Shown: positions 1 to 54,620 of the stretch, piece by piece
How positions within the stretch are numbered: the first letter of the stretch is position 1
How the letters are laid out: every line of letters starts with the position of its first letter
Virus record (IMG/VR): IMGVR_UViG_3300004369_000597
Location: 1-54,620 of that record
Reading direction: 5' to 3' (one strand)
Length of the DNA stretch: 54,620 bases
DNA from: a virus
Made by a program: the position numbers and the translations under genes
The notes under the pieces: generated by a model
What the model was told of the DNA's origin: nothing
Database searches by the model: none
Seen by the model: only the letters and a program-made list of their open reading frames with translations

Positions 1-358
1 CACCCTGTTTTCTAGCGGCTTTAGCAGGGGCGGCTGCTTGAGGCTGTGGCTGTTCGGGTTCAGCAACGGGTTGTTCGGGTTCAGCAACGGGTTGTTCGGG
101 TGGAGGAGTTTCTTTTTCTTCGGGTTTGCCGGGCTGGGGAGGAGCAATCAGGCCTGCGGCTTTAGCATTTTCTAATGCAGAAACAGCATCACTAACAAAA
201 TCTTTTACAAAGATGTCTTGTGCTAAAATAGTTGCGGCAGATTTACCACCACCAAATGCAGATTTGATTTTACTAGCGGCGGCGCCACCGATCATGTTTG
301 ACAGTCTTAACTCATCAATCTGCTCTGATTCTTTAATATAAATATCATCAATTTTCAT
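1..358 (-). CDS. Conserved phage protein with Pro/Glu-rich tail (3' end outside window)
   Basis: The reading frame opens at ATG 358 and runs off the left edge without a stop, so the protein is incomplete here. The N-terminal part (about residues 1-70) has a Gly/Ala-rich stretch (MIGGAAASKIKSAFGGG) and a predicted helix. After it comes a low-complexity Pro/Glu/Gln linker with tandem AEPEQPV repeats. I do not recognise a domain. The shape (short ordered head, extended Pro-rich tail) is common in small virion or scaffold-associated proteins of marine T4-like phages, but that role is inference. The next gene upstream on the same strand begins its stop codon at 361, so the two are almost contiguous. 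Confidence 0.7.
   Translation of the reverse strand, partial: MKIDDIYIKESEQIDELRLSNMIGGAAASKIKSAFGGGKSAATILAQDIFVKDFVSDAVSALENAKAAGLIAPPQPGKPEEKETPPPEQPVAEPEQPVAEPEQPQPQAAAPAKAARKQG
51..101. repeat. 21-bp tandem repeat inside a coding region
   Basis: A 21-bp unit occurs at 51-71 and 72-92, followed by a partial third copy at 93-101. It keeps frame and encodes the repeated AEPEQPV segment of the minus-strand gene, so copy number could change by slippage without breaking the frame. Confidence 0.85.
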
Positions 359-360
359 TT

Positions 361-603
361 TTAAACCTGTGTCTTTTTAATACTTTTTGAAAAGCGAGAT
401 TTGTCTCTGCCCCTAATGGCACTTATCAATTTCTTTTCCAGCATTTCAGCCTGACCTTCTTCAAAGTTTTTTTCAATAAACTCAATTAGATTAATAGCAC
501 TAGTGATAATATTGTTGCCACGAGATTCCACAATATGTGGAACATCACGGTTATTACCGATTAGTTCTAGTTCTTCCAATAGGCTTCTTGTTTTCTTTTG
601 CAT
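361..603 (-). CDS. Hypothetical 80-aa helical protein
   Basis: Small, charged and probably all-helical protein starting at ATG 603; no recognised domain. It has its own upstream late-type box at 624-630 and a purine-rich ribosome-binding stretch (AAAAGGGAAG) before the start. It follows the helicase gene in the direction of transcription and is separated from it by about 50 bp. Function unknown. Confidence 0.65.
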   Translation of the reverse strand: MQKKTRSLLEELELIGNNRDVPHIVESRGNNIITSAINLIEFIEKNFEEGQAEMLEKKLISAIRGRDKSRFSKSIKKTQV

Positions 604-623
604 AAGTCCACTTCCCTTTTATA

Positions 624-630
624 TATTTAT
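624..630 (-). promoter_or_regulatory. T4-late-like promoter box (ATAAATA)
   Basis: On the minus strand the sequence GCATAAATATATAAAAGGG lies 21 nt upstream of the start at 603. It matches the TATAAATA-type -10 box of T4-like late promoters. The same core recurs before many other genes in this window. Confidence 0.5.
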
Positions 631-652
631 GCTATTAGGGTTTATTTTAAAT

Positions 653-2062
653 TTACTTTTTAAGGCTGTTTAACAACGATTTCAATTTAGTACTTTGTAC
701 GTCTGCGTCTACTCGTTTATTTATCGGCTCTACTTGTTCGTGGACTGCTTGATCGACTGCCCCAACTTGGCTAGTTGTCTTAAACTTATCCATAATTTGC
801 TGTGCTGAGGGCTGTGCATTTTGTGACACATTAGATGTGCCAGGGTCTGAAATTCTTAATGTTTCTATATCAAATGCTAGTTCTACTTTCTGTCCTACAC
901 CAGAACTGCTACGTGTTTTCATTAACTGAATTTGATATTGTCCGCGTTCTCTCATACTACGTGACGTAAAGATACCAAATACGTTATCTGCTGTGTTGAT
1001 TTTTGAAATACCACCTGAGATATGACTATGATCAAATTCGATTTCTTCTACTGCACTTCTGTTTAACTGTGAGGCTGTAACAAATATCAAATCAAACTCT
1101 TTTGCTAAGTTACGTAATTCTTCTGATACATACTTGTCTTTAACAAACAAGTCACTAGGACTTACTTTGGCACTTACTGGCATCAACAAGTCCAAATAGT
1201 CAACACACATAAAATCTATCTTCATGCCTGTTTGTATTTGCAATTCTTTAATATATGCTCTAAGATCGTTTACTGTACTTTGTGCTGGCATATACTTGAT
1301 TCTGAACTTGCCAGATGTTTTTTGTTTCATTTTAACTTTCATTTCAACGTTATCTAAGTCTTTAAACACTTCTTTTGCTTTAGTGTCAGTCAACATAGAA
1401 TCGATACGCATGGCTGATAGTTCTTCACTCAATTCAAGTGTAATGTACACTCCTGATAAGCCCTGTAACAACCAATTAACTGAAAGATTCTGCATGAACA
1501 AAGACTTACCTGAACCAGAACCACCTGCAAAAATTTGCAGTTCTCCTTTGTTGAAACCCCCATAAAGTTTTTGATCTAGTACGGGCCAGCCCGTAGAGTT
1601 TTGACCATTGCTTGTTTTAAGATGCATCAATCTAGCACGTGGATCAGCAAAGTAATCGATACCCATATCACGTTGTAATGAAATTTGAACCGCATCTTTA
1701 ATTAATTTTTCAACAGGATTATAGTCACCCTTTTCTAATAAGTCTGCTGACTTCATAATTGCACGTTCTAATTCTTGTCTACGTGTAAATGCTTCAAATT
1801 CAGATAAGAACCATTCGTAATGTTCATCTTGTAAATCATCCACTGGTTCAATTTCAACACTAGTTGTTGCTTTAATTTGTGTTGGGTCTGGAAGTAATTT
1901 ATATTTGCTAGAATGTTCCAGCATAAACTCTGCTACAGGTCTTAGTTTGCGATCAAAGTTTTCTGGATTAAAGATATTTGTGATTCGTACAAAAAGTTCT
2001 GCGTTTGTAACCATCATACGCAAGAATAATTCTTGCACATCAGCATTGAATTCTTTTAGCAA
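653..2062 (-). CDS. 41: Replicative DNA helicase, DnaB-like (T4 gp41 type)
   Basis: 469 residues, matching the size of T4-type gp41. A Walker A motif GGSGSGKS is at residues 180-187 and a Walker B-like run ending in CVDYLDLL lies near residue 285; both belong to a RecA-fold DnaB-family helicase. The N-terminal third is helical, as expected for the hexamerisation/primase-contact region. The protein should unwind DNA 5'-3' at the phage fork together with the primase encoded just upstream. The start is TTG at 2062, supported by GAGG 7 nt before it; no ATG is nearby until residue 16. It overlaps the primase gene by 23 bp, suggesting translational coupling. Confidence 0.93.
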   Translation of the reverse strand: MLKEFNADVQELFLRMMVTNAELFVRITNIFNPENFDRKLRPVAEFMLEHSSKYKLLPDPTQIKATTSVEIEPVDDLQDEHYEWFLSEFEAFTRRQELERAIMKSADLLEKGDYNPVEKLIKDAVQISLQRDMGIDYFADPRARLMHLKTSNGQNSTGWPVLDQKLYGGFNKGELQIFAGGSGSGKSLFMQNLSVNWLLQGLSGVYITLELSEELSAMRIDSMLTDTKAKEVFKDLDNVEMKVKMKQKTSGKFRIKYMPAQSTVNDLRAYIKELQIQTGMKIDFMCVDYLDLLMPVSAKVSPSDLFVKDKYVSEELRNLAKEFDLIFVTASQLNRSAVEEIEFDHSHISGGISKINTADNVFGIFTSRSMRERGQYQIQLMKTRSSSGVGQKVELAFDIETLRISDPGTSNVSQNAQPSAQQIMDKFKTTSQVGAVDQAVHEQVEPINKRVDADVQSTKLKSLLNSLKK

Positions 2063-3029
2063 TTTTTTTCCTCATCATTTCGATTTTAATTTTGTTGTTT
2101 GTTGCAGACTCTATAATACTTAGTAGAGTTGGCAATCTTCCATATTTAATTAGTGCATCGTTTGCATCTTTAACGCCAGTTCCCCAATTAGGTAAACTAA
2201 GTTCAAATCCCAATTCGATTGCTCTATCAATTATATCCAAGCCTGTCTTGTCCTGATCAGGAACAACAATTATACGCTTATCTAATTTTCTAATTATACT
2301 TGCTTGTTCGTCACTGATTGTATTATGACACAATGCTAATCCACTTAACGAGATAGCATCAAATATACCTTCAAATACTAAACAAATTTCCCATTCAGGT
2401 TTTTGCAAATCAGTACCAAACACATATCCTTTTTGTTGCTGATTAATATACTTAGGTTGCCTGTTATCAATATATCTGGACGTGTGACCCACTATCTTAT
2501 TTTCATATGTGTAGGGAATAATCAAACGTTGCGCCTCTCTCCCTTCAGCATCAGGTGTCACTAAAAACGGATATGCAGAATGACTAAGTCCTCTCTTTTT
2601 AAGATACGTTATAAATGGTTGATGTTTTTTATCGCCCACATAAATTAGATTGCCTTCAGGTCTAGGGCGTTCTTTAAACTTAACAACAGGGTCTTTTTTC
2701 TTTTTAGTTATAACTGAGTCTAGCAAATCTCTATGTTGTATTGACTGTAAGTTCCACTTATTAATTTGCTGATCGTCTACACCACACCAAGATAAAAAGT
2801 TACGTGTCTTTTTACTGATGCTTTTACCTAATGTAAATCCACATTTAAAGCCGCAGTTAAAACAATGATAAGACCAATTATCACCGTCGGTTCTTACACC
2901 TCCCCGTTGACGTTTGTCTGCATTGTGTCCATTATGATGACAACACGGTGCGTTGAATGAATACCATCCACTTTGTGTTAGTTTCTTTTTACCCGGTGCA
3001 ACCGTAAGTATATCAATCATACTTCGCAT
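2040..3029 (-). CDS. 61: DNA primase (T4 gp61 / DnaG type)
   Basis: 329 residues. The N-terminal zinc-binding domain is visible as CCHH at residues 29-32 followed by C56, C59 and C63 (CFNCGFKC). A TOPRIM domain follows, with the glutamate in VFEGIFDAIS and the acidic pair in VVPDQDKTG. This is the arrangement of DnaG/gp61 primases, which make RNA primers for lagging-strand synthesis on the gp41 helicase. The gene directly precedes and overlaps gp41. The start could be ATG 3029 or the internal ATG 3020; no strong ribosome-binding site distinguishes them. Confidence 0.93.
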   Translation of the reverse strand: MRSMIDILTVAPGKKKLTQSGWYSFNAPCCHHNGHNADKRQRGGVRTDGDNWSYHCFNCGFKCGFTLGKSISKKTRNFLSWCGVDDQQINKWNLQSIQHRDLLDSVITKKKKDPVVKFKERPRPEGNLIYVGDKKHQPFITYLKKRGLSHSAYPFLVTPDAEGREAQRLIIPYTYENKIVGHTSRYIDNRQPKYINQQQKGYVFGTDLQKPEWEICLVFEGIFDAISLSGLALCHNTISDEQASIIRKLDKRIIVVPDQDKTGLDIIDRAIELGFELSLPNWGTGVKDANDALIKYGRLPTLLSIIESATNNKIKIEMMRKKIAKRIQC

Positions 3030-3070
3030 TATACATAAAAATTAAAGAAAATACAACAGAAACGGTAAAC

Positions 3071-3862
3071 TTATCTTGCCAAAACGTTACCAATATTGCC
3101 CACATTAGATTCAAACTTTAGTTTGACAAACGGGTGATATCCTTCAAGGGTGTATCCAATTGTGCTAGTTTCAACAGACCCTGTGTTAGCATTACCATAC
3201 TGATATGATACAATATCATAGTATTCAGAGTCAACTAAAGTGGATCCCTGAATAGTCATGTTGCCTACGTAGTTTGAATAATGAGTTTGAATTGTTAAAA
3301 CTGGATTATTTTCTGTATTAATCACACTACTAAAAAACGTGACTGCTTCAGAGTTTGCATTTGCATTTGCATTAGGAAAGACTTGATCTGTAGGAATTGT
3401 AACTGCTTGGCTTGGTACGAATGAAGGTAGAATAGAGTTTACAATATTAAGATCGCCACGTGCTCCTGCTTTTGCATCTACGAATACTGGCAAATTTTGA
3501 TTGCCGCTTGGGTATTCTAAAGAGTACGAGCAAAACTGTGCAGGAATGTTTTCTATTTCTGCGGCAGTTGTATTGAGTTCAAAGATGCCGGTTGCTAGAT
3601 AGATAGGATCAAGTGCTTTTCTAAACAACACTGCGGTTCCATCTGAGTTTAAAATTCTAAACGATATTTGTCCAGTAAGACCGGTAAAGTCAACAGGCTT
3701 TTGTTCTTGGTTTAAGAATTGAAACTGTAGTTTGTTATCAACACCTTTGTTAAGTGTTAGTGGCTTTGAATAAACTGGCATATATTTCCTCGGACTTGTT
3801 CCATCAAGGACAACAACGATTTGTCTAATTGTATACGTGTAAACTGATGTAGTGTAAGACAC
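3071..3862 (-). CDS. Probable virion/fibre-associated protein
   Basis: 263 residues, rich in beta-strand-type sequence and Asn/Thr/Ser, with an Asn-Ala repeat (NANANAN) in the middle. The N-terminal 130 residues read like the immunoglobulin-like fold of baseplate or fibre adaptor proteins (BppU-like pattern: fibre-attached ligand domains with FTGLTGQISFRIL-type strands). No catalytic motif is evident. The start is GTG at 3862 with GGAG about 10 nt upstream. An ATAAATACT late-type box precedes it, which fits a structural protein. The assignment is by composition and context, so it is moderate. Confidence 0.5.
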   Translation of the reverse strand: MSYTTSVYTYTIRQIVVVLDGTSPRKYMPVYSKPLTLNKGVDNKLQFQFLNQEQKPVDFTGLTGQISFRILNSDGTAVLFRKALDPIYLATGIFELNTTAAEIENIPAQFCSYSLEYPSGNQNLPVFVDAKAGARGDLNIVNSILPSFVPSQAVTIPTDQVFPNANANANSEAVTFFSSVINTENNPVLTIQTHYSNYVGNMTIQGSTLVDSEYYDIVSYQYGNANTGSVETSTIGYTLEGYHPFVKLKFESNVGNIGNVLAR

Positions 3863-3883
3863 AAATCTTTAACTCCTAATAAG

Positions 3884-3892
3884 AGTATTTAT
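3884..3892 (-). promoter_or_regulatory. T4-late-like promoter box (ATAAATACT)
   Basis: Minus-strand GATAAATACTC about 22 nt upstream of the GTG start at 3862, with AGGAG between box and start. It has the extended ATAAATACT form seen at several other late-type sites here. Confidence 0.55.
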
Positions 3893-3947
3893 CAGTTAGG
3901 TATATAATAATATTTTACCAATTTTTTTCCGATGTTAAATACAGATA

Positions 3948-4346
3948 ATGCCTAAGCAACAAGACAACTCGCCCATCGATTTCTTTAAAAAGTTAACCGA
4001 AACTCACCCCTTTATTTCGGTAGTCCAGTATGCCAGTCAGGACTTTGTAGGCATTGTCCAAAACCGTGATGATGTAGTCACTAGCATCTATGATTATGGT
4101 GCTATTATAGAAGAAAATTTAAAAATAAAGTTTTTAGAATTAGGCGATGTTTGGTGGTGGGAGTCTAATCGACAAATACCAATTAACCTTTTTTTAAAGG
4201 AAGAATGGACCGAATTCAAACCTTATCTAAGAACGTTCAATAACAAAAGTTTGACAATAGTACATGGTCCTATTGTCAGCATGTCTGATTTTCAAAAGAA
4301 AAGAGTAAAACGTAAATCTATTACTTTGGTGAAGCGATCTTTCTAA
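3948..4346 (+). CDS. Conserved marine-myovirus protein, plus strand
   Basis: 132 residues on the plus strand, one of only two convincing genes facing this way. The central block GDVWWWESNRQIPINLF and the basic C-terminus (KKRVKRKSITLVKR) look like a conserved small phage protein known from T4-like cyanophages; I recall the family but know no function for it. The gene shares a divergent intergenic region (3863-3947) with the fibre-like gene, and its 3' end overlaps the convergent deformylase gene by 26 bp (4321-4346). A TTAAATACAG box lies just before the start. Confidence 0.7.
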   Translation: MPKQQDNSPIDFFKKLTETHPFISVVQYASQDFVGIVQNRDDVVTSIYDYGAIIEENLKIKFLELGDVWWWESNRQIPINLFLKEEWTEFKPYLRTFNNKSLTIVHGPIVSMSDFQKKRVKRKSITLVKRSF

Positions 4347-4884
4347 GCAGTTTGTTTCGTTGACGTTGCTTTTTTGCTCTACGTTGTTTTGCCAATCGCA
4401 AACTTAAATCACTACCAACTCGTTGTTCAAAAGTAATTCCCAGCAAATGATCAAATTCGTGCAAGAACACTCTTGCTTTAATACCAGTAAGGTGCTGATC
4501 TTTGATCCACTCTCCGTTTAGTGTTTGATATGATACAACTACTTCAGGGTGACGTTTGATATGCAACCATAGATCAGGGAAACTTAAACAACCTTCTAAG
4601 TAAATTTCTTTTTCGCCTTGCAACTTTTCAACTACAGGATTGATACACACAACTAAGTCGGCATCTGTACCCATAATCAAAATACTTTTTTGTACTCCAA
4701 CTTGGTTTGCTGATAACCCTATACCCGTATGATTAGGGTTTAACATAACCTTGCCCATAGCAGTTACCAACTCAGTTGGATCACCGTCAAGTTTAAAATC
4801 CCAAGGTTCTGTGGGTTCTTGTAAGATAGGATTATTTTCAGATATAAGTTTAAGTTCTAATTTTTCTTCCATTATTTTTTGCAT
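4321..4884 (-). CDS. def: Peptide deformylase
   Basis: 187 residues with all three deformylase motifs in order: GIGLSANQVG (motif 1, residues 54-63), EGCLSFP (motif 2, with the metal-binding Cys) and HEFDHLLG (motif 3, HExxH-type with the catalytic Glu). The enzyme removes the N-formyl group from nascent proteins at the ribosome. Deformylases are a known accessory gene of marine T4-like phages. The C-terminal tail is basic and Lys/Arg/Gln-rich, which could favour ribosome or RNA contact (inference). Starts at 4884 or 4872 are both possible. The gene overlaps the upstream gene by 35 bp. Confidence 0.95.
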   Translation of the reverse strand: MQKIMEEKLELKLISENNPILQEPTEPWDFKLDGDPTELVTAMGKVMLNPNHTGIGLSANQVGVQKSILIMGTDADLVVCINPVVEKLQGEKEIYLEGCLSFPDLWLHIKRHPEVVVSYQTLNGEWIKDQHLTGIKARVFLHEFDHLLGITFEQRVGSDLSLRLAKQRRAKKQRQRNKLLRKIASPK

Positions 4885-5140
4885 CCTGATATGCTGAAAT
4901 TAATTCATCACCATCTAATTGTTCTCCAGAAAGTAAAACAATTTCACCTGATTTTAGTGTTCTTTCTATTCGTTGATCATTGTACATGATATCAAACACT
5001 TTGCCTTCTGGCTCTCTATCATCATACCAAAGTCTGGATCGATTAGAGTCAAATGAATGTATAAATTTTACACCATTTGCCCATGCTTCTGCTTCTAGTA
5101 ATAATTTTTGTCGTTCTATTCTTTCTTTATATTGTGTCAT
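4850..5140 (-). CDS. Hypothetical 96-aa protein
   Basis: A small protein with a helical, charged N-terminus and a central RLWYDD segment. No domain recognised. It overlaps the DnaE-like gene upstream by 14 bp and the deformylase downstream by 35 bp, so it is part of the same co-translated run. Composition and the overlaps make it likely to be a real gene. Confidence 0.6.
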   Translation of the reverse strand: MTQYKERIERQKLLLEAEAWANGVKFIHSFDSNRSRLWYDDREPEGKVFDIMYNDQRIERTLKSGEIVLLSGEQLDGDELISAYQDAKNNGRKIRT

Positions 5141-5720
5141 ACTTCAATGGGTCTTGCTCCTCTAGCAAATTCATATGCACAACAACTAACTGTGCATACG
5201 CAATTGCATGTGATTTTTTAAACGTGTATCCTGTGCTATTTTTATCCCACACAGTTTTACTTATTTCTTTAAACGTCTTGCCTATTAAATGTTTTTTACC
5301 AGGTCGTATGACACTTAAGAACATTGCTAAACGTGGAATAGAATTGACTGGTTCCGGAAAGTGACATAATGTGTCATACTGATTATTGATGTGAATTAAC
5401 TTTTCTACAAAATCTTTGTCTTTCAATCTGTCCCAGTTAGGCTCTTCCATTAACTGAATCAAATGTATTTCGTCTCTGACTTGATTATAAATGTTTACAT
5501 TAAGAACGTCTAACTTAAAGTAACCTCGTTCTTCTGCATGTTTATAATCCAACGAACACATTTTGTTTGCGGGATCATATGGAGCTTCTGTAATATAGAT
5601 ACCAGTAGGATGCTTTCTAATTGGATCAACCTCACGCATTGCCGCAGGGATATGATAGATGTGTTTAATAAGTTCTTCTCTGTTGCCACAATCAATATCA
5701 ATATCTGAATTTATTCTCAT
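5127..5720 (-). CDS. DNA polymerase III alpha (DnaE) C-terminus-like phage protein
   Basis: 197 residues. Two segments recall bacterial DnaE/PolC: a start like DIDIDCGNREELIKHI and a C-terminal block FKKSHAIAYAQLVVVHM, close to the FNKSHAxAYxxxxY motif of the polymerase III alpha subunit. The palm-domain catalytic aspartates and most of a polymerase are absent, so it cannot polymerise alone. Similar short proteins occur in T4-like marine phages. It sits directly downstream of the DnaQ-fold exonuclease (4-bp ATGA overlap), an arrangement that echoes an alpha/epsilon pairing. Function unknown; relatedness to DnaE is by motif only. Confidence 0.55.
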   Translation of the reverse strand: MRINSDIDIDCGNREELIKHIYHIPAAMREVDPIRKHPTGIYITEAPYDPANKMCSLDYKHAEERGYFKLDVLNVNIYNQVRDEIHLIQLMEEPNWDRLKDKDFVEKLIHINNQYDTLCHFPEPVNSIPRLAMFLSVIRPGKKHLIGKTFKEISKTVWDKNSTGYTFKKSHAIAYAQLVVVHMNLLEEQDPLKYDTI

Positions 5721-6259
5721 TGTAAGCCTGCCACCATTAATTTCTTGTATGCTCTTTGCACAACTATTGCTTGATGTTCAGCATCTTCTACAGCCTTATG
5801 AGACGTCCTGTGAGCGCCGTCTTTTAGCGATACGTTGCACATGTCATAAATTGTACGTGTGTCTCTAATAGTGTAAAAAGGCCACGGAATACGCATGTCT
5901 AATTGCCTAAAGGCGTTTTCAGCCACAACAATATCAAAACCAGCACCATTACTCCAAACTGCTCTGCGGTTCCAACAGAATTTATAAAGTTTATCCATAG
6001 TATCTTTAAACGATATTCTATCTCTGTCGCCCATTGCTTCATCGATTGCTTCTTCACTTTGTTCTCCCCACCAGCGTAATGTGTCTGGATTAATTGTTCT
6101 GTTGTGTTGCTCTGTTTGATCTTCAATAGTAGGTCGCAGTTCCAAACGTTCTACTACCCCATCACCTTTGGGGTCGAAACGAACTGCACCGATTGTTAGG
6201 ATAACTGAGTCTGGATCCGTGCCCAACGTTTCCATATCAATCATTACGTCATTTGCCAT
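5717..6259 (-). CDS. dexA: 3'-5' exonuclease, DnaQ/RNase-T fold (DexA / Rv2179c-like)
   Basis: 180 residues with the DEDD-type exonuclease motifs: Exo I as MIDMETLG at the N-terminus, Exo II around WSNGAGFDIV, and Exo III as HKAVEDAEHQ. The layout matches the Rv2179c-like 3'-5' exoribonuclease domain, which includes T4 DexA. It would degrade single-stranded DNA or RNA from the 3' end, perhaps in host DNA breakdown or repair. It overlaps the radical SAM gene upstream by 11 bp and the DnaE-like gene downstream by 4 bp. The symbol is by similarity to T4. Confidence 0.82.
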   Translation of the reverse strand: MANDVMIDMETLGTDPDSVILTIGAVRFDPKGDGVVERLELRPTIEDQTEQHNRTINPDTLRWWGEQSEEAIDEAMGDRDRISFKDTMDKLYKFCWNRRAVWSNGAGFDIVVAENAFRQLDMRIPWPFYTIRDTRTIYDMCNVSLKDGAHRTSHKAVEDAEHQAIVVQRAYKKLMVAGLQ

Positions 6260-8060
6260 AATTTTCTGTATCTAATAGTTTTAAGTTTTCTATTATATCG
6301 GATTTGACATAATTAATCAATAGTATTTCGTAATTATGGGTAACCTTTAAGGGGGCAAATGAGTGTAGTATCCTTGGATTGAATAAAACAGCAGATCCAA
6401 ATGGAACATGAATTTGAATGTGATCATTAATAAAATGACTGTCTACTAATCCGTCTGCTAAATCTGATAATGGCCAATCTTTCTCGTGGCTACTAGGTAC
6501 AAGACAAAATTCTGCACCTTTTTGATTAAGCGGCACAACAATACTTACACCCATAACATCTTGTTTATAATCTGATGCAAGTAAATTATTATATTCTGGT
6601 AATGTGTGGGGGAAAGCAATCTCTGTTTTCCATTCTGTGTTTTCATTTACTGTTATCATTTTTCTATTATAGAAAACCGAATTACGTAAATGTTGTTTAA
6701 CTTCTGCTTCGATTTCTGTATTGGTATATCCCATCTGATCAATGATTTCATATCCAATACTGTGACTTGTTAAATTCATTTTTGTTTTTAGTTGTTGCAA
6801 TTCTTCATATACATCAGGTATAAAATCTTTCATAGCACGTTTTCTAAACTTGTCTGAGTTATCAATAAAGTGCAAACAATGATCTATAAGTTGAGGATAG
6901 ACTTCTTGTTCTTCTTGTAGCCAAGTTTTAAGTAATCCAAACTGATCTTTCCACTTATCGTCTACTCCGTGAAAATAATCAATGTCTGTCATTTCACTTA
7001 ATATTTTTTCTTCTAGTTTTTGTAATTTTACTAGAGCCTTGTATCTTATTTTTTTTGATAAGACATTAGTTTTAAAGTGTGCAGGAGACCATACTCTATT
7101 AAGAAATACGCCATAGATATTATATCGATTACCATGTTCTTTGTATTTTTTAGTAAGTTCCCACCACCATTCTAATAAATCGTGTGAATGTAAAATGCTT
7201 AATAAACTTGCCGTGTGGCTTAGTGATACGGTGTACCTATCGGGATACAGTATAGTATACTCAAACATTTGCGTAACGTTTTCTTCTATCTTTTTCCACT
7301 TAAACGGATATCTGATATATTCATTTACTATGCCATATCCGTCAATAGAAACCGAAAGATGTACCTCTTTAAACTCTTGCCAAACGTCTGTCAGGTCTTG
7401 TGTTAAACCAGTTAAGTTAGTTACATAACTAATGCTTATATTTTTAGCCCGATCTAATTTAATTAATTCTTTTAAGAAACGAATGCCTTCTTCATGTATC
7501 GTTGGTTCCCCTCCCACAAACGCAATGCTTTCAACGTTGGGATATGATTGTATTAGTTCATTAACTTTGTCGTCTTCAATATAAATTTTAAGACCTTTTA
7601 AATTGTAGATATTATTTTGTAATCCACGCTTTGTATTTTTTGGTAAGTCTTTAGTTGATTGTTGATAAATGTAGTTCCATTCATCTTCCCATAATGTAGA
7701 AGCCGCCGGTCCACATGTCATGCACTTTGAATTGCATTTGTTACTGAATGTTAGGTCGAGGTATTTTACATTTGCTGGATCTACCGTTGTATCCATTGGG
7801 ATATCATTACCCAACCCTTGGTTCCAAATGGTACGCATAGAAGCGTAACCGTTTTCTTCTGATTCCTTACAGTTTACACAGCCTTTGGGCCATTTGTCAT
7901 TCTTAAGTAACTCTCTAACTTTAATTAAATGTGGATCATTGAGGTGACTTCCGTTGGTACTTTTTTCGTCATCAAACTTACCTTGAAAGTTACAACAGGG
8001 TTTATACCCTGTTTGATCAATTGATGCTGAACCAAATGCTAATGAACAATAGATTGCCAT
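6249..8060 (-). CDS. Radical SAM protein with N-terminal SPASM/Twitch region, fused to a degenerate PhyH-like dioxygenase domain
   Basis: 603 residues, two modules. The N-terminal part (about 1-440) has auxiliary cysteines C5, C22, C23, C61 and C64 (SPASM/Twitch-like, placed before the core), then the radical SAM CxxxCxxC motif at C109, C113, C116 and a glycine-rich AFVGGEPT motif. It should cleave S-adenosylmethionine at a [4Fe-4S] cluster; substrate unknown. The C-terminal 150 residues align with the neighbouring 2OG-Fe(II) dioxygenase (YNNL, HEKDW, LHSFAPLK in the same order). However, the HVD iron motif of the neighbour is EIA here, so this half is probably non-catalytic. It lies directly against the intact dioxygenase gene (stop and start adjacent). 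Confidence 0.85.
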   Translation of the reverse strand: MAIYCSLAFGSASIDQTGYKPCCNFQGKFDDEKSTNGSHLNDPHLIKVRELLKNDKWPKGCVNCKESEENGYASMRTIWNQGLGNDIPMDTTVDPANVKYLDLTFSNKCNSKCMTCGPAASTLWEDEWNYIYQQSTKDLPKNTKRGLQNNIYNLKGLKIYIEDDKVNELIQSYPNVESIAFVGGEPTIHEEGIRFLKELIKLDRAKNISISYVTNLTGLTQDLTDVWQEFKEVHLSVSIDGYGIVNEYIRYPFKWKKIEENVTQMFEYTILYPDRYTVSLSHTASLLSILHSHDLLEWWWELTKKYKEHGNRYNIYGVFLNRVWSPAHFKTNVLSKKIRYKALVKLQKLEEKILSEMTDIDYFHGVDDKWKDQFGLLKTWLQEEQEVYPQLIDHCLHFIDNSDKFRKRAMKDFIPDVYEELQQLKTKMNLTSHSIGYEIIDQMGYTNTEIEAEVKQHLRNSVFYNRKMITVNENTEWKTEIAFPHTLPEYNNLLASDYKQDVMGVSIVVPLNQKGAEFCLVPSSHEKDWPLSDLADGLVDSHFINDHIQIHVPFGSAVLFNPRILHSFAPLKVTHNYEILLINYVKSDIIENLKLLDTENYGK

Positions 8061-8774
8061 TTACTTACCGTTACTCGACCAAACATTGTCTGTGCTTCTA
8101 ATGTCTTTAGCAATGTCTGGTCTTAAATAATTCATTAGTAAGATTGATCGTTTTTTAGATAGTTTTAAAGGCATTGTAGAATGCATCAATCTAGTATTAT
8201 AAAACAACATTGAACCAACTGGCATGTCTAGTTGAATTGCATTCTCCATAAACTCATTATCATAAAAACCTTCGTAACATTCTTGTATTGGCCAATCTTT
8301 TTTGTGACTGTCAAGTAACAAACCTGTTGCTCCTGTATCTTTATCCAAATCTTCTAATGGTATAATAACTTGGATACCCATTAATTCGTTGTTACCTTCT
8401 GCAACTAGATTATTGTATTTTTTAAATCGGTGTGGTGTATCTACGTGGGGACTTACCCAACGAGACGGTCCATTGATAGTAACAATATCACTTGCATAGA
8501 ATTCTGCGTCAGGTAAATATTGTTGAAGAATCGGTGCAATAATTTTATCTATTTCTTTTACTTCGTGCCAATCATCTGTGAGTTGTGACCACCATACGGC
8601 AATGCCAAATAACTTTTTACATGCATCGCCTTCAGCATATTCTTTTTTGTGTGTAGATGCTCTTACAGGATACAGCATATCTTTTTTACTGTTGATAGAA
8701 TTGATAAAATGCATTGGTACAATATCAGTAACTTGATCGTAACCTCTGCCGTTGTGAGTTAGCGTGTCATTCAT
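8061..8774 (-). CDS. 2-oxoglutarate/Fe(II) dioxygenase, phytanoyl-CoA hydroxylase-like
   Basis: 237 residues. The iron-binding facial triad is visible: H110-V-D112 and the distal H198 (RLMHST), with R209 placed to bind 2-oxoglutarate. The order and spacing fit PhyH-type or related double-stranded beta-helix oxygenases. It would hydroxylate an unknown substrate using O2 and 2-oxoglutarate. It is transcribed directly before the radical SAM fusion, whose C-terminal domain is its degenerate paralogue, so the two probably act on the same substrate (inference). Such oxygenases are common in marine T4-like phages. Confidence 0.82.
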   Translation of the reverse strand: MNDTLTHNGRGYDQVTDIVPMHFINSINSKKDMLYPVRASTHKKEYAEGDACKKLFGIAVWWSQLTDDWHEVKEIDKIIAPILQQYLPDAEFYASDIVTINGPSRWVSPHVDTPHRFKKYNNLVAEGNNELMGIQVIIPLEDLDKDTGATGLLLDSHKKDWPIQECYEGFYDNEFMENAIQLDMPVGSMLFYNTRLMHSTMPLKLSKKRSILLMNYLRPDIAKDIRSTDNVWSSNGK

Positions 8775-8775
8775 T

Positions 8776-9180
8776 TTAATTCCATCTTAGTTCAGTCCAA
8801 AGTTTTTCTTCGTCACTGACCAAATATATTCTAAATTCTTTTTGCCGTTCATCGTTAGCCCAACACCAATGCTGATTTAAATCTGCCTCAATGCCTAATG
8901 GTGTATGATAATGCATTTCCATATAGTCTTTGTGATCACATGATGGACCCCACGTGTCCCAACACCATTGTCTAAGAACAGTAAAGTCTACTATTCTATT
9001 TATCCTAGTATCTACTCTAGTTTGAGCCGAATACATTGAATTATTAAATCGTATATAGTCGGGTCGATTTGGGTTACGTAATTTTAAATACCATTTAAAT
9101 AAATGGTTACCGGTATGTCTACCATCTAATTTGGCAAACTGTATACCGGACAATATTTTATGATCTTTTACATTGATCAT
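8776..9180 (-). CDS. Conserved hypothetical protein, Trp/His-rich
   Basis: 134 residues, unusually rich in Trp, His and Arg (for example CWDTWGPSCDHKDYMEMHYH). No family recognised. It starts with a TAATG overlap with the zinc-finger gene upstream and ends one base before the start of the dioxygenase gene, so it belongs to that operon. The His/Cys clusters could bind a metal, but no clear site pattern is present. Confidence 0.65.
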   Translation of the reverse strand: MINVKDHKILSGIQFAKLDGRHTGNHLFKWYLKLRNPNRPDYIRFNNSMYSAQTRVDTRINRIVDFTVLRQWCWDTWGPSCDHKDYMEMHYHTPLGIEADLNQHWCWANDERQKEFRIYLVSDEEKLWTELRWN

Positions 9181-9890
9181 TAATACCCTGCCTGCTGTAG
9201 TAACTCCTTAACTTCAGGAATAATATTAGAATCTCTTTTAAACTTGATTGCCCACTTTTCAGGATCAATATATTCTAAGATCATTTTTTGTTGCAGTTCT
9301 TCTAACTGACCTAAAAATTCTAATCCAGACTCACTGTGATAAAGCATCCAAGGTGAGATTCTGCCTGTCGTTACTTCATAACAAATACGATTGCGAGGAC
9401 CATAACGTAAACAATCTTTGTTTTGTATTTTTTCATCCTGTGCAATCTTAATTGTAGTTTCAATACTACGTGCAATTGCATCTAATGGGTCTTCATCTTT
9501 CAAGTGTTCGATAACAAACTTTGTGTAGTTTGTATCGCTAGTCCACTTGTCAATCTTAATTTGATTTTTAAGCAACCAATCTGCATAACGATTAACATTA
9601 ATAACATTGACGTTTACACAATAATGACCAAACTTAACAAAGGCTAGATAATAAGAACTTTTGATAAAGTCCAAATACGTCTTTTGTTTTTTGCTGGCTG
9701 TGTTCTTAAGATAAAAGTTTAACCATGCTTGAAACCCAATACGATTACCTTTTAAATCCTTGTCACCCCATCTGCGTTTGTTTTCACATAGATGTTTATC
9801 CATCGTAGACTCACGCACAAATCCACGTCCACAAAACTCACAGCCGAACTCAGTTACCAAGTTCTTTTTCGTACTGTTCGATTGTTTCAT
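9180..9890 (-). CDS. C2H2 zinc-finger-like conserved phage protein
   Basis: About 236 residues from ATG 9890; GTG 9905 and a TTG a few codons inside are alternatives. Near the N-terminus is a C2H2-like finger, CEFCGRGFVRESTMDKHLC, that is CxxC-x12-HxxxC. The rest is helical with a conserved-looking tail (WAIKFKRDSNIIPEVKELL). I recall homologues with this architecture in many marine T4-like myoviruses, lacking a known function; nucleic-acid binding is the obvious guess. The 5' end overlaps the preceding gene by about 41 bp. Location beside clamp-loader and UvsW genes suggests DNA metabolism. Confidence 0.7.
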   Translation of the reverse strand: MKQSNSTKKNLVTEFGCEFCGRGFVRESTMDKHLCENKRRWGDKDLKGNRIGFQAWLNFYLKNTASKKQKTYLDFIKSSYYLAFVKFGHYCVNVNVINVNRYADWLLKNQIKIDKWTSDTNYTKFVIEHLKDEDPLDAIARSIETTIKIAQDEKIQNKDCLRYGPRNRICYEVTTGRISPWMLYHSESGLEFLGQLEELQQKMILEYIDPEKWAIKFKRDSNIIPEVKELLQQAGY

Positions 9891-10443
9891 CACTAACAAG
9901 GTCACTTAATAACTCCAAGTCTTCTATTTTTAAATCAGGAAATTTTTCAGCAAGATACATTTTACGTTTATGTTGTTCGCAAAAGGCATCTGCTATATCT
10001 TTTAAATCACTATCAGAAACTTTGGGATATACTTTTTTATAGTACTCTTTAATTTCTTTTGGTGTTGCTTTGTCTTTTAACTTAGACACACTTTGTCTAA
10101 TGTTTGGGATCCATTGATGATATTGTTTGCCGATACCAGGACTAGCCGCACATAACATCAACCATTGCAGTTTAGGATGCTTCATTACGTTCTCGTTAAA
10201 CAAATAACGATTGGCATGATAGTCTACGCTTTGCAGATAGTATTGAGATACAGCAGACTTACCTTTTACTGCACTGATCCAGTGTAGCATCATAAAAGGA
10301 ACAAACTTCTTTTGTTGTTCTGGCGTTAATCTGTCGTAGTATCCATAATCTTTTTGATCGACTGCCGCAATTGCTTCAAACAAGTTAAAGTCTTGCCCTT
10401 GTAGTTTTTCATCACTTGGTGTCTTTGTTTTTCTTTTCGCCAT
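9850..10443 (-). CDS. 62: Probable clamp-loader small subunit (gp62-like)
   Basis: 197 helical residues. The layout resembles gp62 of T4-like phages: an N-terminal segment with FVPFMMLHWIS, a block YYLQSVDYHANRY, then LQWLMLCAASPGIGKQYHQW followed by an IKEYYKK helix and a basic helix. In gp62 proteins a hydrophobic block and a GK-(RY/F)-xxW element occupy the same places. Gp62 pairs with gp44 to load the sliding clamp. No gp44 or gp45 gene is in the window, so context support is partial. The start overlaps the upstream 56-aa gene by 32 bp. Confidence 0.5.
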   Translation of the reverse strand: MAKRKTKTPSDEKLQGQDFNLFEAIAAVDQKDYGYYDRLTPEQQKKFVPFMMLHWISAVKGKSAVSQYYLQSVDYHANRYLFNENVMKHPKLQWLMLCAASPGIGKQYHQWIPNIRQSVSKLKDKATPKEIKEYYKKVYPKVSDSDLKDIADAFCEQHKRKMYLAEKFPDLKIEDLELLSDLVSDETIEQYEKELGN

Positions 10444-10582
10444 CTTTATATTCTTGTGGAGTAGTCATTATAACTTCTATAGCATCGTGGCTAGGCTTAT
10501 TCTTACCGAATATCTTTTCCCAGTTATCTTTATATGCTTTTTGATTTGCACCTTTACGAGGCGCAGAGCCTTTCCCTGCCAT
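10412..10582 (-). CDS. Small conserved phage protein, 56 aa
   Basis: A short gene, ATG 10582 to TGA 10412, starting MAGKGSAPRKGANQKAYKDN and continuing WEKIFGK. Small phage proteins beginning with a (K)GS-x-R-P/K element and containing an 'xxxIFG' motif are widespread, so I consider this real despite its length. It begins by TAATG overlap with the stop of the upstream 166-aa gene and overlaps the gp62-like gene by 32 bp. Function unknown. Confidence 0.7.
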   Translation of the reverse strand: MAGKGSAPRKGANQKAYKDNWEKIFGKNKPSHDAIEVIMTTPQEYKDGEKKNKDTK

Positions 10583-11082
10583 TAGAACACCTGTGCATAG
10601 TCAACGATTTCGCAGTTTCTACTAATCTCTTTTACAAAGTAAATACATCTAGGTTGAGGACCATCATCGATTGGTACACAGAGAAACTGCCCGTTACGCA
10701 ATCGAGGAGCATACCAAGTTACATCTGAATAGATGTCAACAATTTCAATCGGAGCAAATGCCGGAGAGAACGATGACAGTGGATTAAACATAAACACTGA
10801 AAAGCCTCTGTCATTTAAACTAGAAAGAGGTAGCGTTTCTAAATCACCGCCGTCTTCATCACCGATTAATACTTGCCAATCAACTGGCATTTTAAGAGTC
10901 TTGTCACTAACCTTTAATACAACAGCCGGGGCATTAAAAGATTCTAAAAAGATTAGCGGGATATAATAATAATCGACAAAACTAGGATTAGAATTATCTA
11001 AAATAGCAAATCGAAGGTCATCGATTTCTTCTGGTAACGTTTCTAAATTATAAAATTCGTTTTCTAATGTTAATATTCTCAT
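10582..11082 (-). CDS. Conserved hypothetical phage protein, 166 aa
   Basis: Acidic protein with a hydrophobic core and a conserved-looking C-terminal stretch (RCIYFVKEISRNCEIVDYAQ). I recall similar proteins next to UvsW in T4-like marine phages, but know no function. A promoter-like pair (TTGAAT, 17 bp, TACAAT) ends 7 nt before the ATG, so a transcript from it would begin at or next to the start codon. It ends in TAATG with the small 56-aa gene. Confidence 0.65.
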   Translation of the reverse strand: MRILTLENEFYNLETLPEEIDDLRFAILDNSNPSFVDYYYIPLIFLESFNAPAVVLKVSDKTLKMPVDWQVLIGDEDGGDLETLPLSSLNDRGFSVFMFNPLSSFSPAFAPIEIVDIYSDVTWYAPRLRNGQFLCVPIDDGPQPRCIYFVKEISRNCEIVDYAQVF

Positions 11083-11088
11083 AGTGTT

Positions 11089-11117
11089 ATTGTATCTTCT
11101 CCAGTTAGATAATTCAA
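11089..11117 (-). promoter_or_regulatory. Putative sigma70-type promoter (TTGAAT-17-TACAAT)
   Basis: Minus strand: -35 TTGAAT at 11117-11112 and -10 TACAAT at 11094-11089, spacing 17. The predicted transcription start is at about 11082, the ATG itself. It sits in the short gap between UvsW and the 166-aa gene. It is a weaker match than the TTGACA promoters elsewhere in the window. Confidence 0.35.
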
Positions 11118-11131
11118 GTTATTCGGTAACC

Positions 11132-12586
11132 TTAGTAGTTTAATTTTTCTATCACAAAGGGATAGTTGGCTTCTCTATAAAAAGCCTTGCGTTGCGTCAA
11201 GTGTCTCTTTGCAAAACGACAAGAACTAGTGATATCCCAAATTTGAACAAAGTCTTTATCTTCTGCTTTGCGAATTCCACGACCAATAGACTGGATGACA
11301 CGAACAAAAGACTTACCAGGCTCAATAAGTATAAGGTTAAAAATACGAGGAATATTAATACCCACACTAGCAACACCATAGGTAGCAACAAGTACTTTTC
11401 CATCAGCCGTTGCAACTTCATCATATTCTTCTTTGCGTTCATTTACTTTGGTGCTCCCTGATATAAAGACAGCATCTTTTATGCGTTTAGTAATTTCATT
11501 ACCTGCATTGATTCTGTCTACTAGGACAAGAGTGTTACCAGAGTCTTTTATTGTATCAATCAAATCGCAAATTTTGTCTAAGCGATTTTCATCTGTCAAT
11601 AAATGTTTCAACTCTGCTTGGTAGTTTTGAAACTCTTGTCCATCTTGCAACTGCACAACATTTACGTGACAGTTAGCAAGTACTCCTTTGTCTTGTAGTT
11701 CGCTGGCTGATAACTTATTAGTTACTCCACCTAAACTTACTAACAAAGCAATACGTTCATATTCTGCTTTAGGAATCGTTCCAGTTAGTCCCCATCTAAT
11801 GGGTACACGTGACATTACTCCTGTTAATAGTTGCTTGAGTGCATCTGCTTTTGCCATATGAACTTCATCAACCATGACACAAACAACATCTTCAATAAAT
11901 TCGTGTATGGTGCAATCAGCACTACCTGCTTTAGTATTCTTCAATAAAATATTTAACGATTGCCAAGTACAAATTGTATGTTGCTTATTATACTCTTTGC
12001 GATCACCAAAATAAACACCAACATCTAGTCCTAAATTTTTGTAGTCTACTTCTGTTTGTGTGACTAGTGACTTGTTTGGTACAATAACAATTGATCTACC
12101 GTATGATTCTATGCTTGCTGACAATGCGGCAGTCATAATAGTCTTGCCAGCGCCGGTTGCTACTTCTTGTATAGACTGCGGGTTCTCTAAAAATCCGTTA
12201 ATAACATCAACTTGATAGTCTCTTAACTTGATAGGTTGCCCTTCGTGTGTATGTCCTTTTGGCCATTTAACGTGAGCAAATGTATCTGTGTCTACTTTAT
12301 TAAACACAAAGGTCGTTGAGTAGTCTCTGAGGTCTTCTAGTTCGATATCATAGTGTAGTTCTTCTAAGATAGGAATGATATCTTCTAATAGATTGATGTA
12401 GGTAGAACCTGCTAATGAAAAATAACTGACCTTTCCGTTCCATCTACCAAGTTTAACACTTGGCATATACCTTGCACCAGGAATTTCATATTCAAATTTT
12501 TTCATGCAGGCTCTACGTGCATCAAGTTCAAGCCCTTCGATTTTTAAATTTACCTCATCTTTAATGATGAGTCTAGCATTTCGCAT
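11132..12586 (-). CDS. uvsW: UvsW RNA-DNA and DNA helicase
   Basis: 484 residues, the expected size for T4-type UvsW. Superfamily 2 motifs are in order: ATGAGKT (143-149, Walker A), VMVDEVHMAKAD (DExH box), GLTGTIP (motif III) and QSIGRGIRK (motif VI). The first 90 residues form the UvsW N-terminal substrate-binding region (GRWNGKVSYF). UvsW unwinds R-loops and branched DNA and helps switch from origin- to recombination-dependent replication. It follows the TonB receptor gene by only 3 nt. Confidence 0.95.
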   Translation of the reverse strand: MRNARLIIKDEVNLKIEGLELDARRACMKKFEYEIPGARYMPSVKLGRWNGKVSYFSLAGSTYINLLEDIIPILEELHYDIELEDLRDYSTTFVFNKVDTDTFAHVKWPKGHTHEGQPIKLRDYQVDVINGFLENPQSIQEVATGAGKTIMTAALSASIESYGRSIVIVPNKSLVTQTEVDYKNLGLDVGVYFGDRKEYNKQHTICTWQSLNILLKNTKAGSADCTIHEFIEDVVCVMVDEVHMAKADALKQLLTGVMSRVPIRWGLTGTIPKAEYERIALLVSLGGVTNKLSASELQDKGVLANCHVNVVQLQDGQEFQNYQAELKHLLTDENRLDKICDLIDTIKDSGNTLVLVDRINAGNEITKRIKDAVFISGSTKVNERKEEYDEVATADGKVLVATYGVASVGINIPRIFNLILIEPGKSFVRVIQSIGRGIRKAEDKDFVQIWDITSSCRFAKRHLTQRKAFYREANYPFVIEKLNY

Positions 12587-12589
12587 AAA

Positions 12590-14185
12590 TTATTCTGGCC
12601 TATATTGTAGTGTCAAAAATATTTGTCTACCACCAGCTCCATAGCCAGGGATAATTTCAATTTCTTTATCTAGTATATCTCTAAACGTAACAGAAAGCAA
12701 ATAGTTGTTGCCCACTGACTTTTGCACACTTAAGTCAAATGAATTAACATTGTCTAATTCTTCAGTATCGTAAGGACTTTGCTTACGATCAAACATACCC
12801 TGATATGTAAGTTTTGCGGTGTAATCTTTTATAATATATGTACCCGATATAACAAACATGTACTTTGCAACACGTGGTTGTTCGGTGTCTGTCCAACCAA
12901 GATGTGTGTGAATCCACGCATTAGGGCTTAGTGTAATCATGTCTGAGTAACGAAAACCCTGCGTGTTATACTTACCTATGTTTACGTATTGATTCTCGTT
13001 AAAATCGTAATCTATGCCTTCGCTAAAACGATAATGAAAGTAAGACAGTTTGTTCCAACCTATTTCGTACCCAATTGATTCTTCGGGTTCTAGTTTAGGA
13101 TTAGGATTAGTCCAAGCGTCACCTCTAAGTTGGTATAGATTTGGATTGCGAAATGACGTACCCAAATTAACGAACAAGCCGTTATTCTCATACCCCACTC
13201 TATATACAAATGCATCTTGTGTTACACGGGAACCAACTTCAAGTCCAAACAATGTTTTTAGTACACCATATATGGCGTAGTTGTCTTCTGTGTCACTATC
13301 GTATTCTTCTTGTTCTGCGGTTACACCAATGATCGCATCACCCATAGTTAAAACAAGATTTGTTCTGTAGTCTGCATACCATCTGTTGGCTTCACTAACC
13401 CAAAAGTTATCAGAGTCAGCAAAATAGTCAGCATCGTTCCAAGTATGGCCCACAGTCCAATTTTCGCTACGTACACTTACTGCCCCGCGTTGACCTTCTT
13501 GCAAGCAATCGTTAGTGTAATCGTAACTGCTGTTCCAGCATTGATCAAAGTCATATTCATAATCGTTAATCATTACGTTTGCAGTGTACGAACCAAAATC
13601 AATGTGTGCCCTTGCAGTTACATTTTTGTAATCGTCTTCTTCATTGTTATCTGTGCGTACACTATCATTAGTTGCAGAAAGGTACGTAAAGTTAAATAAA
13701 TTCTCTAACGAATGGCTAACAAATTGATGATCAGAACCTGCTCTAACTGTAGAACCGGGTTGGATATTGTCATTAATAAAAATAGTACCTGCCAAACTGC
13801 CTGATCCATAAAGGACCGAATTAGGTCCATGTACAATTTTTGCAGTTTCATTTCCTGTTGCTAAGTCGTGCCCAAAATCATACCAACCTGCGCCTGCATC
13901 GTTAGCAGGAACACCATTACGAAATACAGTAGTGTGAATAGGCTGAGTGCCTCGTTCACTGTATCCTGCAAATCCTCCAAACCCACCTGCTACTGTAGTT
14001 GCTGGCATTAAACTTTCTATCAGTGTAACGTCAGTTACTGGATCACTTGTTACGGTGTGTTCTGTTGAACCTGTAACAACAATTGTTTCGATTTCTTCTG
14101 CATGTACTTCATTAAGTAGAAATGCATAAAAAATCATTACGATTGCAAAACCTAATATTTCGATTTTGCCATTTTTAATACTCAT
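12590..14185 (-). CDS. TonB-dependent outer-membrane receptor (phage-borne)
   Basis: 531 residues. Order: signal peptide (about 1-29, hydrophobic GFAIVMIFYAFLL, cleavage after VHA); a TonB-box-like segment IETIVVTG; a plug domain (about 40-150) with the classical KIVHGPNSVLYGSGSLAGTI motif; then a beta-barrel of alternating aromatic strands (for example WNKLSYFHYRFSEGIDY, RNPNLYQLRG) ending LTLQYRPE. Such receptors import siderophores, vitamin B12 or glycans using TonB energy. The barrel of about 380 residues is short for the family (whole receptors usually 600-900 residues). The gene sits inside a phage operon: ATGA overlap with the gene upstream, 3 nt from uvsW. The C-terminus lacks the usual final Phe. 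Substrate unknown. Confidence 0.88.
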   Translation of the reverse strand: MSIKNGKIEILGFAIVMIFYAFLLNEVHAEEIETIVVTGSTEHTVTSDPVTDVTLIESLMPATTVAGGFGGFAGYSERGTQPIHTTVFRNGVPANDAGAGWYDFGHDLATGNETAKIVHGPNSVLYGSGSLAGTIFINDNIQPGSTVRAGSDHQFVSHSLENLFNFTYLSATNDSVRTDNNEEDDYKNVTARAHIDFGSYTANVMINDYEYDFDQCWNSSYDYTNDCLQEGQRGAVSVRSENWTVGHTWNDADYFADSDNFWVSEANRWYADYRTNLVLTMGDAIIGVTAEQEEYDSDTEDNYAIYGVLKTLFGLEVGSRVTQDAFVYRVGYENNGLFVNLGTSFRNPNLYQLRGDAWTNPNPKLEPEESIGYEIGWNKLSYFHYRFSEGIDYDFNENQYVNIGKYNTQGFRYSDMITLSPNAWIHTHLGWTDTEQPRVAKYMFVISGTYIIKDYTAKLTYQGMFDRKQSPYDTEELDNVNSFDLSVQKSVGNNYLLSVTFRDILDKEIEIIPGYGAGGRQIFLTLQYRPE

Positions 14186-15228
14186 AATTTTACCTCTCTT
14201 TGGTTGATGATTTTTATAATTTTACCAGCGCCAGTTACTGGTAATTCATAATAATCGGTTAAACTAATTATTACTGGCATGGACTTTGGTTGTTCGGATG
14301 AAGCAAAAAAATCATTGTATGTATGCCATATAAATTTTTGCATGTCGTATTTATTGAGTATTCGTTCAATGTCTTTATTTGTGTTTTGATCAAACGTGGT
14401 ACTCTTAGGCAAAATCACATCAGTAATGCCTAATTCTTTCATCCACTTCACTGCATCATCAAAGTTACTAATGTTTACTTGCGTTTTAAACTCGGATGCA
14501 AATTTTAGTTTTGGATCATCTGCATAAATGTCTGGCGAAATTGTAATGGCTAACCTTGACAATTTGTACAATGTCATTGGACTGTTATCCATTACAATGT
14601 TATTTTCTTTTATTTTTTCTGCTAATACTTCATTGAGTGCCGCAACTTGATACCCGTCTCCTACTTTGACATAGGTTGGATCCCAATACTTAGTTGACGA
14701 TTTGATTTTGTTTAGTTTATCTACAATAGTTTTTACCTTGCCGTGATACACCGTTTCAAAAAACTGCGGCAAAGTATTATACGCAAGTTTTAAATTAAAC
14801 GTATTGAATTTTGCCTCGTACCTTTTCTTTGCCTTTTGCCATTGCCATTGATTATGAGGTATATTTCTAAATTGATTAATAAAGTCCTTTTTAAAAGGAA
14901 CCTTAATAGTCAAACAATTATCTACACTGTCATAATCAACATTGGCATTTGTGTACTGAGGTAAACTTTCTATGATATCACACTTCCAAGGTAACCTTTT
15001 AAGATCACCCTTATCAAAGCCTGCTTTAGCAAATTGTCGTTGATACTTACTAATCAGTTTATCAAATAGTGCGGCTTGGTTAGATGTGATTTCTTGTTTG
15101 TCGTGGGTTAAGTATTGCAGATTAGCAATGAATTTATAGTCATAGTGGCTTAGACTTATGTTGGGTTCTGCCAACCCAGTCTGAGTCGATAACATAAAAT
15201 AAATGACTTGTTCTTTGCTAGTAAACAT
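14182..15228 (-). CDS. Conserved phage protein with HARP-like/UvsW-N-terminal-like segment
   Basis: About 348 residues from ATG 15228 (a GTG at 15234 is the alternative). Residues around 105-150 (FKKDFINQFRNIPHNQWQWQ and onwards) resemble the pattern of HARP domains of SMARCAL1-type annealing helicases and related UvsW N-termini: an Ile-Pro step, a Trp-rich stretch, then a conserved helix. No helicase motifs are present. It could bind branched DNA as an accessory factor; this is a weak, pattern-level inference. It ends with an ATGA overlap into the TonB receptor gene. Confidence 0.6.
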   Translation of the reverse strand: MFTSKEQVIYFMLSTQTGLAEPNISLSHYDYKFIANLQYLTHDKQEITSNQAALFDKLISKYQRQFAKAGFDKGDLKRLPWKCDIIESLPQYTNANVDYDSVDNCLTIKVPFKKDFINQFRNIPHNQWQWQKAKKRYEAKFNTFNLKLAYNTLPQFFETVYHGKVKTIVDKLNKIKSSTKYWDPTYVKVGDGYQVAALNEVLAEKIKENNIVMDNSPMTLYKLSRLAITISPDIYADDPKLKFASEFKTQVNISNFDDAVKWMKELGITDVILPKSTTFDQNTNKDIERILNKYDMQKFIWHTYNDFFASSEQPKSMPVIISLTDYYELPVTGAGKIIKIINQREVKL

Positions 15229-15274
15229 ATTCACTATTATATAGAACCTTAACTATTAAATCAATTAAAACGGT

Positions 15275-15300
15275 AAAAAAAGGGCGACCGAAGCCGCCCC
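15275..15300 (-). terminator. Intrinsic terminator after the AAA+ gene
   Basis: On the minus strand GGGCGGC-TTCG-GTCGCCC forms a 7-bp stem (one G-U pair) with a UUCG loop, followed directly by seven T. It lies about 22 bp beyond the stop of the AAA+ gene, in the gap before the 348-aa gene. Confidence 0.88.
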
Positions 15301-15322
15301 AACTCCTGACACAGAGTTAAAC

Positions 15323-16357
15323 TTAGACCCTACGCATACAAGTGCTTTCAGCAAGCAGACGCCAGTTAGTAGCACTAACTTTAGTCAAGTCTGCAATCTT
15401 CAACGCCATACGCATAGAAATTTCACGCAACTTAGTTGCATTTTCGGTCATGAAATCAAAGATTTCATCAGACATGAATTCGTTGAAATCATAGTCTGCA
15501 AACAAACCACCATCAACGTCTCTGTCAACTTGACGGATACGCAACATCTTATCACGCTCGGTGTCGATAGTCAGATCAAGGAAGTGACAACGTGACTGAA
15601 GTGCTTCCAAGTGATCCTGCAATTTCTTAGACTTGAGGTGTTCAAACTTCAAGTTAGTGATAAAGATAGCACTACCCTTGAATTCAAATGAGTTTGGGAT
15701 GCCCTCACGATTTAACAGACTAGAGTCAGAGTTCCAGCAGATTTTTCTGCGTTTGCCTGAGTCAAGTGCCGCTTTAAGAATGTTGAGTGCAAGGTCATCT
15801 TGGAATACTGAGTCACAGTCATCAAATACCAAAACGTTTTTTTCGTCTGAGTACTTGTAAAGAACTGCATACAAGCCTAGTGCGGTCATAGCACCTTTGA
15901 CAACCTCATAGCGGATCTTGCGTCCTGCAATTTGATCGAACAGAGTAGCCTGCTCTAGTTGAGATTCGACCCCAAATGACTTACCTACACCAGGAGGACC
16001 TGATACGATCATAGCACGAATATCGCCATTGATAGTAGCCTTAGACATATCGTCCAAGATGTTGAATCTTGTTTTGATTCGATCCATTGCTTCTTCATCA
16101 GTTTCAACTGGTGCTTGAACCTGAAAGCCAATAGCATCATTAGCTATAATCGGTGCTCCGCCTGTGAATACAATGTCGTTAATGGTGTTAACCTTAACCT
16201 TGACATTTTCGATTTGAACATGAGGAAACTGACCGTCATTTTTGACAGTGATGTAGTTGCCTCGCTTACCTTGTTGAAAGCCCTTAACTAGGGTGAATTG
16301 CTGATCGATTACAGGTTGATTTCTGTATTCGCCGAACTTGATAGTTACTGTAGTCAT
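15323..16357 (-). CDS. AAA+ ATPase
   Basis: 344 residues. The first 90 are a separate small domain. The AAA+ module has Walker A GPPGVGKS at 120-127, Walker B VLVFDDCDSVF, and a sensor-1 Asn in AIFITNLKF. It is a type common in marine T4-like phages, with unknown substrate; it is not gp44. It is a monocistronic unit: a sigma70-type promoter at 16397-16425 precedes it, CGGAG precedes the ATG, and an intrinsic terminator follows. The clean promoter suggests early expression. Confidence 0.85.
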   Translation of the reverse strand: MTTVTIKFGEYRNQPVIDQQFTLVKGFQQGKRGNYITVKNDGQFPHVQIENVKVKVNTINDIVFTGGAPIIANDAIGFQVQAPVETDEEAMDRIKTRFNILDDMSKATINGDIRAMIVSGPPGVGKSFGVESQLEQATLFDQIAGRKIRYEVVKGAMTALGLYAVLYKYSDEKNVLVFDDCDSVFQDDLALNILKAALDSGKRRKICWNSDSSLLNREGIPNSFEFKGSAIFITNLKFEHLKSKKLQDHLEALQSRCHFLDLTIDTERDKMLRIRQVDRDVDGGLFADYDFNEFMSDEIFDFMTENATKLREISMRMALKIADLTKVSATNWRLLAESTCMRRV

Positions 16358-16396
16358 ATGTTGCTCCGTGTCAGTGAAGTGTGTGTTAAAGATATA

Positions 16397-16425
16397 ATTA
16401 TAATGGATTTTAGAACCAATGTCAA
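16397..16425 (-). promoter_or_regulatory. Sigma70-type early promoter (TTGACA-17-TATAAT)
   Basis: Minus strand: TTGACA at 16425-16420, exact consensus, 17 bp, TATAAT at 16402-16397, exact consensus. An A-rich run (AAAAAAGG) abuts the -35. It would drive the AAA+ gene starting at 16357 with a leader of about 33 nt. Confidence 0.9.
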
Positions 16426-16431
16426 CCTTTT

Positions 16432-16770
16432 TTAATCGGCCCGTGAACCCATATAAGCCCGAATACCATGATCCTGAAGGACCTTAGCATATGCCCGGGC
16501 ACCAGTTTCCTTGATGTCCATAGACTGGGTCATAGACCCGCCCGGGTTCCAAAGTTGAAGTGATTTAGTGTAAGACTTGCGAAATCCAATTTTCTGAAGG
16601 GCCTTGCCTACCTTGCTATTAGAACGCACCCCGTAAATATCGACCCAAGCAAATCCGCAGTACGGTGTTTCACCGTATTGTGCGATAAAGTCTGATTCTG
16701 CTTTGCGGGCCGCCTCAGTAGCTTCAATGTGCATGTCAATAATTTGTGTTTCAGTGATTGCAGTAGTCAT
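16432..16770 (-). CDS. Conserved hypothetical phage protein, 112 aa
   Basis: A small protein with a conserved-looking C-terminal half (SMTQSMDIKETGARAYAKVL) and a basic central segment. Similar proteins lie near AAA+ genes in other marine phages as far as I recall, but function is unknown. It has its own promoter (16802-16830) and a good ribosome-binding site (GGAG 6 nt before ATG). It ends just upstream of the AAA+ promoter. Confidence 0.7.
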   Translation of the reverse strand: MTTAITETQIIDMHIEATEAARKAESDFIAQYGETPYCGFAWVDIYGVRSNSKVGKALQKIGFRKSYTKSLQLWNPGGSMTQSMDIKETGARAYAKVLQDHGIRAYMGSRAD

Positions 16771-16801
16771 AATGATCTCCGTTTTCTCAGTCTATGTGTA
16801 C

Positions 16802-16830
16802 ATTATGAACCCAATCCAACCCAAAGTCAA
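16802..16830 (-). promoter_or_regulatory. Sigma70-type early promoter (TTGACT-17-CATAAT)
   Basis: Minus strand: AAAAAAGGCTTGACT with -35 at 16830-16825, 17 bp, CATAAT at 16807-16802. Belongs to the same promoter family as those at 16425, 41486, 43325 and 43684. It would drive the 112-aa gene. Confidence 0.75.
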
Positions 16831-16877
16831 GCCTTTTTTGCCACTTTTTTGGATATTTTTCAAGTTTTTTTGGATTC

Positions 16878-16923
16878 CTAATAAAATCAATAACTTACGA
16901 TTCTAATAGAATCAATGACTTAG
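16878..16923 (-). repeat. Imperfect direct repeat upstream of an early promoter
   Basis: Two related copies on the minus strand: AAGTCATTGATTCTATTAG and AAGTTATTGATTTTATTAG. A third copy of the core (TAAGTCATTGATT) lies at 43361-43377 upstream of another promoter of the same family. It fills most of the 164-bp gap between the 112-aa gene and the copper monooxygenase genes. An operator or UP-element role is possible but untested. Confidence 0.45.
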
Positions 16924-16934
16924 AAATGTTAGTA

Positions 16935-18200
16935 TTATTCTACATTCTTCCAAGTAAATGCACCGAAGAACATTTCGTCTTCAGACATCTGGCCCCACGG
17001 TACTTCTCTTGCGGGGTCTGGATTCTTTGGATTGTCTGTACTATTATCAAACGCACCTTCTACAAATAATCGAGTACCTGCAGGAATAAACTTAGGATCT
17101 TTCCATGTGTATGAAAGTTGCCAAGCATAGTCATACCTAGGAATGTCTATTAGTTCTTCCCTTGTACCGTCAGCATAGATTGCAGTAGCTCGCATACTCT
17201 TGCCACGGAAATGCATGTGTGGTAAGAAAGTGTGTAGTCTAATATCATTCTTTAGTGTAATCTCTGCTGTCTGTACAAAGTTAGGATCAAAGGGTGGAAT
17301 CGGCGTCCAAGTGTTAGGGAAGATACAGGCACAATCACCTGCCATTCTTTCTTCTGGTACTACGCCTTCATCGTGGAAGTATAGTCCGATTCTTGCTCTG
17401 TCAGTTCTTGCTGTACCATCAGGCGTATAGTGTAGTTGTAGATTCACGATTGAACCTGCTCGCAACAAACCACCTGTGTTCTCGTCATAGTAATCAGGAT
17501 CACCGCCAGGAACATATGCACTAATAGTAGCATAGTCCATATCGCCTTGTCCTTCGCCCTGTGCGCCTAACAAGTTACCGTTACGCTCACCTGGAATATT
17601 TACTGTGTTCAGCATGTGATGCATAACAGTAGGCTCGCTAGGCAAGAACTGTGATCCACGCAACCACTTGTCTTCCGTGAGACCAAGATCAACACTTGTG
17701 TATCTGTATGGTATCGCATTAGGACCCATTGTGCCAAATGCTGGAATCTCTTGTGGTGGTACTTCGATAATCATATCAGGCTCACCATGTACCCACTCTG
17801 AAGTAGAGTAAGTTGTTTCTGTCAGAGGATCAACATCTCCCTCAACAGGTGCGCCTGCGTCAATCCACTCTACAATAGTATCAATCTCTCTATTGCTTAG
17901 AGTTCTGTGATTGATAATTGTACCTGCGTACTTACGATCAATTTGACCTGGAGGCATACGCTTCTCAACGATAGCCTCTTTGATTGCAGGTGCAAAGCCT
18001 TGTAACATTTGATAGTTAGTCATTGCCCATGGAGCAATACCACCTTCTCTGTGACACGATTGGCATTGCTCTACAAAAATAGGCGCAACATCTCTCGCAT
18101 AGTCAATCTCATCTGCTTTTGCTGTAATAGCTACAGCACACAACAATGCTGTCCACACTGCTACTGTACTAAGCCAAAACATTTTCTTAATGCTATTCAT
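16935..18200 (-). CDS. Exported cytochrome c / copper type II (PHM-like) monooxygenase, copy 2
   Basis: 421 residues: signal peptide (about 1-29), a c-type heme domain with CQSCH at 46-50 and a likely axial Met in RMPPG (M82), then a two-part copper type II ascorbate-dependent monooxygenase fold. All ligand positions of peptidylglycine hydroxylating monooxygenase can be matched: H194-H195 and H257 for CuH; H328 and H330 (PHMH) and M410 for CuM. The protein should act in the periplasm and hydroxylate an unknown substrate, with the heme feeding electrons (inference). Its start overlaps the stop of the paralogue by one base (TAATG). Such fusions are familiar from marine gammaproteobacteria, not phages. 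Confidence 0.85.
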   Translation of the reverse strand: MNSIKKMFWLSTVAVWTALLCAVAITAKADEIDYARDVAPIFVEQCQSCHREGGIAPWAMTNYQMLQGFAPAIKEAIVEKRMPPGQIDRKYAGTIINHRTLSNREIDTIVEWIDAGAPVEGDVDPLTETTYSTSEWVHGEPDMIIEVPPQEIPAFGTMGPNAIPYRYTSVDLGLTEDKWLRGSQFLPSEPTVMHHMLNTVNIPGERNGNLLGAQGEGQGDMDYATISAYVPGGDPDYYDENTGGLLRAGSIVNLQLHYTPDGTARTDRARIGLYFHDEGVVPEERMAGDCACIFPNTWTPIPPFDPNFVQTAEITLKNDIRLHTFLPHMHFRGKSMRATAIYADGTREELIDIPRYDYAWQLSYTWKDPKFIPAGTRLFVEGAFDNSTDNPKNPDPAREVPWGQMSEDEMFFGAFTWKNVE

Positions 18201-19474
18201 TAGTCATCTCCCATAATACTTCTTTGTGCTTTCAATTGTTCAAACCCTTCATCATCCAAATGTGTAAATGCTAACCAAGCGTGAGTCATCTCATCGCCTG
18301 TTCTTGAACCACCCATTACCCACATATCAGGATCAGGGTTGTTGGGATTGTCAGCAGTGTTGTCATACCATTGCTTGAGAATAATAACCGCACCTGTTGG
18401 CAGTAATGGTGCTACTTCAGGCGAATACAAGTGGCTATGATGCCATGTTGCACTCCATTTAGAAATTTGACTTATTGCTTCTGTACGACCAGTTTCAGGA
18501 TAAAAGATTTCCAAACTTGCCGCATTCATACGCAAATGACCATGTGGTTGGAAGCTGTCCAGTCTAACAGGATGGTCGAAACTGTGAAACCCCTGGGTCA
18601 TCGCATATCCATTGGGTGGGATAGCTAAATCGTCCTGATTGCCAAGGCGATACAAACTCAAGTCTTGTTTGTATTTTAATTGTTTGCTTTCCTCTTCGGT
18701 GTACAACCAAAGACCAATCTCTACCACATTGTCTTTGATAACAGAACCTGGGGCCATTGCTCCAAGACCACCCGGGAACATGTGGATATCCCAACTGATT
18801 TGTGCGTTTGCTGGAAGTGTGCGACAAACTCCTTCTGGTACAATCTCTCCCCACTTTCCCATAGCGTACTCAGTGAGCATGCCTTCACGCCCTTCTGCGG
18901 TAATAATAGTAGAGTTGGCGTGATGTACTACTGACTTAGCTTCGCCACGTGGCTTTACTTGTACTGCTTTGATACATCTGTCTTCGCTGAGACCGCTTGG
19001 TACTAGATGCTTGTGCCATAGATCATTACCATTTGCAGGAATGTCGATGGCTACACTTGGAATGATTGCGTCTGGTGCACCGAAGTCGCCTTCAAAGTTC
19101 CACGCCTCTGGATCTCTCATCTTTGGCGCTTGTACTACTGTGTCAGGATCGCCGTAAATAGAACCGCTGTTGACCCATGCTACTACTGTGTCAATGTCTT
19201 CTTGTGCTAGTCGCCAATCACCCTGTAGGTCTTGTATGCCTATACCGTGATCGTAAGCATAAGGGGGCATCTCTCTACTTGCTACTTTCATAGCAATCAG
19301 TGGTGCCCATGGACGCACTTGCTCGTAAGTTTCAAAACTCATTGGACCGATACCACCTGCACGGTGACATACTACACAATTGTTGTTGATTATATCTGCT
19401 ACTTCGGATGTATATGTTTGAGAATATACAATAGCAGGGAAAAGTAATACTACAAACGCAAAAAGTTTTTTCAT
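18200..19474 (-). CDS. Exported cytochrome c / copper type II (PHM-like) monooxygenase, copy 1
   Basis: 424 residues: signal peptide (about 1-19, VYSQ cleavage region), heme c motif CVVCH at 33-37 with axial Met candidate M69, then the copper monooxygenase region with H184-H185, H231, H311-G-H313 and M386 in the places of the six copper ligands. The catalytic set is therefore complete. Overall identity to copy 2 is limited but the order of motifs is the same, so they are diverged paralogues that may form a heteromer or act on related substrates (inference). A TTAAATA box and a GAGGAAA ribosome-binding site precede the ATG. The truncated gene copy at 19552-19722 lies immediately upstream. Confidence 0.85.
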   Translation of the reverse strand: MKKLFAFVVLLFPAIVYSQTYTSEVADIINNNCVVCHRAGGIGPMSFETYEQVRPWAPLIAMKVASREMPPYAYDHGIGIQDLQGDWRLAQEDIDTVVAWVNSGSIYGDPDTVVQAPKMRDPEAWNFEGDFGAPDAIIPSVAIDIPANGNDLWHKHLVPSGLSEDRCIKAVQVKPRGEAKSVVHHANSTIITAEGREGMLTEYAMGKWGEIVPEGVCRTLPANAQISWDIHMFPGGLGAMAPGSVIKDNVVEIGLWLYTEEESKQLKYKQDLSLYRLGNQDDLAIPPNGYAMTQGFHSFDHPVRLDSFQPHGHLRMNAASLEIFYPETGRTEAISQISKWSATWHHSHLYSPEVAPLLPTGAVIILKQWYDNTADNPNNPDPDMWVMGGSRTGDEMTHAWLAFTHLDDEGFEQLKAQRSIMGDD

Positions 19475-19495
19475 TTTGTTTTCCTCTAGTACTAT

Positions 19496-19502
19496 TATTT
19501 AA
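19496..19502 (-). promoter_or_regulatory. Late-like box (TTAAATA) before the monooxygenase pair
   Basis: Minus-strand CACTTAAATAATAG lies about 21 nt upstream of ATG 19474. It resembles the late-type boxes elsewhere and would make the two monooxygenase genes a late operon. The surrounding gap (19475-19551) shows nothing else clear. Confidence 0.4.
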
Positions 19503-19551
19503 GTGCTAGATAACGGTTCAAAATGAAAAAACTACGGGTTGTTACAATTTA

Positions 19552-19722
19552 TTACAATTGGTTAAATCTATGTTCGGTAATGCCGGGTAAAGCGGCAATT
19601 TGTTTTTCAACAACGCCCTTTACCCTGACATCAGATTTAGATGAAATTAGTTCTGTTTCGTAATGACTGATAAAATCAGGAATTACTGAAAGATCATGTG
19701 TGATGCGTGTGTACCAATTCAT
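19552..19722 (-). pseudogene. Truncated paralogue of the 152-aa gene at 20870-21328
   Basis: A 56-codon frame beginning MNWYTRITHDLSVIPDF and ending RFNQL then TAA. It matches residues 1-56 of the 152-aa gene at 45 of 56 positions, while the DNA differs mostly at third codon positions. It stops exactly where the parent continues, so it looks like the remnant of a homologous gene cut at its 3' side, or a short functional paralogue. It starts in an ATGA overlap with the end of the radical SAM gene. Together with the full copy it flanks that gene. Confidence 0.8.
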
Positions 19723-20870
19723 AAATTATTCAAATTCAAGTACTTACGTATGATCTGATCAGCGAACGGCCAAAGTTCTGCAAATGTGCTGGGATGGTCT
19801 TCATCTAGCAATATGACTTCTTTGGTAAAATCTTTCATAACACGAATATTGTGGTACTCTAACCGATTACTAATTTCCTTTTTTAATGCTTCTAATGTTA
19901 TTGCTGTTTTTTGATTAATATAATCTTTATATTTGGTTTGGACTATATCTATTTGTTCTATTGCCTTTTCTTTTATTTCTTTTGGATAGTTCATTAAGTC
20001 AAGGTGGGGAGGATGATCTAAGGTAGATATAAAAGAAGTATTATTGTTTGGATTAGGATCAATACTATACAACCAATCAAACACATCTACTAATGTAAAT
20101 GCACTCATAAGTGTGTAAGTAAAATGTACGCCAATCGGAGATGAAATAGATTCCTTTAATTTTTTGTAATTGGATTCAGTTAAAGACCAAGTAGCGTTGC
20201 GTCTAACATATTCAAAATGATCTCCGATGTTTTCAAAACTAACAAGCCAAGCAACTCTGTGGTCTAGTTCAACTAACTTTTTATAAACAGGTAAATCTTC
20301 AATATTTTTGACAGACAAATTAGTAACAATACCTACTCTAGTTTGATCGTCTACTAATTCTAGCAAATCAATATTTTCTCGTAATAGTAAAGGTTCACCA
20401 CCTAACATTTGAATATCATGTAATCGGGTAGTGTTGTCTTTAATATGCTGTAAAACTTCGTCTTGCCATTGAGTTTCAGAAACTTTAATATCTATACCTT
20501 TCCAAGATGCGTATGCACTACTCCATTCAGGATTGCAATAATTACATCTTAACTGACAAGTATTGTGCCATCTTATGTCTACTGATTTGGGTACAAACTT
20601 ATCTTCTTGTAGTTCATCATCAATTTCGTCATACAAATCTTTAAGGCTTTTGCCAGTGCGTTGATACTGGTCATGACAACTGGTGCAGTAATCAGAATAA
20701 CCTTTAGTAAGCATGTCCTCTCTAAGTTTTGCTAAAGGACCTGCTTTTAATAATTCTTGTAATGAGTTTTTATTAAGATTGCCAAGTGAGTTGCCACCAC
20801 AGCATACTCTTAAGTCACCGTCTGGATTTACGAATAAGCCTTCCCAAGGCGCTCGGCATTTAAATTCCAT
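19719..20870 (-). CDS. Radical SAM protein with N-terminal SPASM/Twitch region
   Basis: 383 residues from ATG 20870, which overlaps the upstream stop as TAATG; a longer frame to 20933 lacks support. N-terminal auxiliary cysteines are C5, C23, C24, C62 and C65, then the radical SAM CxxxCxxC at C105, C109, C112 (CQLRCNYC), then MLGGEPLLL. The cysteine layout is nearly the same as in the first module of the 603-aa protein at 6249-8060. It would generate a 5'-deoxyadenosyl radical to modify an unknown peptide or small molecule. It is flanked by full and truncated copies of another gene, which suggests insertion. Confidence 0.85.
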   Translation of the reverse strand: MEFKCRAPWEGLFVNPDGDLRVCCGGNSLGNLNKNSLQELLKAGPLAKLREDMLTKGYSDYCTSCHDQYQRTGKSLKDLYDEIDDELQEDKFVPKSVDIRWHNTCQLRCNYCNPEWSSAYASWKGIDIKVSETQWQDEVLQHIKDNTTRLHDIQMLGGEPLLLRENIDLLELVDDQTRVGIVTNLSVKNIEDLPVYKKLVELDHRVAWLVSFENIGDHFEYVRRNATWSLTESNYKKLKESISSPIGVHFTYTLMSAFTLVDVFDWLYSIDPNPNNNTSFISTLDHPPHLDLMNYPKEIKEKAIEQIDIVQTKYKDYINQKTAITLEALKKEISNRLEYHNIRVMKDFTKEVILLDEDHPSTFAELWPFADQIIRKYLNLNNL

Positions 20871-21328
20871 TACGATACCGTGACATCTTCCATGCCAGCA
20901 GTACGTAATCGAACAATGTGACCTAGTTGCCATTGTTTAGCATCGATACCTTTCATTATACCAAGATATCGATTACGTAACAATGCAACTTCGTTGATTA
21001 AGTATTCAAAGTCAATAACTTCTTCTTCACCGTCTACATATTTTTCTGCATCACGGCTAGTTAATGCTCTGTTGTAGGCTTCCAAATATTTTTGGAAGTG
21101 TTTTCTACGAATTTTTCTTAGTTGGATATTAAGATAGTTGAGCACCGCTTCAATCTCTTGTAATTGATTGAAACGATGCTCAGTTACTCCTGGAAGTGCT
21201 GATATTTGTTTTTCAACAATACCATATACTCTAACGTCATTTTTTGCAGAGGTTAACTCGTTTTCATAATGAGCAATAAAGTCAGGTATTACTGCAAGAT
21301 TGTGTGTGATTCTTGTATACCAGTTCAT
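20870..21328 (-). CDS. Conserved phage protein downstream of UvsX, 152 aa
   Basis: Helical protein starting MNWYTRITHNLAVIPDF, with a basic coiled-coil-like middle (NIQLRKIRRKHFQKYLEAYN) and a C-terminal helix. I recall it as a conserved small protein of marine T4-like phages found next to uvsX; no known function. A second, truncated copy of its N-terminus is at 19552-19722. It begins 3 nt after the 83-aa gene and ends in a TAATG overlap with the radical SAM gene. Confidence 0.75.
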   Translation of the reverse strand: MNWYTRITHNLAVIPDFIAHYENELTSAKNDVRVYGIVEKQISALPGVTEHRFNQLQEIEAVLNYLNIQLRKIRRKHFQKYLEAYNRALTSRDAEKYVDGEEEVIDFEYLINEVALLRNRYLGIMKGIDAKQWQLGHIVRLRTAGMEDVTVS

Positions 21329-21331
21329 AAA

Positions 21332-21583
21332 TTAGAAGTCTAATTCCTCTTCCTCATAATCGTCATCTTCATCATAATCTTCTTCATCTTCTTCTGTAGA
21401 AAAATACGAAAGTGCTTCTCTTACATCTGAATCTGCTCCAAACACCTTTTTGATTTCTCCTGGAGCATGTCCTTGAATATCAATTAAGTGATTAACTAAA
21501 AGATCAGCCGCTTCACTAGGATCACCATCTTTAATACTGGGTTTGATTAAAGCCCAAATTTCTGCTAAGTCTTGTAAATTCAT
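21332..21583 (-). CDS. Small acidic protein downstream of UvsX
   Basis: 83 residues: an N-terminal helical part (LAEIWALIKPSIKDGDPSEA) and a strongly acidic tail of Asp/Glu. Its ATGA start overlaps the end of uvsX, so it is translationally coupled. The acidic tail could mimic DNA or contact a DNA-binding partner, but this is only a compositional remark. Function unknown. Confidence 0.7.
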   Translation of the reverse strand: MNLQDLAEIWALIKPSIKDGDPSEAADLLVNHLIDIQGHAPGEIKKVFGADSDVREALSYFSTEEDEEDYDEDDDYEEEELDF

Positions 21584-22659
21584 TCAACTCCCTCTTCTGC
21601 TAGTTCTTCAACATCGATATTTATATCCTCTTGTTGAGTTTTCACAGTCGAGTATTGTGCCATGACTAAATCTAAGCATCCGTTTTCGTTTGCTTCCCAT
21701 GGCTTTCTGAATTGTTTGATTTCTGTACCGTCTTCAGCAATGTAAGTAAGACGATTGCCTTCTTTCTTTAGCAAGCCTGATTTTTCAAACAAGTCTACTA
21801 GTCCAGAATAAGGATTCATGCCTGTTTCGTAAGGAATCTTAACTTGCACACCCTCAAAAGGTTTTGCATATCTAGTCTTCATTACTTTACAACCTGCACG
21901 AATACCTCTGACATCAGAAATTTTATTTCCTGATTCGTCTTCTTTTAGTTTCATCTTTTTCATAGCAACTACAATACTTGATGCATAGATGAATCCTTGA
22001 CCACCTGAGATTTTATCATCTGGGTCAAACATATCTTGCGATGCATAAGTGTGATTAGTTGCTACTAAGCCTACGTTGTAACTACCAAACATATTGACTG
22101 AGTTACGAACAAGTGCAGTCAGTGCCTTGGGTTTACGACCCATGTCACCTTTCATGTCACCTTTATCAAACTGGTCAACGTCAGTTGGAGTCAACAACAT
22201 ACCCAATGAATCGATTACAAAAAGAACTTTAGGACGTTCTCCGTCTTCCATTGCTTTGTAATCTTTCATAAAAGTTGAAATTGTTTTAGCCACATCATCA
22301 ATCATACTCATGCTTAACTTGAGAAGTTTATCTTCACTAGTATCTACACCCAAAGCATGTAGCCATGCTTCATCAAGTGCATTCTCTGAGTCGATTAAGA
22401 CTACAAAAATACCCTGATCTTGTGCATGTTTAACAATGTTGCCTGCGGCAAAGTATGATTTGCCTGCGCCTGATTCACCTGCAAACACAGTTACCTTACC
22501 TAGAGGTACACCTTTTTGAAAGTCACCTGAGATAAGATAGTTGAGTGCATATGATCCTGTTGAGATCCAATCTGTCGGATCATTAAATCCTACTGACAGT
22601 CCCTCAATGGACTTGGTTATATCTTTTCTAAATTTAGAAACGTCAAATGGTTTAGCCAC
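21580..22659 (-). CDS. uvsX: RecA-like recombinase UvsX
   Basis: 359 residues with Walker A GESGAGKS at 61-68, a Walker B-type VLFVIDSLGMLL, and the LVATNHTYA segment typical of UvsX/RecA. It forms presynaptic filaments on single-stranded DNA for strand exchange and recombination-dependent replication. The start is GTG at 22659 with AGGAG 6 nt upstream, so the non-ATG start is well supported. The C-terminus is acidic, as in RecA-like proteins. Gene order gp32, 76-aa protein, uvsX matches marine T4-like phages. Confidence 0.95.
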   Translation of the reverse strand: MAKPFDVSKFRKDITKSIEGLSVGFNDPTDWISTGSYALNYLISGDFQKGVPLGKVTVFAGESGAGKSYFAAGNIVKHAQDQGIFVVLIDSENALDEAWLHALGVDTSEDKLLKLSMSMIDDVAKTISTFMKDYKAMEDGERPKVLFVIDSLGMLLTPTDVDQFDKGDMKGDMGRKPKALTALVRNSVNMFGSYNVGLVATNHTYASQDMFDPDDKISGGQGFIYASSIVVAMKKMKLKEDESGNKISDVRGIRAGCKVMKTRYAKPFEGVQVKIPYETGMNPYSGLVDLFEKSGLLKKEGNRLTYIAEDGTEIKQFRKPWEANENGCLDLVMAQYSTVKTQQEDINIDVEELAEEGVE

Positions 22660-22667
22660 AATATCTC

Positions 22668-22898
22668 CTATCGGTTAGTTTGCTTTAGTCTATCAGAATA
22701 ATTTAACTTGTCAAGTATTTCTGGGCATTGCTCTGCCATATGATCTAAATCATAATCGCTTGGGTAATGCCTCAGTGCTCCGCGAGCCCTGTCTCTGATA
22801 AGTGAAGGTACTCTAGGAGTTTTACCTGGATCGCAAAGTTCTTCTAATAATTTTTTGCCCTGCTTGAGAGCCCTATATCTTTCGTCTGGTAATGTCAT
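22668..22898 (-). CDS. BPSL0761-family small protein
   Basis: 76 residues starting MTLPDERYRALKQGKKLLEE, with DPGKTPRVPSLIRDRARGAL and LRHYPSDYD. This matches the pattern of the small BPSL0761 family (TxxERxRAxxQ ... TPRVPxxIRxxA ... LRHYP), which is frequent in bacteria and in marine phages between gp32 and uvsX. Function not established. It lies 8 nt before uvsX in the same direction. Confidence 0.75.
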   Translation of the reverse strand: MTLPDERYRALKQGKKLLEELCDPGKTPRVPSLIRDRARGALRHYPSDYDLDHMAEQCPEILDKLNYSDRLKQTNR

Positions 22899-22910
22899 TT
22901 CAAAAATCTC

Positions 22911-22940
22911 CTATCAAAATGGGGGAGGATAACCTCCCCC
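22911..22940 (-). terminator. Intrinsic terminator after gp32
   Basis: Minus strand GGGGGAGG-TTAT-CCTCCCCC: a perfect 8-bp GC-rich stem with a 4-nt loop, followed by ATTTTG. It starts 10 bp after the gp32 stop. The T-run is short, so some read-through to the uvsX group is plausible. Confidence 0.75.
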
Positions 22941-22949
22941 TCAAATGAC

Positions 22950-23942
22950 TTAACTAGCGTTTTGTCTTGCACGAATCATTGCTAGAATGTCTTGTGCTTT
23001 GTCGCTAGAAGGACCTGATTCAGCAGGCGCCTCTTGTGCTACAGGGGCGGCTTCAGGAGCAGCCTGTTCTGTAACTTGAGGAGCAGCCTGTGCTGGCTGG
23101 GGAGCAGGAGTAGATGATTCAGAATCATTACTATTAGTGCTTCCATCTGGTGCTTCTAGTCCATATGGACGATAGTATGCACCCCACTTGTCATTATCAT
23201 ATGGTCGACCATCTACTGATGCTTCAAACATTTCTTTAATGACACGCAGTTCAGCCTCACTTGGCTTCTTGGGTAAGAAGTCAGCCAGATTGAATAAGCC
23301 ATGTGCTTCGATTGCGGCTTGTTCAACTTCAGTTAGGGCAGATTCTTTACGTGCCCATGAAGATGTACCGTAATCAGCATAACCACCTTTTTGAGTTTTA
23401 CGAACATTAAAGTCCAAACCTCTCATAAGGTCAGTTGGCAATTCTTCAATCTCAGGATCCATCAATGAGGATTTGATGATTTGGAAGATTTGTGGTGAAA
23501 TAACAAACCTACGAATTGGGTTCGCAGGAGTAGCATCGTCACCGATAGGGTTTTGACGAACAAAACCTTGGAAGATGTAAGAACGCTTCTTCCAATATTT
23601 GTTAGCCATTTCTTTTAAAGTTTCGTCTTTGTACCAAGGACGAACTTCTGCAAGAACAGGACAGTTCTCACCAAACATTTCTACGCATGGTACTTGAACT
23701 GTTACTTGTCTTACATTAGGATCACCTTTTACTCCATTAAATGGAAGTTTGATGATTTGACGTTCAACCCAAAAGAATGAGTTGTTTGCATCTGCATCGG
23801 GTAAGAAACGCAAAGATGCTGATGCACCTTCGTCCATTTTCCAATGTGGATAAATCGCACCGTCAGATTGAGGGTAGTTATTACCTGATGCTTTGTTTTC
23901 TTGTGCCGCGAGCCGGGCACGGATGTCTGCTAGACTGGCCAT
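22950..23942 (-). CDS. 32: Single-stranded DNA-binding protein gp32
   Basis: 330 residues. N-terminal LADIRARLAAQ helix, then an OB-fold core with aromatic runs (SFFWVERQIIKLPFN, YWKKRSYIFQGFV) and a Cys pair in CVEMFGENC near the place of the T4 zinc site. A Pro/Ala/Gln-rich linker follows and the protein ends DKAQDILAMIRARQ, as in cyanophage gp32. It coats single-stranded DNA and coordinates helicase loading and UvsX. It is preceded by a consensus sigma70 promoter and a late-type box, and is followed by a terminator, consistent with high expression at more than one stage. Confidence 0.92.
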   Translation of the reverse strand: MASLADIRARLAAQENKASGNNYPQSDGAIYPHWKMDEGASASLRFLPDADANNSFFWVERQIIKLPFNGVKGDPNVRQVTVQVPCVEMFGENCPVLAEVRPWYKDETLKEMANKYWKKRSYIFQGFVRQNPIGDDATPANPIRRFVISPQIFQIIKSSLMDPEIEELPTDLMRGLDFNVRKTQKGGYADYGTSSWARKESALTEVEQAAIEAHGLFNLADFLPKKPSEAELRVIKEMFEASVDGRPYDNDKWGAYYRPYGLEAPDGSTNSNDSESSTPAPQPAQAAPQVTEQAAPEAAPVAQEAPAESGPSSDKAQDILAMIRARQNAS

Positions 23943-24046
23943 AATGTTTTCTCCTTTAATGTATGCCTAAGTTTAGTTTTATATGTGTTGTCGCAAGACC
24001 GAAGTCTCACTAGTTTAGTTTTGTTAAAAACATAACACATGAACAT

Positions 24047-24075
24047 ATTGTATGACAATAATGTTCCTATGTCAA
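24047..24075 (-). promoter_or_regulatory. Sigma70-type promoter for gp32 (TTGACA-17-TACAAT)
   Basis: Minus strand: TTGACA at 24075-24070, 17 bp, TACAAT at 24052-24047. It lies about 105 nt before the gp32 ATG, leaving a leader of roughly 98 nt in which translational autoregulation could act, as known for T4 gp32 (inference). Confidence 0.8.
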
Positions 24076-24079
24076 TAAG

Positions 24080-24086
24080 TATTTAT
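24080..24086 (-). promoter_or_regulatory. Late-like box (ATAAATA) upstream of gp32 promoter
   Basis: Minus-strand GCATAAATACTTATTGACA: the late-type box sits immediately upstream of the sigma70 -35 and would give a second start in the same direction. The rest of the 357-bp gap 23943-24299 holds these sites plus a possible leader peptide; nothing else is clear. Confidence 0.4.
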
Positions 24087-24209
24087 GCCTTATTCGCCCA
24101 TTTATTTTTTTCAGCGAAATATGCACATAAAATCCCTGTAAGTGTTTGGTTAAATAGTAGTAGAAATAGAAACCAAGTAACACAACGCACTTACAAGGAA
24201 CACAAAAGT

Positions 24210-24272
24210 ATGAACCGTATACTGTGTGCAATAATATTTATTGCAGAATTATCGATCTCAAATTTTTCCTAA
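24210..24272 (+). CDS. Possible 20-aa hydrophobic leader peptide
   Basis: Plus strand ATG 24210 to TAA 24272, MNRILCAIIFIAELSISNFS, preceded by AAGGAA about 9 nt upstream. It is hydrophobic and lies just before the holin-like gene. It may be a small membrane peptide or chance; I cannot decide from sequence alone. Confidence 0.25.
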   Translation: MNRILCAIIFIAELSISNFS

Positions 24273-24299
24273 ACCCTAAGTGCGAATAGGGAATCGACT

Positions 24300-24713
24300 A
24301 TGGAAGATATCACAGATAAAGAATATCCAAAAGATAATAACGATAAAAACATTATCCATAAAATGGATTTGGACAAGTATACAGATTTGCTATTAAAGTT
24401 AGAAGAAGCAAACGACAAAATAGCAGAAATGGAAGCCTTAACTAAAGAATTAAAAGTTGCGGCTATTGAAGCAAAACCAAAAGAAAAATTTCATTGGAGT
24501 GGTTTGTTTTTAGACGACAATCATATCAATGAAAAATCTATTATTGGATTTATATCCTTTGCTTTAATGGTAGCATTTGGTATTACAGACTTAGTAACAG
24601 GATACGCAGGTAAAAATTTAGCAATTTCTGAAACCATATATACTTCATTTGTTATTATCACATTAGGCTCATTTGGTATATCAGAAGCTGGAAAAATATT
24701 CGGCAATAGATAA
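24300..24713 (+). CDS. Holin-like two-TM membrane protein
   Basis: 137 residues: an N-terminal acidic helical region with coiled-coil character (LLKLEEANDKIAEMEALTKELK), then two membrane segments (GFISFALMVAFGITDLV and YTSFVIITLGSFGI) separated by a short loop, and a short basic end. Size and topology suit a holin or inner-membrane pore protein, but no family is certain. It is on the plus strand, opposite to its neighbours. Confidence 0.5.
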   Translation: MEDITDKEYPKDNNDKNIIHKMDLDKYTDLLLKLEEANDKIAEMEALTKELKVAAIEAKPKEKFHWSGLFLDDNHINEKSIIGFISFALMVAFGITDLVTGYAGKNLAISETIYTSFVIITLGSFGISEAGKIFGNR

Positions 24714-24731
24714 GGAATAATACAATATTTA

Positions 24732-24938
24732 TTATTTAGAGTGAGGGGGCAATTTAGCCTCAACAAACATTTCGTGTTTGCGTTTTATAGGGTTATATTT
24801 TTTGAAACGCAACTTTCTACCCTCTTGCATTAAAGTTTTTGTTTTTTCTACAACATAATGATAAGTGTGATGTTCTCTGGTTTCACCCTCAGGAATTAGA
24901 TACACTTTAGTTCTTTTTTTAGTAGACTTGCTTGCCAT
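24732..24938 (-). CDS. rpmG: Ribosomal protein bL33 homologue
   Basis: 68 residues. The C-terminal half, LRFKKYNPIKRKHEMFVEAK, lines up closely with the bL33 signature ([20 protein letters not shown] in E. coli), and the N-terminal half (KVYLIPEG...YHYVVEKTK) fits the first beta-hairpin of bL33. The protein is basic and of the right length (about 50-60 in bacteria plus a short tail). It could replace host L33 in the 50S subunit near the E site. It starts in a TAATG overlap with the giant upstream gene. Phage-encoded ribosomal proteins are known from marine viral metagenomes. Confidence 0.8.
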   Translation of the reverse strand: MASKSTKKRTKVYLIPEGETREHHTYHYVVEKTKTLMQEGRKLRFKKYNPIKRKHEMFVEAKLPPHSK

Positions 24939-27679
24939 TATAAAAATCTTTTTAAATCTGCTAATGCTTGTTCTGCATCTTCTCTCATAGCAGAACCGTA
25001 GTCTTTAACATCTCTGTTATTATCTATATCTTGTACGACTCTAAACATGATTTCGTCTCTGTCATCATCCGCATGCATGTCAAGTTCACTAGCCTTTTCA
25101 TTAACTAATTGATCAAGTTCCTCCGTAGTTAATTTTAAAAATTCAGCAAGTGCATCTTCTCCGTCAACATGATAAATTCTATCTGCGTCACCTATCCAAC
25201 TACCTTCAGCATATGGATCAACACTTTCGTTAGCACCTACTAAATCACCCACTTTTGCAGGACCACCTGTTGGGCCTAATTGACCAGCACGTTTTTGATT
25301 AGCATCTAAATCTTCATCAATTTCGTCAATACCAAATTTGTCTTTAACTACTTTTTTAAACTTGGAAGATTTTTTAGCAACTTCATCTGTAAAGAAAGGA
25401 TGCTTTATTAAAGGAGATCCGTCTTTATCTTTGGGGAACAAACCTTTTTTCAACATATTAATTTTAAAGTCTGCTCTAGTTTCTAAATCGTCAGGTGTGT
25501 TTTGTGTAGCATACAATGCTCTTTGCACAGAAGGATGCTCTGATAAGCCGGGAGCAAATTTTTCGATTGCGGCAATCGCACCATCGTAGTCACCACCTTT
25601 ATATTTCTTGTCATTTAAAATACCGTATGCAACTTTAATTTCTTGGTCAGTAAAATCTAAATCTTCTGCTTCATCTAAATTATCAGGATCATCAAACTCA
25701 TGGTTGATAATCTTAGCATTGATTACGCCTGGAAAGTAAGACATACCGTCTTTTGTGTAAATTCTACCAGATGAACTTGGTTTGCGCGGAGCTTCAAATG
25801 ATACTACTTCGACATCATCACCCCTAAAATCTTTTACAGTAGCAGGAAGTTTAATTTCTTCTCCTGTTTTTGCGTCTACTAATTTAGGATTGTATTTTTT
25901 AGGTTCATCTTCCCATTTATCAAAATCTGAAGCCATAAACTCATCTAACTGATCTTCTGCTAATCCCGCACCCCATGGTGCTCCACCAAATGCGCCAAGT
26001 ATTCCTGCTAATGCTCTACCAATTGTAACATGATCTTTATCAGGACCTTTCGTGTCTTTTTTCTTTTGTAGTTTGCTTTTTGCATCTGCATATGCGGCAT
26101 CAGGCGCTGTTGTTGCACCTGAATCAGGAATTTCTCCTGATTTTATAAAATCCATTAACATTTTTGCTTCTTTTCCGAAATTTGTTCGTCTTGCTGGATC
26201 ATTAGTTTTAGCGGCTTCTTTCTTTAACCATTTAATTTTTTCTTTTATGACACGTTGGTAATCGCCGCCGTCTTTAGAAACGTCTGCGAGGAATCTCTGT
26301 ACCTTTTCTTTAATTTCTGCGTTTGATAATAAACCCTCATCCTCATGTAAATCTTTTGGCATTTTTTGTTGTAGTCGTAGCCATGCTTTTTGCACGGCTT
26401 TTTTAACCATTGGATCGTTTGCTGTTTCAGGGTCTAGCAATAAGTCTTGTAATGCTTTTTTTCTGTCTTTGAAATCTTTTGTTATTTTGGCTTTCGTGTG
26501 ATTACCAAGAGGAAAAGGAGGTGCTTTTTCTTCTTCCATCATTTCTTCATCTTCTTCTTCCATAACGTCTTCTTCAGATTCAGCAACTTTGAACTCCATC
26601 TCATCTTCAGATTCAGTTTCAGTAATTTCTTCTTCGTGACCTTGATTTTCATCAGATGGTGCATCTTCTGCGCCTTCTGTAATTTCTTGTGCCCATGCTT
26701 CTAATTCGTTTACTTCATTCATTTCAGCAACAATGTTTTTGTTGAGTTTGTTTAAGATTGGCAATACTGATTCAATTCTAGGATCGATGCTTTCATGTGA
26801 AAACATTTCTGCAATAGATGGATCATGCTCATCTTCCATAAGAGTAGGAGTCCAAGATTCAAAGTAATGATTATATCCACGATGACTTTGCATCTTTTGC
26901 AATGTTTCTTTTAATGACTTGTGATGCTTAACACCTTCACTGACTAATTGTGCTACGGATTCTGTAAACTCGCCGGTTTTAGTGGCACGAATAAATCCTG
27001 CCATCTTTGTATATTCTTCTACTAATTGGGTAATATGTTTGCCACGCTCATCGTACGGTGTACCACCTTCTGCTACATGTCTACCATATACACGTGCAAT
27101 ACCAGGACGTTTGGTTGGTACTAAAAATCTTTCGCCTTCTGTATTTTCTACAAAAATCTTATGAACATTTCTCCAGCGTTGCTCACCTTCTTGCACCTGT
27201 CTGTCATGTTGTATAACAACTTTAACATTAGGTATATTATCACTGTATGAGGTGGTTTTGTTTACGGCATGATAGCCTTCATCCATTCTTTCTTTCATCT
27301 TGTAATAATCCCGTTGACGCATATCATCACCCAACCGATCACTATCTTGTAAATCAAAATCTAATTGCTTAGATAACGTCCATTGCTTTAAATGTTTTAA
27401 TAATCCAGACCATGAATCATCATAATCTAGGCCGGGTGTTTTACCTGGAGGACTACCTGCTTGTTCTTCATCATAGTAAAGTTTGAGTTGAGATGCTTGG
27501 TCAATGGTAGCCCAAGCCTTTCCGTAATCTTGTCCGTCTTTAGTAAATGTGAACTCAAATACGTCTGCTTGTTCAGGGTTTGACCTCTCATTTTTAGAGT
27601 TTTTAGGTACTGGTTTGTATCCTCTTACTTTGAGAAGTTCATAAAGCCTTGAATTAAAAGATTCCTGATCGATTGCCAT
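24938..27679 (-). CDS. Large acidic virion-associated protein, 913 aa
   Basis: 913 residues with no enzymatic motif that I recognise. It has a folded N-terminal region, a long strongly acidic low-complexity segment (about 340-395, Glu-rich), basic helical stretches with several 'DPxxKKAVQKAW'-like repeats, and an acidic C-terminal part. Similar large acidic proteins lie beside the terminase gene in marine T4-like phages; role not known to me, virion or capsid-interior protein being a guess. A late-type box ends 5 nt before its ATG and no ribosome-binding site is present. Confidence 0.7.
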   Translation of the reverse strand: MAIDQESFNSRLYELLKVRGYKPVPKNSKNERSNPEQADVFEFTFTKDGQDYGKAWATIDQASQLKLYYDEEQAGSPPGKTPGLDYDDSWSGLLKHLKQWTLSKQLDFDLQDSDRLGDDMRQRDYYKMKERMDEGYHAVNKTTSYSDNIPNVKVVIQHDRQVQEGEQRWRNVHKIFVENTEGERFLVPTKRPGIARVYGRHVAEGGTPYDERGKHITQLVEEYTKMAGFIRATKTGEFTESVAQLVSEGVKHHKSLKETLQKMQSHRGYNHYFESWTPTLMEDEHDPSIAEMFSHESIDPRIESVLPILNKLNKNIVAEMNEVNELEAWAQEITEGAEDAPSDENQGHEEEITETESEDEMEFKVAESEEDVMEEEDEEMMEEEKAPPFPLGNHTKAKITKDFKDRKKALQDLLLDPETANDPMVKKAVQKAWLRLQQKMPKDLHEDEGLLSNAEIKEKVQRFLADVSKDGGDYQRVIKEKIKWLKKEAAKTNDPARRTNFGKEAKMLMDFIKSGEIPDSGATTAPDAAYADAKSKLQKKKDTKGPDKDHVTIGRALAGILGAFGGAPWGAGLAEDQLDEFMASDFDKWEDEPKKYNPKLVDAKTGEEIKLPATVKDFRGDDVEVVSFEAPRKPSSSGRIYTKDGMSYFPGVINAKIINHEFDDPDNLDEAEDLDFTDQEIKVAYGILNDKKYKGGDYDGAIAAIEKFAPGLSEHPSVQRALYATQNTPDDLETRADFKINMLKKGLFPKDKDGSPLIKHPFFTDEVAKKSSKFKKVVKDKFGIDEIDEDLDANQKRAGQLGPTGGPAKVGDLVGANESVDPYAEGSWIGDADRIYHVDGEDALAEFLKLTTEELDQLVNEKASELDMHADDDRDEIMFRVVQDIDNNRDVKDYGSAMREDAEQALADLKRFL

Positions 27680-27684
27680 ACTAT

Positions 27685-27691
27685 TATTTAT
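27685..27691 (-). promoter_or_regulatory. Late-like box 5 nt before start codon (ATAAATA-N5-ATG)
   Basis: Minus-strand GATAAATAATAGTATG. If used as a late -10 element the transcript would begin at or next to the ATG at 27679. One of four such modules in the window. Confidence 0.6.
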
Positions 27692-27696
27692 CTCTT

Positions 27697-29253
27697 TTAG
27701 TTAATCACAGCAAAGAACGGTAAAGGGGGAACCATTTCATCATGGTCTCTAATTTGTTCTCCCAAATCACTATGATAGTCAGCAATATCTTGTAGTATGC
27801 GTACAACAAGTAAACTAGCCATTACTAAGTCGTCTGTGCTACCTAATTTAGCGGCATAACTGCCTCCGGATGCTACAAATGTTTTAAGTTCGCTAACTAA
27901 AGGCTTACTGTGTACTCGTAGTTTTTCGCTTTCTATCAGTGTTTTAAATTTTGCACATGCAGAAAGTTTAACTTTTTGCGTTGTTGTATACCCTCTGCGT
28001 TTTTTACCCCTTTCACTAATAAAGATACCGGGTATGTTTGATTCGCCAAACTCATTAAGTGATATCAATGCGGCTTCTCCTATTGAATTATTTTCAATAG
28101 AGTAGTATATGTTGTTAGGTTGACCCGTACACTCTACAATATATTCGTTTATCTGTTTTAATAACTTAATCTGATTTGGAATGTCTGTCTTATTGCTTGT
28201 CCATTCACCTATTTGTGTTGTTGTGTTTGCTTCAAATACTTGTACAGCACATGGATCACTACCCGTGCCCAAAGAAGGGTCGAGTGCAACTACATATACG
28301 TAGTCTTTTTTGGGCTTTTGAAACCATCGTATTTGTCCCATCTTTGTTATAGGTTCAATTCCTTCTAATTTAAAAAGAGTGTTAGGATTAATTAATGTTT
28401 CGTCTGCAATAATAAATTCACAACCAATTTCTCGGTTAAATCTGTCTTCTCCTAACTGTGCTTTTATCTGTTCAGCCCATAGATCATCTCTTCCGGGCTG
28501 TTCATGCCAATATGAACGATATGCTCTAAAGCCATTAACACCTACTTCTTGCTCGTTGCCGGATGAATCAAATGTTTTGTTTGCTTGTTTCCAAATTAGT
28601 GCAAACTGATCTTCATCTGAGTTTGGTGTTGATGTAATGATTGCTTTACCACCTGTTGCTAGTGTGGGTGTAATCGCAGTCCAAAACTCTTCCGCAATTG
28701 TAGGTCGCACAAACGCAAACTCGTCTAAGTATAAAAGTGTAATAGACATACCACGACCAGTGTTTTCAGTTGTTGTTTGTGATACAATACGTGAGCCGTT
28801 TTCAAAGTCTAACGATCCTTTATTATATGTAACAACACCTGCTTTAATATGCGTAGGACAGTTTTCATATGCATATCTGATACGTTGCATGATTTCTTGT
28901 GCGCCGGCATATTTGTGTGCGGCGATAAGAATAGTAGAATCAGGAATAAACATAGCATACCACAACAAATAACCCGCGGCACTTGTTGTTTTGCCTGACT
29001 GTCTAGGCATTAATGCGATTGAATATCTATAATTATGATATGTACTAATTAAACGTTCTTGGTATTCGTATGGGTGATATTGTATTGAACCCTGTGTTGG
29101 GTGCTGAATATAAAAGAAATTATCCATGAAGTATCTGTAGCCAGTGTCAGGCTTGCAACACTCAATGAAATCTTGCAAATCTTTGTCTGTTTTAAAAACC
29201 GTTTTTTTATACGGTGTTTTAACTAACTTATCAACCACTGTAGTTCTACTCAT
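27697..29253 (-). CDS. 17: Terminase large subunit (gp17)
   Basis: 518 residues. ATPase domain: Walker A PRQSGKTT at 83-90, Walker B LLYLDEFAFV, coupling motif IITSTPNS. Nuclease domain: first acidic residue in VVALDPSLGTGSDP, a further Glu in YSIENNSIG, and a final acidic region around LGSTDDLVMASLL. This is the packaging motor that cuts and translocates DNA into the prohead. The size is slightly short of T4 gp17. It lies directly after the 79/67-aa membrane protein gene with an ATGA overlap. Confidence 0.95.
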   Translation of the reverse strand: MSRTTVVDKLVKTPYKKTVFKTDKDLQDFIECCKPDTGYRYFMDNFFYIQHPTQGSIQYHPYEYQERLISTYHNYRYSIALMPRQSGKTTSAAGYLLWYAMFIPDSTILIAAHKYAGAQEIMQRIRYAYENCPTHIKAGVVTYNKGSLDFENGSRIVSQTTTENTGRGMSITLLYLDEFAFVRPTIAEEFWTAITPTLATGGKAIITSTPNSDEDQFALIWKQANKTFDSSGNEQEVGVNGFRAYRSYWHEQPGRDDLWAEQIKAQLGEDRFNREIGCEFIIADETLINPNTLFKLEGIEPITKMGQIRWFQKPKKDYVYVVALDPSLGTGSDPCAVQVFEANTTTQIGEWTSNKTDIPNQIKLLKQINEYIVECTGQPNNIYYSIENNSIGEAALISLNEFGESNIPGIFISERGKKRRGYTTTQKVKLSACAKFKTLIESEKLRVHSKPLVSELKTFVASGGSYAAKLGSTDDLVMASLLVVRILQDIADYHSDLGEQIRDHDEMVPPLPFFAVIN

Positions 29254-29453
29254 TCTGTCCTTTGTGCTTTATAGTCTTTATAGTCTAACAAAAAACCAAT
29301 AGCAACTATAATATTCATACCGCATGATGCTAGAATTATGTGAATATCTTGGTATATATCTAATTTAAGACTTAGATGTAAGTGTCCTACTGCCCAAAAA
29401 GGCACGGCTAAGTTTTGACTAACCCAACTTAATGTGTATCGAATAAACATCAT
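29250..29453 (-). CDS. Small membrane protein
   Basis: 67 residues from ATG 29453; a longer frame to 29489 lies inside the upstream gene and includes the promoter box, so it is unlikely. Two hydrophobic segments (VSQNLAVPFWAVGHLHL and IHIILASCGMNIIVAIGFLL) suggest an inner-membrane protein. The late-type box ATAAATA lies 5 nt before the ATG. It ends in ATGA overlap with the terminase. Function unknown. Confidence 0.6.
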   Translation of the reverse strand: MMFIRYTLSWVSQNLAVPFWAVGHLHLSLKLDIYQDIHIILASCGMNIIVAIGFLLDYKDYKAQRTE

Positions 29454-29458
29454 ATAAG

Positions 29459-29465
29459 TATTTAT
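29459..29465 (-). promoter_or_regulatory. Late-like box 5 nt before start codon (ATAAATA-N5-ATG)
   Basis: Minus-strand GGATAAATACTTATATG; start codon at 29453. The box overlaps the stop region of the upstream sulfotransferase-like gene. Confidence 0.6.
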
Positions 29466-30187
29466 CCTAATCCTAATAACTCTCTCCAAAGTTGATGTAT
29501 AGAATTTCCCATATGGTATGGTAATTCAATACCAAGATATCCTTCTACTATACTAGAAAAATACTCAAATCCTGATTCTTCAAAGAAAAGAGCCGTGTCA
29601 AGTATAATTCGATTACCGGGTTGAACGTTGAATAAAGCGGCTTTTTCGGGACTAGGTTTGTTGAACGTTACCTCTTTATGACATTTCCAAATAGCAATAT
29701 CGTCTTTGATGTCGGCACTAGGATAAATCCAATCACTTTCTTTTTCAAATACATCTTTTTTGGATTTTATTCTTTCTAATGCAGGGCCAAATTTTGGCCA
29801 AGACATAAACATCCAAACTGGGTTTATTAGTTCTTTAATTTTTTCTCCGTCCTGATACAACTCTATCCAATTGTTCATGTGTCCTTGAACAATACTTATA
29901 TAACCATCACTTTGTTGTTTTACAATTTGACTACGCAAATCATTATCTAATACTCTCCCTGAATTAGCAAAGTTTTCTGGTTCGTTAAAATGTGCTATTC
30001 TATGGGACATAGGAGTGTCAATATCTTGTTCCCGATTTAAACGTTGGTATTCTGATTTAAGTTCTTTTGGTGATAAAAAAGAAGGCTCTATCTTTTCAGA
30101 TAAAGATAACAAATTTATAAGATGGTTGCCGCCTGCATATGCAGGGTATACTAGAAATATATTACTAACATTATTAAAAACAGGCAC
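29462..30187 (-). CDS. Sulfotransferase-like P-loop protein
   Basis: 241 residues. The N-terminal strand-loop IFLVYPAYAGGNHLINLL resembles the 5'-PSB loop of sulfotransferases (YPKSGxTWL-type), which holds PAPS. The expected basic residue in that loop is not obvious, so activity is uncertain. It lies directly before the small membrane protein and directly after a methyltransferase, in what looks like a modification cassette. The start is GTG at 30187, with the methyltransferase stop just upstream. Assignment is tentative. Confidence 0.45.
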   Translation of the reverse strand: MPVFNNVSNIFLVYPAYAGGNHLINLLSLSEKIEPSFLSPKELKSEYQRLNREQDIDTPMSHRIAHFNEPENFANSGRVLDNDLRSQIVKQQSDGYISIVQGHMNNWIELYQDGEKIKELINPVWMFMSWPKFGPALERIKSKKDVFEKESDWIYPSADIKDDIAIWKCHKEVTFNKPSPEKAALFNVQPGNRIILDTALFFEESGFEYFSSIVEGYLGIELPYHMGNSIHQLWRELLGLG

Positions 30188-30188
30188 T

Positions 30189-30893
30189 TCACTTGATATC
30201 TAATGGTTGAGTTTTAGTTGCAACTATGCAGTAATAATGTTCTTTAACTACATTGGGTTTTTCAGGATCTTTGGGATCAGGAACGTTTAAATCAAATTCC
30301 ATATTGTTAAATTGATCGATCTTAAAACCTGTTCTGATCAACAATGCGGCTAATTGATCAGCGCCCATAATACTATAATGATTTAAATTAAATTCGTGTT
30401 TTCTATCACATCCTGGAGCAGGTACTTCAATATAAATTTTACTTCCTTGCTTGAGTACACGATTATATTCCATTAAACTAAAGATAGGATAAGGTGAGTG
30501 TTCTAATGCGTGGCGCAAAAAGATAAAGTCTACACTTTCGTCATAGTAACCTTCAATTTGTGGTAAAAATGACAAGTCATATCCTGCGGTAGTGTGTCCT
30601 TTATCTTTACAAATTTTAATATCACCGGGACTTAATGTAACACCCAAAACATCTGTATATTCCCGTGCTTTCATTTCATCTAAGAAATATCCAGGGCCAC
30701 AACCTAAATCTAAGATTTTTGCATCTTTGGGCAGATTCATAGGATCGATGTATGTTTCAACTACTTGTGCAGTAAGATTTTTATGGAACTGACTGTCCCC
30801 TTCATCGTAAATATGTGCTGTATACAACCATTCGTTGTAAAATTTAAGTTTGACTAAATCAAGTGTTTTGTTAATGTCGTAAGGGATTTCCAT
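30189..30893 (-). CDS. Class I SAM-dependent methyltransferase
   Basis: 234 residues from ATG 30893, preferred over TTG 30896 because AGGAG lies 6 nt before it. Motif I ILDLGCGPGYFLDEM is at about residue 60, followed by acidic residues and FIFLRHALEHSPYP (post-motif typical of the ubiE/methyltransf_11 type). It transfers a methyl group to an unknown acceptor; the neighbours suggest a sugar or lipid-linked substrate. A CTAAATA box precedes it. Confidence 0.82.
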   Translation of the reverse strand: MEIPYDINKTLDLVKLKFYNEWLYTAHIYDEGDSQFHKNLTAQVVETYIDPMNLPKDAKILDLGCGPGYFLDEMKAREYTDVLGVTLSPGDIKICKDKGHTTAGYDLSFLPQIEGYYDESVDFIFLRHALEHSPYPIFSLMEYNRVLKQGSKIYIEVPAPGCDRKHEFNLNHYSIMGADQLAALLIRTGFKIDQFNNMEFDLNVPDPKDPEKPNVVKEHYYCIVATKTQPLDIK

Positions 30894-30923
30894 CAATCGC
30901 TCCTAATGCGTCTTAGTTTAAGA

Positions 30924-30930
30924 TATTTAG
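30924..30930 (-). promoter_or_regulatory. Late-like box (CTAAATA)
   Basis: Minus-strand ACTAAATATC about 31 nt before ATG 30893, in the gap following the FkbH-like gene. Confidence 0.4.
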
Positions 30931-30945
30931 TAGTGTAGACGGTGG

Positions 30946-32376
30946 TTATAATTTATTTTTTGCCCAGTGATGTATGCATGTCCCGATATAAGACAAACCA
31001 GCACGGTTAAAATGCGAGTGGTCAGTATGATGGCTAATCGGTATTTTTACTATTTCTACATTAGACTTTTTGGCATAACCCAACCATAGGTTGTAAACTT
31101 CTTCATCATACTTGCCTATTTCACTAGTAATAATTTTTTCAGGAAAAATTAACAAAAACTGCTTATCTAACTGATTGATGAATACCTCTATTTTTTCACG
31201 GTACAGATCGATATTAAGATCGTGCATGGGGTCTTCAATATTAGCAATATAAGAATTTAATTCATTCATTATACTTATTGCAATTAATTTAGCAAAGGTT
31301 GTGTTTTCTCCCCAATTATAGTACCAATTGACGATAGCATTACCAAAATTCCTTACCTCTATAATATGATTAGATTCACAAGTCGCCCATATAGGTAAAC
31401 CCAAACAGCCGGCAATCAATGTTATTTTAGGATTGTTACTTGTAAAACATAATTCTTCCCCGTGTATTACACTTTGTGCTGAAGCATAGTCTACAAACTC
31501 TATATGTGATATATCTTTTTTTGGAAGTCGTATGTTAAAATTATACGGTAGATTGTCTGTGATATAGTTAGAGCAATATTGTTCAATACCCATATCAAGT
31601 ATCCGACAAGAAAATACAAAATCTGATATGCATGTAAAGGGTGCTACGCCATTTGCATCCGGGGCTTGCTCATCGGCAGCAAAATAACCAACTAAACCAT
31701 AATATCCGTATTTGTCCCAAACAAAAACTGCATAGTTTTGTTTATTTTGAAAATTACTATAAGGCATATTAGTGCTTGACAAATCTTCAAATCTAGTTTT
31801 ACTAAAATTAAGTTGGTTACTGCGATTTACTAATTCAAAAATTCTATCATAAAATAACATGCAATTATTAAAATTAGTAATGCAAATTTTTATATCGCTA
31901 TCTTTTAAAAAGTCTATGTTGCTTTTATCAAATGATTTTGCTTCTAATATTCTGTACTGTTCTGTCCTAGAACTACCAGTAGGCATGTCAAACGTGTCCA
32001 TAAAAGAAGTGTCGATTGATACATTAATATCAGGACAAAAATACTTGACTTCGTTGAGATTAATTTCATTATCATCTACAAATAAGACATTAGATTCTCG
32101 TAGTTGAAAACTTTCTATAACTCTTTTTACTGCAGGACCTTTAGGAAAATAATCGATAGTAGGAAATACAAACAAATCCCACACACCTAATTCTTCTAGT
32201 GTTTGTTTTGCTTGAACAAAATTATTTTTACTACAGATAGAATGTGCGACACCCACACTTTCAGATTGTTTGATGAACTCTAACGCTTTGTTGTTGATTG
32301 TGCCGGTTTGGTTATCTTCGCTTAGGCTTTTTTCCCAAAGAACACCGTCTAAATCCCATACAATTAATTTTATCAT
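30946..32376 (-). CDS. FkbH-like HAD protein with C-terminal SGNH-like end
   Basis: 476 residues. The HAD motif is VWDLDGVLW (D8, D10) and there is a second motif in NVLFVDDNEINL. The middle block FELVNRSNQLNFSKTR matches the conserved region of FkbH-type proteins, which load glyceryl or modify acyl-carrier substrates in polyketide and glycan pathways. The end, SHHTDHSHFNRAGLSYIG, recalls the DxxH block of SGNH hydrolases/acyltransferases. Phage versions probably modify virion or host glycans (inference). Its ATG lies within the stop of the 35-aa gene upstream. Confidence 0.7.
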   Translation of the reverse strand: MIKLIVWDLDGVLWEKSLSEDNQTGTINNKALEFIKQSESVGVAHSICSKNNFVQAKQTLEELGVWDLFVFPTIDYFPKGPAVKRVIESFQLRESNVLFVDDNEINLNEVKYFCPDINVSIDTSFMDTFDMPTGSSRTEQYRILEAKSFDKSNIDFLKDSDIKICITNFNNCMLFYDRIFELVNRSNQLNFSKTRFEDLSSTNMPYSNFQNKQNYAVFVWDKYGYYGLVGYFAADEQAPDANGVAPFTCISDFVFSCRILDMGIEQYCSNYITDNLPYNFNIRLPKKDISHIEFVDYASAQSVIHGEELCFTSNNPKITLIAGCLGLPIWATCESNHIIEVRNFGNAIVNWYYNWGENTTFAKLIAISIMNELNSYIANIEDPMHDLNIDLYREKIEVFINQLDKQFLLIFPEKIITSEIGKYDEEVYNLWLGYAKKSNVEIVKIPISHHTDHSHFNRAGLSYIGTCIHHWAKNKL

Positions 32377-32480
32377 TGAGCATTACGTAATTTCTTGCCG
32401 CTAACACTGTCGAGTGCTAGTGCTTCTGTTATGTTACGTAAATACCAGGGTTTTACATCTGCTGGTGTTGGTTCTGCCAT
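32373..32480 (-). CDS. Small 35-aa protein upstream of FkbH-like gene
   Basis: ATG 32480 to TGA 32373, reading MAEPTPADVKPWYLRNITEA and ending GKKLRNAQ. The block WYLRNITEALALD is like a segment seen at the end of T4-like fibre proteins of marine phages, so this may be a small fibre-linked peptide. It starts 3 nt after the LamG-like gene and overlaps the FkbH-like start by 4 nt. Confidence 0.5.
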   Translation of the reverse strand: MAEPTPADVKPWYLRNITEALALDSVSGKKLRNAQ

Positions 32481-32483
32481 TTA

Positions 32484-33686
32484 TTATACCCACTCATTTG
32501 TTAATAGATTTTCTACGTTCTGAATTTCTATTGAAGTTAGATCATCACCTAAGAAAATAAAAAATGCTCCTGCTTCCATTTCACAGAAATTGCTTCCCCC
32601 ATATTTACAACCTAAAGTTATTGTATTATTGACCGATGATGTAGTTGTTGGTACAGTTCCAGTAAACGTTAATGGTATGTCTGCACTGTCAATACGCAGT
32701 CTTAATTTTGTAGCGTTTGTTGCTTGAGTACCGTCATATATCATTGTAAATACATGCCAGTTTGCATCACGTGTTATACCTGTTGTAGCCGACGCTGTAC
32801 CAAAATTAACATTATAATCTCCACCAGCAGTTGCTAATTCTAATTCTGTGTTTGTGGAAGGTTCAGAACCAAATATAGTTCCAGTATCTTCTAATATTCT
32901 ACCTGCCATAAACACTGTAACTTTATTTTGACTTACTAAGTTGGGGACAGGATTAATTGTCATGCACGAACTAGTTCCATTGAAATAAACAAATCCGTAA
33001 CCATTCTTAGTAGTAGGTATAGTTCTATAACTTGTTTTTTGTGAGCCGGTAGAATTTAAGTTATGAGAAAAAGCTGATTGGTCTGTCCATTGTGTTATTT
33101 GAGAACCTTCAGATGCACCGGGAACGATAGAATTTATAATATCGCCCTGAAACTGTCCTTCTAATTTAGTTAATGTTTCACCACTAACCGCATCATCAAT
33201 GCCGGTTGGATTAGGGTTAACCGATACTGCTATCCAAGGTCTGCCTAATAATAATCCACTTGGATTAGGATTGTCAACTATTGTGTTGCCTGAATACTGT
33301 GTAGGTAATGAAGTAATATCGTATGTGTTTTTTACTCTGTAACAAGGTAAATTAGTATCCCCGCTAGGACCGCCTTGTCTTTTCAATTGAGCAATGTCTA
33401 ATCTTTGTACTTGTAAATATTCTTTAGTTTGTGCTTGTTGTAGGGGTTTAAAGAAAAACACATCATTGTTTTCGTCAAAATTTAAAGAGGCTAATGTCGT
33501 AGTTGGTGTGTCAACTGAATTGTTGTCCGGATCACGTTCCAAAGACATTACTTCATAATAACTAGAAGTTAAGCCTTCAGCAGTTGAGGCCGCTGTTGCT
33601 ACTTGAGCAATAGTGTTAGCAGTGTCTAATGATAATACGTTAATTAAACCTGTTAAGCCTTTAACTGGGACGTTGATTGTTGCCAT
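32484..33686 (-). CDS. Fibre-type protein with LamG/ConA-like domain
   Basis: 400 residues, Thr/Ser/Asn-rich. From about residue 150 there is a concanavalin A/LamG-like jelly-roll pattern (ITQWTDQSA, GYGFVYFNGTSSCMTI, VTVFMAGRI, WHVFTMIYDGT, GAFFIFLGDDLT), a fold often found at the ends of phage fibres that bind glycans. The N-terminal 150 residues likely attach to the virion. It is in a run of structural genes. Receptor-binding is inference. Confidence 0.72.
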   Translation of the reverse strand: MATINVPVKGLTGLINVLSLDTANTIAQVATAASTAEGLTSSYYEVMSLERDPDNNSVDTPTTTLASLNFDENNDVFFFKPLQQAQTKEYLQVQRLDIAQLKRQGGPSGDTNLPCYRVKNTYDITSLPTQYSGNTIVDNPNPSGLLLGRPWIAVSVNPNPTGIDDAVSGETLTKLEGQFQGDIINSIVPGASEGSQITQWTDQSAFSHNLNSTGSQKTSYRTIPTTKNGYGFVYFNGTSSCMTINPVPNLVSQNKVTVFMAGRILEDTGTIFGSEPSTNTELELATAGGDYNVNFGTASATTGITRDANWHVFTMIYDGTQATNATKLRLRIDSADIPLTFTGTVPTTTSSVNNTITLGCKYGGSNFCEMEAGAFFIFLGDDLTSIEIQNVENLLTNEWV

Positions 33687-33689
33687 ACA

Positions 33690-34073
33690 TTACCTCTTAT
33701 AACCCTTAAAAGGTTTTACTGGACTTTCTTTATTGATGGATGGTAGTTCTATTGATGCTAAGTCACTGTCGTTTATGTCTTCCCATTCAGATCCAACTGC
33801 TTTATAAGCGGCTTTAAGCATGTTTGCTTCTTCTTCGGTATATGGAAAAGCCACATTGCTTGTGCCAACCCAACTTTCAGAATCTAATTCTAATTGTTCA
33901 GTTGCACTTTCTCCGCTAGCAGATGCAATAGCCATCATTACACGATTTAATTCATATACTCTATCTCTACCTTCTACATCTTGGAATTTGTGTAAACCGC
34001 GTGTACTATAACGATATCTTTTGGATATATAACCTTTACTATTATCTTCTGTTAAAAATTCTTTTGCTCTCAT
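33690..34073 (-). CDS. Small virion-associated protein (MRAKEF-type)
   Basis: 127 residues starting MRAKEFLTE, a start seen in many small proteins of marine T4-like phages. The middle reads RYSTRGLHKFQDVEGRD. No domain is recognised. It starts in a TAATG overlap with the upstream baseplate/fibre gene and ends 3 nt before the LamG-like gene, so structural association is probable. Confidence 0.6.
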   Translation of the reverse strand: MRAKEFLTEDNSKGYISKRYRYSTRGLHKFQDVEGRDRVYELNRVMMAIASASGESATEQLELDSESWVGTSNVAFPYTEEEANMLKAAYKAVGSEWEDINDSDLASIELPSINKESPVKPFKGYKR

Positions 34074-34630
34074 TATGGGGTTTCTTCTGTTGTAATTTGT
34101 ACATTATTTTCTGTGGACATAACAGAGTCTACATAACCATCTAATGCAATAGGCAAGCCTTCAGGACCGGTGCCTTGGAACGCAACAGAATAATTTATAA
34201 AGTGATAAATTGATTGACTAGACACTACTGATGTATTAGGTGACACCAAAATTCTGACGTTGCCATTATAAATATCCATGTCATAATCGCTTACCACAGG
34301 ATCTCCCCAATAAGTAGTACCGTAAGCATTAAACTTGACCGCTGTACTGTTTGCACTCAGTTGTGCATCTATTTTAATATCCTGTTGATTAATAGTCCCT
34401 GGATCATTTGACTTGATAAAAAACTGACCTAATGAAAAGGCATTTGCCGGAGTTTCAAAAATAACCTGCCCGGCTGTATTTCCTATAGTATACGTATCAG
34501 TAGTAAACCATCCGGTACTGTATAGATTAGAAAAGTTATTATTAATCTTCTCAAAAGCAACTCGTAACGGATCTCCCGACCCGTCGTTTGGTAGAGTGCC
34601 TATATTAATAATTTCTGGTTGATTAGACAT
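34073..34630 (-). CDS. Fibre/baseplate-type protein
   Basis: 185 residues. The start contains INIGTLPNDGSGDPLRVAF followed by EKINNNFSNLY, the repeated N-terminal module of gp10-like and fibre proteins in T4-like cyanophages. The rest is beta-rich without a recognised fold. It has an ATAAATACT late-type box upstream and ends in a TAATG overlap with the next structural gene. Confidence 0.75.
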   Translation of the reverse strand: MSNQPEIINIGTLPNDGSGDPLRVAFEKINNNFSNLYSTGWFTTDTYTIGNTAGQVIFETPANAFSLGQFFIKSNDPGTINQQDIKIDAQLSANSTAVKFNAYGTTYWGDPVVSDYDMDIYNGNVRILVSPNTSVVSSQSIYHFINYSVAFQGTGPEGLPIALDGYVDSVMSTENNVQITTEETP

Positions 34631-34653
34631 AAAGTTTTCCCAATATTATATAG

Positions 34654-34660
34654 TATTTAT
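34654..34660 (-). promoter_or_regulatory. Late-like box (ATAAATA)
   Basis: Minus-strand CGATAAATACTATATAA, 23 nt before ATG 34630, extended form ATAAATACT. Confidence 0.5.
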
Positions 34661-34683
34661 CGTTTGGGAAAGACTATGAGGTA

Positions 34684-35109
34684 TTAATTGTTTTTTTGGG
34701 GAGTAGCCTTCATATTTTCTCTTGCTATACCGGTCATCTTTTCAAAACTTCTCATACCACCTAGACCTAACAGTGACAATGTAAGTGTCATCAAACCTTC
34801 TGTTTGTATGACTGGTAGTGTAACATCTGCTCCACTTACTACAACTGCCCAATTGGCAATTGGTGCTAAAACATAGGACCATGCCAATCCAAACGCACAA
34901 ATCCACATAATAGCGGGTCTAGCGCCTGCAACAAAGAGTGAAGGATGTTTTGCTTGTTCTAGGTTAATTTGATTTTGCTGAAGATTTGCATTGTGTAGAA
35001 CCATTTTAAGTTCGTGCTCCAATGCCGCTTTTTTATCTTTATCTTCTACAAACTTATCTAATATAGGACCTGCTAGTCCAAGAACGGATCCAACTATATC
35101 TCCTATCAT
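34684..35109 (-). CDS. Holin of the GTA_holin_3TM type
   Basis: 141 residues: an amphipathic/hydrophobic N-terminus (IVGSVLGLAGPILDKF), a charged helix, then AKHPSLFVAGARPAIMW with hydrophobic segments ICAFGLAWSYVLAPIANW and GLMTLTLSLLGLGGM and a basic end. This is the layout of the 'holin of three TM segments' family found in GTAs and marine phages. It would form inner-membrane lesions at lysis. It has its own late-type box. A second holin-like gene is at 24300-24713. Confidence 0.8.
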   Translation of the reverse strand: MIGDIVGSVLGLAGPILDKFVEDKDKKAALEHELKMVLHNANLQQNQINLEQAKHPSLFVAGARPAIMWICAFGLAWSYVLAPIANWAVVVSGADVTLPVIQTEGLMTLTLSLLGLGGMRSFEKMTGIARENMKATPQKNN

Positions 35110-35126
35110 GTAGTGCTCCTTTAAAT

Positions 35127-36257
35127 TTAAAATACACTACTATTTAGTCGTTGTTTTATAAAAAATCGCTCCACACAGTCAGCAATATAAACTACTTCAT
35201 TATCGTTAAGTTCAGGATAGATGGGAATACTTAATACAGACTTTGATAATACATGACCTGCACTTAAAATATCAGGCTTTTTAACACATCGGTCACTTAC
35301 ACCCAAATCTGATAAGACATAATCATAATGAATTTTAACATCAATATTTGAATGATCACTTAGATGAAGGTATAGTTCATCACGTATGTTTGGATCTACT
35401 CGTAACACAAACTTTTGATCCGCATGACGTTCACATCCTGCACTAAAACATGATATTTGTTCTAATTGTTCAAAACGTTCAAGGTAATACTGTCTGATTT
35501 TCTTTCTGCGTGATTGCCAATAATCAATATATTTTGTTCTTACTAAAATTTGGGCGCAATCTTGCTCACTCATTTTACTATTTGTACCTGTTTCATAGTG
35601 TCCAGGTTTGCCGTTGTCTCTATATTTAATTGCAAAATCGTATAGTTCTTTTTCATTAGTGACAATGGCGCCGCCATTACCTGATGACGGTAGATTTTTT
35701 GTAGGATCAAATGAGATAGCCATGCCTATACCAACATCACCGTCTGCTACTAACCAATGTTGTGCTCCGTCGATAATAGCAGGGAATTCAAATCGATCTT
35801 TAGGTATAGGACGTCCATACAAGCCTACATAACATTCTAATTTAGGATTTTCTGTATCTGTGTTTTGAACCATAATACCATCAGAGTCAACATCACACAG
35901 TTCTACGTTTAGTCCTGCATTAAAAAACGCATTTAATGTTGCAGGATAAGTTAAGTTTGGAACTCTAATTGTTTTATATGCTTCTTTGTCGTATACCCAC
36001 AATGCGTAAGGATCATTTTCAGGCATAGAACTTACTTCATAGGCGGCTATGATTTCTAATGCTTGTGTACCGCTATGACACAACACTGCATATTGTGTTT
36101 TTGTTTTTTGTTTTAACCATTCTTGGAATTCTTCTGCGAATGGGCCGTCGTTCCAGCAACCTGAAACTAAGGCTTTTTCAGTCGCATCCAGCAGTTGAGT
36201 TTTAATCTGCTGAGTTTGTCTTTTTAATCCAAAATGGGGAATTCGATAACCAATCAT
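35127..36257 (-). CDS. DegT/DnrJ/EryC1/StrS-type sugar aminotransferase
   Basis: 376 residues. PLP-enzyme fold with the N-terminal YAVLCHSGTQALEI substrate/phosphate segment, an acidic residue before the cofactor (IIDGAQHW), and the internal aldimine Lys in SFDPTKNLPSSGNGGAIV. These enzymes transaminate nucleotide-linked keto-sugars. It overlaps the epimerase gene by 56 bp, so both probably act on one nucleotide sugar. Phage glycan decoration of host or virion is a reasonable role (inference). Confidence 0.85.
   Translation of the reverse strand: MIGYRIPHFGLKRQTQQIKTQLLDATEKALVSGCWNDGPFAEEFQEWLKQKTKTQYAVLCHSGTQALEIIAAYEVSSMPENDPYALWVYDKEAYKTIRVPNLTYPATLNAFFNAGLNVELCDVDSDGIMVQNTDTENPKLECYVGLYGRPIPKDRFEFPAIIDGAQHWLVADGDVGIGMAISFDPTKNLPSSGNGGAIVTNEKELYDFAIKYRDNGKPGHYETGTNSKMSEQDCAQILVRTKYIDYWQSRRKKIRQYYLERFEQLEQISCFSAGCERHADQKFVLRVDPNIRDELYLHLSDHSNIDVKIHYDYVLSDLGVSDRCVKKPDILSAGHVLSKSVLSIPIYPELNDNEVVYIADCVERFFIKQRLNSSVF
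35141..35147 (-). promoter_or_regulatory. Late-like box (CTAAATA) for the holin gene
   Basis: Minus-strand CGACTAAATAGTAG, about 31 nt before ATG 35109 and inside the 3' end of the aminotransferase gene. AAAGGAG precedes the ATG. Confidence 0.4.
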
Positions 36258-37197
36258 AATATATTTTAAAACCTTCTTCTACGTCTACCTTGGGGTCGAA
36301 TTTAAAATCTTTTCTTGCCGCATCGATATTCAATGCTCCCCTACTTGGAAAATCTTTGTCTTTTGATTTTACTGTAATCTTGCCTTTACCTACAATATTT
36401 ACAGCAAGTTTAGCCGCTTCATATAATGAAACACTATGAGACTTAGTAATGTTGTACGTTTTATTTGCGGCTTTAGAACTAAACGTTGCGGCGGCAATAC
36501 CATCTGCGGCATCTTGTACATACGTAAAATCTAATGTTTCACTCTTGCCGTTAACTGAAAGGGTGCCGCCTTTCATAGCAGTAATTAAGAATTTAGAAAT
36601 AACTCTGTCTTCAACATCTAAAGGACCGTATACAGCACTTGGACGAATAATAGTGTGTTCCATACCGCATTGTCGGGTATAATCTCTGACTAACCATTCT
36701 CCTGCAAGTTTCATAATACCATATTGACCTTGAGGCTTGCAGTTATAATCTTCAGTAACTTGATCATCAAAATCACCATATACCATTGATGAACTGATGT
36801 ATGTAAAACGTTTTACATTGTGCTGTTTACTAAGTTCTAGTAAGTTGAGCAACCCTTCGCTCATTGCTCTACTTCCCGCCGTTGGATTGACGTTGACTAC
36901 TTTTTGCCTTGGAAAACTTGCTAAATGAATCACATGACTGAATTCATACTTTTCAAACAACGAAAGCATTTGTGGGCTTGCAATATCTATAGGATAAATA
37001 TTGATATCATTATTATTAGTTACTCTACTAGCAATAACTTTAAATCGTTCATTCATTAAATAATCGATTTCGTCCTGAGGCACCAAACCATATGTAGTTT
37101 TTGTATCAACAATAACGATGTTGTGGTCTTTCATAAGATTGACAACAACATTGTGTCCAATCAATCCCAAACCACCTGTAATTAATATATTACTCAA
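36202..37197 (-). CDS. NAD-dependent sugar epimerase/dehydratase
   Basis: 331 residues of the extended SDR type: N-terminal GGLGLIG nucleotide-binding loop at 8-14, an Asp after the second strand, YISSSMVYG, and the catalytic YGIMK (YxxxK). It is close to UDP-glucose epimerases and related dehydratases. The start is TTG at 37197, supported by GGAG 8 nt upstream, overlapping the 85-aa gene by 8 nt. With the aminotransferase it forms a nucleotide-sugar pair. Confidence 0.85.
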   Translation of the reverse strand: MSNILITGGLGLIGHNVVVNLMKDHNIVIVDTKTTYGLVPQDEIDYLMNERFKVIASRVTNNNDINIYPIDIASPQMLSLFEKYEFSHVIHLASFPRQKVVNVNPTAGSRAMSEGLLNLLELSKQHNVKRFTYISSSMVYGDFDDQVTEDYNCKPQGQYGIMKLAGEWLVRDYTRQCGMEHTIIRPSAVYGPLDVEDRVISKFLITAMKGGTLSVNGKSETLDFTYVQDAADGIAAATFSSKAANKTYNITKSHSVSLYEAAKLAVNIVGKGKITVKSKDKDFPSRGALNIDAARKDFKFDPKVDVEEGFKIYYDWLSNSPFWIKKTNSAD

Positions 37198-37447
37198 ATT
37201 TTAATCTCCACCAACATGCTTCTTCTTTAGTAAAGTAGCCATAAATTTTATATTCGTGTCCGTAGGTATAGGGGTTGTTTCCCCTCACCCATTTAGCAGT
37301 AGGATTACTTTTCTCCATGACCCATTTACCTGCATCAGTTTGTTGCCACTTGTAGATGGGTTCCGCAATCATAATATCAGGATCTTCTACATCGCCCATA
37401 TTAATAGTATGAACTAGAACCTGAACTGCATCTTTTTCATCTTTCAT
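37190..37447 (-). CDS. Conserved hypothetical phage protein, 85 aa
   Basis: Contains EPIYKWQQTDAGKWVMEKS and a C-terminal YKIYGYFTKEEACWWRLKF segment. Proteins of this kind are common in marine T4-like phages but have no assigned function. It is coupled to the 59-aa gene upstream by an ATGA overlap. Confidence 0.65.
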   Translation of the reverse strand: MKDEKDAVQVLVHTINMGDVEDPDIMIAEPIYKWQQTDAGKWVMEKSNPTAKWVRGNNPYTYGHEYKIYGYFTKEEACWWRLKFE

Positions 37448-37623
37448 TTTGACCTCTTGAACACCTTGTCCACAGTAGTTTTGACTGCGCCCGTTGCGGC
37501 TTTAGTCATTGCGTCTACATATGCTGTATACAATGCCTGTGCAAATTCTTTTTGTTTATCGCTTGGAATAAACAAATCTTGCACTTCATCAGGTGTCATG
37601 TCTACTTCAATTTTCACTTTCAT
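37444..37623 (-). CDS. Small 59-aa protein downstream of thymidylate synthase
   Basis: ATG 37623 to TGA 37444: MKVKIEVDMTPDEVQDLFIP followed by a helix and a basic end (VDKVFKRSK). A start of the MKVxIxxDxTPxEx type occurs in small bacterial DUF6489-like proteins, so it may be related. It lies 9 nt after thyA and overlaps the next gene by 4 nt. Below 60 residues but well supported by its position and composition. Confidence 0.6.
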   Translation of the reverse strand: MKVKIEVDMTPDEVQDLFIPSDKQKEFAQALYTAYVDAMTKAATGAVKTTVDKVFKRSK

Positions 37624-37632
37624 TATAGGTCC

Positions 37633-38463
37633 TCATACTGCCATGTTTGCTTTGATTTGCCCGTGACTTTTATAGTCTACTAATTTTACATCATCCATAG
37701 TGAACTTGTCAATATCTTTTACATCTGGATTTAACCAAAGCGTAGGTAAAGAATATTCTTGTCTGCTTAATTGTTCTTTAACTTGATCAACATGATCTTT
37801 ATAGATATGTGTGTCGCCTGTTGAAATAACAAGTTTACCTACTTTCATATCACATACTTGTGCGATCATATGAGTGAGCAAAGCATAACTAGCAATGTTG
37901 AAGGGGAGCCCTAAGAACGTGTCTACAGACCTCTGATACATGTGACAACTCAATTCATTGTTCTTGCTCACGTAGTACTGAGACATTACGTGACAAGGCG
38001 GAAGTGCCATCTGTTCTAGTTCGCCCACATTCCAAGCAGATAAAATATGTCTTCTGCTATTTGGATTAGTTTTTAGATTATGTATTAACTCTGCTATTTG
38101 ATCGGTTCCGGCCCAACTACGCCATTGCACACCGTACACTGGTCCAAGATCACCTTCAAACTCTGCTCGTTCTTTCCAATAAGGTGCCAGTGCGTTTGGT
38201 GTCCAAATAGTTACGTTACCTTCTCTTGTACCGTGAGTGATTTCTGCAAGTCTGCGTTCATCACGTGACCCTTCTAAGAACCAAAGCAGTTCGCCTTTAC
38301 ATGCTTTCCATGCTAACTTCTTGGTAGTGATGGCAGGAAAACCTTTTTGAAGATTAAATCTAAGTTGACGACCAAATATCGACTTAGTTCCTACACCAGT
38401 TCTATCATTTTTTTCTTCTCCGTTTTGGAGAATATCAATCAATAAATCATGGTACTGCTTCAT
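37633..38463 (-). CDS. thyA: Thymidylate synthase (ThyA)
   Basis: 276 residues, the normal size for ThyA. The active-site Cys is in ALPPCHVMSQYYV, with the substrate-binding Arg in GRQLRFNL and the PFNIASYALLTH motif following. It methylates dUMP to dTMP using methylene-tetrahydrofolate. An intrinsic terminator lies just upstream (38478-38504), so the gene is likely to have its own start, though I see no clear promoter. Confidence 0.95.
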   Translation of the reverse strand: MKQYHDLLIDILQNGEEKNDRTGVGTKSIFGRQLRFNLQKGFPAITTKKLAWKACKGELLWFLEGSRDERRLAEITHGTREGNVTIWTPNALAPYWKERAEFEGDLGPVYGVQWRSWAGTDQIAELIHNLKTNPNSRRHILSAWNVGELEQMALPPCHVMSQYYVSKNNELSCHMYQRSVDTFLGLPFNIASYALLTHMIAQVCDMKVGKLVISTGDTHIYKDHVDQVKEQLSRQEYSLPTLWLNPDVKDIDKFTMDDVKLVDYKSHGQIKANMAV

Positions 38464-38477
38464 TTAATATTCCTATT

Positions 38478-38504
38478 AGAAAAAAGCCCTGTGAATACAG
38501 GGCT
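38478..38504 (-). terminator. Intrinsic terminator after the 99-aa gene
   Basis: Minus strand AGCCCTGT-ATTC-ACAGGGCT, an 8-bp perfect stem, followed by six T. It lies 5 bp past the stop of the 99-aa gene and upstream of thyA. Confidence 0.9.
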
Positions 38505-38508
38505 AAGA

Positions 38509-38808
38509 TTATGATAGAATGCGTAGCAAGTCATCGGTCTCAGGTTGCACTGTTAGTGCAATTTTTTCAACATTTAAAATAAAATCAATGTTTGTAATTT
38601 CTGATTCTAGTTCTTCTAGTTGACGACCTACTGCCATTTCTACTGATTCTGGGTCTAGCCCATTATTAAACAATCTTTCTATATTAATTGTTTTTTGCCT
38701 TCTACCGAGTTTTACGACTAGTTTTTTGATAAACTCAATTGGTATCTTGCTTTTATCAATATCCTCTAGGAGCTGTTCCCACTGTTGCAGGTGAGAGTCA
38801 TTCGACAT
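38509..38808 (-). CDS. Conserved phage protein, 99 aa
   Basis: Helical, with FIKKLVVKLGRRQKTINIER and a conserved-looking C-terminus (VQPETDDLLRIL). I recall homologues in T4-like cyanophages and other marine myoviruses, but no function. It follows the 231-aa gene at 13 nt with AGGGAG upstream of the ATG. Confidence 0.65.
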   Translation of the reverse strand: MSNDSHLQQWEQLLEDIDKSKIPIEFIKKLVVKLGRRQKTINIERLFNNGLDPESVEMAVGRQLEELESEITNIDFILNVEKIALTVQPETDDLLRILS

Positions 38809-38821
38809 GTTTGACTCCCTA

Positions 38822-39517
38822 TTATTTAACTGCTACTTTTTTTGGTGTACGCTTAGTTGTTGCTTTAGGTTTAGTTACTCTTGCTGGCTTAGGTGCTAAT
38901 TTCTTAGCCTCTGCAATTAGTCTTTTAGACTCTGCCAGCAACGATTTTGCTTCTGCTTCCATGCGTTGTGCTTGAGAAGTAAAGTCAGCGGCTAGTGCTT
39001 CATCACTTAGCAAACCGTCAGCAGATTGTACATTAGTACCCATAGTAGGCATTGCTCGTTCTTTATCTCCGATAAGTGCCTCTTCCTTTCTGCGTCTGAC
39101 ATCGGCAGGATCTTGTAGACCCATTGATGCATCTGCTTCAGCAAGTTTACGTGTAGCATCTTCACCTGCTTTCATATCACGCAAGATTTTGTTTAGTTCA
39201 TCTAAACGAATCTGTGTGTTAGGCTGAGGTGTCATAACGATGTCTGCTGTTCTTACTTTCTTTAGCATGCCTTCAGCATGTAATACTTGTAAGATAGGGT
39301 TGCCGGCTCTAGTGAACTGACGATTCAATGCATTGGCTAGTTCATCACTGTTTTGTCCAATGTCACCCTCGATACACGCCATAAGCGGGTCGTGGATGTC
39401 TTGGTTTAGTAACTGTGTGTAAACTACCAAACACATATGTTCTTCGTTAGGAACTTCACGGAATACGACTGCTACTTTGCGGTCACCGTGTTTACCAACG
39501 TGTCGTAAAAAACTCAT
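38822..39517 (-). CDS. Conserved marine-myovirus protein, 231 aa
   Basis: Starts MSFLRHVGKHGDRKVAVVFR, contains RLDELNKILRDMKAGEDATRK, then a long helical Ala-rich segment and a basic Lys/Thr-rich tail. The family is familiar in T4-like cyanophages; role unknown. The tail resembles histone-like linkers and could bind DNA (inference). A late-type box and an AGGAGAAATA ribosome-binding region precede it. Confidence 0.7.
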   Translation of the reverse strand: MSFLRHVGKHGDRKVAVVFREVPNEEHMCLVVYTQLLNQDIHDPLMACIEGDIGQNSDELANALNRQFTRAGNPILQVLHAEGMLKKVRTADIVMTPQPNTQIRLDELNKILRDMKAGEDATRKLAEADASMGLQDPADVRRRKEEALIGDKERAMPTMGTNVQSADGLLSDEALAADFTSQAQRMEAEAKSLLAESKRLIAEAKKLAPKPARVTKPKATTKRTPKKVAVK

Positions 39518-39545
39518 ATTATTTCTCCTAGTAAAACTACATTTG

Positions 39546-39552
39546 TATTTAT
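39546..39552 (-). promoter_or_regulatory. Late-like box (ATAAATA)
   Basis: Minus-strand CCATAAATACAAATG, about 28 nt before ATG 39517. AGGAG lies between box and ATG. Confidence 0.45.
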
Positions 39553-39602
39553 GGTGTTAATTGGGGTGTAAAAAATTTATTACGGAATTAATTTACCCTT
39601 TT

Positions 39603-39851
39603 TTAAGACCAAGTTAATTCCAATAAAAATGCTTCTTTAGGATCTTCAAATGCAAAACACTTGCGTTCCCAAATCAAATCATTGTGTGTTGCGCCGTCTA
39701 CAATAGAAAAGCGGCCTTTAGTATGGTCACATACCCACTCATACAAGTTATCATCTATATTAACAGTAGTGCGAGTAAAGTGTGCAGGACAATCTATAAT
39801 TTGTCTTTCTGCTACCCAGTGATCAACATTTAAATCGCTAATACTAATCAT
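39603..39851 (-). CDS. Hypothetical 82-aa protein
   Basis: A small protein with several Trp, His and Cys residues; no domain recognised. Overlaps the 95-aa gene upstream by 8 bp and is followed by an 85-bp gap holding the late-type box of the 231-aa gene. Probably part of the VWA-protein operon. Confidence 0.6.
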   Translation of the reverse strand: MISISDLNVDHWVAERQIIDCPAHFTRTTVNIDDNLYEWVCDHTKGRFSIVDGATHNDLIWERKCFAFEDPKEAFLLELTWS

Positions 39852-40131
39852 CTTTAACCAACTCGTAAATTGTTTCTGCTTGTTCTAATAGGTTCTTTAG
39901 CGTAGCAGAGTTTTCTGATGCCTGCAAAATATCTCTAAACTTGTGCCAGCGTTCATAAAAGGCTTTTTCTTTTAAATGGTCGGGGTCTTCAAATACCTTC
40001 ATGCGTTTGGATAAATGCTCTCCTAATGGCCTTGCGTACACTGTTTTACCCCCGTCAGGTGATTCATAGATAAACTTATCGTTAGGGCCCGCGTTAGCAG
40101 GCCTATGAGGTTCTAAATGTTTGTGTGTCAT
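39844..40131 (-). CDS. Hypothetical 95-aa protein
   Basis: Contains FIYESPDGGKTVYARPLGE and helical segments with LKNLLEQAETIYELV. I recall similar small proteins from marine phages; function unknown. Starts in an ATGA overlap with the VWA-protein gene, so it is translationally coupled to it. Confidence 0.65.
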   Translation of the reverse strand: MTHKHLEPHRPANAGPNDKFIYESPDGGKTVYARPLGEHLSKRMKVFEDPDHLKEKAFYERWHKFRDILQASENSATLKNLLEQAETIYELVKDD

Positions 40132-41426
40132 GCGGCCTTTCTACGTTTGTGATCATCATAGATCGCATAAGTACCAAACGGGGGATTCGGATCGGGGTCA
40201 CCATGAATGATCCACGTTGTGTCACAATAGTTAGAGTCACCCCAACTACCAAAAGGATAACCATCTGTGAATACTATTAGACGATTGGGTACACGACCTT
40301 CTTCTTTAAGATAGTTAAAGATAGAGTCAAAGTCGGTGCCACCACCGCCCATGATTTCGTATTCTTCGATATCCTCAAGGTTATCGCTGGTAAATTCTGC
40401 ATAGTTGTAAACTTGAGTATCGAAACAGTGAACACGCAACACATAGTTAGTGAACGTTTCCATAATTGATTTGACTTCAGACAAGAATGCAGTGCCTTGA
40501 TCGTAACCAATAGAACCTGACATGTCAAGGAAGATATCAACGTCAATCATTTCGCCGGGGATCATACCAGGTAAGATTGCATCCATGTGCCAAGACCTGC
40601 GACTAACACGCTGGAATGAGTAGTCACTAGATAGTGTGCTAGTCAAATTAGTGTTAAGTAGATCACTCCAAGGCATAACAGGATTAGTAAACTGCTTGAT
40701 CATGCGTTGTACACCAGCAGGGGTATTGCCAGCACCAGCAGCCTGAGCAGAATTCAAAATTGCTTCTTTGATTTCTTGCTTGAGTTGGTCCTTTTCTTCC
40801 TTAGACATTTTGACAGGACCCTTTTTACCTTCTTCGCCCTCGTTTTCGCCCTCAGCAGAACCCTCACCCTCACCTTCAAGGTGTTCATCTAGCAACATTT
40901 CGGCTAGTTGATCAATAGAAATCTTTTCTGCATTCTCATACAGAATGTCATAAATCTCCTCAGCAGGCTTGTCTGCATACTTGTGATCATACAAACAAGG
41001 AACAGTAGTGATAAACTCACCAACTCTGTGTTTTTTGAGGTCTGCATTAACTGCATAGTCATCAGCAATGTTCCACAGTTGAGGATCACGGTCGCCTCTA
41101 CGATCCATGTGATCGTAAACTACGTGAAGAACCTCATGTGCTACAAGAAACACAACCTCAGGTTGCTTGAGCATCATAATGAAACGTGAGTTGTAATAAA
41201 AATACTTGCCGTCAGTAGCGGCAGTTGGGCACCATTCATCAGCATTAATAAGTTGGAGCCTAGTAGCAAGATTACCAAAGAATGAATGTTTCATCAAAAG
41301 ACTGATGCGAGCAGTAACCAAACGCTCACGTGCCTCAGCATCAATTTTAGGGTCAGTTGGACCCACTAAATGTTGGAGTTTGGATTCTTTTGACTTTCCG
41401 TCGATTGAGTCAGTAATTTGAGACAT
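40128..41426 (-). CDS. Metallopeptidase-like/VWA-domain protein
   Basis: 432 residues. The N-terminal half has an HExxH zinc motif (H97-E-V-L-H101) like the DUF2201 'putative metallopeptidase' family. A middle segment rich in Glu/Gly (GEGEGSAEGENEGEEG) links it to a VWA domain with the MIDAS motif DIFLDMSGS and TDGYPFG. Proteins of this type usually pair with MoxR ATPases, and one is encoded at 42169-43263. Together they could remodel or insert metal into a target complex, as RavA-ViaA type systems do. A consensus sigma70 promoter and a clear ribosome-binding site precede it. Confidence 0.85.
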   Translation of the reverse strand: MSQITDSIDGKSKESKLQHLVGPTDPKIDAEARERLVTARISLLMKHSFFGNLATRLQLINADEWCPTAATDGKYFYYNSRFIMMLKQPEVVFLVAHEVLHVVYDHMDRRGDRDPQLWNIADDYAVNADLKKHRVGEFITTVPCLYDHKYADKPAEEIYDILYENAEKISIDQLAEMLLDEHLEGEGEGSAEGENEGEEGKKGPVKMSKEEKDQLKQEIKEAILNSAQAAGAGNTPAGVQRMIKQFTNPVMPWSDLLNTNLTSTLSSDYSFQRVSRRSWHMDAILPGMIPGEMIDVDIFLDMSGSIGYDQGTAFLSEVKSIMETFTNYVLRVHCFDTQVYNYAEFTSDNLEDIEEYEIMGGGGTDFDSIFNYLKEEGRVPNRLIVFTDGYPFGSWGDSNYCDTTWIIHGDPDPNPPFGTYAIYDDHKRRKAA

Positions 41427-41457
41427 TTATAAACTCCTTAATTGATTAATAGTAACT

Positions 41458-41486
41458 ATTATACTACCATTGGGTAGCAATGTCAA
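41458..41486 (-). promoter_or_regulatory. Sigma70-type early promoter (TTGACA-17-TATAAT)
   Basis: Minus strand: AAAGGCTTGACA with -35 at 41486-41481, 17 bp, TATAAT at 41463-41458. It drives the VWA-protein gene (ATG 41426). Confidence 0.9.
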
Positions 41487-41490
41487 GCCT

Positions 41491-42084
41491 TTATTCAGCA
41501 TCAAACCAACGCATATACAGCATAGTTACCCGATTTTTCTCTTTGGCCACGTATTCATGCCCCAAATTCATGTTATGTCCATATAATTGGTTAGTATTGG
41601 CCTTGGTCCTAACACCAATATTCCAAAACTCAGGTCCGTCAGGAGTAGGGGAAACCATAAACTCACTGTTTACTTCCTGATCAGTTATCGTGTACATAGT
41701 AAACCACAATTTTAATGGATCTTCTATGTGTTCAATAAGATTAAAATCCTTGTGCCACCCATAGTCATCACCCAATGGGTTAGGATTTGGGTTTACCAAA
41801 ACAGCAAAGTTAAACAAGACAGGTGTGACAACACCAGCATCTATCAATTTTCTTTCGTTCATTTCGATAAATTGTGCTACCACTTCAGGGACATTGGTTT
41901 TCAAAATGTCGTGGTTATCGTGTCTGTTATTCCAAACTAAAGTATCTTGCTCTGTAATATTGCCCTCTGTATCAATAAACAAGCCAGTCCCAAGATCATT
42001 ATTTACGGTAGTTAGTAACTGATCATGCAATCTTTGGTCTAAAAAATCGGACTCGTAAAACCAGCGGTATTTCGATTTATTCAT
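41491..42084 (-). CDS. 2-oxoglutarate/Fe(II) oxygenase
   Basis: 197 residues from ATG 42084. A TTG at 42102 would place the promoter box inside the coding region, so it is rejected. Iron ligands are visible as HxD in GWHKDF and a distal His in NLGHEYVAKEKN, followed by the Arg of RVTMLYMRW. The core looks like a prolyl-hydroxylase-type or general phage 2OG oxygenase. Substrate unknown. A late-type box sits 5 nt before the start. It is the second oxygenase with a complete HxD...H set in the window. Confidence 0.75.
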   Translation of the reverse strand: MNKSKYRWFYESDFLDQRLHDQLLTTVNNDLGTGLFIDTEGNITEQDTLVWNNRHDNHDILKTNVPEVVAQFIEMNERKLIDAGVVTPVLFNFAVLVNPNPNPLGDDYGWHKDFNLIEHIEDPLKLWFTMYTITDQEVNSEFMVSPTPDGPEFWNIGVRTKANTNQLYGHNMNLGHEYVAKEKNRVTMLYMRWFDAE

Positions 42085-42089
42085 ATAAG

Positions 42090-42095
42090 TATTTA
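42090..42095 (-). promoter_or_regulatory. Late-like box 5 nt before start codon (TAAATA-N5-ATG)
   Basis: Minus-strand TAGTAAATACTTATATG; start codon at 42084. The five bases between box and ATG, CTTAT, are the same as at 29453. Confidence 0.6.
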
Positions 42096-42112
42096 CTACC
42101 AAAGAAAGACGT

Positions 42113-42160
42113 TAGAAAAGGGCGGGGAGAGTAAGGAATGTCTCGGACCCTACTCTCCCC
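42113..42160 (-). terminator. Intrinsic terminator after MoxR gene
   Basis: Minus strand GGGGAGAGTA ... TACTCTCCCC, a perfect 10-bp stem with a 17-nt loop that can pair partly, followed by GCCCTTTTC. It begins 8 bp beyond the MoxR stop. The T-run is short but the stem is strong. Confidence 0.75.
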
Positions 42161-42168
42161 TAGACCGA

Positions 42169-43263
42169 TCATTTGCGATCGGAAACGATATACTTTCCAT
42201 ATTTGGTATAGAAAGTATTGAAGTTTTTGAGTTGGGTAGGCTCAAAGGGCAGTTTGTAAGTAGTCAGTGCAATTTTTGCACCCATTACAACTAACTCAGT
42301 TTCAAAGTTATCCATCATAAAAGCAAAGAAGTTGTCACCCATTTCGTGGAACTTCTTGTTATCAACCTTTTTGACTTCAAGCGCCTCACGTAGTTCGTAG
42401 CACATTGAAACAGTCAACGAATACATAGCAGAGATTTCCTTGACTTTAAGTTCCTTGACCTTACCAGTCAATACATCAGACGGGTTAGGAAGTTTACCTG
42501 CCAGTTTACGATGGGCAAGAAACTTAGTAGACAGACCCTCACCTACAGTACCAGAAATCAGATTGTGCAGGTTAGTGTGATCTTCCTCAATGTCGAGCAG
42601 TTGACTTACAAACACCCAAGAACGGGGAGTAGCAAATGCACGGCTAGAAGATTTGCTGTCAAAATCATACAGGTCTTGCTTAGAGAATGACAAGTAACCA
42701 ACAACATCCTTGTGAATGTTGTTAAGTACGGCCCAGTCTTGCCAACATGCAAAATCGGGACGCAATTCAACGTGAATAAAACGATTAGCAAGGGGCATCG
42801 GCATGCGATAAGTAACACCCTTGTCAGTGTCACGGTTACCAGCGGCAACAATTACAACATTGTCAGGTAACACATACTTACCAACCCTGCGATTAAGAAC
42901 CAATTGATAACCTGCTGCCTGTACAGCAGGAGCCGCAGAGTTCATTTCATCGAGGAACAACACCACAATCGGATATTGACTAGCAAGCTCCTCATCAGGA
43001 AGATCGATTGGGGGAGCCCAATCCATTTTGCCATTGTCCTTGTTATAGAAAGGAATACCTCGTAAATCAGTAGGCTCCATTTGCGCCATACGCAAATCGA
43101 TCATTAAACCACCTAGATCAGAGGTCACTGATTCAACGATTTCAGACTTACCAACTCCGGGAGGACCCCAGAAGAAAATAGGACGTTTTACTTGAAAAGC
43201 AGTGTGAAGTGCTTTTTCGGCTTCGACTGCTGTAACAGTCAGGGTATCAGAAAATTGAGACAT
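42169..43263 (-). CDS. MoxR-type AAA+ ATPase
   Basis: 364 residues. Walker A GPPGVGKS at 33-40, Walker B VVLFLDEMNSA, sensor 1 VVIVAAGNRD, and an Arg-finger-type ANRFIHVEL. This is the MoxR/CbbQ pattern. Such ATPases act as chaperones for a VWA partner, here the gene at 40128-41426. It is a monocistronic unit with its own consensus promoter (43297-43325), CGGAG ribosome-binding site and terminator. The MoxR and VWA genes have near-identical promoters, so they are probably expressed together. Confidence 0.88.
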   Translation of the reverse strand: MSQFSDTLTVTAVEAEKALHTAFQVKRPIFFWGPPGVGKSEIVESVTSDLGGLMIDLRMAQMEPTDLRGIPFYNKDNGKMDWAPPIDLPDEELASQYPIVVLFLDEMNSAAPAVQAAGYQLVLNRRVGKYVLPDNVVIVAAGNRDTDKGVTYRMPMPLANRFIHVELRPDFACWQDWAVLNNIHKDVVGYLSFSKQDLYDFDSKSSSRAFATPRSWVFVSQLLDIEEDHTNLHNLISGTVGEGLSTKFLAHRKLAGKLPNPSDVLTGKVKELKVKEISAMYSLTVSMCYELREALEVKKVDNKKFHEMGDNFFAFMMDNFETELVVMGAKIALTTYKLPFEPTQLKNFNTFYTKYGKYIVSDRK

Positions 43264-43296
43264 TTGTATACTCCGTTATTTAACTTTACAATACTA

Positions 43297-43325
43297 ATTA
43301 TAGTGCCGGGTGAGGGTAATGTCAA
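43297..43325 (-). promoter_or_regulatory. Sigma70-type early promoter (TTGACA-17-TATAAT)
   Basis: Minus strand: AAAAAAGGCTTGACA with -35 at 43325-43320, 17 bp, TATAAT at 43302-43297. Drives the MoxR gene with a leader of about 27 nt. Confidence 0.92.
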
Positions 43326-43360
43326 GCCTTTTTTGAAAAAAATTGATTTATTTTGCCCAT

Positions 43361-43377
43361 ATAAATCAATGACTTAG
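43361..43377 (-). repeat. Copy of the TAAGTCATTGATT element
   Basis: Minus-strand CTAAGTCATTGATTTAT at the stop of the 93-aa gene, about 36 bp upstream of the MoxR -35. The 13-mer core also occurs at 16911-16923 upstream of another promoter of the same family. Confidence 0.4.
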
Positions 43378-43655
43378 TTCTCAGGCTCCATTAATTTGAG
43401 CATAAGTACCCATTTTTCGACCATTCCTATCTGCTCATGCATGTCTAAAACCTTCTTTTCCACAGGTTTGTAGTTTTTAGACTGTCTGGCTCTGATCTCT
43501 AATTTGCTTAGTTCATCGATTTGGGTACAGCAGTTTTGATACAGTTTACGGAGATCATAATTATAGCCACTCATAGACTTGATACTGTCATAGACTGTAT
43601 CATAATAGGATCTTGCTTCGACTGCGTTTTGGAACTTAATCTCACTCATACCCAT
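43374..43655 (-). CDS. Conserved hypothetical phage protein, 93 aa
   Basis: Helical protein with coiled-coil-like LSKLEIRARQSKNYKPVEK. No function known. ATG at 43655 or 43649 (MSEIK). The -10 box of the promoter (43661-43656) abuts the first ATG, so the mRNA is predicted to start at about 43649 and be leaderless; the second ATG is then the more likely start. Confidence 0.65.
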   Translation of the reverse strand: MGMSEIKFQNAVEARSYYDTVYDSIKSMSGYNYDLRKLYQNCCTQIDELSKLEIRARQSKNYKPVEKKVLDMHEQIGMVEKWVLMLKLMEPEN

Positions 43656-43684
43656 ATTATAGTACCAGTGAAGTTAATTGTCAA
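43656..43684 (-). promoter_or_regulatory. Sigma70-type early promoter (TTGACA-17-TATAAT) abutting a start codon
   Basis: Minus strand: TAAGGCTTGACA with -35 at 43684-43679, 17 bp, TATAAT at 43661-43656, then ATGGGTATG. It belongs to the GGCTTGAC promoter family. Confidence 0.88.
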
Positions 43685-43687
43685 GCC

Positions 43688-45046
43688 TTATTTTTTAGGT
43701 CTTAACAAAGGGGGACGGCCGTCACGTTTTATATTCCAGCCAAGTTTCTTTGCGTTTTTTTGCATAGTGTCTGGTTTGATATCTACAGTAAGTGCCATTT
43801 TAAATCTTGGATCATCTTTTTCTGCTTCGCTTGGAATATATCCTGAAGCACCTTCTTTATAGATACTTTTTATTTTTGGATTGTTACTAATACGATATTG
43901 ATTGACCATTTCCCATCGTTGAATTAATTCTCTGGAGTCTCTTTTGTCTACATCAAAATGATATTGCAAGAATTTAATTATTTCTGCTCTTGTATATCCT
44001 TTCTTAACAACACCGGAGATTGCTTTTAAATAATCAGAATAATCAGGCATACCAAACTCATCGTATTTTTGGTCGAGTCTGTACATTAGACTTTCATCAA
44101 ACTTTGCTAACAAGTCATAATAGTCTAGTTTTTCACCCAAATGATCTAATGCTATTTCTCTTGCTTTGGCTTTGTCTGATGTATGTTCTTTTTCTACCTT
44201 GATACCTTTATCTAATTGTTGTAATACTTCTCGTCTGTTTACGTTGTATTTCTGACACAATTCGTCAACTGATGGAGTTGGTGCGTCTAGTTTTTCAATC
44301 CCTTGTGATTCTTCAAACGTTCTGCGTAGCAATTCTTCTTCGATAGACAATTCTTTTGATCGCAATTCGTTTCTAAGATCAAACAATGCTTGGAAGTATC
44401 CTCTGCTACGTGCGGCTTTAAATGCTAAATTTTCAGGACCAAACTCACCGTGTTTATCTAAACCTGCTTGTCTGTATCGTTTAACAATGTCAATTGCTTT
44501 TTCTACTTTTTCTTTGTCTTGTTGTTTAAGTGCTTCTAAAATAAATTCTTCTAATCTTTCAAACTTCAATGCCGCATCTGCTTGATCAAAGTTAGCACGT
44601 TTCTTTGTAGGTATACGTGTCATTTTATCTCTAAGTACACTGTATTCTCCTAAACTTACGTGAGGCTGTGCTGTATCTTGTACATAAAGTTCTACTGGAA
44701 TATCTCTTACTGTAATGTCGTAAGTGTCGTTGTATAAAGATTTTTTTGCTTTAAATAATTCTTGGTATACTTCATTGTCAGGCAGTTGACTAAAATCTAT
44801 TAAGATATGCAAGTCTAAATCTGAGTGCGGAGTATATGTGTAGGCTACGTTAGAGCCAGTAATAATGATATCTTCGATAGCAAGATTGGGTATTCCCATA
44901 AACTCAATAAAGTCATCAGCAATAATTTCTAATTGTTTTTTAATGTTGGGCTTGAGTTTTGTGCCGTCGAACAAAAGCGGATTAAGTTCGTCATTAAACT
45001 TAACCGCATCTTCCAATCTAAATTTGTCGAGTTCGGTAATCTGCAT
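43688..45046 (-). CDS. Nucleotidyltransferase-domain protein with DUF5661-like region
   Basis: 452 residues. Nucleotidyltransferase motif: GSNVAYTYTPHSDLDLHILI, i.e. GS...SDxDxH, with a further acidic residue in VELYVQD. A middle region EHTSDKAKAREIALDHLGEK matches the pattern of DUF5661 (EHTxDxxxAxEIAxDHL). The end is basic. Enzymes of this fold add nucleotides to RNA, proteins or small molecules; which one is unknown. It starts 5 nt after a late-type box with no ribosome-binding site. Such proteins are found near structural genes in marine phages. Confidence 0.78.
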   Translation of the reverse strand: MQITELDKFRLEDAVKFNDELNPLLFDGTKLKPNIKKQLEIIADDFIEFMGIPNLAIEDIIITGSNVAYTYTPHSDLDLHILIDFSQLPDNEVYQELFKAKKSLYNDTYDITVRDIPVELYVQDTAQPHVSLGEYSVLRDKMTRIPTKKRANFDQADAALKFERLEEFILEALKQQDKEKVEKAIDIVKRYRQAGLDKHGEFGPENLAFKAARSRGYFQALFDLRNELRSKELSIEEELLRRTFEESQGIEKLDAPTPSVDELCQKYNVNRREVLQQLDKGIKVEKEHTSDKAKAREIALDHLGEKLDYYDLLAKFDESLMYRLDQKYDEFGMPDYSDYLKAISGVVKKGYTRAEIIKFLQYHFDVDKRDSRELIQRWEMVNQYRISNNPKIKSIYKEGASGYIPSEAEKDDPRFKMALTVDIKPDTMQKNAKKLGWNIKRDGRPPLLRPKK

Positions 45047-45051
45047 AATAG

Positions 45052-45058
45052 TATTTAT
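45052..45058 (-). promoter_or_regulatory. Late-like box 5 nt before start codon (ATAAATA-N5-ATG)
   Basis: Minus-strand GAATAAATACTATTATG; start codon at 45046. Fourth example of this module in the window. Confidence 0.6.
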
Positions 45059-45119
45059 TCTCTATTGTTTTAAATGCAGAAAAGGAGGCCTTTTGGGGGG
45101 AGGCCGTACCCCATGAATT

Positions 45120-45626
45120 TTATTCGTCAGTCCAGTCTTTGGGTCCTGTTGTAATCACTACTGAGTTGTAAGGTTCTGATTCTGGTTTAGCAAAAGTTGC
45201 TGTATATTTCCAATTGTTACCTGTGTAGTGTACAGATTCAGTAGGATAACCTCTGTTGCAATTGTTATCACATGTTACGTGTGCTGAGTTACTCCAATAA
45301 CCATATGACATTGCAAAATTACCGTTGGCTGGATCAGGTTGTTTTACTGATGTAGGTGGAGTAATATAACATGTAAAGATTGAGCCTGAAGGAGCATGTG
45401 TGTTAGACTGCAAATTTACAGTTTCTCCTACACCAACAACAGTGGTAACATCTTTCTTGTCTACTGCAAATGTTTGATTACATTTGAATGCTTGATCACC
45501 TTTATTAGTGACTTGCAATCCTAATGTCACTGGATCGCTGTTAACTTGCATTTTTTGCGTTTGACAACCTGCAATTGCAAGTAAACTTACTACCAGTACT
45601 ACTGGTACAAATACATATTTTTTCAT
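45120..45626 (-). CDS. Predicted lipoprotein
   Basis: 168 residues with a lipoprotein signal: basic start (MKK), hydrophobic VPVVLVVSLLAIAGC and lipobox Cys at 21. The mature part has several Cys (CNQTF, FTCYI, CDNNCNRG) that may form disulfides, and beta-rich sequence. Function unknown; an outer-membrane spanin is a possibility, but it is longer than typical o-spanins. It follows the His-rich exported protein by 12 nt in the same operon. Confidence 0.75.
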   Translation of the reverse strand: MKKYVFVPVVLVVSLLAIAGCQTQKMQVNSDPVTLGLQVTNKGDQAFKCNQTFAVDKKDVTTVVGVGETVNLQSNTHAPSGSIFTCYITPPTSVKQPDPANGNFAMSYGYWSNSAHVTCDNNCNRGYPTESVHYTGNNWKYTATFAKPESEPYNSVVITTGPKDWTDE

Positions 45627-45638
45627 TTTAAATACCCT

Positions 45639-45986
45639 TTATTTTTTTAATATTTCATTTAAGACAGCAATTTTAACCGCAATGTCAATTGCTTGTTCTG
45701 CTCTGTCCAAACCATCTTTACGGTAACCGTGATGACCATAATAATTATTATGTCTAACTACAATAGTACGCCCATGATGCTGATTCGGTGACATATAAGA
45801 ACCATAATGATGCTTTTTTAATGTCCAACCACGAGGATAATGGACTTGATACCCGTTTTCGATTCTAACAGGACCAGTTACTGGATAATGCTCGCGGATC
45901 ACTCTTTCAAAAGATTTATCGGCTAATGCAGGTTGAGCAATAAAGACAAGTGTCAAAACTGCAATTAAAGATAGTAGTCGTTTCAT
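45639..45986 (-). CDS. Exported His-rich protein
   Basis: 115 residues with a signal peptide (about 1-22, LLSLIAVLTLVFIAQPALA). The mature part is rich in His and Tyr (KKHHYGSY, NQHHGRT, NNYYGHHGY), which suggests metal binding or a periplasmic/envelope role, and ends in an amphipathic helix. It is preceded by CTAGGAG and a late-type CTAAATA box. No family recognised. Confidence 0.7.
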   Translation of the reverse strand: MKRLLSLIAVLTLVFIAQPALADKSFERVIREHYPVTGPVRIENGYQVHYPRGWTLKKHHYGSYMSPNQHHGRTIVVRHNNYYGHHGYRKDGLDRAEQAIDIAVKIAVLNEILKK

Positions 45987-46010
45987 AAGAAGTCTCCTAG
46001 TTATTTACAT

Positions 46011-46017
46011 TATTTAG
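46011..46017 (-). promoter_or_regulatory. Late-like box (CTAAATA)
   Basis: Minus-strand TACTAAATAATG about 24 nt before ATG 45986. Confidence 0.45.
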
Positions 46018-46058
46018 TATATGACACTATACACCGTAGGAAAAGTAATTTGGGTAAA

Positions 46059-46685
46059 TTAATTTTGGAAAAGATGCAGAGCGCCATTGCCTGTTCCTGT
46101 CTTTGCCAACTCTGGTGCTGGTGCTAGTTTGTTGAATTTAATCCCATAACTTTCAGCCATTATTATCAATATCTTTGATATCGAATGATTTTCTATCTCT
46201 GATAAAATTATATCACTGTTAGGTTCTAAGTATTCACCGATCGTAGCATAAAATTCTGTATGTATATGCCAATTTGGATCTATAATTTTTCTTTCCCAAT
46301 CGTCTTTAAAGTTTTGTGGATTTTCTGGACTATGCGGAGGATTCCCTACAACTAAATCAAATTTTAAATTTTTAGGTAAATCCCCTATTTTATCTAAATG
46401 ATAGGCCTTCACTTTATCACTAACATTATTTTTTTCAGCATTACGCAAAGCATTTTCTATTGACGGTTTGTGTATGTCCATAAACGTTACGGTTTCGCAA
46501 ATTCCTGCATCTAATAAACTATAACCAATTGCACCTAAACCTGAACACCATTCTAAACAATGCTTATATTTTTTACCTGTTGATTTTATGTGGTCAAGAA
46601 AATCTGTATATTGGGTTGAACCGCCGCCGTCATGGCTGCTGTCATAATCTATAACTATACCGTTGTCAAATGTTAATGTGTGCAT
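46059..46685 (-). CDS. SAM-dependent methyltransferase (PrmC/small-domain type)
   Basis: 208 residues. Motif I is CLEWCSGLGAIGYSLL, motif II has VTFMDIH, and the catalytic NPPY-type motif is VVGNPPHSP with His instead of Tyr. This class methylates protein glutamine or nucleic-acid bases. The start is near the stop of the giant gene (2 nt between TAA and ATG). Target unknown; carrier of the neighbouring glycan genes or release factor are possibilities. Confidence 0.8.
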   Translation of the reverse strand: MHTLTFDNGIVIDYDSSHDGGGSTQYTDFLDHIKSTGKKYKHCLEWCSGLGAIGYSLLDAGICETVTFMDIHKPSIENALRNAEKNNVSDKVKAYHLDKIGDLPKNLKFDLVVGNPPHSPENPQNFKDDWERKIIDPNWHIHTEFYATIGEYLEPNSDIILSEIENHSISKILIIMAESYGIKFNKLAPAPELAKTGTGNGALHLFQN

Positions 46686-46686
46686 T

Positions 46687-49600
46687 TTAATATGATACCT
46701 CTTCGTAACGTTGCTTCAACCATTCCCACTCGTAACTTAGACGCAACTTCTCAAAGTCGCCATCTACTTCGTTAAAATATTCTTCAGCATCTAGTGCTCC
46801 TTTAATCGAATCCTGGAAAAAATCTTGTTTAGGATCCGCTGTATTCAGCCACACTTCTAAACGTTCTTTGCTAATTTCTGTGTCGTCTACTAACAACTTA
46901 ATAACTTCTCTGAATGCTGTACGCCAGGTAGAGAAAGCATCAGTGTTGTACATTGCTGTTCCTGATAACAATTCTACACTAGCATGAGGGTCGTCTAGTG
47001 TAAAGTCTAGTCCATATCCTGGGTTGTCAAGTGTCAACTTTTTATTGTATGCTATCATTGCTTGGTGGCCATATATCAATCCATTAACAGGATTCTTTGC
47101 TTGGAAGATATAATGCTTTGGTGCTTGCATACGATCAGGTTGCCAGTTAAAGTCAAACTTAGGTGAAACTTTGAGTTTTGCAAACACGGTAAATGCCCAA
47201 GGTGTTTCAGATGCTTCAGCCGATGCATGGTATGCTTGCACACGACCATTAACACCGTCAACTCTTACAACACGATTGGGCAGTCCCTTTGTTATCCTTT
47301 GCAGATGTTCCCAATTTTCCTCTGCACCTGTTTCGCCGTTTGATAAAAATACTATGTCCATTGGTTTTGATAATGCTAATCTGTTAGCAGTCTTAATGTA
47401 TGGGTATTCGTATAGTTCTTTTTTAACAACATCTTTAACTTCTTTTGGTACGACAATTCGTGTCGCACCTGTCGATTGTACAATAATAGTTTTAGATTCT
47501 TTTGTCCACAATGACATTGGTTCTTCTTCGATAATTTGCAAGTCTTTATCTGTGCTAGAAACTAAAATACTATAAGGGAAATCTTCTAGTTGTTTGATAC
47601 TCTTTACATGAGAATCTTCGTCAGAGACGATTACAGGCGCTCTCAGGCGCTTGGCACGTAGTGTTTGATTATAATTAACATTGTCATAATCTTCTAGGGT
47701 GTCTGTGATAGTTTTGTTTTCTAATAGCTCACGTGTTTTGTTCACATCCATAAAAAATGTATCACCAAACTTTTGCTTGTCACTAGGGAATACGTGTAAG
47801 TTATCACGTGCAAAAGGATCACAGATATATGAAAAATCAAAATCATTATAATCACAAATAGATGATGCTACCCAAATATAGTGTTCTTTTTTCTTGGGTT
47901 GAGCATCAACAATTTGTAGCATATCCTGTACATAATCACCAGAATGACTAATATATGATACATTTTGTCTTGGTGCTTTGGCTTGAAGTTGTTTTATTAC
48001 TGCTTCAGTTTCTTTGTTACCGTGATCAACTACAACAATATCGTAAACACACTCTGTTGCTTTTGCTCTTATATGTTTAACAAAGTTTAAATTGTTTAAG
48101 TGTTCAATGACTTTGATGTATTTTGTATCTTGACCAAACGTTTCTCTGTTGACAAGATATGTCGTTCCCCAATGTGACCACTGCGTACCAAAGATTGTAA
48201 CCATCTTCATCTGCCAAGGATTAGGATAGTATTCAAAATCAAATTCTGCATAATCTAACTCAGAGTTTAATACCCAAACTAAATCAGTTGTAGAACGATT
48301 AATACAACGATTAACTGTATCTACCCATGAGTTTAGATACCTTGTTTTTTTCATGTTTGGATATCTTGTTTGTAACTTTTCAAAACGTTCTTTAGATTCT
48401 TTGTTGCCTCGATCAACATAAAACATATCAGGCTTGACAAATAGTTTTGCTAGTGATTTTTCATCAATACCTTGATCATCAACATACTTGAAGTTTCTAA
48501 ATCCACCTAAGAATTTCTTGGCACTAACAAAGTATGTTTGTGTTGTAGCACTTTCTGGAGATCCAAATACATGTACATAGTCAGTTTCCCAAGCAATTTG
48601 TACTTTTGCTGGTCTCCAATCAAAATCAAAATCAGTGTAATCAATACTTTTTCTGATAGCCCAAAATATTTCAGTAGGATGTTCACGTACCAAATCTTCT
48701 AGTGTTGTTGTGATGTAATACTTAGGTATGCTGATACCATCAGATTTGCGTTGTATGCGTTCTTTATATACTGTTTCAGTTGCGCCGTCTACTATGTATC
48801 TAGGACCGTCTTCTTGGTCTGCTACAGTACCAAACTGATAATTATAAGCAGGTGCAAGAGGAGACGGTCTCCAAGAAAAATCAAATGTGTTAACATCACA
48901 CGTGGGCGCAATTTTCCAGTTGTGTTTACTTTGCTCTAGTTGTGCTACAATATCATGTACATACTTAATTTCTGTAGCTCCTGGCATACGATATTCTACT
49001 GTAGGAAATTCTTCTGCGTTATGATGTTGATTACCAAACACGTAAATAAACGGGCCATCTGTATGATCAGGATGCCAAGACCAGTCAAAGTATTCAATTT
49101 GTGCCCCGTTTAGTACATTCCAATTTGGATCGTTTGGATTAGGTACTTTAATTGCTTTTAAGATACGAGGGTCAATGTATTTTACTTTCTTTGCTCCCTT
49201 AACAATATATCTAGGTCCACCTGTTTTTTGCCACTGTGTACCAAACTGATAGATGAACGGATCGTCTTCAGCATACGGATGCCAAGACCAGTCAAATGTA
49301 TCTTCATCTATGTTGTGTGGTATTTCCCAGTTAGTTTTATCTGGACGTGCTTTTGCTAACGGTTCTTCAATATACTTGACTTCTTTTGCACCTTTTACAA
49401 CATATCTAGGTCCACCTGTCAATGCCCATTGTGTACCGAACTGATAAATGTATGCAGGATCGTTATCGTCTGGGTGCCATGAAAAATCAAAATCATCAAC
49501 GTCTACACTATCAGGTATTTGCCAGTTGTCTCTACTTGGTTTACGTTTAACGGTTTTTTCAACATCAATATATTTGACTTCTGTTGCGCCTTCAACAATA

Positions 49601-52600
49601 TATTTTGGACCGCCTGTCTTTTGCCATTGTGTACCAAATTGATATATCCAAGGTTCTTCATATGGACTAGGCTCCCATGAAAAATCAAACTCTCCATGTT
49701 CAACATTTTCAGGCACTTGCCAATTATCAAATACTGGCTTACGTATAGCACGTTCATCCATATACTTGTATTCGGTTGCTCCTTCTACAGTATATGTTAC
49801 ACTAATTTTATCTTGTGGTTTATTCCATTGGTTACCCCATGCATAAATGAATGGGGGTTCGTCTGGATCCGGTACCCACGCATAATCTTCTAATTCACAA
49901 TCTTCTAAATGCTCAAACATTTCAGGTCTTGGTAATAACTTACATGCATCATTTAGATCATTAATATATTTTATTTCTTTTGCGCCTTCAACTCTGTATT
50001 CAATAACAGGCATTTTTTCAGCAGGATAGTATTTGCTACCGAAATGATAGATAAAAGGTTCTTCAGTTTCATCGTGGTGCCAAGACCATTCAAAGTTAGC
50101 AACTTTGTAATTACCTAATATACCCCATTCTTTTGCGTTAGGATTAGGCAATCGTGTAGATTTTAAAATACGAGGGTCAATATATTTTCTTGGTGAGCCT
50201 TCATGCACACCGGGTGTCATGTAAATATGTCCACCTGTTTTCTGCCATTGCGTACCAAATACATAAATGTAAGGCTCATCTTCTGCATAAGGATGCCATG
50301 AATAATCAAATGCATCTTCATCAACTAATTCAGGATCGTACACCCAGTTATCTTTGTTTGGTATTGCTCTTGCAACTTGATCTTCTACATATTTTACTTC
50401 TGTTGCACCTTCTACTGTATAAACAGGTCCACCAGATAATGCCCATTGAGTTGGAAATTTATAAATGTAAGGGGGAGAAGTTGCGTCTGGATGCCAAGAC
50501 CAATCGAAAGAATCTTCATCTATCTTATTGATCGTTGTCCAGTTATGTTTGCTGGATAGACGTTTTACTTTTTGAGAGTCTACATAACTGACTTCAGACG
50601 CTCCTTCAACTACGTACCTTGGACCACCTGTCTTTTGCCACTGAGTAGCAAACTCGTAGATGTAGGGCGGATCCTTGGGGTTAGGTACCCAACTGTAATC
50701 AAAACCAGTGTCATCAATATTGTCAGGAATTTCCCAATTATCATTGGGTCCTAACGTGGCAACAATATCATTTATATATTTGATTTGTTCTGCGCCGATA
50801 ACTCTGTATTGTACAGTAGGCATAATTTCTGCACTATAATATTGATTGCCAAACTGATAGATGTATGCTTCTTCCGTATCATCTGGATGCCAACTATAAT
50901 CAAAATCTTTTATTACTGCATTGTTTAATACAGTAAATGCATTTTCATTAGGTAAACGGTTTGCTTTTAAGATACGTGTGTCAATATACTTAACAGGAGA
51001 TCCTTCATGTACCCCCGGCGTACGATATACAGGTCCACCTGTCTTTTGCCATTGTGTGCCAAAAACATAAACGTACGGTTGATCTTCTACGTATGGGTGC
51101 CAACTAAAATCGAATTCGTTTTCATCGATAAGTTTAGGATCGTACACCCAATTATCTTTACAAGGTGTTGCATGTGCGGTTTGGTCGTCAATGTATTTGA
51201 CTTCTTCTGCACCTGGCGTCATGTAAATAGGCCCGCCGCTTAAAGCCCATTGTGTTGCAAAATGATAAATGTAAAGAGGGCTAGTAGAATCTGGATGCCA
51301 TGAAAAATCAAATCGATCAGTATCAATATTAGCAGGTACTTTCCAATTTTCTTTTTGAGGAAGTGCTTTAGCCTTGATAATGTCTTCATATTTTGTAGAT
51401 GTCGCTCCTTCTACTACATAACATGGTCCGCCTGTCTTTTGCCACTGTGTAGCAAATTCATGTATCATAGCAGGTTCGTTGGGGTTAGGTTCCCAACTAT
51501 AGTCAAATAATTTGTGGTCTATCTTATCTGGTGTTATCCAGTTCTCCATGCACGGTCTACGTGTAGCACGTTCATCCATGTACTTGTATTCAGTTGCGCC
51601 TTCTACTACAAACTGAATACTAACTTTGTCTGTGGGTTCATTCCACTGATTGCCCCATGCATAGATATAAGGTGGTGATGTAGGGTCTGGTCTCCAAGAG
51701 TAGTCAATGCCATATGAATCTTCTAAATGTTCAAACAGTTCTGGCTTTGATGCTAATTTGGGTTTAATGTCTTCTACATATTTAATTTCTGTTGCGCCTG
51801 GCACAGTATATTTTAACGTAGGCATAACTGCGCCTTCGTATAAATGATTACCAAACACATAAATGAAAGGGGGTTCTAATGGATCCGGGCGCCAACTAAA
51901 ATCAAAGTTTTCTACTTCTTCTATAATTTCCCAGCGATCCCATTGGGGCATAACTGGAATAGGATTAGTCATGTACTTGACTTCTGTAGCGCCGAGTACT
52001 TTATATTCTAATGTAGGTTTGATTTCAGCAGGTTCATATTTGTTACCCCAAATGTAAATATAGGGGTCGTCCATTGGATCTGGTCTCCAACTTAAATCCC
52101 ACTTACTTTCATCAACTTGTTCGTGTATAATTAAACACTCAGTGTTAGGTAGCAGTTCAACGATTTCTTTCATGTATTTTACATGTCCGTTGTTACCTGG
52201 TGTATGATACTCTAACGCAGTTTGCAATTCAACTGGATAAAATTTATTACCCCATTTGTATATGTAGGGAGGTTCCGTAGGATCTGGATGCCATGTAAAA
52301 TCAAATTTTGATTTATCTATGTTATCTAAAATCTTCCAATAATTGTTAGGCTCACGTTTGCGACTAACAGGATTTACATCTTGTCTATAGATTCTAATAT
52401 CTGATTGATCTTTAGGACACAACCAAGTACCTGAATCTTTTTGATGTAAACTAGGCCAAATGTTATTATGATCTTCTGCCCAAACTTCATCGTCAGGTAA
52501 GAAATCAAAATCAAAGTCCCAATCAAAAACAGAGTAATCACAATGTTCGTTGATTATCCAAAAGTGACTTGTTCTGCACTGTGTACGTGCATCGTCTATG

Positions 52601-52668
52601 TCGGTTGCGAATCGTTCTCTAGGATGAACGTTGGGTTTTTCACCAAAGTAAAATACGTCTCTCAGCAT
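46687..52668 (-). CDS. Giant repeat protein with glycosyltransferase-like C-terminal region
   Basis: 1993 residues. After a divergent head (1-107) come about 18 repeats of about 65 residues, each of the form W-x-I-xx-(N/D)-ID-xxxFDFSWHPD-xxxPPYIY-x-FG-xQW-xxx-GGP-Y-x-V-xGA-xEVKYID. Longer units follow with segments like VVVDHGNKE and YPNMKKTRYLNSW that look like GT-A glycosyltransferase strands. The end has MDIVFLSNGETGAEENWEHL, HYIFQAKNPVNGLIYGHQAM and WRTAFREVIKLL. I recall such proteins in cyanophage genomes with no proven activity. The repeats look like degenerate copies of part of the long unit. It precedes a methyltransferase and follows a carbamoyltransferase. Confidence 0.8.
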   Translation of the reverse strand: MLRDVFYFGEKPNVHPRERFATDIDDARTQCRTSHFWIINEHCDYSVFDWDFDFDFLPDDEVWAEDHNNIWPSLHQKDSGTWLCPKDQSDIRIYRQDVNPVSRKREPNNYWKILDNIDKSKFDFTWHPDPTEPPYIYKWGNKFYPVELQTALEYHTPGNNGHVKYMKEIVELLPNTECLIIHEQVDESKWDLSWRPDPMDDPYIYIWGNKYEPAEIKPTLEYKVLGATEVKYMTNPIPVMPQWDRWEIIEEVENFDFSWRPDPLEPPFIYVFGNHLYEGAVMPTLKYTVPGATEIKYVEDIKPKLASKPELFEHLEDSYGIDYSWRPDPTSPPYIYAWGNQWNEPTDKVSIQFVVEGATEYKYMDERATRRPCMENWITPDKIDHKLFDYSWEPNPNEPAMIHEFATQWQKTGGPCYVVEGATSTKYEDIIKAKALPQKENWKVPANIDTDRFDFSWHPDSTSPLYIYHFATQWALSGGPIYMTPGAEEVKYIDDQTAHATPCKDNWVYDPKLIDENEFDFSWHPYVEDQPYVYVFGTQWQKTGGPVYRTPGVHEGSPVKYIDTRILKANRLPNENAFTVLNNAVIKDFDYSWHPDDTEEAYIYQFGNQYYSAEIMPTVQYRVIGAEQIKYINDIVATLGPNDNWEIPDNIDDTGFDYSWVPNPKDPPYIYEFATQWQKTGGPRYVVEGASEVSYVDSQKVKRLSSKHNWTTINKIDEDSFDWSWHPDATSPPYIYKFPTQWALSGGPVYTVEGATEVKYVEDQVARAIPNKDNWVYDPELVDEDAFDYSWHPYAEDEPYIYVFGTQWQKTGGHIYMTPGVHEGSPRKYIDPRILKSTRLPNPNAKEWGILGNYKVANFEWSWHHDETEEPFIYHFGSKYYPAEKMPVIEYRVEGAKEIKYINDLNDACKLLPRPEMFEHLEDCELEDYAWVPDPDEPPFIYAWGNQWNKPQDKISVTYTVEGATEYKYMDERAIRKPVFDNWQVPENVEHGEFDFSWEPSPYEEPWIYQFGTQWQKTGGPKYIVEGATEVKYIDVEKTVKRKPSRDNWQIPDSVDVDDFDFSWHPDDNDPAYIYQFGTQWALTGGPRYVVKGAKEVKYIEEPLAKARPDKTNWEIPHNIDEDTFDWSWHPYAEDDPFIYQFGTQWQKTGGPRYIVKGAKKVKYIDPRILKAIKVPNPNDPNWNVLNGAQIEYFDWSWHPDHTDGPFIYVFGNQHHNAEEFPTVEYRMPGATEIKYVHDIVAQLEQSKHNWKIAPTCDVNTFDFSWRPSPLAPAYNYQFGTVADQEDGPRYIVDGATETVYKERIQRKSDGISIPKYYITTTLEDLVREHPTEIFWAIRKSIDYTDFDFDWRPAKVQIAWETDYVHVFGSPESATTQTYFVSAKKFLGGFRNFKYVDDQGIDEKSLAKLFVKPDMFYVDRGNKESKERFEKLQTRYPNMKKTRYLNSWVDTVNRCINRSTTDLVWVLNSELDYAEFDFEYYPNPWQMKMVTIFGTQWSHWGTTYLVNRETFGQDTKYIKVIEHLNNLNFVKHIRAKATECVYDIVVVDHGNKETEAVIKQLQAKAPRQNVSYISHSGDYVQDMLQIVDAQPKKKEHYIWVASSICDYNDFDFSYICDPFARDNLHVFPSDKQKFGDTFFMDVNKTRELLENKTITDTLEDYDNVNYNQTLRAKRLRAPVIVSDEDSHVKSIKQLEDFPYSILVSSTDKDLQIIEEEPMSLWTKESKTIIVQSTGATRIVVPKEVKDVVKKELYEYPYIKTANRLALSKPMDIVFLSNGETGAEENWEHLQRITKGLPNRVVRVDGVNGRVQAYHASAEASETPWAFTVFAKLKVSPKFDFNWQPDRMQAPKHYIFQAKNPVNGLIYGHQAMIAYNKKLTLDNPGYGLDFTLDDPHASVELLSGTAMYNTDAFSTWRTAFREVIKLLVDDTEISKERLEVWLNTADPKQDFFQDSIKGALDAEEYFNEVDGDFEKLRLSYEWEWLKQRYEEVSY
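48740..52347 (-). repeat. About 18 tandem 65-residue repeats with four-unit higher order
   Basis: Units fall into types by their central segment: QW-QKTGG, QW-ALSGG, QW-QKTGG with a VHEGSP insertion, and a YYxAE type. The order A-B-C-D recurs three times (about 265 residues, 800 bp per super-unit); units with NQWNxPxDK separate them at two places. This shows expansion by duplication of blocks of four. Confidence 0.85.
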
Positions 52669-52676
52669 ATATGTAC

Positions 52677-54236
52677 TTATGAAATAACACGTGTGCCGTA
52701 AAGTTTTTCAAATCTATCTGCGTCTGATCTATCATTAACCATGGGTTCTCCTCTGATGTTTAATGATGTGTTTAGAAGTATAGGGCAACCTGTTTCTTTG
52801 TACCATGCTTCTAACAATCGTCTAATACCTGTATCGTCTTTAGGAACAGTTTGCACTCTGCTTGTGCCATCAGCATGTATGATAGCAGGGAACTTTTTAG
52901 GATGTCTGCAAGGTGCAACTACTTGCATGTAGGGGGAAGTTTCCCAACCAGGTGGCATAACAAAATAATCGTCCACTAGTTCTTCTAAGATCATAGGAGC
53001 AAACGGTCTAAATTTTTGTCTCTTTTTAATTTCATTTACTTTGTCTTTTATCTTAGGACCTCTAGGGTCTGCTAGTAAACTTCTAGTACCTAATGCTCTG
53101 GGTCCAAACTCTGCTCTACCAGATGCGATACCTACAATCTTTTCTTTCTTTAGTGCTTTAACCATTGCATCTACTGGATACTCACCCGGTATGTTTGTGC
53201 CTAAAAAAGCATTTTTCCAATTTAATTTTTTACCATAATCTAATGCCGCGGCTCCTAATGAGTTACCAGCATCACCTGGATTAGGCATGATCCATATGTT
53301 CTTAAAGTATTCGCCTAGCAATCTGTTTGCTGAACAGTTAAGAGCAACACCACCACCGTATACTAAGTTTCTGCTCTTACCTTTGATCTTTGCTTTGTTC
53401 ATTACAATGTTAATTAATCTTTCAACGTATGCTTGTGATGATGCGGCAATATCAAAGTCGTCTGCACCTTTTAAGAATTCAGGATCAACTCCAATGTGCG
53501 AATTAGTTTTAAAGTCTAATTTTTCCGTGTGGGCTCCAAAGTAATCTTCAAGTTTTTTAGTATGCTTAGGTTCGCCGTATGCAGCCATACCCATTAAAAT
53601 ATATTCTTCATCTAGCGGACGCAAGCCAATTCTATGAGTCATTGCACTATAATACAAACCAATAGAGTTAGGATACTTTAAAGACCACAAACGTTTGTAT
53701 TTTGCATTACCTTTTTTGTCATAGTATGCATGCCATATAGTTGCACTATCTAACTCACCAATAGCATCAATAACAACTACAGTTGCTTCATCATAAGGTG
53801 ATGTTTGAAATCCAGCGGCCGCATGACATTTGTGATGCGTGTGAGTATTAAGGGGCAAAGCATCATAAAAAGGATGTTCAATGAGTAGTTTTGGGTCAAA
53901 CGAATCTAAAATCCACTCATGCAAATAGTCGTGAACTTTAGGTCCTATAAGGTCTTTTGCCATAAACGGACCCAATTTCTGACCTGCTCTAAATTGACGT
54001 ATGGCTTTGAGCCATGGTTTTTCATAATAATTAACAGTTAAATAATCATTCTTTTGATCACAGAAAGAAAGTGCTTCTTCTATAATATCGATACACAGGT
54101 CTTTGTCGTGTTTCTTTTTACTGTATCGTTCACTGTGCCCAGCAAAAAGTATTTCACCATTATCGTCAATTAATGTTACACCGGCGTCATGGAAACCACA
54201 ACTTAGCCCTAAATATTTTCTATTTTTTCTACTCAT
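52677..54236 (-). CDS. Carbamoyltransferase, NodU/CmcH/TobZ family
   Basis: 519 residues. N-terminal YLGLSCGFHDAGVTLI nucleotide/metal-binding fold, the metal-binding His cluster HTHHKCHAAAG, then VYGGGVALNCSANRLL, and the C-terminal block EFGPRALGTRSLLADPRG with LLNTSLNIRGEPMV. These enzymes move a carbamoyl group to a sugar or antibiotic hydroxyl. Carbamoyltransferases of this type are a recurrent accessory gene of T4-like cyanophages. It lies between a small basic 49-aa gene and the giant repeat protein, suggesting a joint glycan-modification role (inference). Confidence 0.93.
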   Translation of the reverse strand: MSRKNRKYLGLSCGFHDAGVTLIDDNGEILFAGHSERYSKKKHDKDLCIDIIEEALSFCDQKNDYLTVNYYEKPWLKAIRQFRAGQKLGPFMAKDLIGPKVHDYLHEWILDSFDPKLLIEHPFYDALPLNTHTHHKCHAAAGFQTSPYDEATVVVIDAIGELDSATIWHAYYDKKGNAKYKRLWSLKYPNSIGLYYSAMTHRIGLRPLDEEYILMGMAAYGEPKHTKKLEDYFGAHTEKLDFKTNSHIGVDPEFLKGADDFDIAASSQAYVERLINIVMNKAKIKGKSRNLVYGGGVALNCSANRLLGEYFKNIWIMPNPGDAGNSLGAAALDYGKKLNWKNAFLGTNIPGEYPVDAMVKALKKEKIVGIASGRAEFGPRALGTRSLLADPRGPKIKDKVNEIKKRQKFRPFAPMILEELVDDYFVMPPGWETSPYMQVVAPCRHPKKFPAIIHADGTSRVQTVPKDDTGIRRLLEAWYKETGCPILLNTSLNIRGEPMVNDRSDADRFEKLYGTRVIS

Positions 54237-54239
54237 ATT

Positions 54240-54389
54240 TTACTTGTAAATAAATGGATCTCGCTTTCTTAATTCTTTAAGTCTGCGTCTATATTCTCGT
54301 TCTCTTTTAAATTTAACATATGGATATTTTAACAAGTCCCATAATTTTCTAAAAAAACGTTTGATCTTTTCTAATAATTTTTTAAACAT
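54240..54389 (-). CDS. Small basic 49-aa protein upstream of carbamoyltransferase
   Basis: ATG 54389 to TAA 54240, starting MFKKLLEKIKRFFRKLWDLL and ending RLKELRKRDPFIYK. An amphipathic, strongly basic helix. I recall small proteins ending in KDPFIY before carbamoyltransferases of marine phages. It ends 3 nt before the carbamoyltransferase ATG and overlaps the upstream 81-aa gene by 19 bp. Membrane association is plausible. Confidence 0.65.
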   Translation of the reverse strand: MFKKLLEKIKRFFRKLWDLLKYPYVKFKREREYRRRLKELRKRDPFIYK

Positions 54390-54616
54390 TTGTTTTCCTC
54401 AATGAACAGTAATAGTTCTTCTGCATATAACATGTGAGGTTCTTTGCCATGATGCCAGTATTTTGCTTTTTCATTGACATATCCCAGACGTTTGTACTTC
54501 GGATAGAAGCCCTCATCTAATTCGTGCATCTGATAGTATTTAGTAGGGTCAACCAATGGCAAAAAATCTTTTATGGCTTCATTGTCTTCAGTATATTGTT
54601 GCATAGAATTACACAT
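54371..54616 (-). CDS. Hypothetical protein at the right edge (possibly partial)
   Basis: 81 residues from ATG 54616, with no stop between it and the right edge of the window, so the true start may lie outside. It has a His/Tyr-rich region (KYWHHGKEPHMLYAEELLLF) and no recognised domain. It overlaps the 49-aa gene by 19 bp in the same direction. Confidence 0.55.
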   Translation of the reverse strand: MCNSMQQYTEDNEAIKDFLPLVDPTKYYQMHELDEGFYPKYKRLGYVNEKAKYWHHGKEPHMLYAEELLLFIEENKCLKNY

Positions 54617-54620
54617 TATA

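Follow-up and report, generated by a model that had tools for sequence, protein, structure and literature searches.

Phage biologists know TonB-dependent receptors chiefly as entry doors. What, then, is a complete gene for such a receptor doing in a phage genome, and whom does it serve? The question arises from a 54,620-base IMG/VR virus record (hereafter the window, meaning the whole stretch of DNA analyzed), which also encodes UvsX, a gp32-like single-strand binding protein, a large terminase, a primase and a DnaB-type helicase. An initial annotation had described a TonB-dependent receptor with a shortened barrel, locked into a phage operon. Our analysis indicates that the protein is very probably a genuine TonB-dependent transporter and, with high confidence, a real phage-encoded receptor of the BtuB type. 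The gene, its parts and its neighbors are arranged as follows:

11132-12586 (-): uvsW helicase gene, directly downstream of the receptor (PHROG_16, E 1e-78)
12590-14185 (-): gene for the BtuB-like TonB-dependent receptor, 531 aa (open frame, Plug match, PDB profile match, 22-strand model, fold comparison)
12593-13756 (-): predicted 22-strand β-barrel, residues 144-531 (DSSP on the AlphaFold2 model)
13784-14062 (-): plug domain, Pfam PF07715, residues 42-134 (present in 30/30 relatives)
13865-13888 (-): plug motif GWYDFGHD, residues 100-107 (30-row alignment, columns 99-106 invariant)
14072-14092 (-): TonB box, residues 32-38, IETIVVT (consensus IEEIVVV; columns of the 30-row alignment)
14099-14185 (-): signal peptide, residues 1-29, recognized by eye
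14182-15234 (-): upstream ORF with no assigned function, whose homologue overlaps uvsW directly in receptor-less relatives
15281-15300 (-): terminator-like hairpin with a UUCG loop, closing an AAA-ATPase gene (consensus scan)

The signal peptide, TonB box and plug motif named in the initial annotation were all borne out. By inspection, the N-terminus MSIKNGKIEILGFAIVMIFYAFLLNEVHA, followed by EE, combines a positively charged n-region, a hydrophobic core and an A-x-A-like cleavage site. Behind it, the window protein reads EIETIVVT, and the TonB-box columns I31, E32, E33 and V36 are invariant or near-invariant in an alignment of 30 sequences. A profile search for the plug domain, suggested earlier as a check, matched PF07715 to residues 42-134 of the window protein (E 1.4e-7; 32.4 bits against a gathering score of 23.9) and to all 30 aligned relatives at E 0.001 or better, while five of the eight residues of GWYDFGHD are conserved at 98% or above among 99 distinct sequences. 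The curated barrel family PF00593 matched four of the 30 members (best 1.2e-13) and did not match the window protein. As a separate observation, 75 receptor loci carry a leader, KNFH[ILV]NFSP[LF]Y, ahead of the signal-peptide core (for example, L008 4043-4140 and L024 7986-8085), which is found in no other ORF there and is reminiscent of autotransporter extended signal peptides; the leader of the window receptor is shorter.

The start of the gene and the end of the upstream ORF overlap in ATGA, and exactly 3 nt separate the end of the gene from uvsW. With the hairpin at 15281-15300 closing the AAA-ATPase gene, the 14182-15234 ORF, the receptor and uvsW look like a single predicted transcription unit, the terminator-like hairpins being calls of a consensus scan whose counts in the window are no higher than in shuffled sequence. 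A perfect TTGACA-17-TATAAT promoter predicted by consensus scan (16397-16425, minus strand) precedes the AAA ATPase gene. T4-type late promoters (TATAAATA) are fewer in the window than expected by chance, and none lies near the receptor gene.

Does the protein form a closed barrel? An AlphaFold2 model built from the 30-sequence alignment (mean pLDDT 82.5, pTM 0.81) contains a barrel of 22 strands over 388 residues, in which alternate connections are periplasmic turns of 2-4 residues and the others are short outer loops. Since the loops are short and no strand is missing, the predicted barrel is compact, not truncated. The earlier description of a shortened barrel of about 380 residues was thus right about length but not in implying fewer than 22 strands, and the proposed structural check, a strand count and a test of the fit of plug and barrel, came out in favor of a receptor: the model superposes on BtuB over 492 residues. 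In a model of a receptor from a second phage group (L064, clade B; pLDDT 79.1), two loops are more fragmented, but the alignment to BtuB is equally good.

Fold and sequence comparisons agreed on the nearest known family. Foldseek returned the E. coli BtuB:TonB complex as the best of 350,542 chains (E 3.2e-19), and VIA-align placed BtuB first (Z 36.1, rmsd 2.4 Å over the superposed residues), with B12 transporters filling rows 1-15 and heme, siderophore, zinc and copper receptors following at about Z 31 and lower. The L064 model gave the same ranking (BtuB Z 37.2), so that in two independent models the BtuB crystal structures from E. coli and Bacteroides all outrank every heme, iron, zinc or copper receptor. 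A profile of the 30 phage sequences, run against all PDB sequences, found BtuB chains at E 3e-20 and nothing else below 0.01. Among NCBIfam families, TIGR01779 (TonB-B12) is best for the window protein (4.3e-22) and matches 28 of the 30 members; the next non-B12 family is TonB-hemin TIGR01785 (1.6e-7). The TIGR01779 score of 78.4 bits lies far below the BtuB equivalog threshold (TIGR01779 / NF007926; curated cut-off 599.7), and the protein is therefore BtuB-like rather than filed as a BtuB equivalog.

The full-length bacterial relatives on contigs L098 and L101 adjoin genes for a periplasmic binding protein, a permease and an ATPase of BtuF-C-D type, as read from their sequences. Close to the BtuB-like locus of L098, a Methylococcaceae MAG, we also noticed by eye a Cas9-like CDS (2..3025) followed by a Cas1-like one (2985..3905). 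A motif scan of GTDB contigs found no close bacterial relative of the phage family, and a tree separates the phage proteins from three bacterial BtuB-like proteins by a long branch with full support; together these results indicate that the phage family has been separate for a long time. In the reading that we favor, the phage receptor either derives from the BtuB branch or has converged on it.

Such receptors are normally bacterial, and the initial annotation had itself raised the prospect of a misassembled bacterial fragment. Scans with the window protein and with the 30-sequence profile identified 110 and 245 viral contigs, respectively, that encode relatives, and 80 of the 110, with receptors 35-99% identical, were taken for comparison. 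The search for T4-like contigs carrying a receptor beside uvsW, also proposed at the outset, yielded 126 loci in which both genes could be located, and in every one the receptor comes first and uvsW next on the same strand, usually 3-17 nt apart (six negative distances are artefacts of choosing the longest uvsW frame). Near-identical receptor copies occur in the independent contigs L002-L004. Contigs L178, L183, L189 and L201 lack the receptor; there, the 14182-ORF homologue overlaps the uvsW start directly by ATGA, a clean empty site. Conserved synteny, independent copies and the empty site, alongside the missing close relative in the motif scan of GTDB contigs, lead us to reject misassembly or contamination, which we regard as practically inconceivable. 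The claim that the receptor is locked into a phage operon stands on the exact overlap and gap, on synteny in more than 100 loci, on the empty site and on purifying selection (below). One relative in a different T4-like context (L081, 7992-9482; 35% identity) precedes a gp32-like gene instead of uvsW.

The phages themselves appear to be large, T4-like and distantly related to jumbo phages. The terminase and UvsW of the window are nearest to those of jumbo phages, at 47-54% identity (Sinorhizobium Phosso, 469 kb; Agrobacterium Atu_ph07, 490 kb; the PA5oct group, 287 kb), and the order single-strand binding protein, UvsX, UvsW, primase, DnaB is preserved in Pseudomonas phage Paride; the window is therefore probably a piece of a larger genome. 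The genomes of Phosso, Atu_ph07 and Paride contain no receptor anywhere, and a tblastn search found no receptor relative in GenBank phages, matching only two Salmonella bacterial contigs with btuB. The cytochrome genes of the window, as a clue to the host, were uninformative, with a best bacterial match of just 41% in a 274-genome sample.

Several other genes in the window deserve mention in their own right. Two tandem exported proteins with a CxxCH heme motif (16935-18200 and 18200-19474, minus strand) resemble by eye a fusion of cytochrome c with a copper monooxygenase-type domain, their cytochrome Pfam matches being weak and below cut-off. The 2.8-kb region of the pair (16922-19733) is missing in L003, where the sequence to either side is 97-99% identical, which makes it a recent gain or loss. 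Two radical SAM proteins (6249-8060 and 19719-20933, minus strand; NCBIfam 'twitch domain' NF033640, above cut-off) are encoded near a PhyH-type dioxygenase (8061-8774) and a second dioxygenase-like C-terminus seen by eye, and may possibly form a phage-carried modification pathway. Three minus-strand genes are of surface-sugar type: a NodU/NolO-like carbamoyltransferase (52677-54236), a nucleotide-sugar epimerase (36202-37197) and a DegT-type aminotransferase (35127-36257).

How, then, has the receptor evolved among these phages? In a tree of 78 UvsW proteins, receptor bearers form two well-supported groups, one of 11 rows that includes the window and a second of 26 rows, and phages that lack the receptor fall between them. 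Receptor presence, mapped as a label on this tree, requires two changes, a number as low as which was reached in none of 500 shuffles. Because the second group (clade B) had first been collected through the receptor, it was re-sampled through UvsW; the receptor is present in 62 of 76 decidable clade-B-like loci and absent from the other 14, and is thus common, not universal. Some receptor pairs are far closer than their UvsW neighbors (L059/L067: receptor 90% identical, dS 0.26, versus UvsW 76%, dS 1.40; L061/L075 similar), a pattern in the aligned genes that indicates that recombination has passed the receptor from phage to phage.

Patchy occurrence might suggest a decaying passenger with no present role, and the 14 clade-B-like loci that lack the gene fit this idea. 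None of the 80 relatives, however, carries an in-frame stop inside the match, dN/dS across 15 pairs is 0.09-0.29, indicating purifying selection on a gene that usually evolves faster than uvsW, and 53 receptor positions are at least 98% conserved among the 99 distinct sequences. Decay is therefore very improbable. The gene instead fits the description of an auxiliary metabolic gene, namely a transport gene of host type that is established in a phage genome and kept under purifying selection.

If the receptor is maintained, what does it bind? The outer loops corresponding to the ligand side of BtuB contain two conserved motifs:

13628-13648 (-): outer loop L2 motif N180-x-E182-x-D184-x-Y186, aligned with BtuB D193/D195
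13505-13561 (-): outer loop L3 motif Y209-x-Y211-D-[YF]-D214-x-C216 ... N225-D226-C227, aligned with BtuB D228-Y229-D230

All four named residues of L2, and Y209, Y211, D214, C216 and C227 of L3, are invariant in 99/99 distinct phage receptors, and the two cysteines probably form a disulfide. An unforced joint alignment places E182/D184 on D193/D195 of BtuB (QPD193RD195) and D214 on D230, and hhalign supports the L2 pairing; for D179 and D241 of BtuB, the alignment offers no sure equivalent. D193, D195 and D230 are taken here to be calcium ligands of BtuB. In BtuB, two calcium ions caged by five aspartates lie near the cobalamin pocket, and cobalamin sits on the plug apices beneath loops L2-L5, which are key for binding (PMC7360065).

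Given the likeness to BtuB, the ligand is probably a corrinoid, with heme or a metal chelate next most likely. It may be that BtuB is merely the nearest compact receptor and that the phage protein takes up something else, be it heme, a metal chelate, a siderophore or a small cofactor. The weaker second match to the hemin family TIGR01785, the histidine and aromatic residues invariant in the plug-apex motif GWYDFGHD and the compact, structurally close ZnuD, ShuA and OprC (Z 29-31) would all suit such a ligand. B12 transporters nevertheless top every sequence and fold ranking, and the invariant columns of L7 do not include the invariant histidine that a heme receptor of the two-histidine type needs, so that we consider a different ligand unlikely, if conceivable.

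Both the ligand and the benefit to the phage are inferred, the ligand with moderate confidence and the benefit with lower confidence. In the reading that we favor, the receptor would be translated together with the replication operon during infection, exported by Sec and inserted into the outer membrane by BAM. It would bind a scarce corrinoid (a B12-like cofactor) and deliver it to the periplasm through the TonB-ExbBD system of the host, from where host BtuFCD would take it inward. Uptake would thereby be raised where the cell's own synthesis fails or its receptors turn over, and B12-dependent pathways of the host, such as those that supply methionine and methyl groups, could be kept running for phage growth. 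The host would have to power the receptor, as none of 19 records examined contains a TonB_C gene. Of the functions proposed in the initial annotation, nutrient uptake is the favored one, ahead of receptor replacement and altered susceptibility to other phages, and the likeness to BtuB narrows it to probable corrinoid uptake.

Evidence for a B12 need of the phage itself was sought in the same records. Ribonucleotide reductase was found in 4/19, and the three read are class I NrdA/NrdB, which are B12-independent; none of the three is a B12-dependent class II enzyme, and a simple link between ribonucleotide reduction and B12 fails. Genes with B12-binding domains are not associated with the receptor (2/19 receptor-bearing records versus 1/25 in a second set that mixed receptor-bearing and receptor-less records). 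A cobalamin riboswitch upstream of btuB is common but not defining, and no Rfam match to one was present in the window or in eight related loci. An AAA ATPase (42169-43263) and a VWA protein (40128-41426) were considered as a CobS/CobT-like pair and dropped, because they had no NCBIfam match and the ATPase also occurs in receptor-less relatives. Class I reductases, no riboswitch and no association with B12 enzymes would place the benefit in host metabolism or in competition between phages.

Competition would give the receptor quite a different purpose. It could titrate TonB or BAM and so shut out BtuB- or TonB-dependent phages and colicins or, in a variant, a receptor with short, altered loops could supply B12 once the cell has lost its original one. 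Both BtuB and FhuA are well-known phage receptors, BtuB for instance for the Yersinia phage of PMC8624392, and phages do encode receptor blockers, as in the complex of FhuA with the superinfection exclusion lipoprotein Llp (PDB 8a60). The short outer loops of the model and the patchy, exchanged gene are likewise in keeping with competition. A blocker, in contrast, needs no ligand pocket, and the invariant ligand-side L2/L3 residues, the plug motif and the TonB box fit transport. We therefore regard the two forms of competition, taken together, as improbable, and lean towards uptake rather than exclusion as the source of the benefit. For the full account, a functional receptor powered by host TonB that imports corrinoid during infection, we put the chances at about even. 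A broader proposal is more speculative still: corrinoid uptake might be a near-core viral function in this widespread giant-phage lineage, with a phage-adapted B12 receptor translationally coupled to the replication genes, its alleles swapped, and B12 supply or door closure setting the success of infection.

A large group of uncultured giant phages with a complete BtuB-like receptor gene suggests viral control of a nutrient gate: a whole lineage brings its own outer-membrane receptor, intact over deep divergence. If B12 is imported, these phages, while infecting, act on a vitamin that is scarce and exchanged; if exclusion is the purpose, they follow a receptor-swap strategy. Full-text searches of open-access papers turned up no description of a BtuB-like receptor gene carried throughout a phage lineage.

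The earlier remark that carrying such a receptor is highly unusual for a phage holds insofar as cases are rare in the literature, but SusC-like ones had already been reported. A putative TonB receptor of SusC type is encoded by the megaphages Mar_Mega_1 and LR745206, and increased carbohydrate uptake has been suggested as its role (PMC9723777; 2021). These resemble the present case in being TonB-dependent receptors of very large aquatic phages with a suggested role as uptake boosters, but belong to another receptor branch and comprise two genomes, with one gene in a list. The BFVD match A0A8D9FQQ5, likewise annotated as SusC-type, is 805 aa long and, in the fold match, 11% identical. Pelagiphage Skadi-1 (OP131302) has a gene published as a 'TonB-dependent receptor domain protein' (PMC10504331), sharing its annotation words with the window receptor. 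At 148-149 codons (L331, 28891-29337), between capsid and tail-tube genes, it is far too short for a receptor, and the label is probably wrong. GWYDFGHD and the L2/L3 motifs offer annotators a clear family marker that separates true phage receptors from such wrong labels.

The Bacteroides B12 transporters (PDB 8blw, 8bmx and 8p98) are the next-best fold matches (Z 32-33), but share 14-17% identity with the phage receptor in the fold match, and in 8blw and 8bmx the transporter is bound to a surface lipoprotein. The closest comparison remains BtuB of E. coli and Salmonella. The phage receptor differs from it in being only about 20-24% identical and about 90 residues shorter, in not keeping the BtuB plug contacts residue by residue, in having its own GWYDFGHD plug motif and a conserved L3 cysteine pair, and in being phage-encoded beside uvsW, with no riboswitch match and a score below the curated BtuB cut-off. 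It shares with BtuB the 22-strand barrel, plug and TonB box and the top position by profile and fold, together with acidic L2/L3 loops at matching places and a C-terminal ...LDxExE..P.Y..GR region that aligns with LFDKDYETVYGYQTAGREY.

Follow-up and report, generated by a model that had tools for sequence, protein, structure and literature searches.

Two adjacent genes in the 54,620-nucleotide viral stretch analysed here (the window) raise the question of whether phages carry complete exported copper oxygenases, and to what end. Gene B, the first of the pair, lies at 18200..19474 and gene A, the second, at 16935..18200; both are on the minus strand, start with ATG, form complete ORFs of 424 and 421 amino acids, respectively, and overlap by 1 nt. 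Each is predicted to encode an exported cytochrome c fused to a dicopper monooxygenase with the fold of peptidylglycine hydroxylating monooxygenase (PHM) and dopamine beta-hydroxylase (DBH). The products are paralogues (26% identity, E 2e-31), and both begin with a hydrophobic N-terminus of the Sec signal-peptide type, as judged by eye. Their motifs follow one order, a single CxxCH, a downstream MPP methionine, and then HH, H, HxH and DEM, and map to C46xxCH50, H194 H195, H257, H328 H330 and M410 in A, and to C33xxCH37, H184 H185, H231, H311 H313 and M396 in B. ORFs and alignments thus bore out the preliminary description, which had reported two complete overlapping paralogues with signal-peptide-like N-termini, a CxxCH site and all six copper-ligand positions.

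The haem and copper-ligand motif positions of A and B are invariant in the viral alignments. In a family alignment including members down to 25% identity, the CxxCH, the MPP methionine and the six copper ligands were invariant or nearly so, a degree of conservation far beyond chance. The succession of CxxCH and axial methionine that characterises class I c-type cytochromes was found as C33xxCH37 and M69, both invariant in the family alignment; the Pfam cytochrome c match to A and B was weak and under the cut-off.

The copper domain was recognised by fold. An AlphaFold model of B built from 20 viral sequences (mean pLDDT 68, the beta part being better predicted) was compared with known structures by Foldseek and VIA-align, and all top matches were PHM and DBH, with Z of 17-18 and an rmsd of ~3-4 Å across 240-258 residues, while unrelated proteins began at Z 9. 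The model of A was poor (pLDDT 51) and its details were left unused; even so, the 30 leading hits in Foldseek and the 26 leading rows in VIA were all PHM/DBH, at Z ~11. The two-domain beta-sandwich of PHM/DBH is therefore recovered for B at high score and for A from a low-confidence model. A profile of 19 diverse family members aligned its HH, H and HxH motifs position for position with the copper ligands of DBH (E 0.04, supportive only), and the sixth ligand, the DEM methionine, was equated by motif with M314 of PHM. The Pfam models Cu2_monooxygen (PF01082) and Cu2_monoox_C (PF03712), which the preliminary description had proposed as a check, matched neither A nor B, and PF03712 gave weak matches to two bacterial relatives only, so that the assignment of the copper domain rests on fold and ligand register. 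A failed Pfam gathering score is a database threshold and not a biochemical feature. No match was returned by phmmer searches of A and of B against PDB sequences, the relation surfacing by fold comparison only, and Pfam, NCBIfam, PHROGs and PADLOC gave neither protein a copper-domain or defence assignment. Fold and ligand alignment support the cytochrome c and dicopper architecture first proposed, and A and B would represent remote members of the PHM/DBH fold bearing two coppers and a haem c.

PHM and DBH, the animal copper type II ascorbate-dependent monooxygenases, have the same fold and the same six copper-ligand positions as A and B. The phage-borne proteins differ from them in having an extra N-terminal cytochrome c in place of reliance on ascorbate, and structural alignments with them give only 10-18% identity. 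Viral amoC and nirK are copper-enzyme auxiliary metabolic genes of marine viruses (PMC8115048). Like A and B they are carried by viruses and encode oxidative or copper enzymes of host type, but they belong to unrelated families, and A and B are a pair of exported oxygenases that are each self-contained and equipped with a haem. INPHARED, searched by protein and by DNA, held no match to A or B, that is, no cultured phage with the pair. A fold search of BFVD gave low-TM beta-sandwich matches only, with no PHM-like viral entry among the 50 matches listed, and the open-access literature searched (preprints and closed papers being outside its scope) described no phage-borne enzyme of the PHM/DBH-haem kind. 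Within these sources, and in PHROGs, the enzyme type is undescribed as phage cargo, as had been supposed.

Scans of IMG/VR returned 257 stretches matching B and 127 matching A. They correspond to 117 distinct contigs with A and/or B, many of them short, of which 82 carry both genes, 29 B only and 6 A only. The search of viral contig databases proposed beforehand thus did recover the pair, and showed it to be widespread and not peculiar to the window contig. The gene order is B then A on one strand without exception, with an overlap usually of 1-83 nt. Thirteen contigs have a gene for a small exported c-type cytochrome (Pfam Cytochrom_C, E 6e-8; at 11572-11958 in L015, and in 12 other loci) directly ahead of A, which lies between B and A in 11 of them and at a truncated edge in two, giving a three-gene operon in some phages. 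B also stands without A in about 20 contigs, so that A is dispensable in some cases, a point against the pair as an obligate unit. A small conserved lipoprotein-like ORF (~61-73 aa) was also observed downstream of B, often in A-less contigs, or downstream of A (L009 11268-11477, L067, L084 and others).

The pair occurs in at least 12 different phage gene settings, such as scaffold-gp23-B-A-tail tube-UvsW, Hsp20-like gene-B-A, and a position upstream of a 2,900-aa gene. A T4-type terminase was detected on 17 of the 46 whole records tested, and gp23, which encodes the major capsid protein of T4-type phages, on 11 of 33 virus records (E <= 0.001), being immediately upstream of B in several contigs. 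Some of these records measure 217-340 kb, and gp23 is present on the 340-kb one; two further gp23-positive genomes, G001 and G010, are MAGs and fall outside the 11/33 count. Terminase, gp23, scaffold, tail tube and UvsW are thus the hallmark genes of pair-bearing contigs, placing the pair on true virus genomes, as is asked of an auxiliary metabolic gene. The view that the pair is genuine phage cargo holds on dozens of independent contigs, where it stands beside phage genes. Phage-type B was also found on contigs binned to Marinimicrobia and Flavobacteriales MAGs (L150 and L165), from phyla unrelated to the proposed host group, which counts against the host assignment given below; these are probably phage contigs, since both MAGs contain gp23 genes.

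The viral genes appear to be maintained. The ligand motifs were kept in all 67 distinct viral B proteins and in essentially all of the 55 viral A proteins, one of which is without the DEM string, and dN/dS relative to the window copies was ~0.05-0.13, with dS near saturation. Both genes are accordingly intact and under purifying selection, in agreement with the earlier proposal that the activity is kept. Among 77 bacterial A-like proteins, 36-39 are without the H or HxH motif and 23 without DEM.

The nearest cellular relatives of A and B belong, as anticipated, to marine Gammaproteobacteria, labelled Pseudohongiella, OM182 or Pseudomonadales, and bacterial relatives of B are 64-85% identical to it. 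Pseudohongiella/OM182-like genomes carry multiple homologues each, and in the family-level genome set of G002 a strong A match was present in 99 of 137 genomes. On this sequence evidence, the phages probably infect Pseudohongiella/OM182-like Gammaproteobacteria. No named family was found for the bacterial cytochrome c-PHM-fold proteins, which have the same domain order and ligands as A and B. The bacterial A-type proteins are 500-650 aa long (77/77 collected), with homologues in frames of 570-660 aa, and an N-terminal AhpC-TSA/Redoxin match was present in both of those scanned with Pfam, in one case under the cut-off; phage A is without this domain. Bacterial B genes are arranged in tandem, frequently with a divergent A-like gene alongside, whereas all the B-A pairs observed were in loci of the phage type. 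Trees had been proposed beforehand to test for a separate viral clade of the pair: they support one for A, which forms a single purely viral clade (support 100/100), but not for B, whose main viral clade includes the bacterial branch L151 and is accompanied by a second small clade. Because viral B falls in two clades, one of them with a bacterial branch, B has been exchanged between cellular and viral genomes on more than one occasion. Of 78 bacterial loci (L151-L227), 51 have an uncharacterised exported-looking ORF of 317 aa without a Pfam match (e.g. L155 7117-8070) that shares the strand of B, at a median distance of 257 bp.

We propose, with a probability of about 0.6, that phages encode A and B as exported dicopper monooxygenases with the PHM/DBH fold and a linked cytochrome c, and that the two genes form a mobile auxiliary metabolic cassette. 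It would belong to marine phages, T4-like or larger, whose probable hosts are Pseudohongiella/OM182-like Gammaproteobacteria. A more specific evolutionary version falls a little short of even odds: a virus-specific haem-copper monooxygenase branch, streamlined when its redoxin domain was lost, would have spread through many marine phages in the form of an electron-transfer operon, B-(cytochrome c)-A, a complete extracytoplasmic oxygenase system with which the phage rewires the periplasm of infected cells through substrate oxidation or envelope modification.

Expression of the cassette may be late. The motif TATAAATA, the T4 late promoter consensus, precedes B in 19 of 58 viral loci, where dinucleotide shuffles give an expectation of 1.3; the loci are related, and their effective number is smaller. 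In the window, the candidate T4-type late-promoter-like motif upstream of B is CTTAAATA (19496..19503, minus strand), a partial match weaker than TATAAATA, followed ahead of B by a ribosome-binding-site-like AGAGG (19482-19486, minus strand). An exact-pattern scan of the viral contigs available, from which near-identical records may be missing, found no second copy of this promoter of B. The enrichment of the motif suggests that the pair would be transcribed late in infection from T4-type late promoters.

The products would then leave the cytoplasm by Sec export, and host machinery would attach the haem and load the copper in the periplasm. The fused haem may receive electrons from the periplasmic cytochrome c pool of the host, in some phages by way of the extra phage-encoded small cytochrome c, and hand them to the copper pair, a route that would replace the ascorbate of the animal enzymes. 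With O2, the copper sites would hydroxylate a small organic molecule at a C-H bond, in the space beyond the cytoplasm, and this step would open a carbon or energy source already attacked by the many paralogues of the host. If so, phages provide whole exported copper-haem oxygenases, beyond accessory subunits, and infection would change how a little-studied group of marine Gammaproteobacteria oxidises dissolved organic matter or the cell surface. A and B would also offer a natural, small and tractable haem-fed version of PHM/DBH chemistry, with the electron donor built in.

The boosting of such an outer oxidation step is the role that we favour, with envelope modification as its main rival. Some of the bacterial paralogues lie near genes for a GMC oxidoreductase, an MFS transporter and a beta-lactamase-fold hydrolase. 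The neighbourhoods examined did not reveal the substrate, on which bacterial neighbours say little because they differ from phage neighbours. Pseudohongiellaceae have been grouped with the sister family HTCC2089, and an oxygenase-rich lifestyle of hydrocarbon or algal-metabolite degradation was inferred, mainly for HTCC2089 (PMC8371827); this lifestyle, together with the homologues of the host group and the neighbourhoods of some of them, is the basis for favouring outer oxidation. Alternatively, the exported pair may oxidise a lipid, glycan or receptor in the envelope of the infected cell late in infection, thereby excluding further phages or easing lysis. The signal-peptide-like N-termini, the position behind the capsid gene together with the late-promoter motifs, the lipoprotein-like gene adjoining B in several A-less contigs, and the carriage of the genes in many different phage backgrounds all fit this alternative. 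We nonetheless regard it as unlikely, since host-type bacteria have multiple paralogues, some in metabolic-looking neighbourhoods, which favours small-molecule oxidation.

It is less probable still that the main function of the pair is to provide an outlet for electrons or to handle O2 or copper, burning periplasmic reductant with O2 or sequestering copper so that respiration and redox balance stay favourable, and yielding a hydroxylated product incidentally. The haem c fused to both A and B, the extra small cytochrome c of 13 contigs and the redoxin domain of bacterial A point in this direction. However, the strict conservation of both copper sites and of the surrounding residues suggests a specific substrate reaction, and the annotated neighbours included no recognisable gene for a copper chaperone.

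The preliminary description had also considered PHM-like action on peptides, for which the substrate anchors give no support. The residues R240, N316 and Y318 of PHM, whose positions were confirmed against 5wm0, bind the peptide carboxylate; their counterparts are L326, F412 and A414 in A, and Q309, H398 and W400 in B. Since these anchors are replaced in both proteins, peptide amidation is unlikely, and A and B are not PHM in the strict sense. Next to the pair, the window encodes a radical SAM/SPASM protein (19719-20933, minus strand), weakly similar to prokaryotic viperin models. Peptide alpha-hydroxylation or amidation as in animal PHM, perhaps on a peptide modified by this neighbour, would agree with the common fold and with the adjacency of the two loci in the window, but it is very improbable given the lost anchors and the presence of the radical SAM gene in a sister phage without the pair, the gene not being a conserved neighbour.

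Two sister contigs, L284 and L285, are 98% identical to the window on both sides and are without A and B. Alignment with them delimits a segment at ~16490..19733 (minus strand), wider than the two genes, that is absent or allelic in these near-identical phages and represents an insertion or replacement. The flanking 112-aa ORF (16432..16770, minus strand) has its 5' part within the replaced segment and its 3' end in common with L285. At the other side, a 152-aa gene that is intact at 20870-21328 recurs as a truncated copy (19552..19722, minus strand), which covers 56 codons from its 5' end, stops at an in-frame TAA and came in with the pair. The segment flanks resemble a third contig, L288: positions 19545-19741 are 91% identical to it, the full gene being present there, and are absent from L284 and L285. 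At the left breakpoint, ~9 bp (ACTTGAATT) are in common with the donor-like flank. Because sister contigs of 98% identity lack the pair, the natural reading of these alignments is that it was recently gained in the window lineage by recombination with a related phage already carrying it.

A join in the assembly near 16.9 or 19.5 kb had been named beforehand as a possible artefact; the breakpoints lie instead near 16.49 and 19.73 kb, and the left one shares only ~9 bp, less than an assembler working with usual k-mer sizes would need to make a join. That bacterial genes were joined to a phage contig by chimerism or host contamination is scarcely credible: the GC content (44% in A and B against 37% in the window), the near-identical sisters without the pair and the left junction, of which an exact-pattern scan of the same viral contigs found no second copy, would agree with it, but the same phage lies on both sides of the insert, the pair recurs alongside capsid, tail and terminase genes on many phage contigs that are independent of one another, and the phage A proteins, which have no redoxin domain, group in a clade of their own. 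A structural role for A and B in the capsid was rejected in view of the signal-peptide-like N-termini, the invariant metal ligands and the varied genome positions.

Other genes of the window were also inspected. A TonB-dependent receptor with a plug domain (12590-14185, minus strand; 531 aa), related to BtuB, is also present in the sister phages without A and B. Its relatives account for 110 stretches in IMG/VR, and in INPHARED they are limited to two Salmonella records, both with a weak resemblance to BtuB of the bacterial type. Genes for an aminotransferase, a nucleotide-sugar epimerase and a NolO-like carbamoyltransferase map to 35127-37197 and 52677-54236 (minus strand), and are suggestive of sugar modification.
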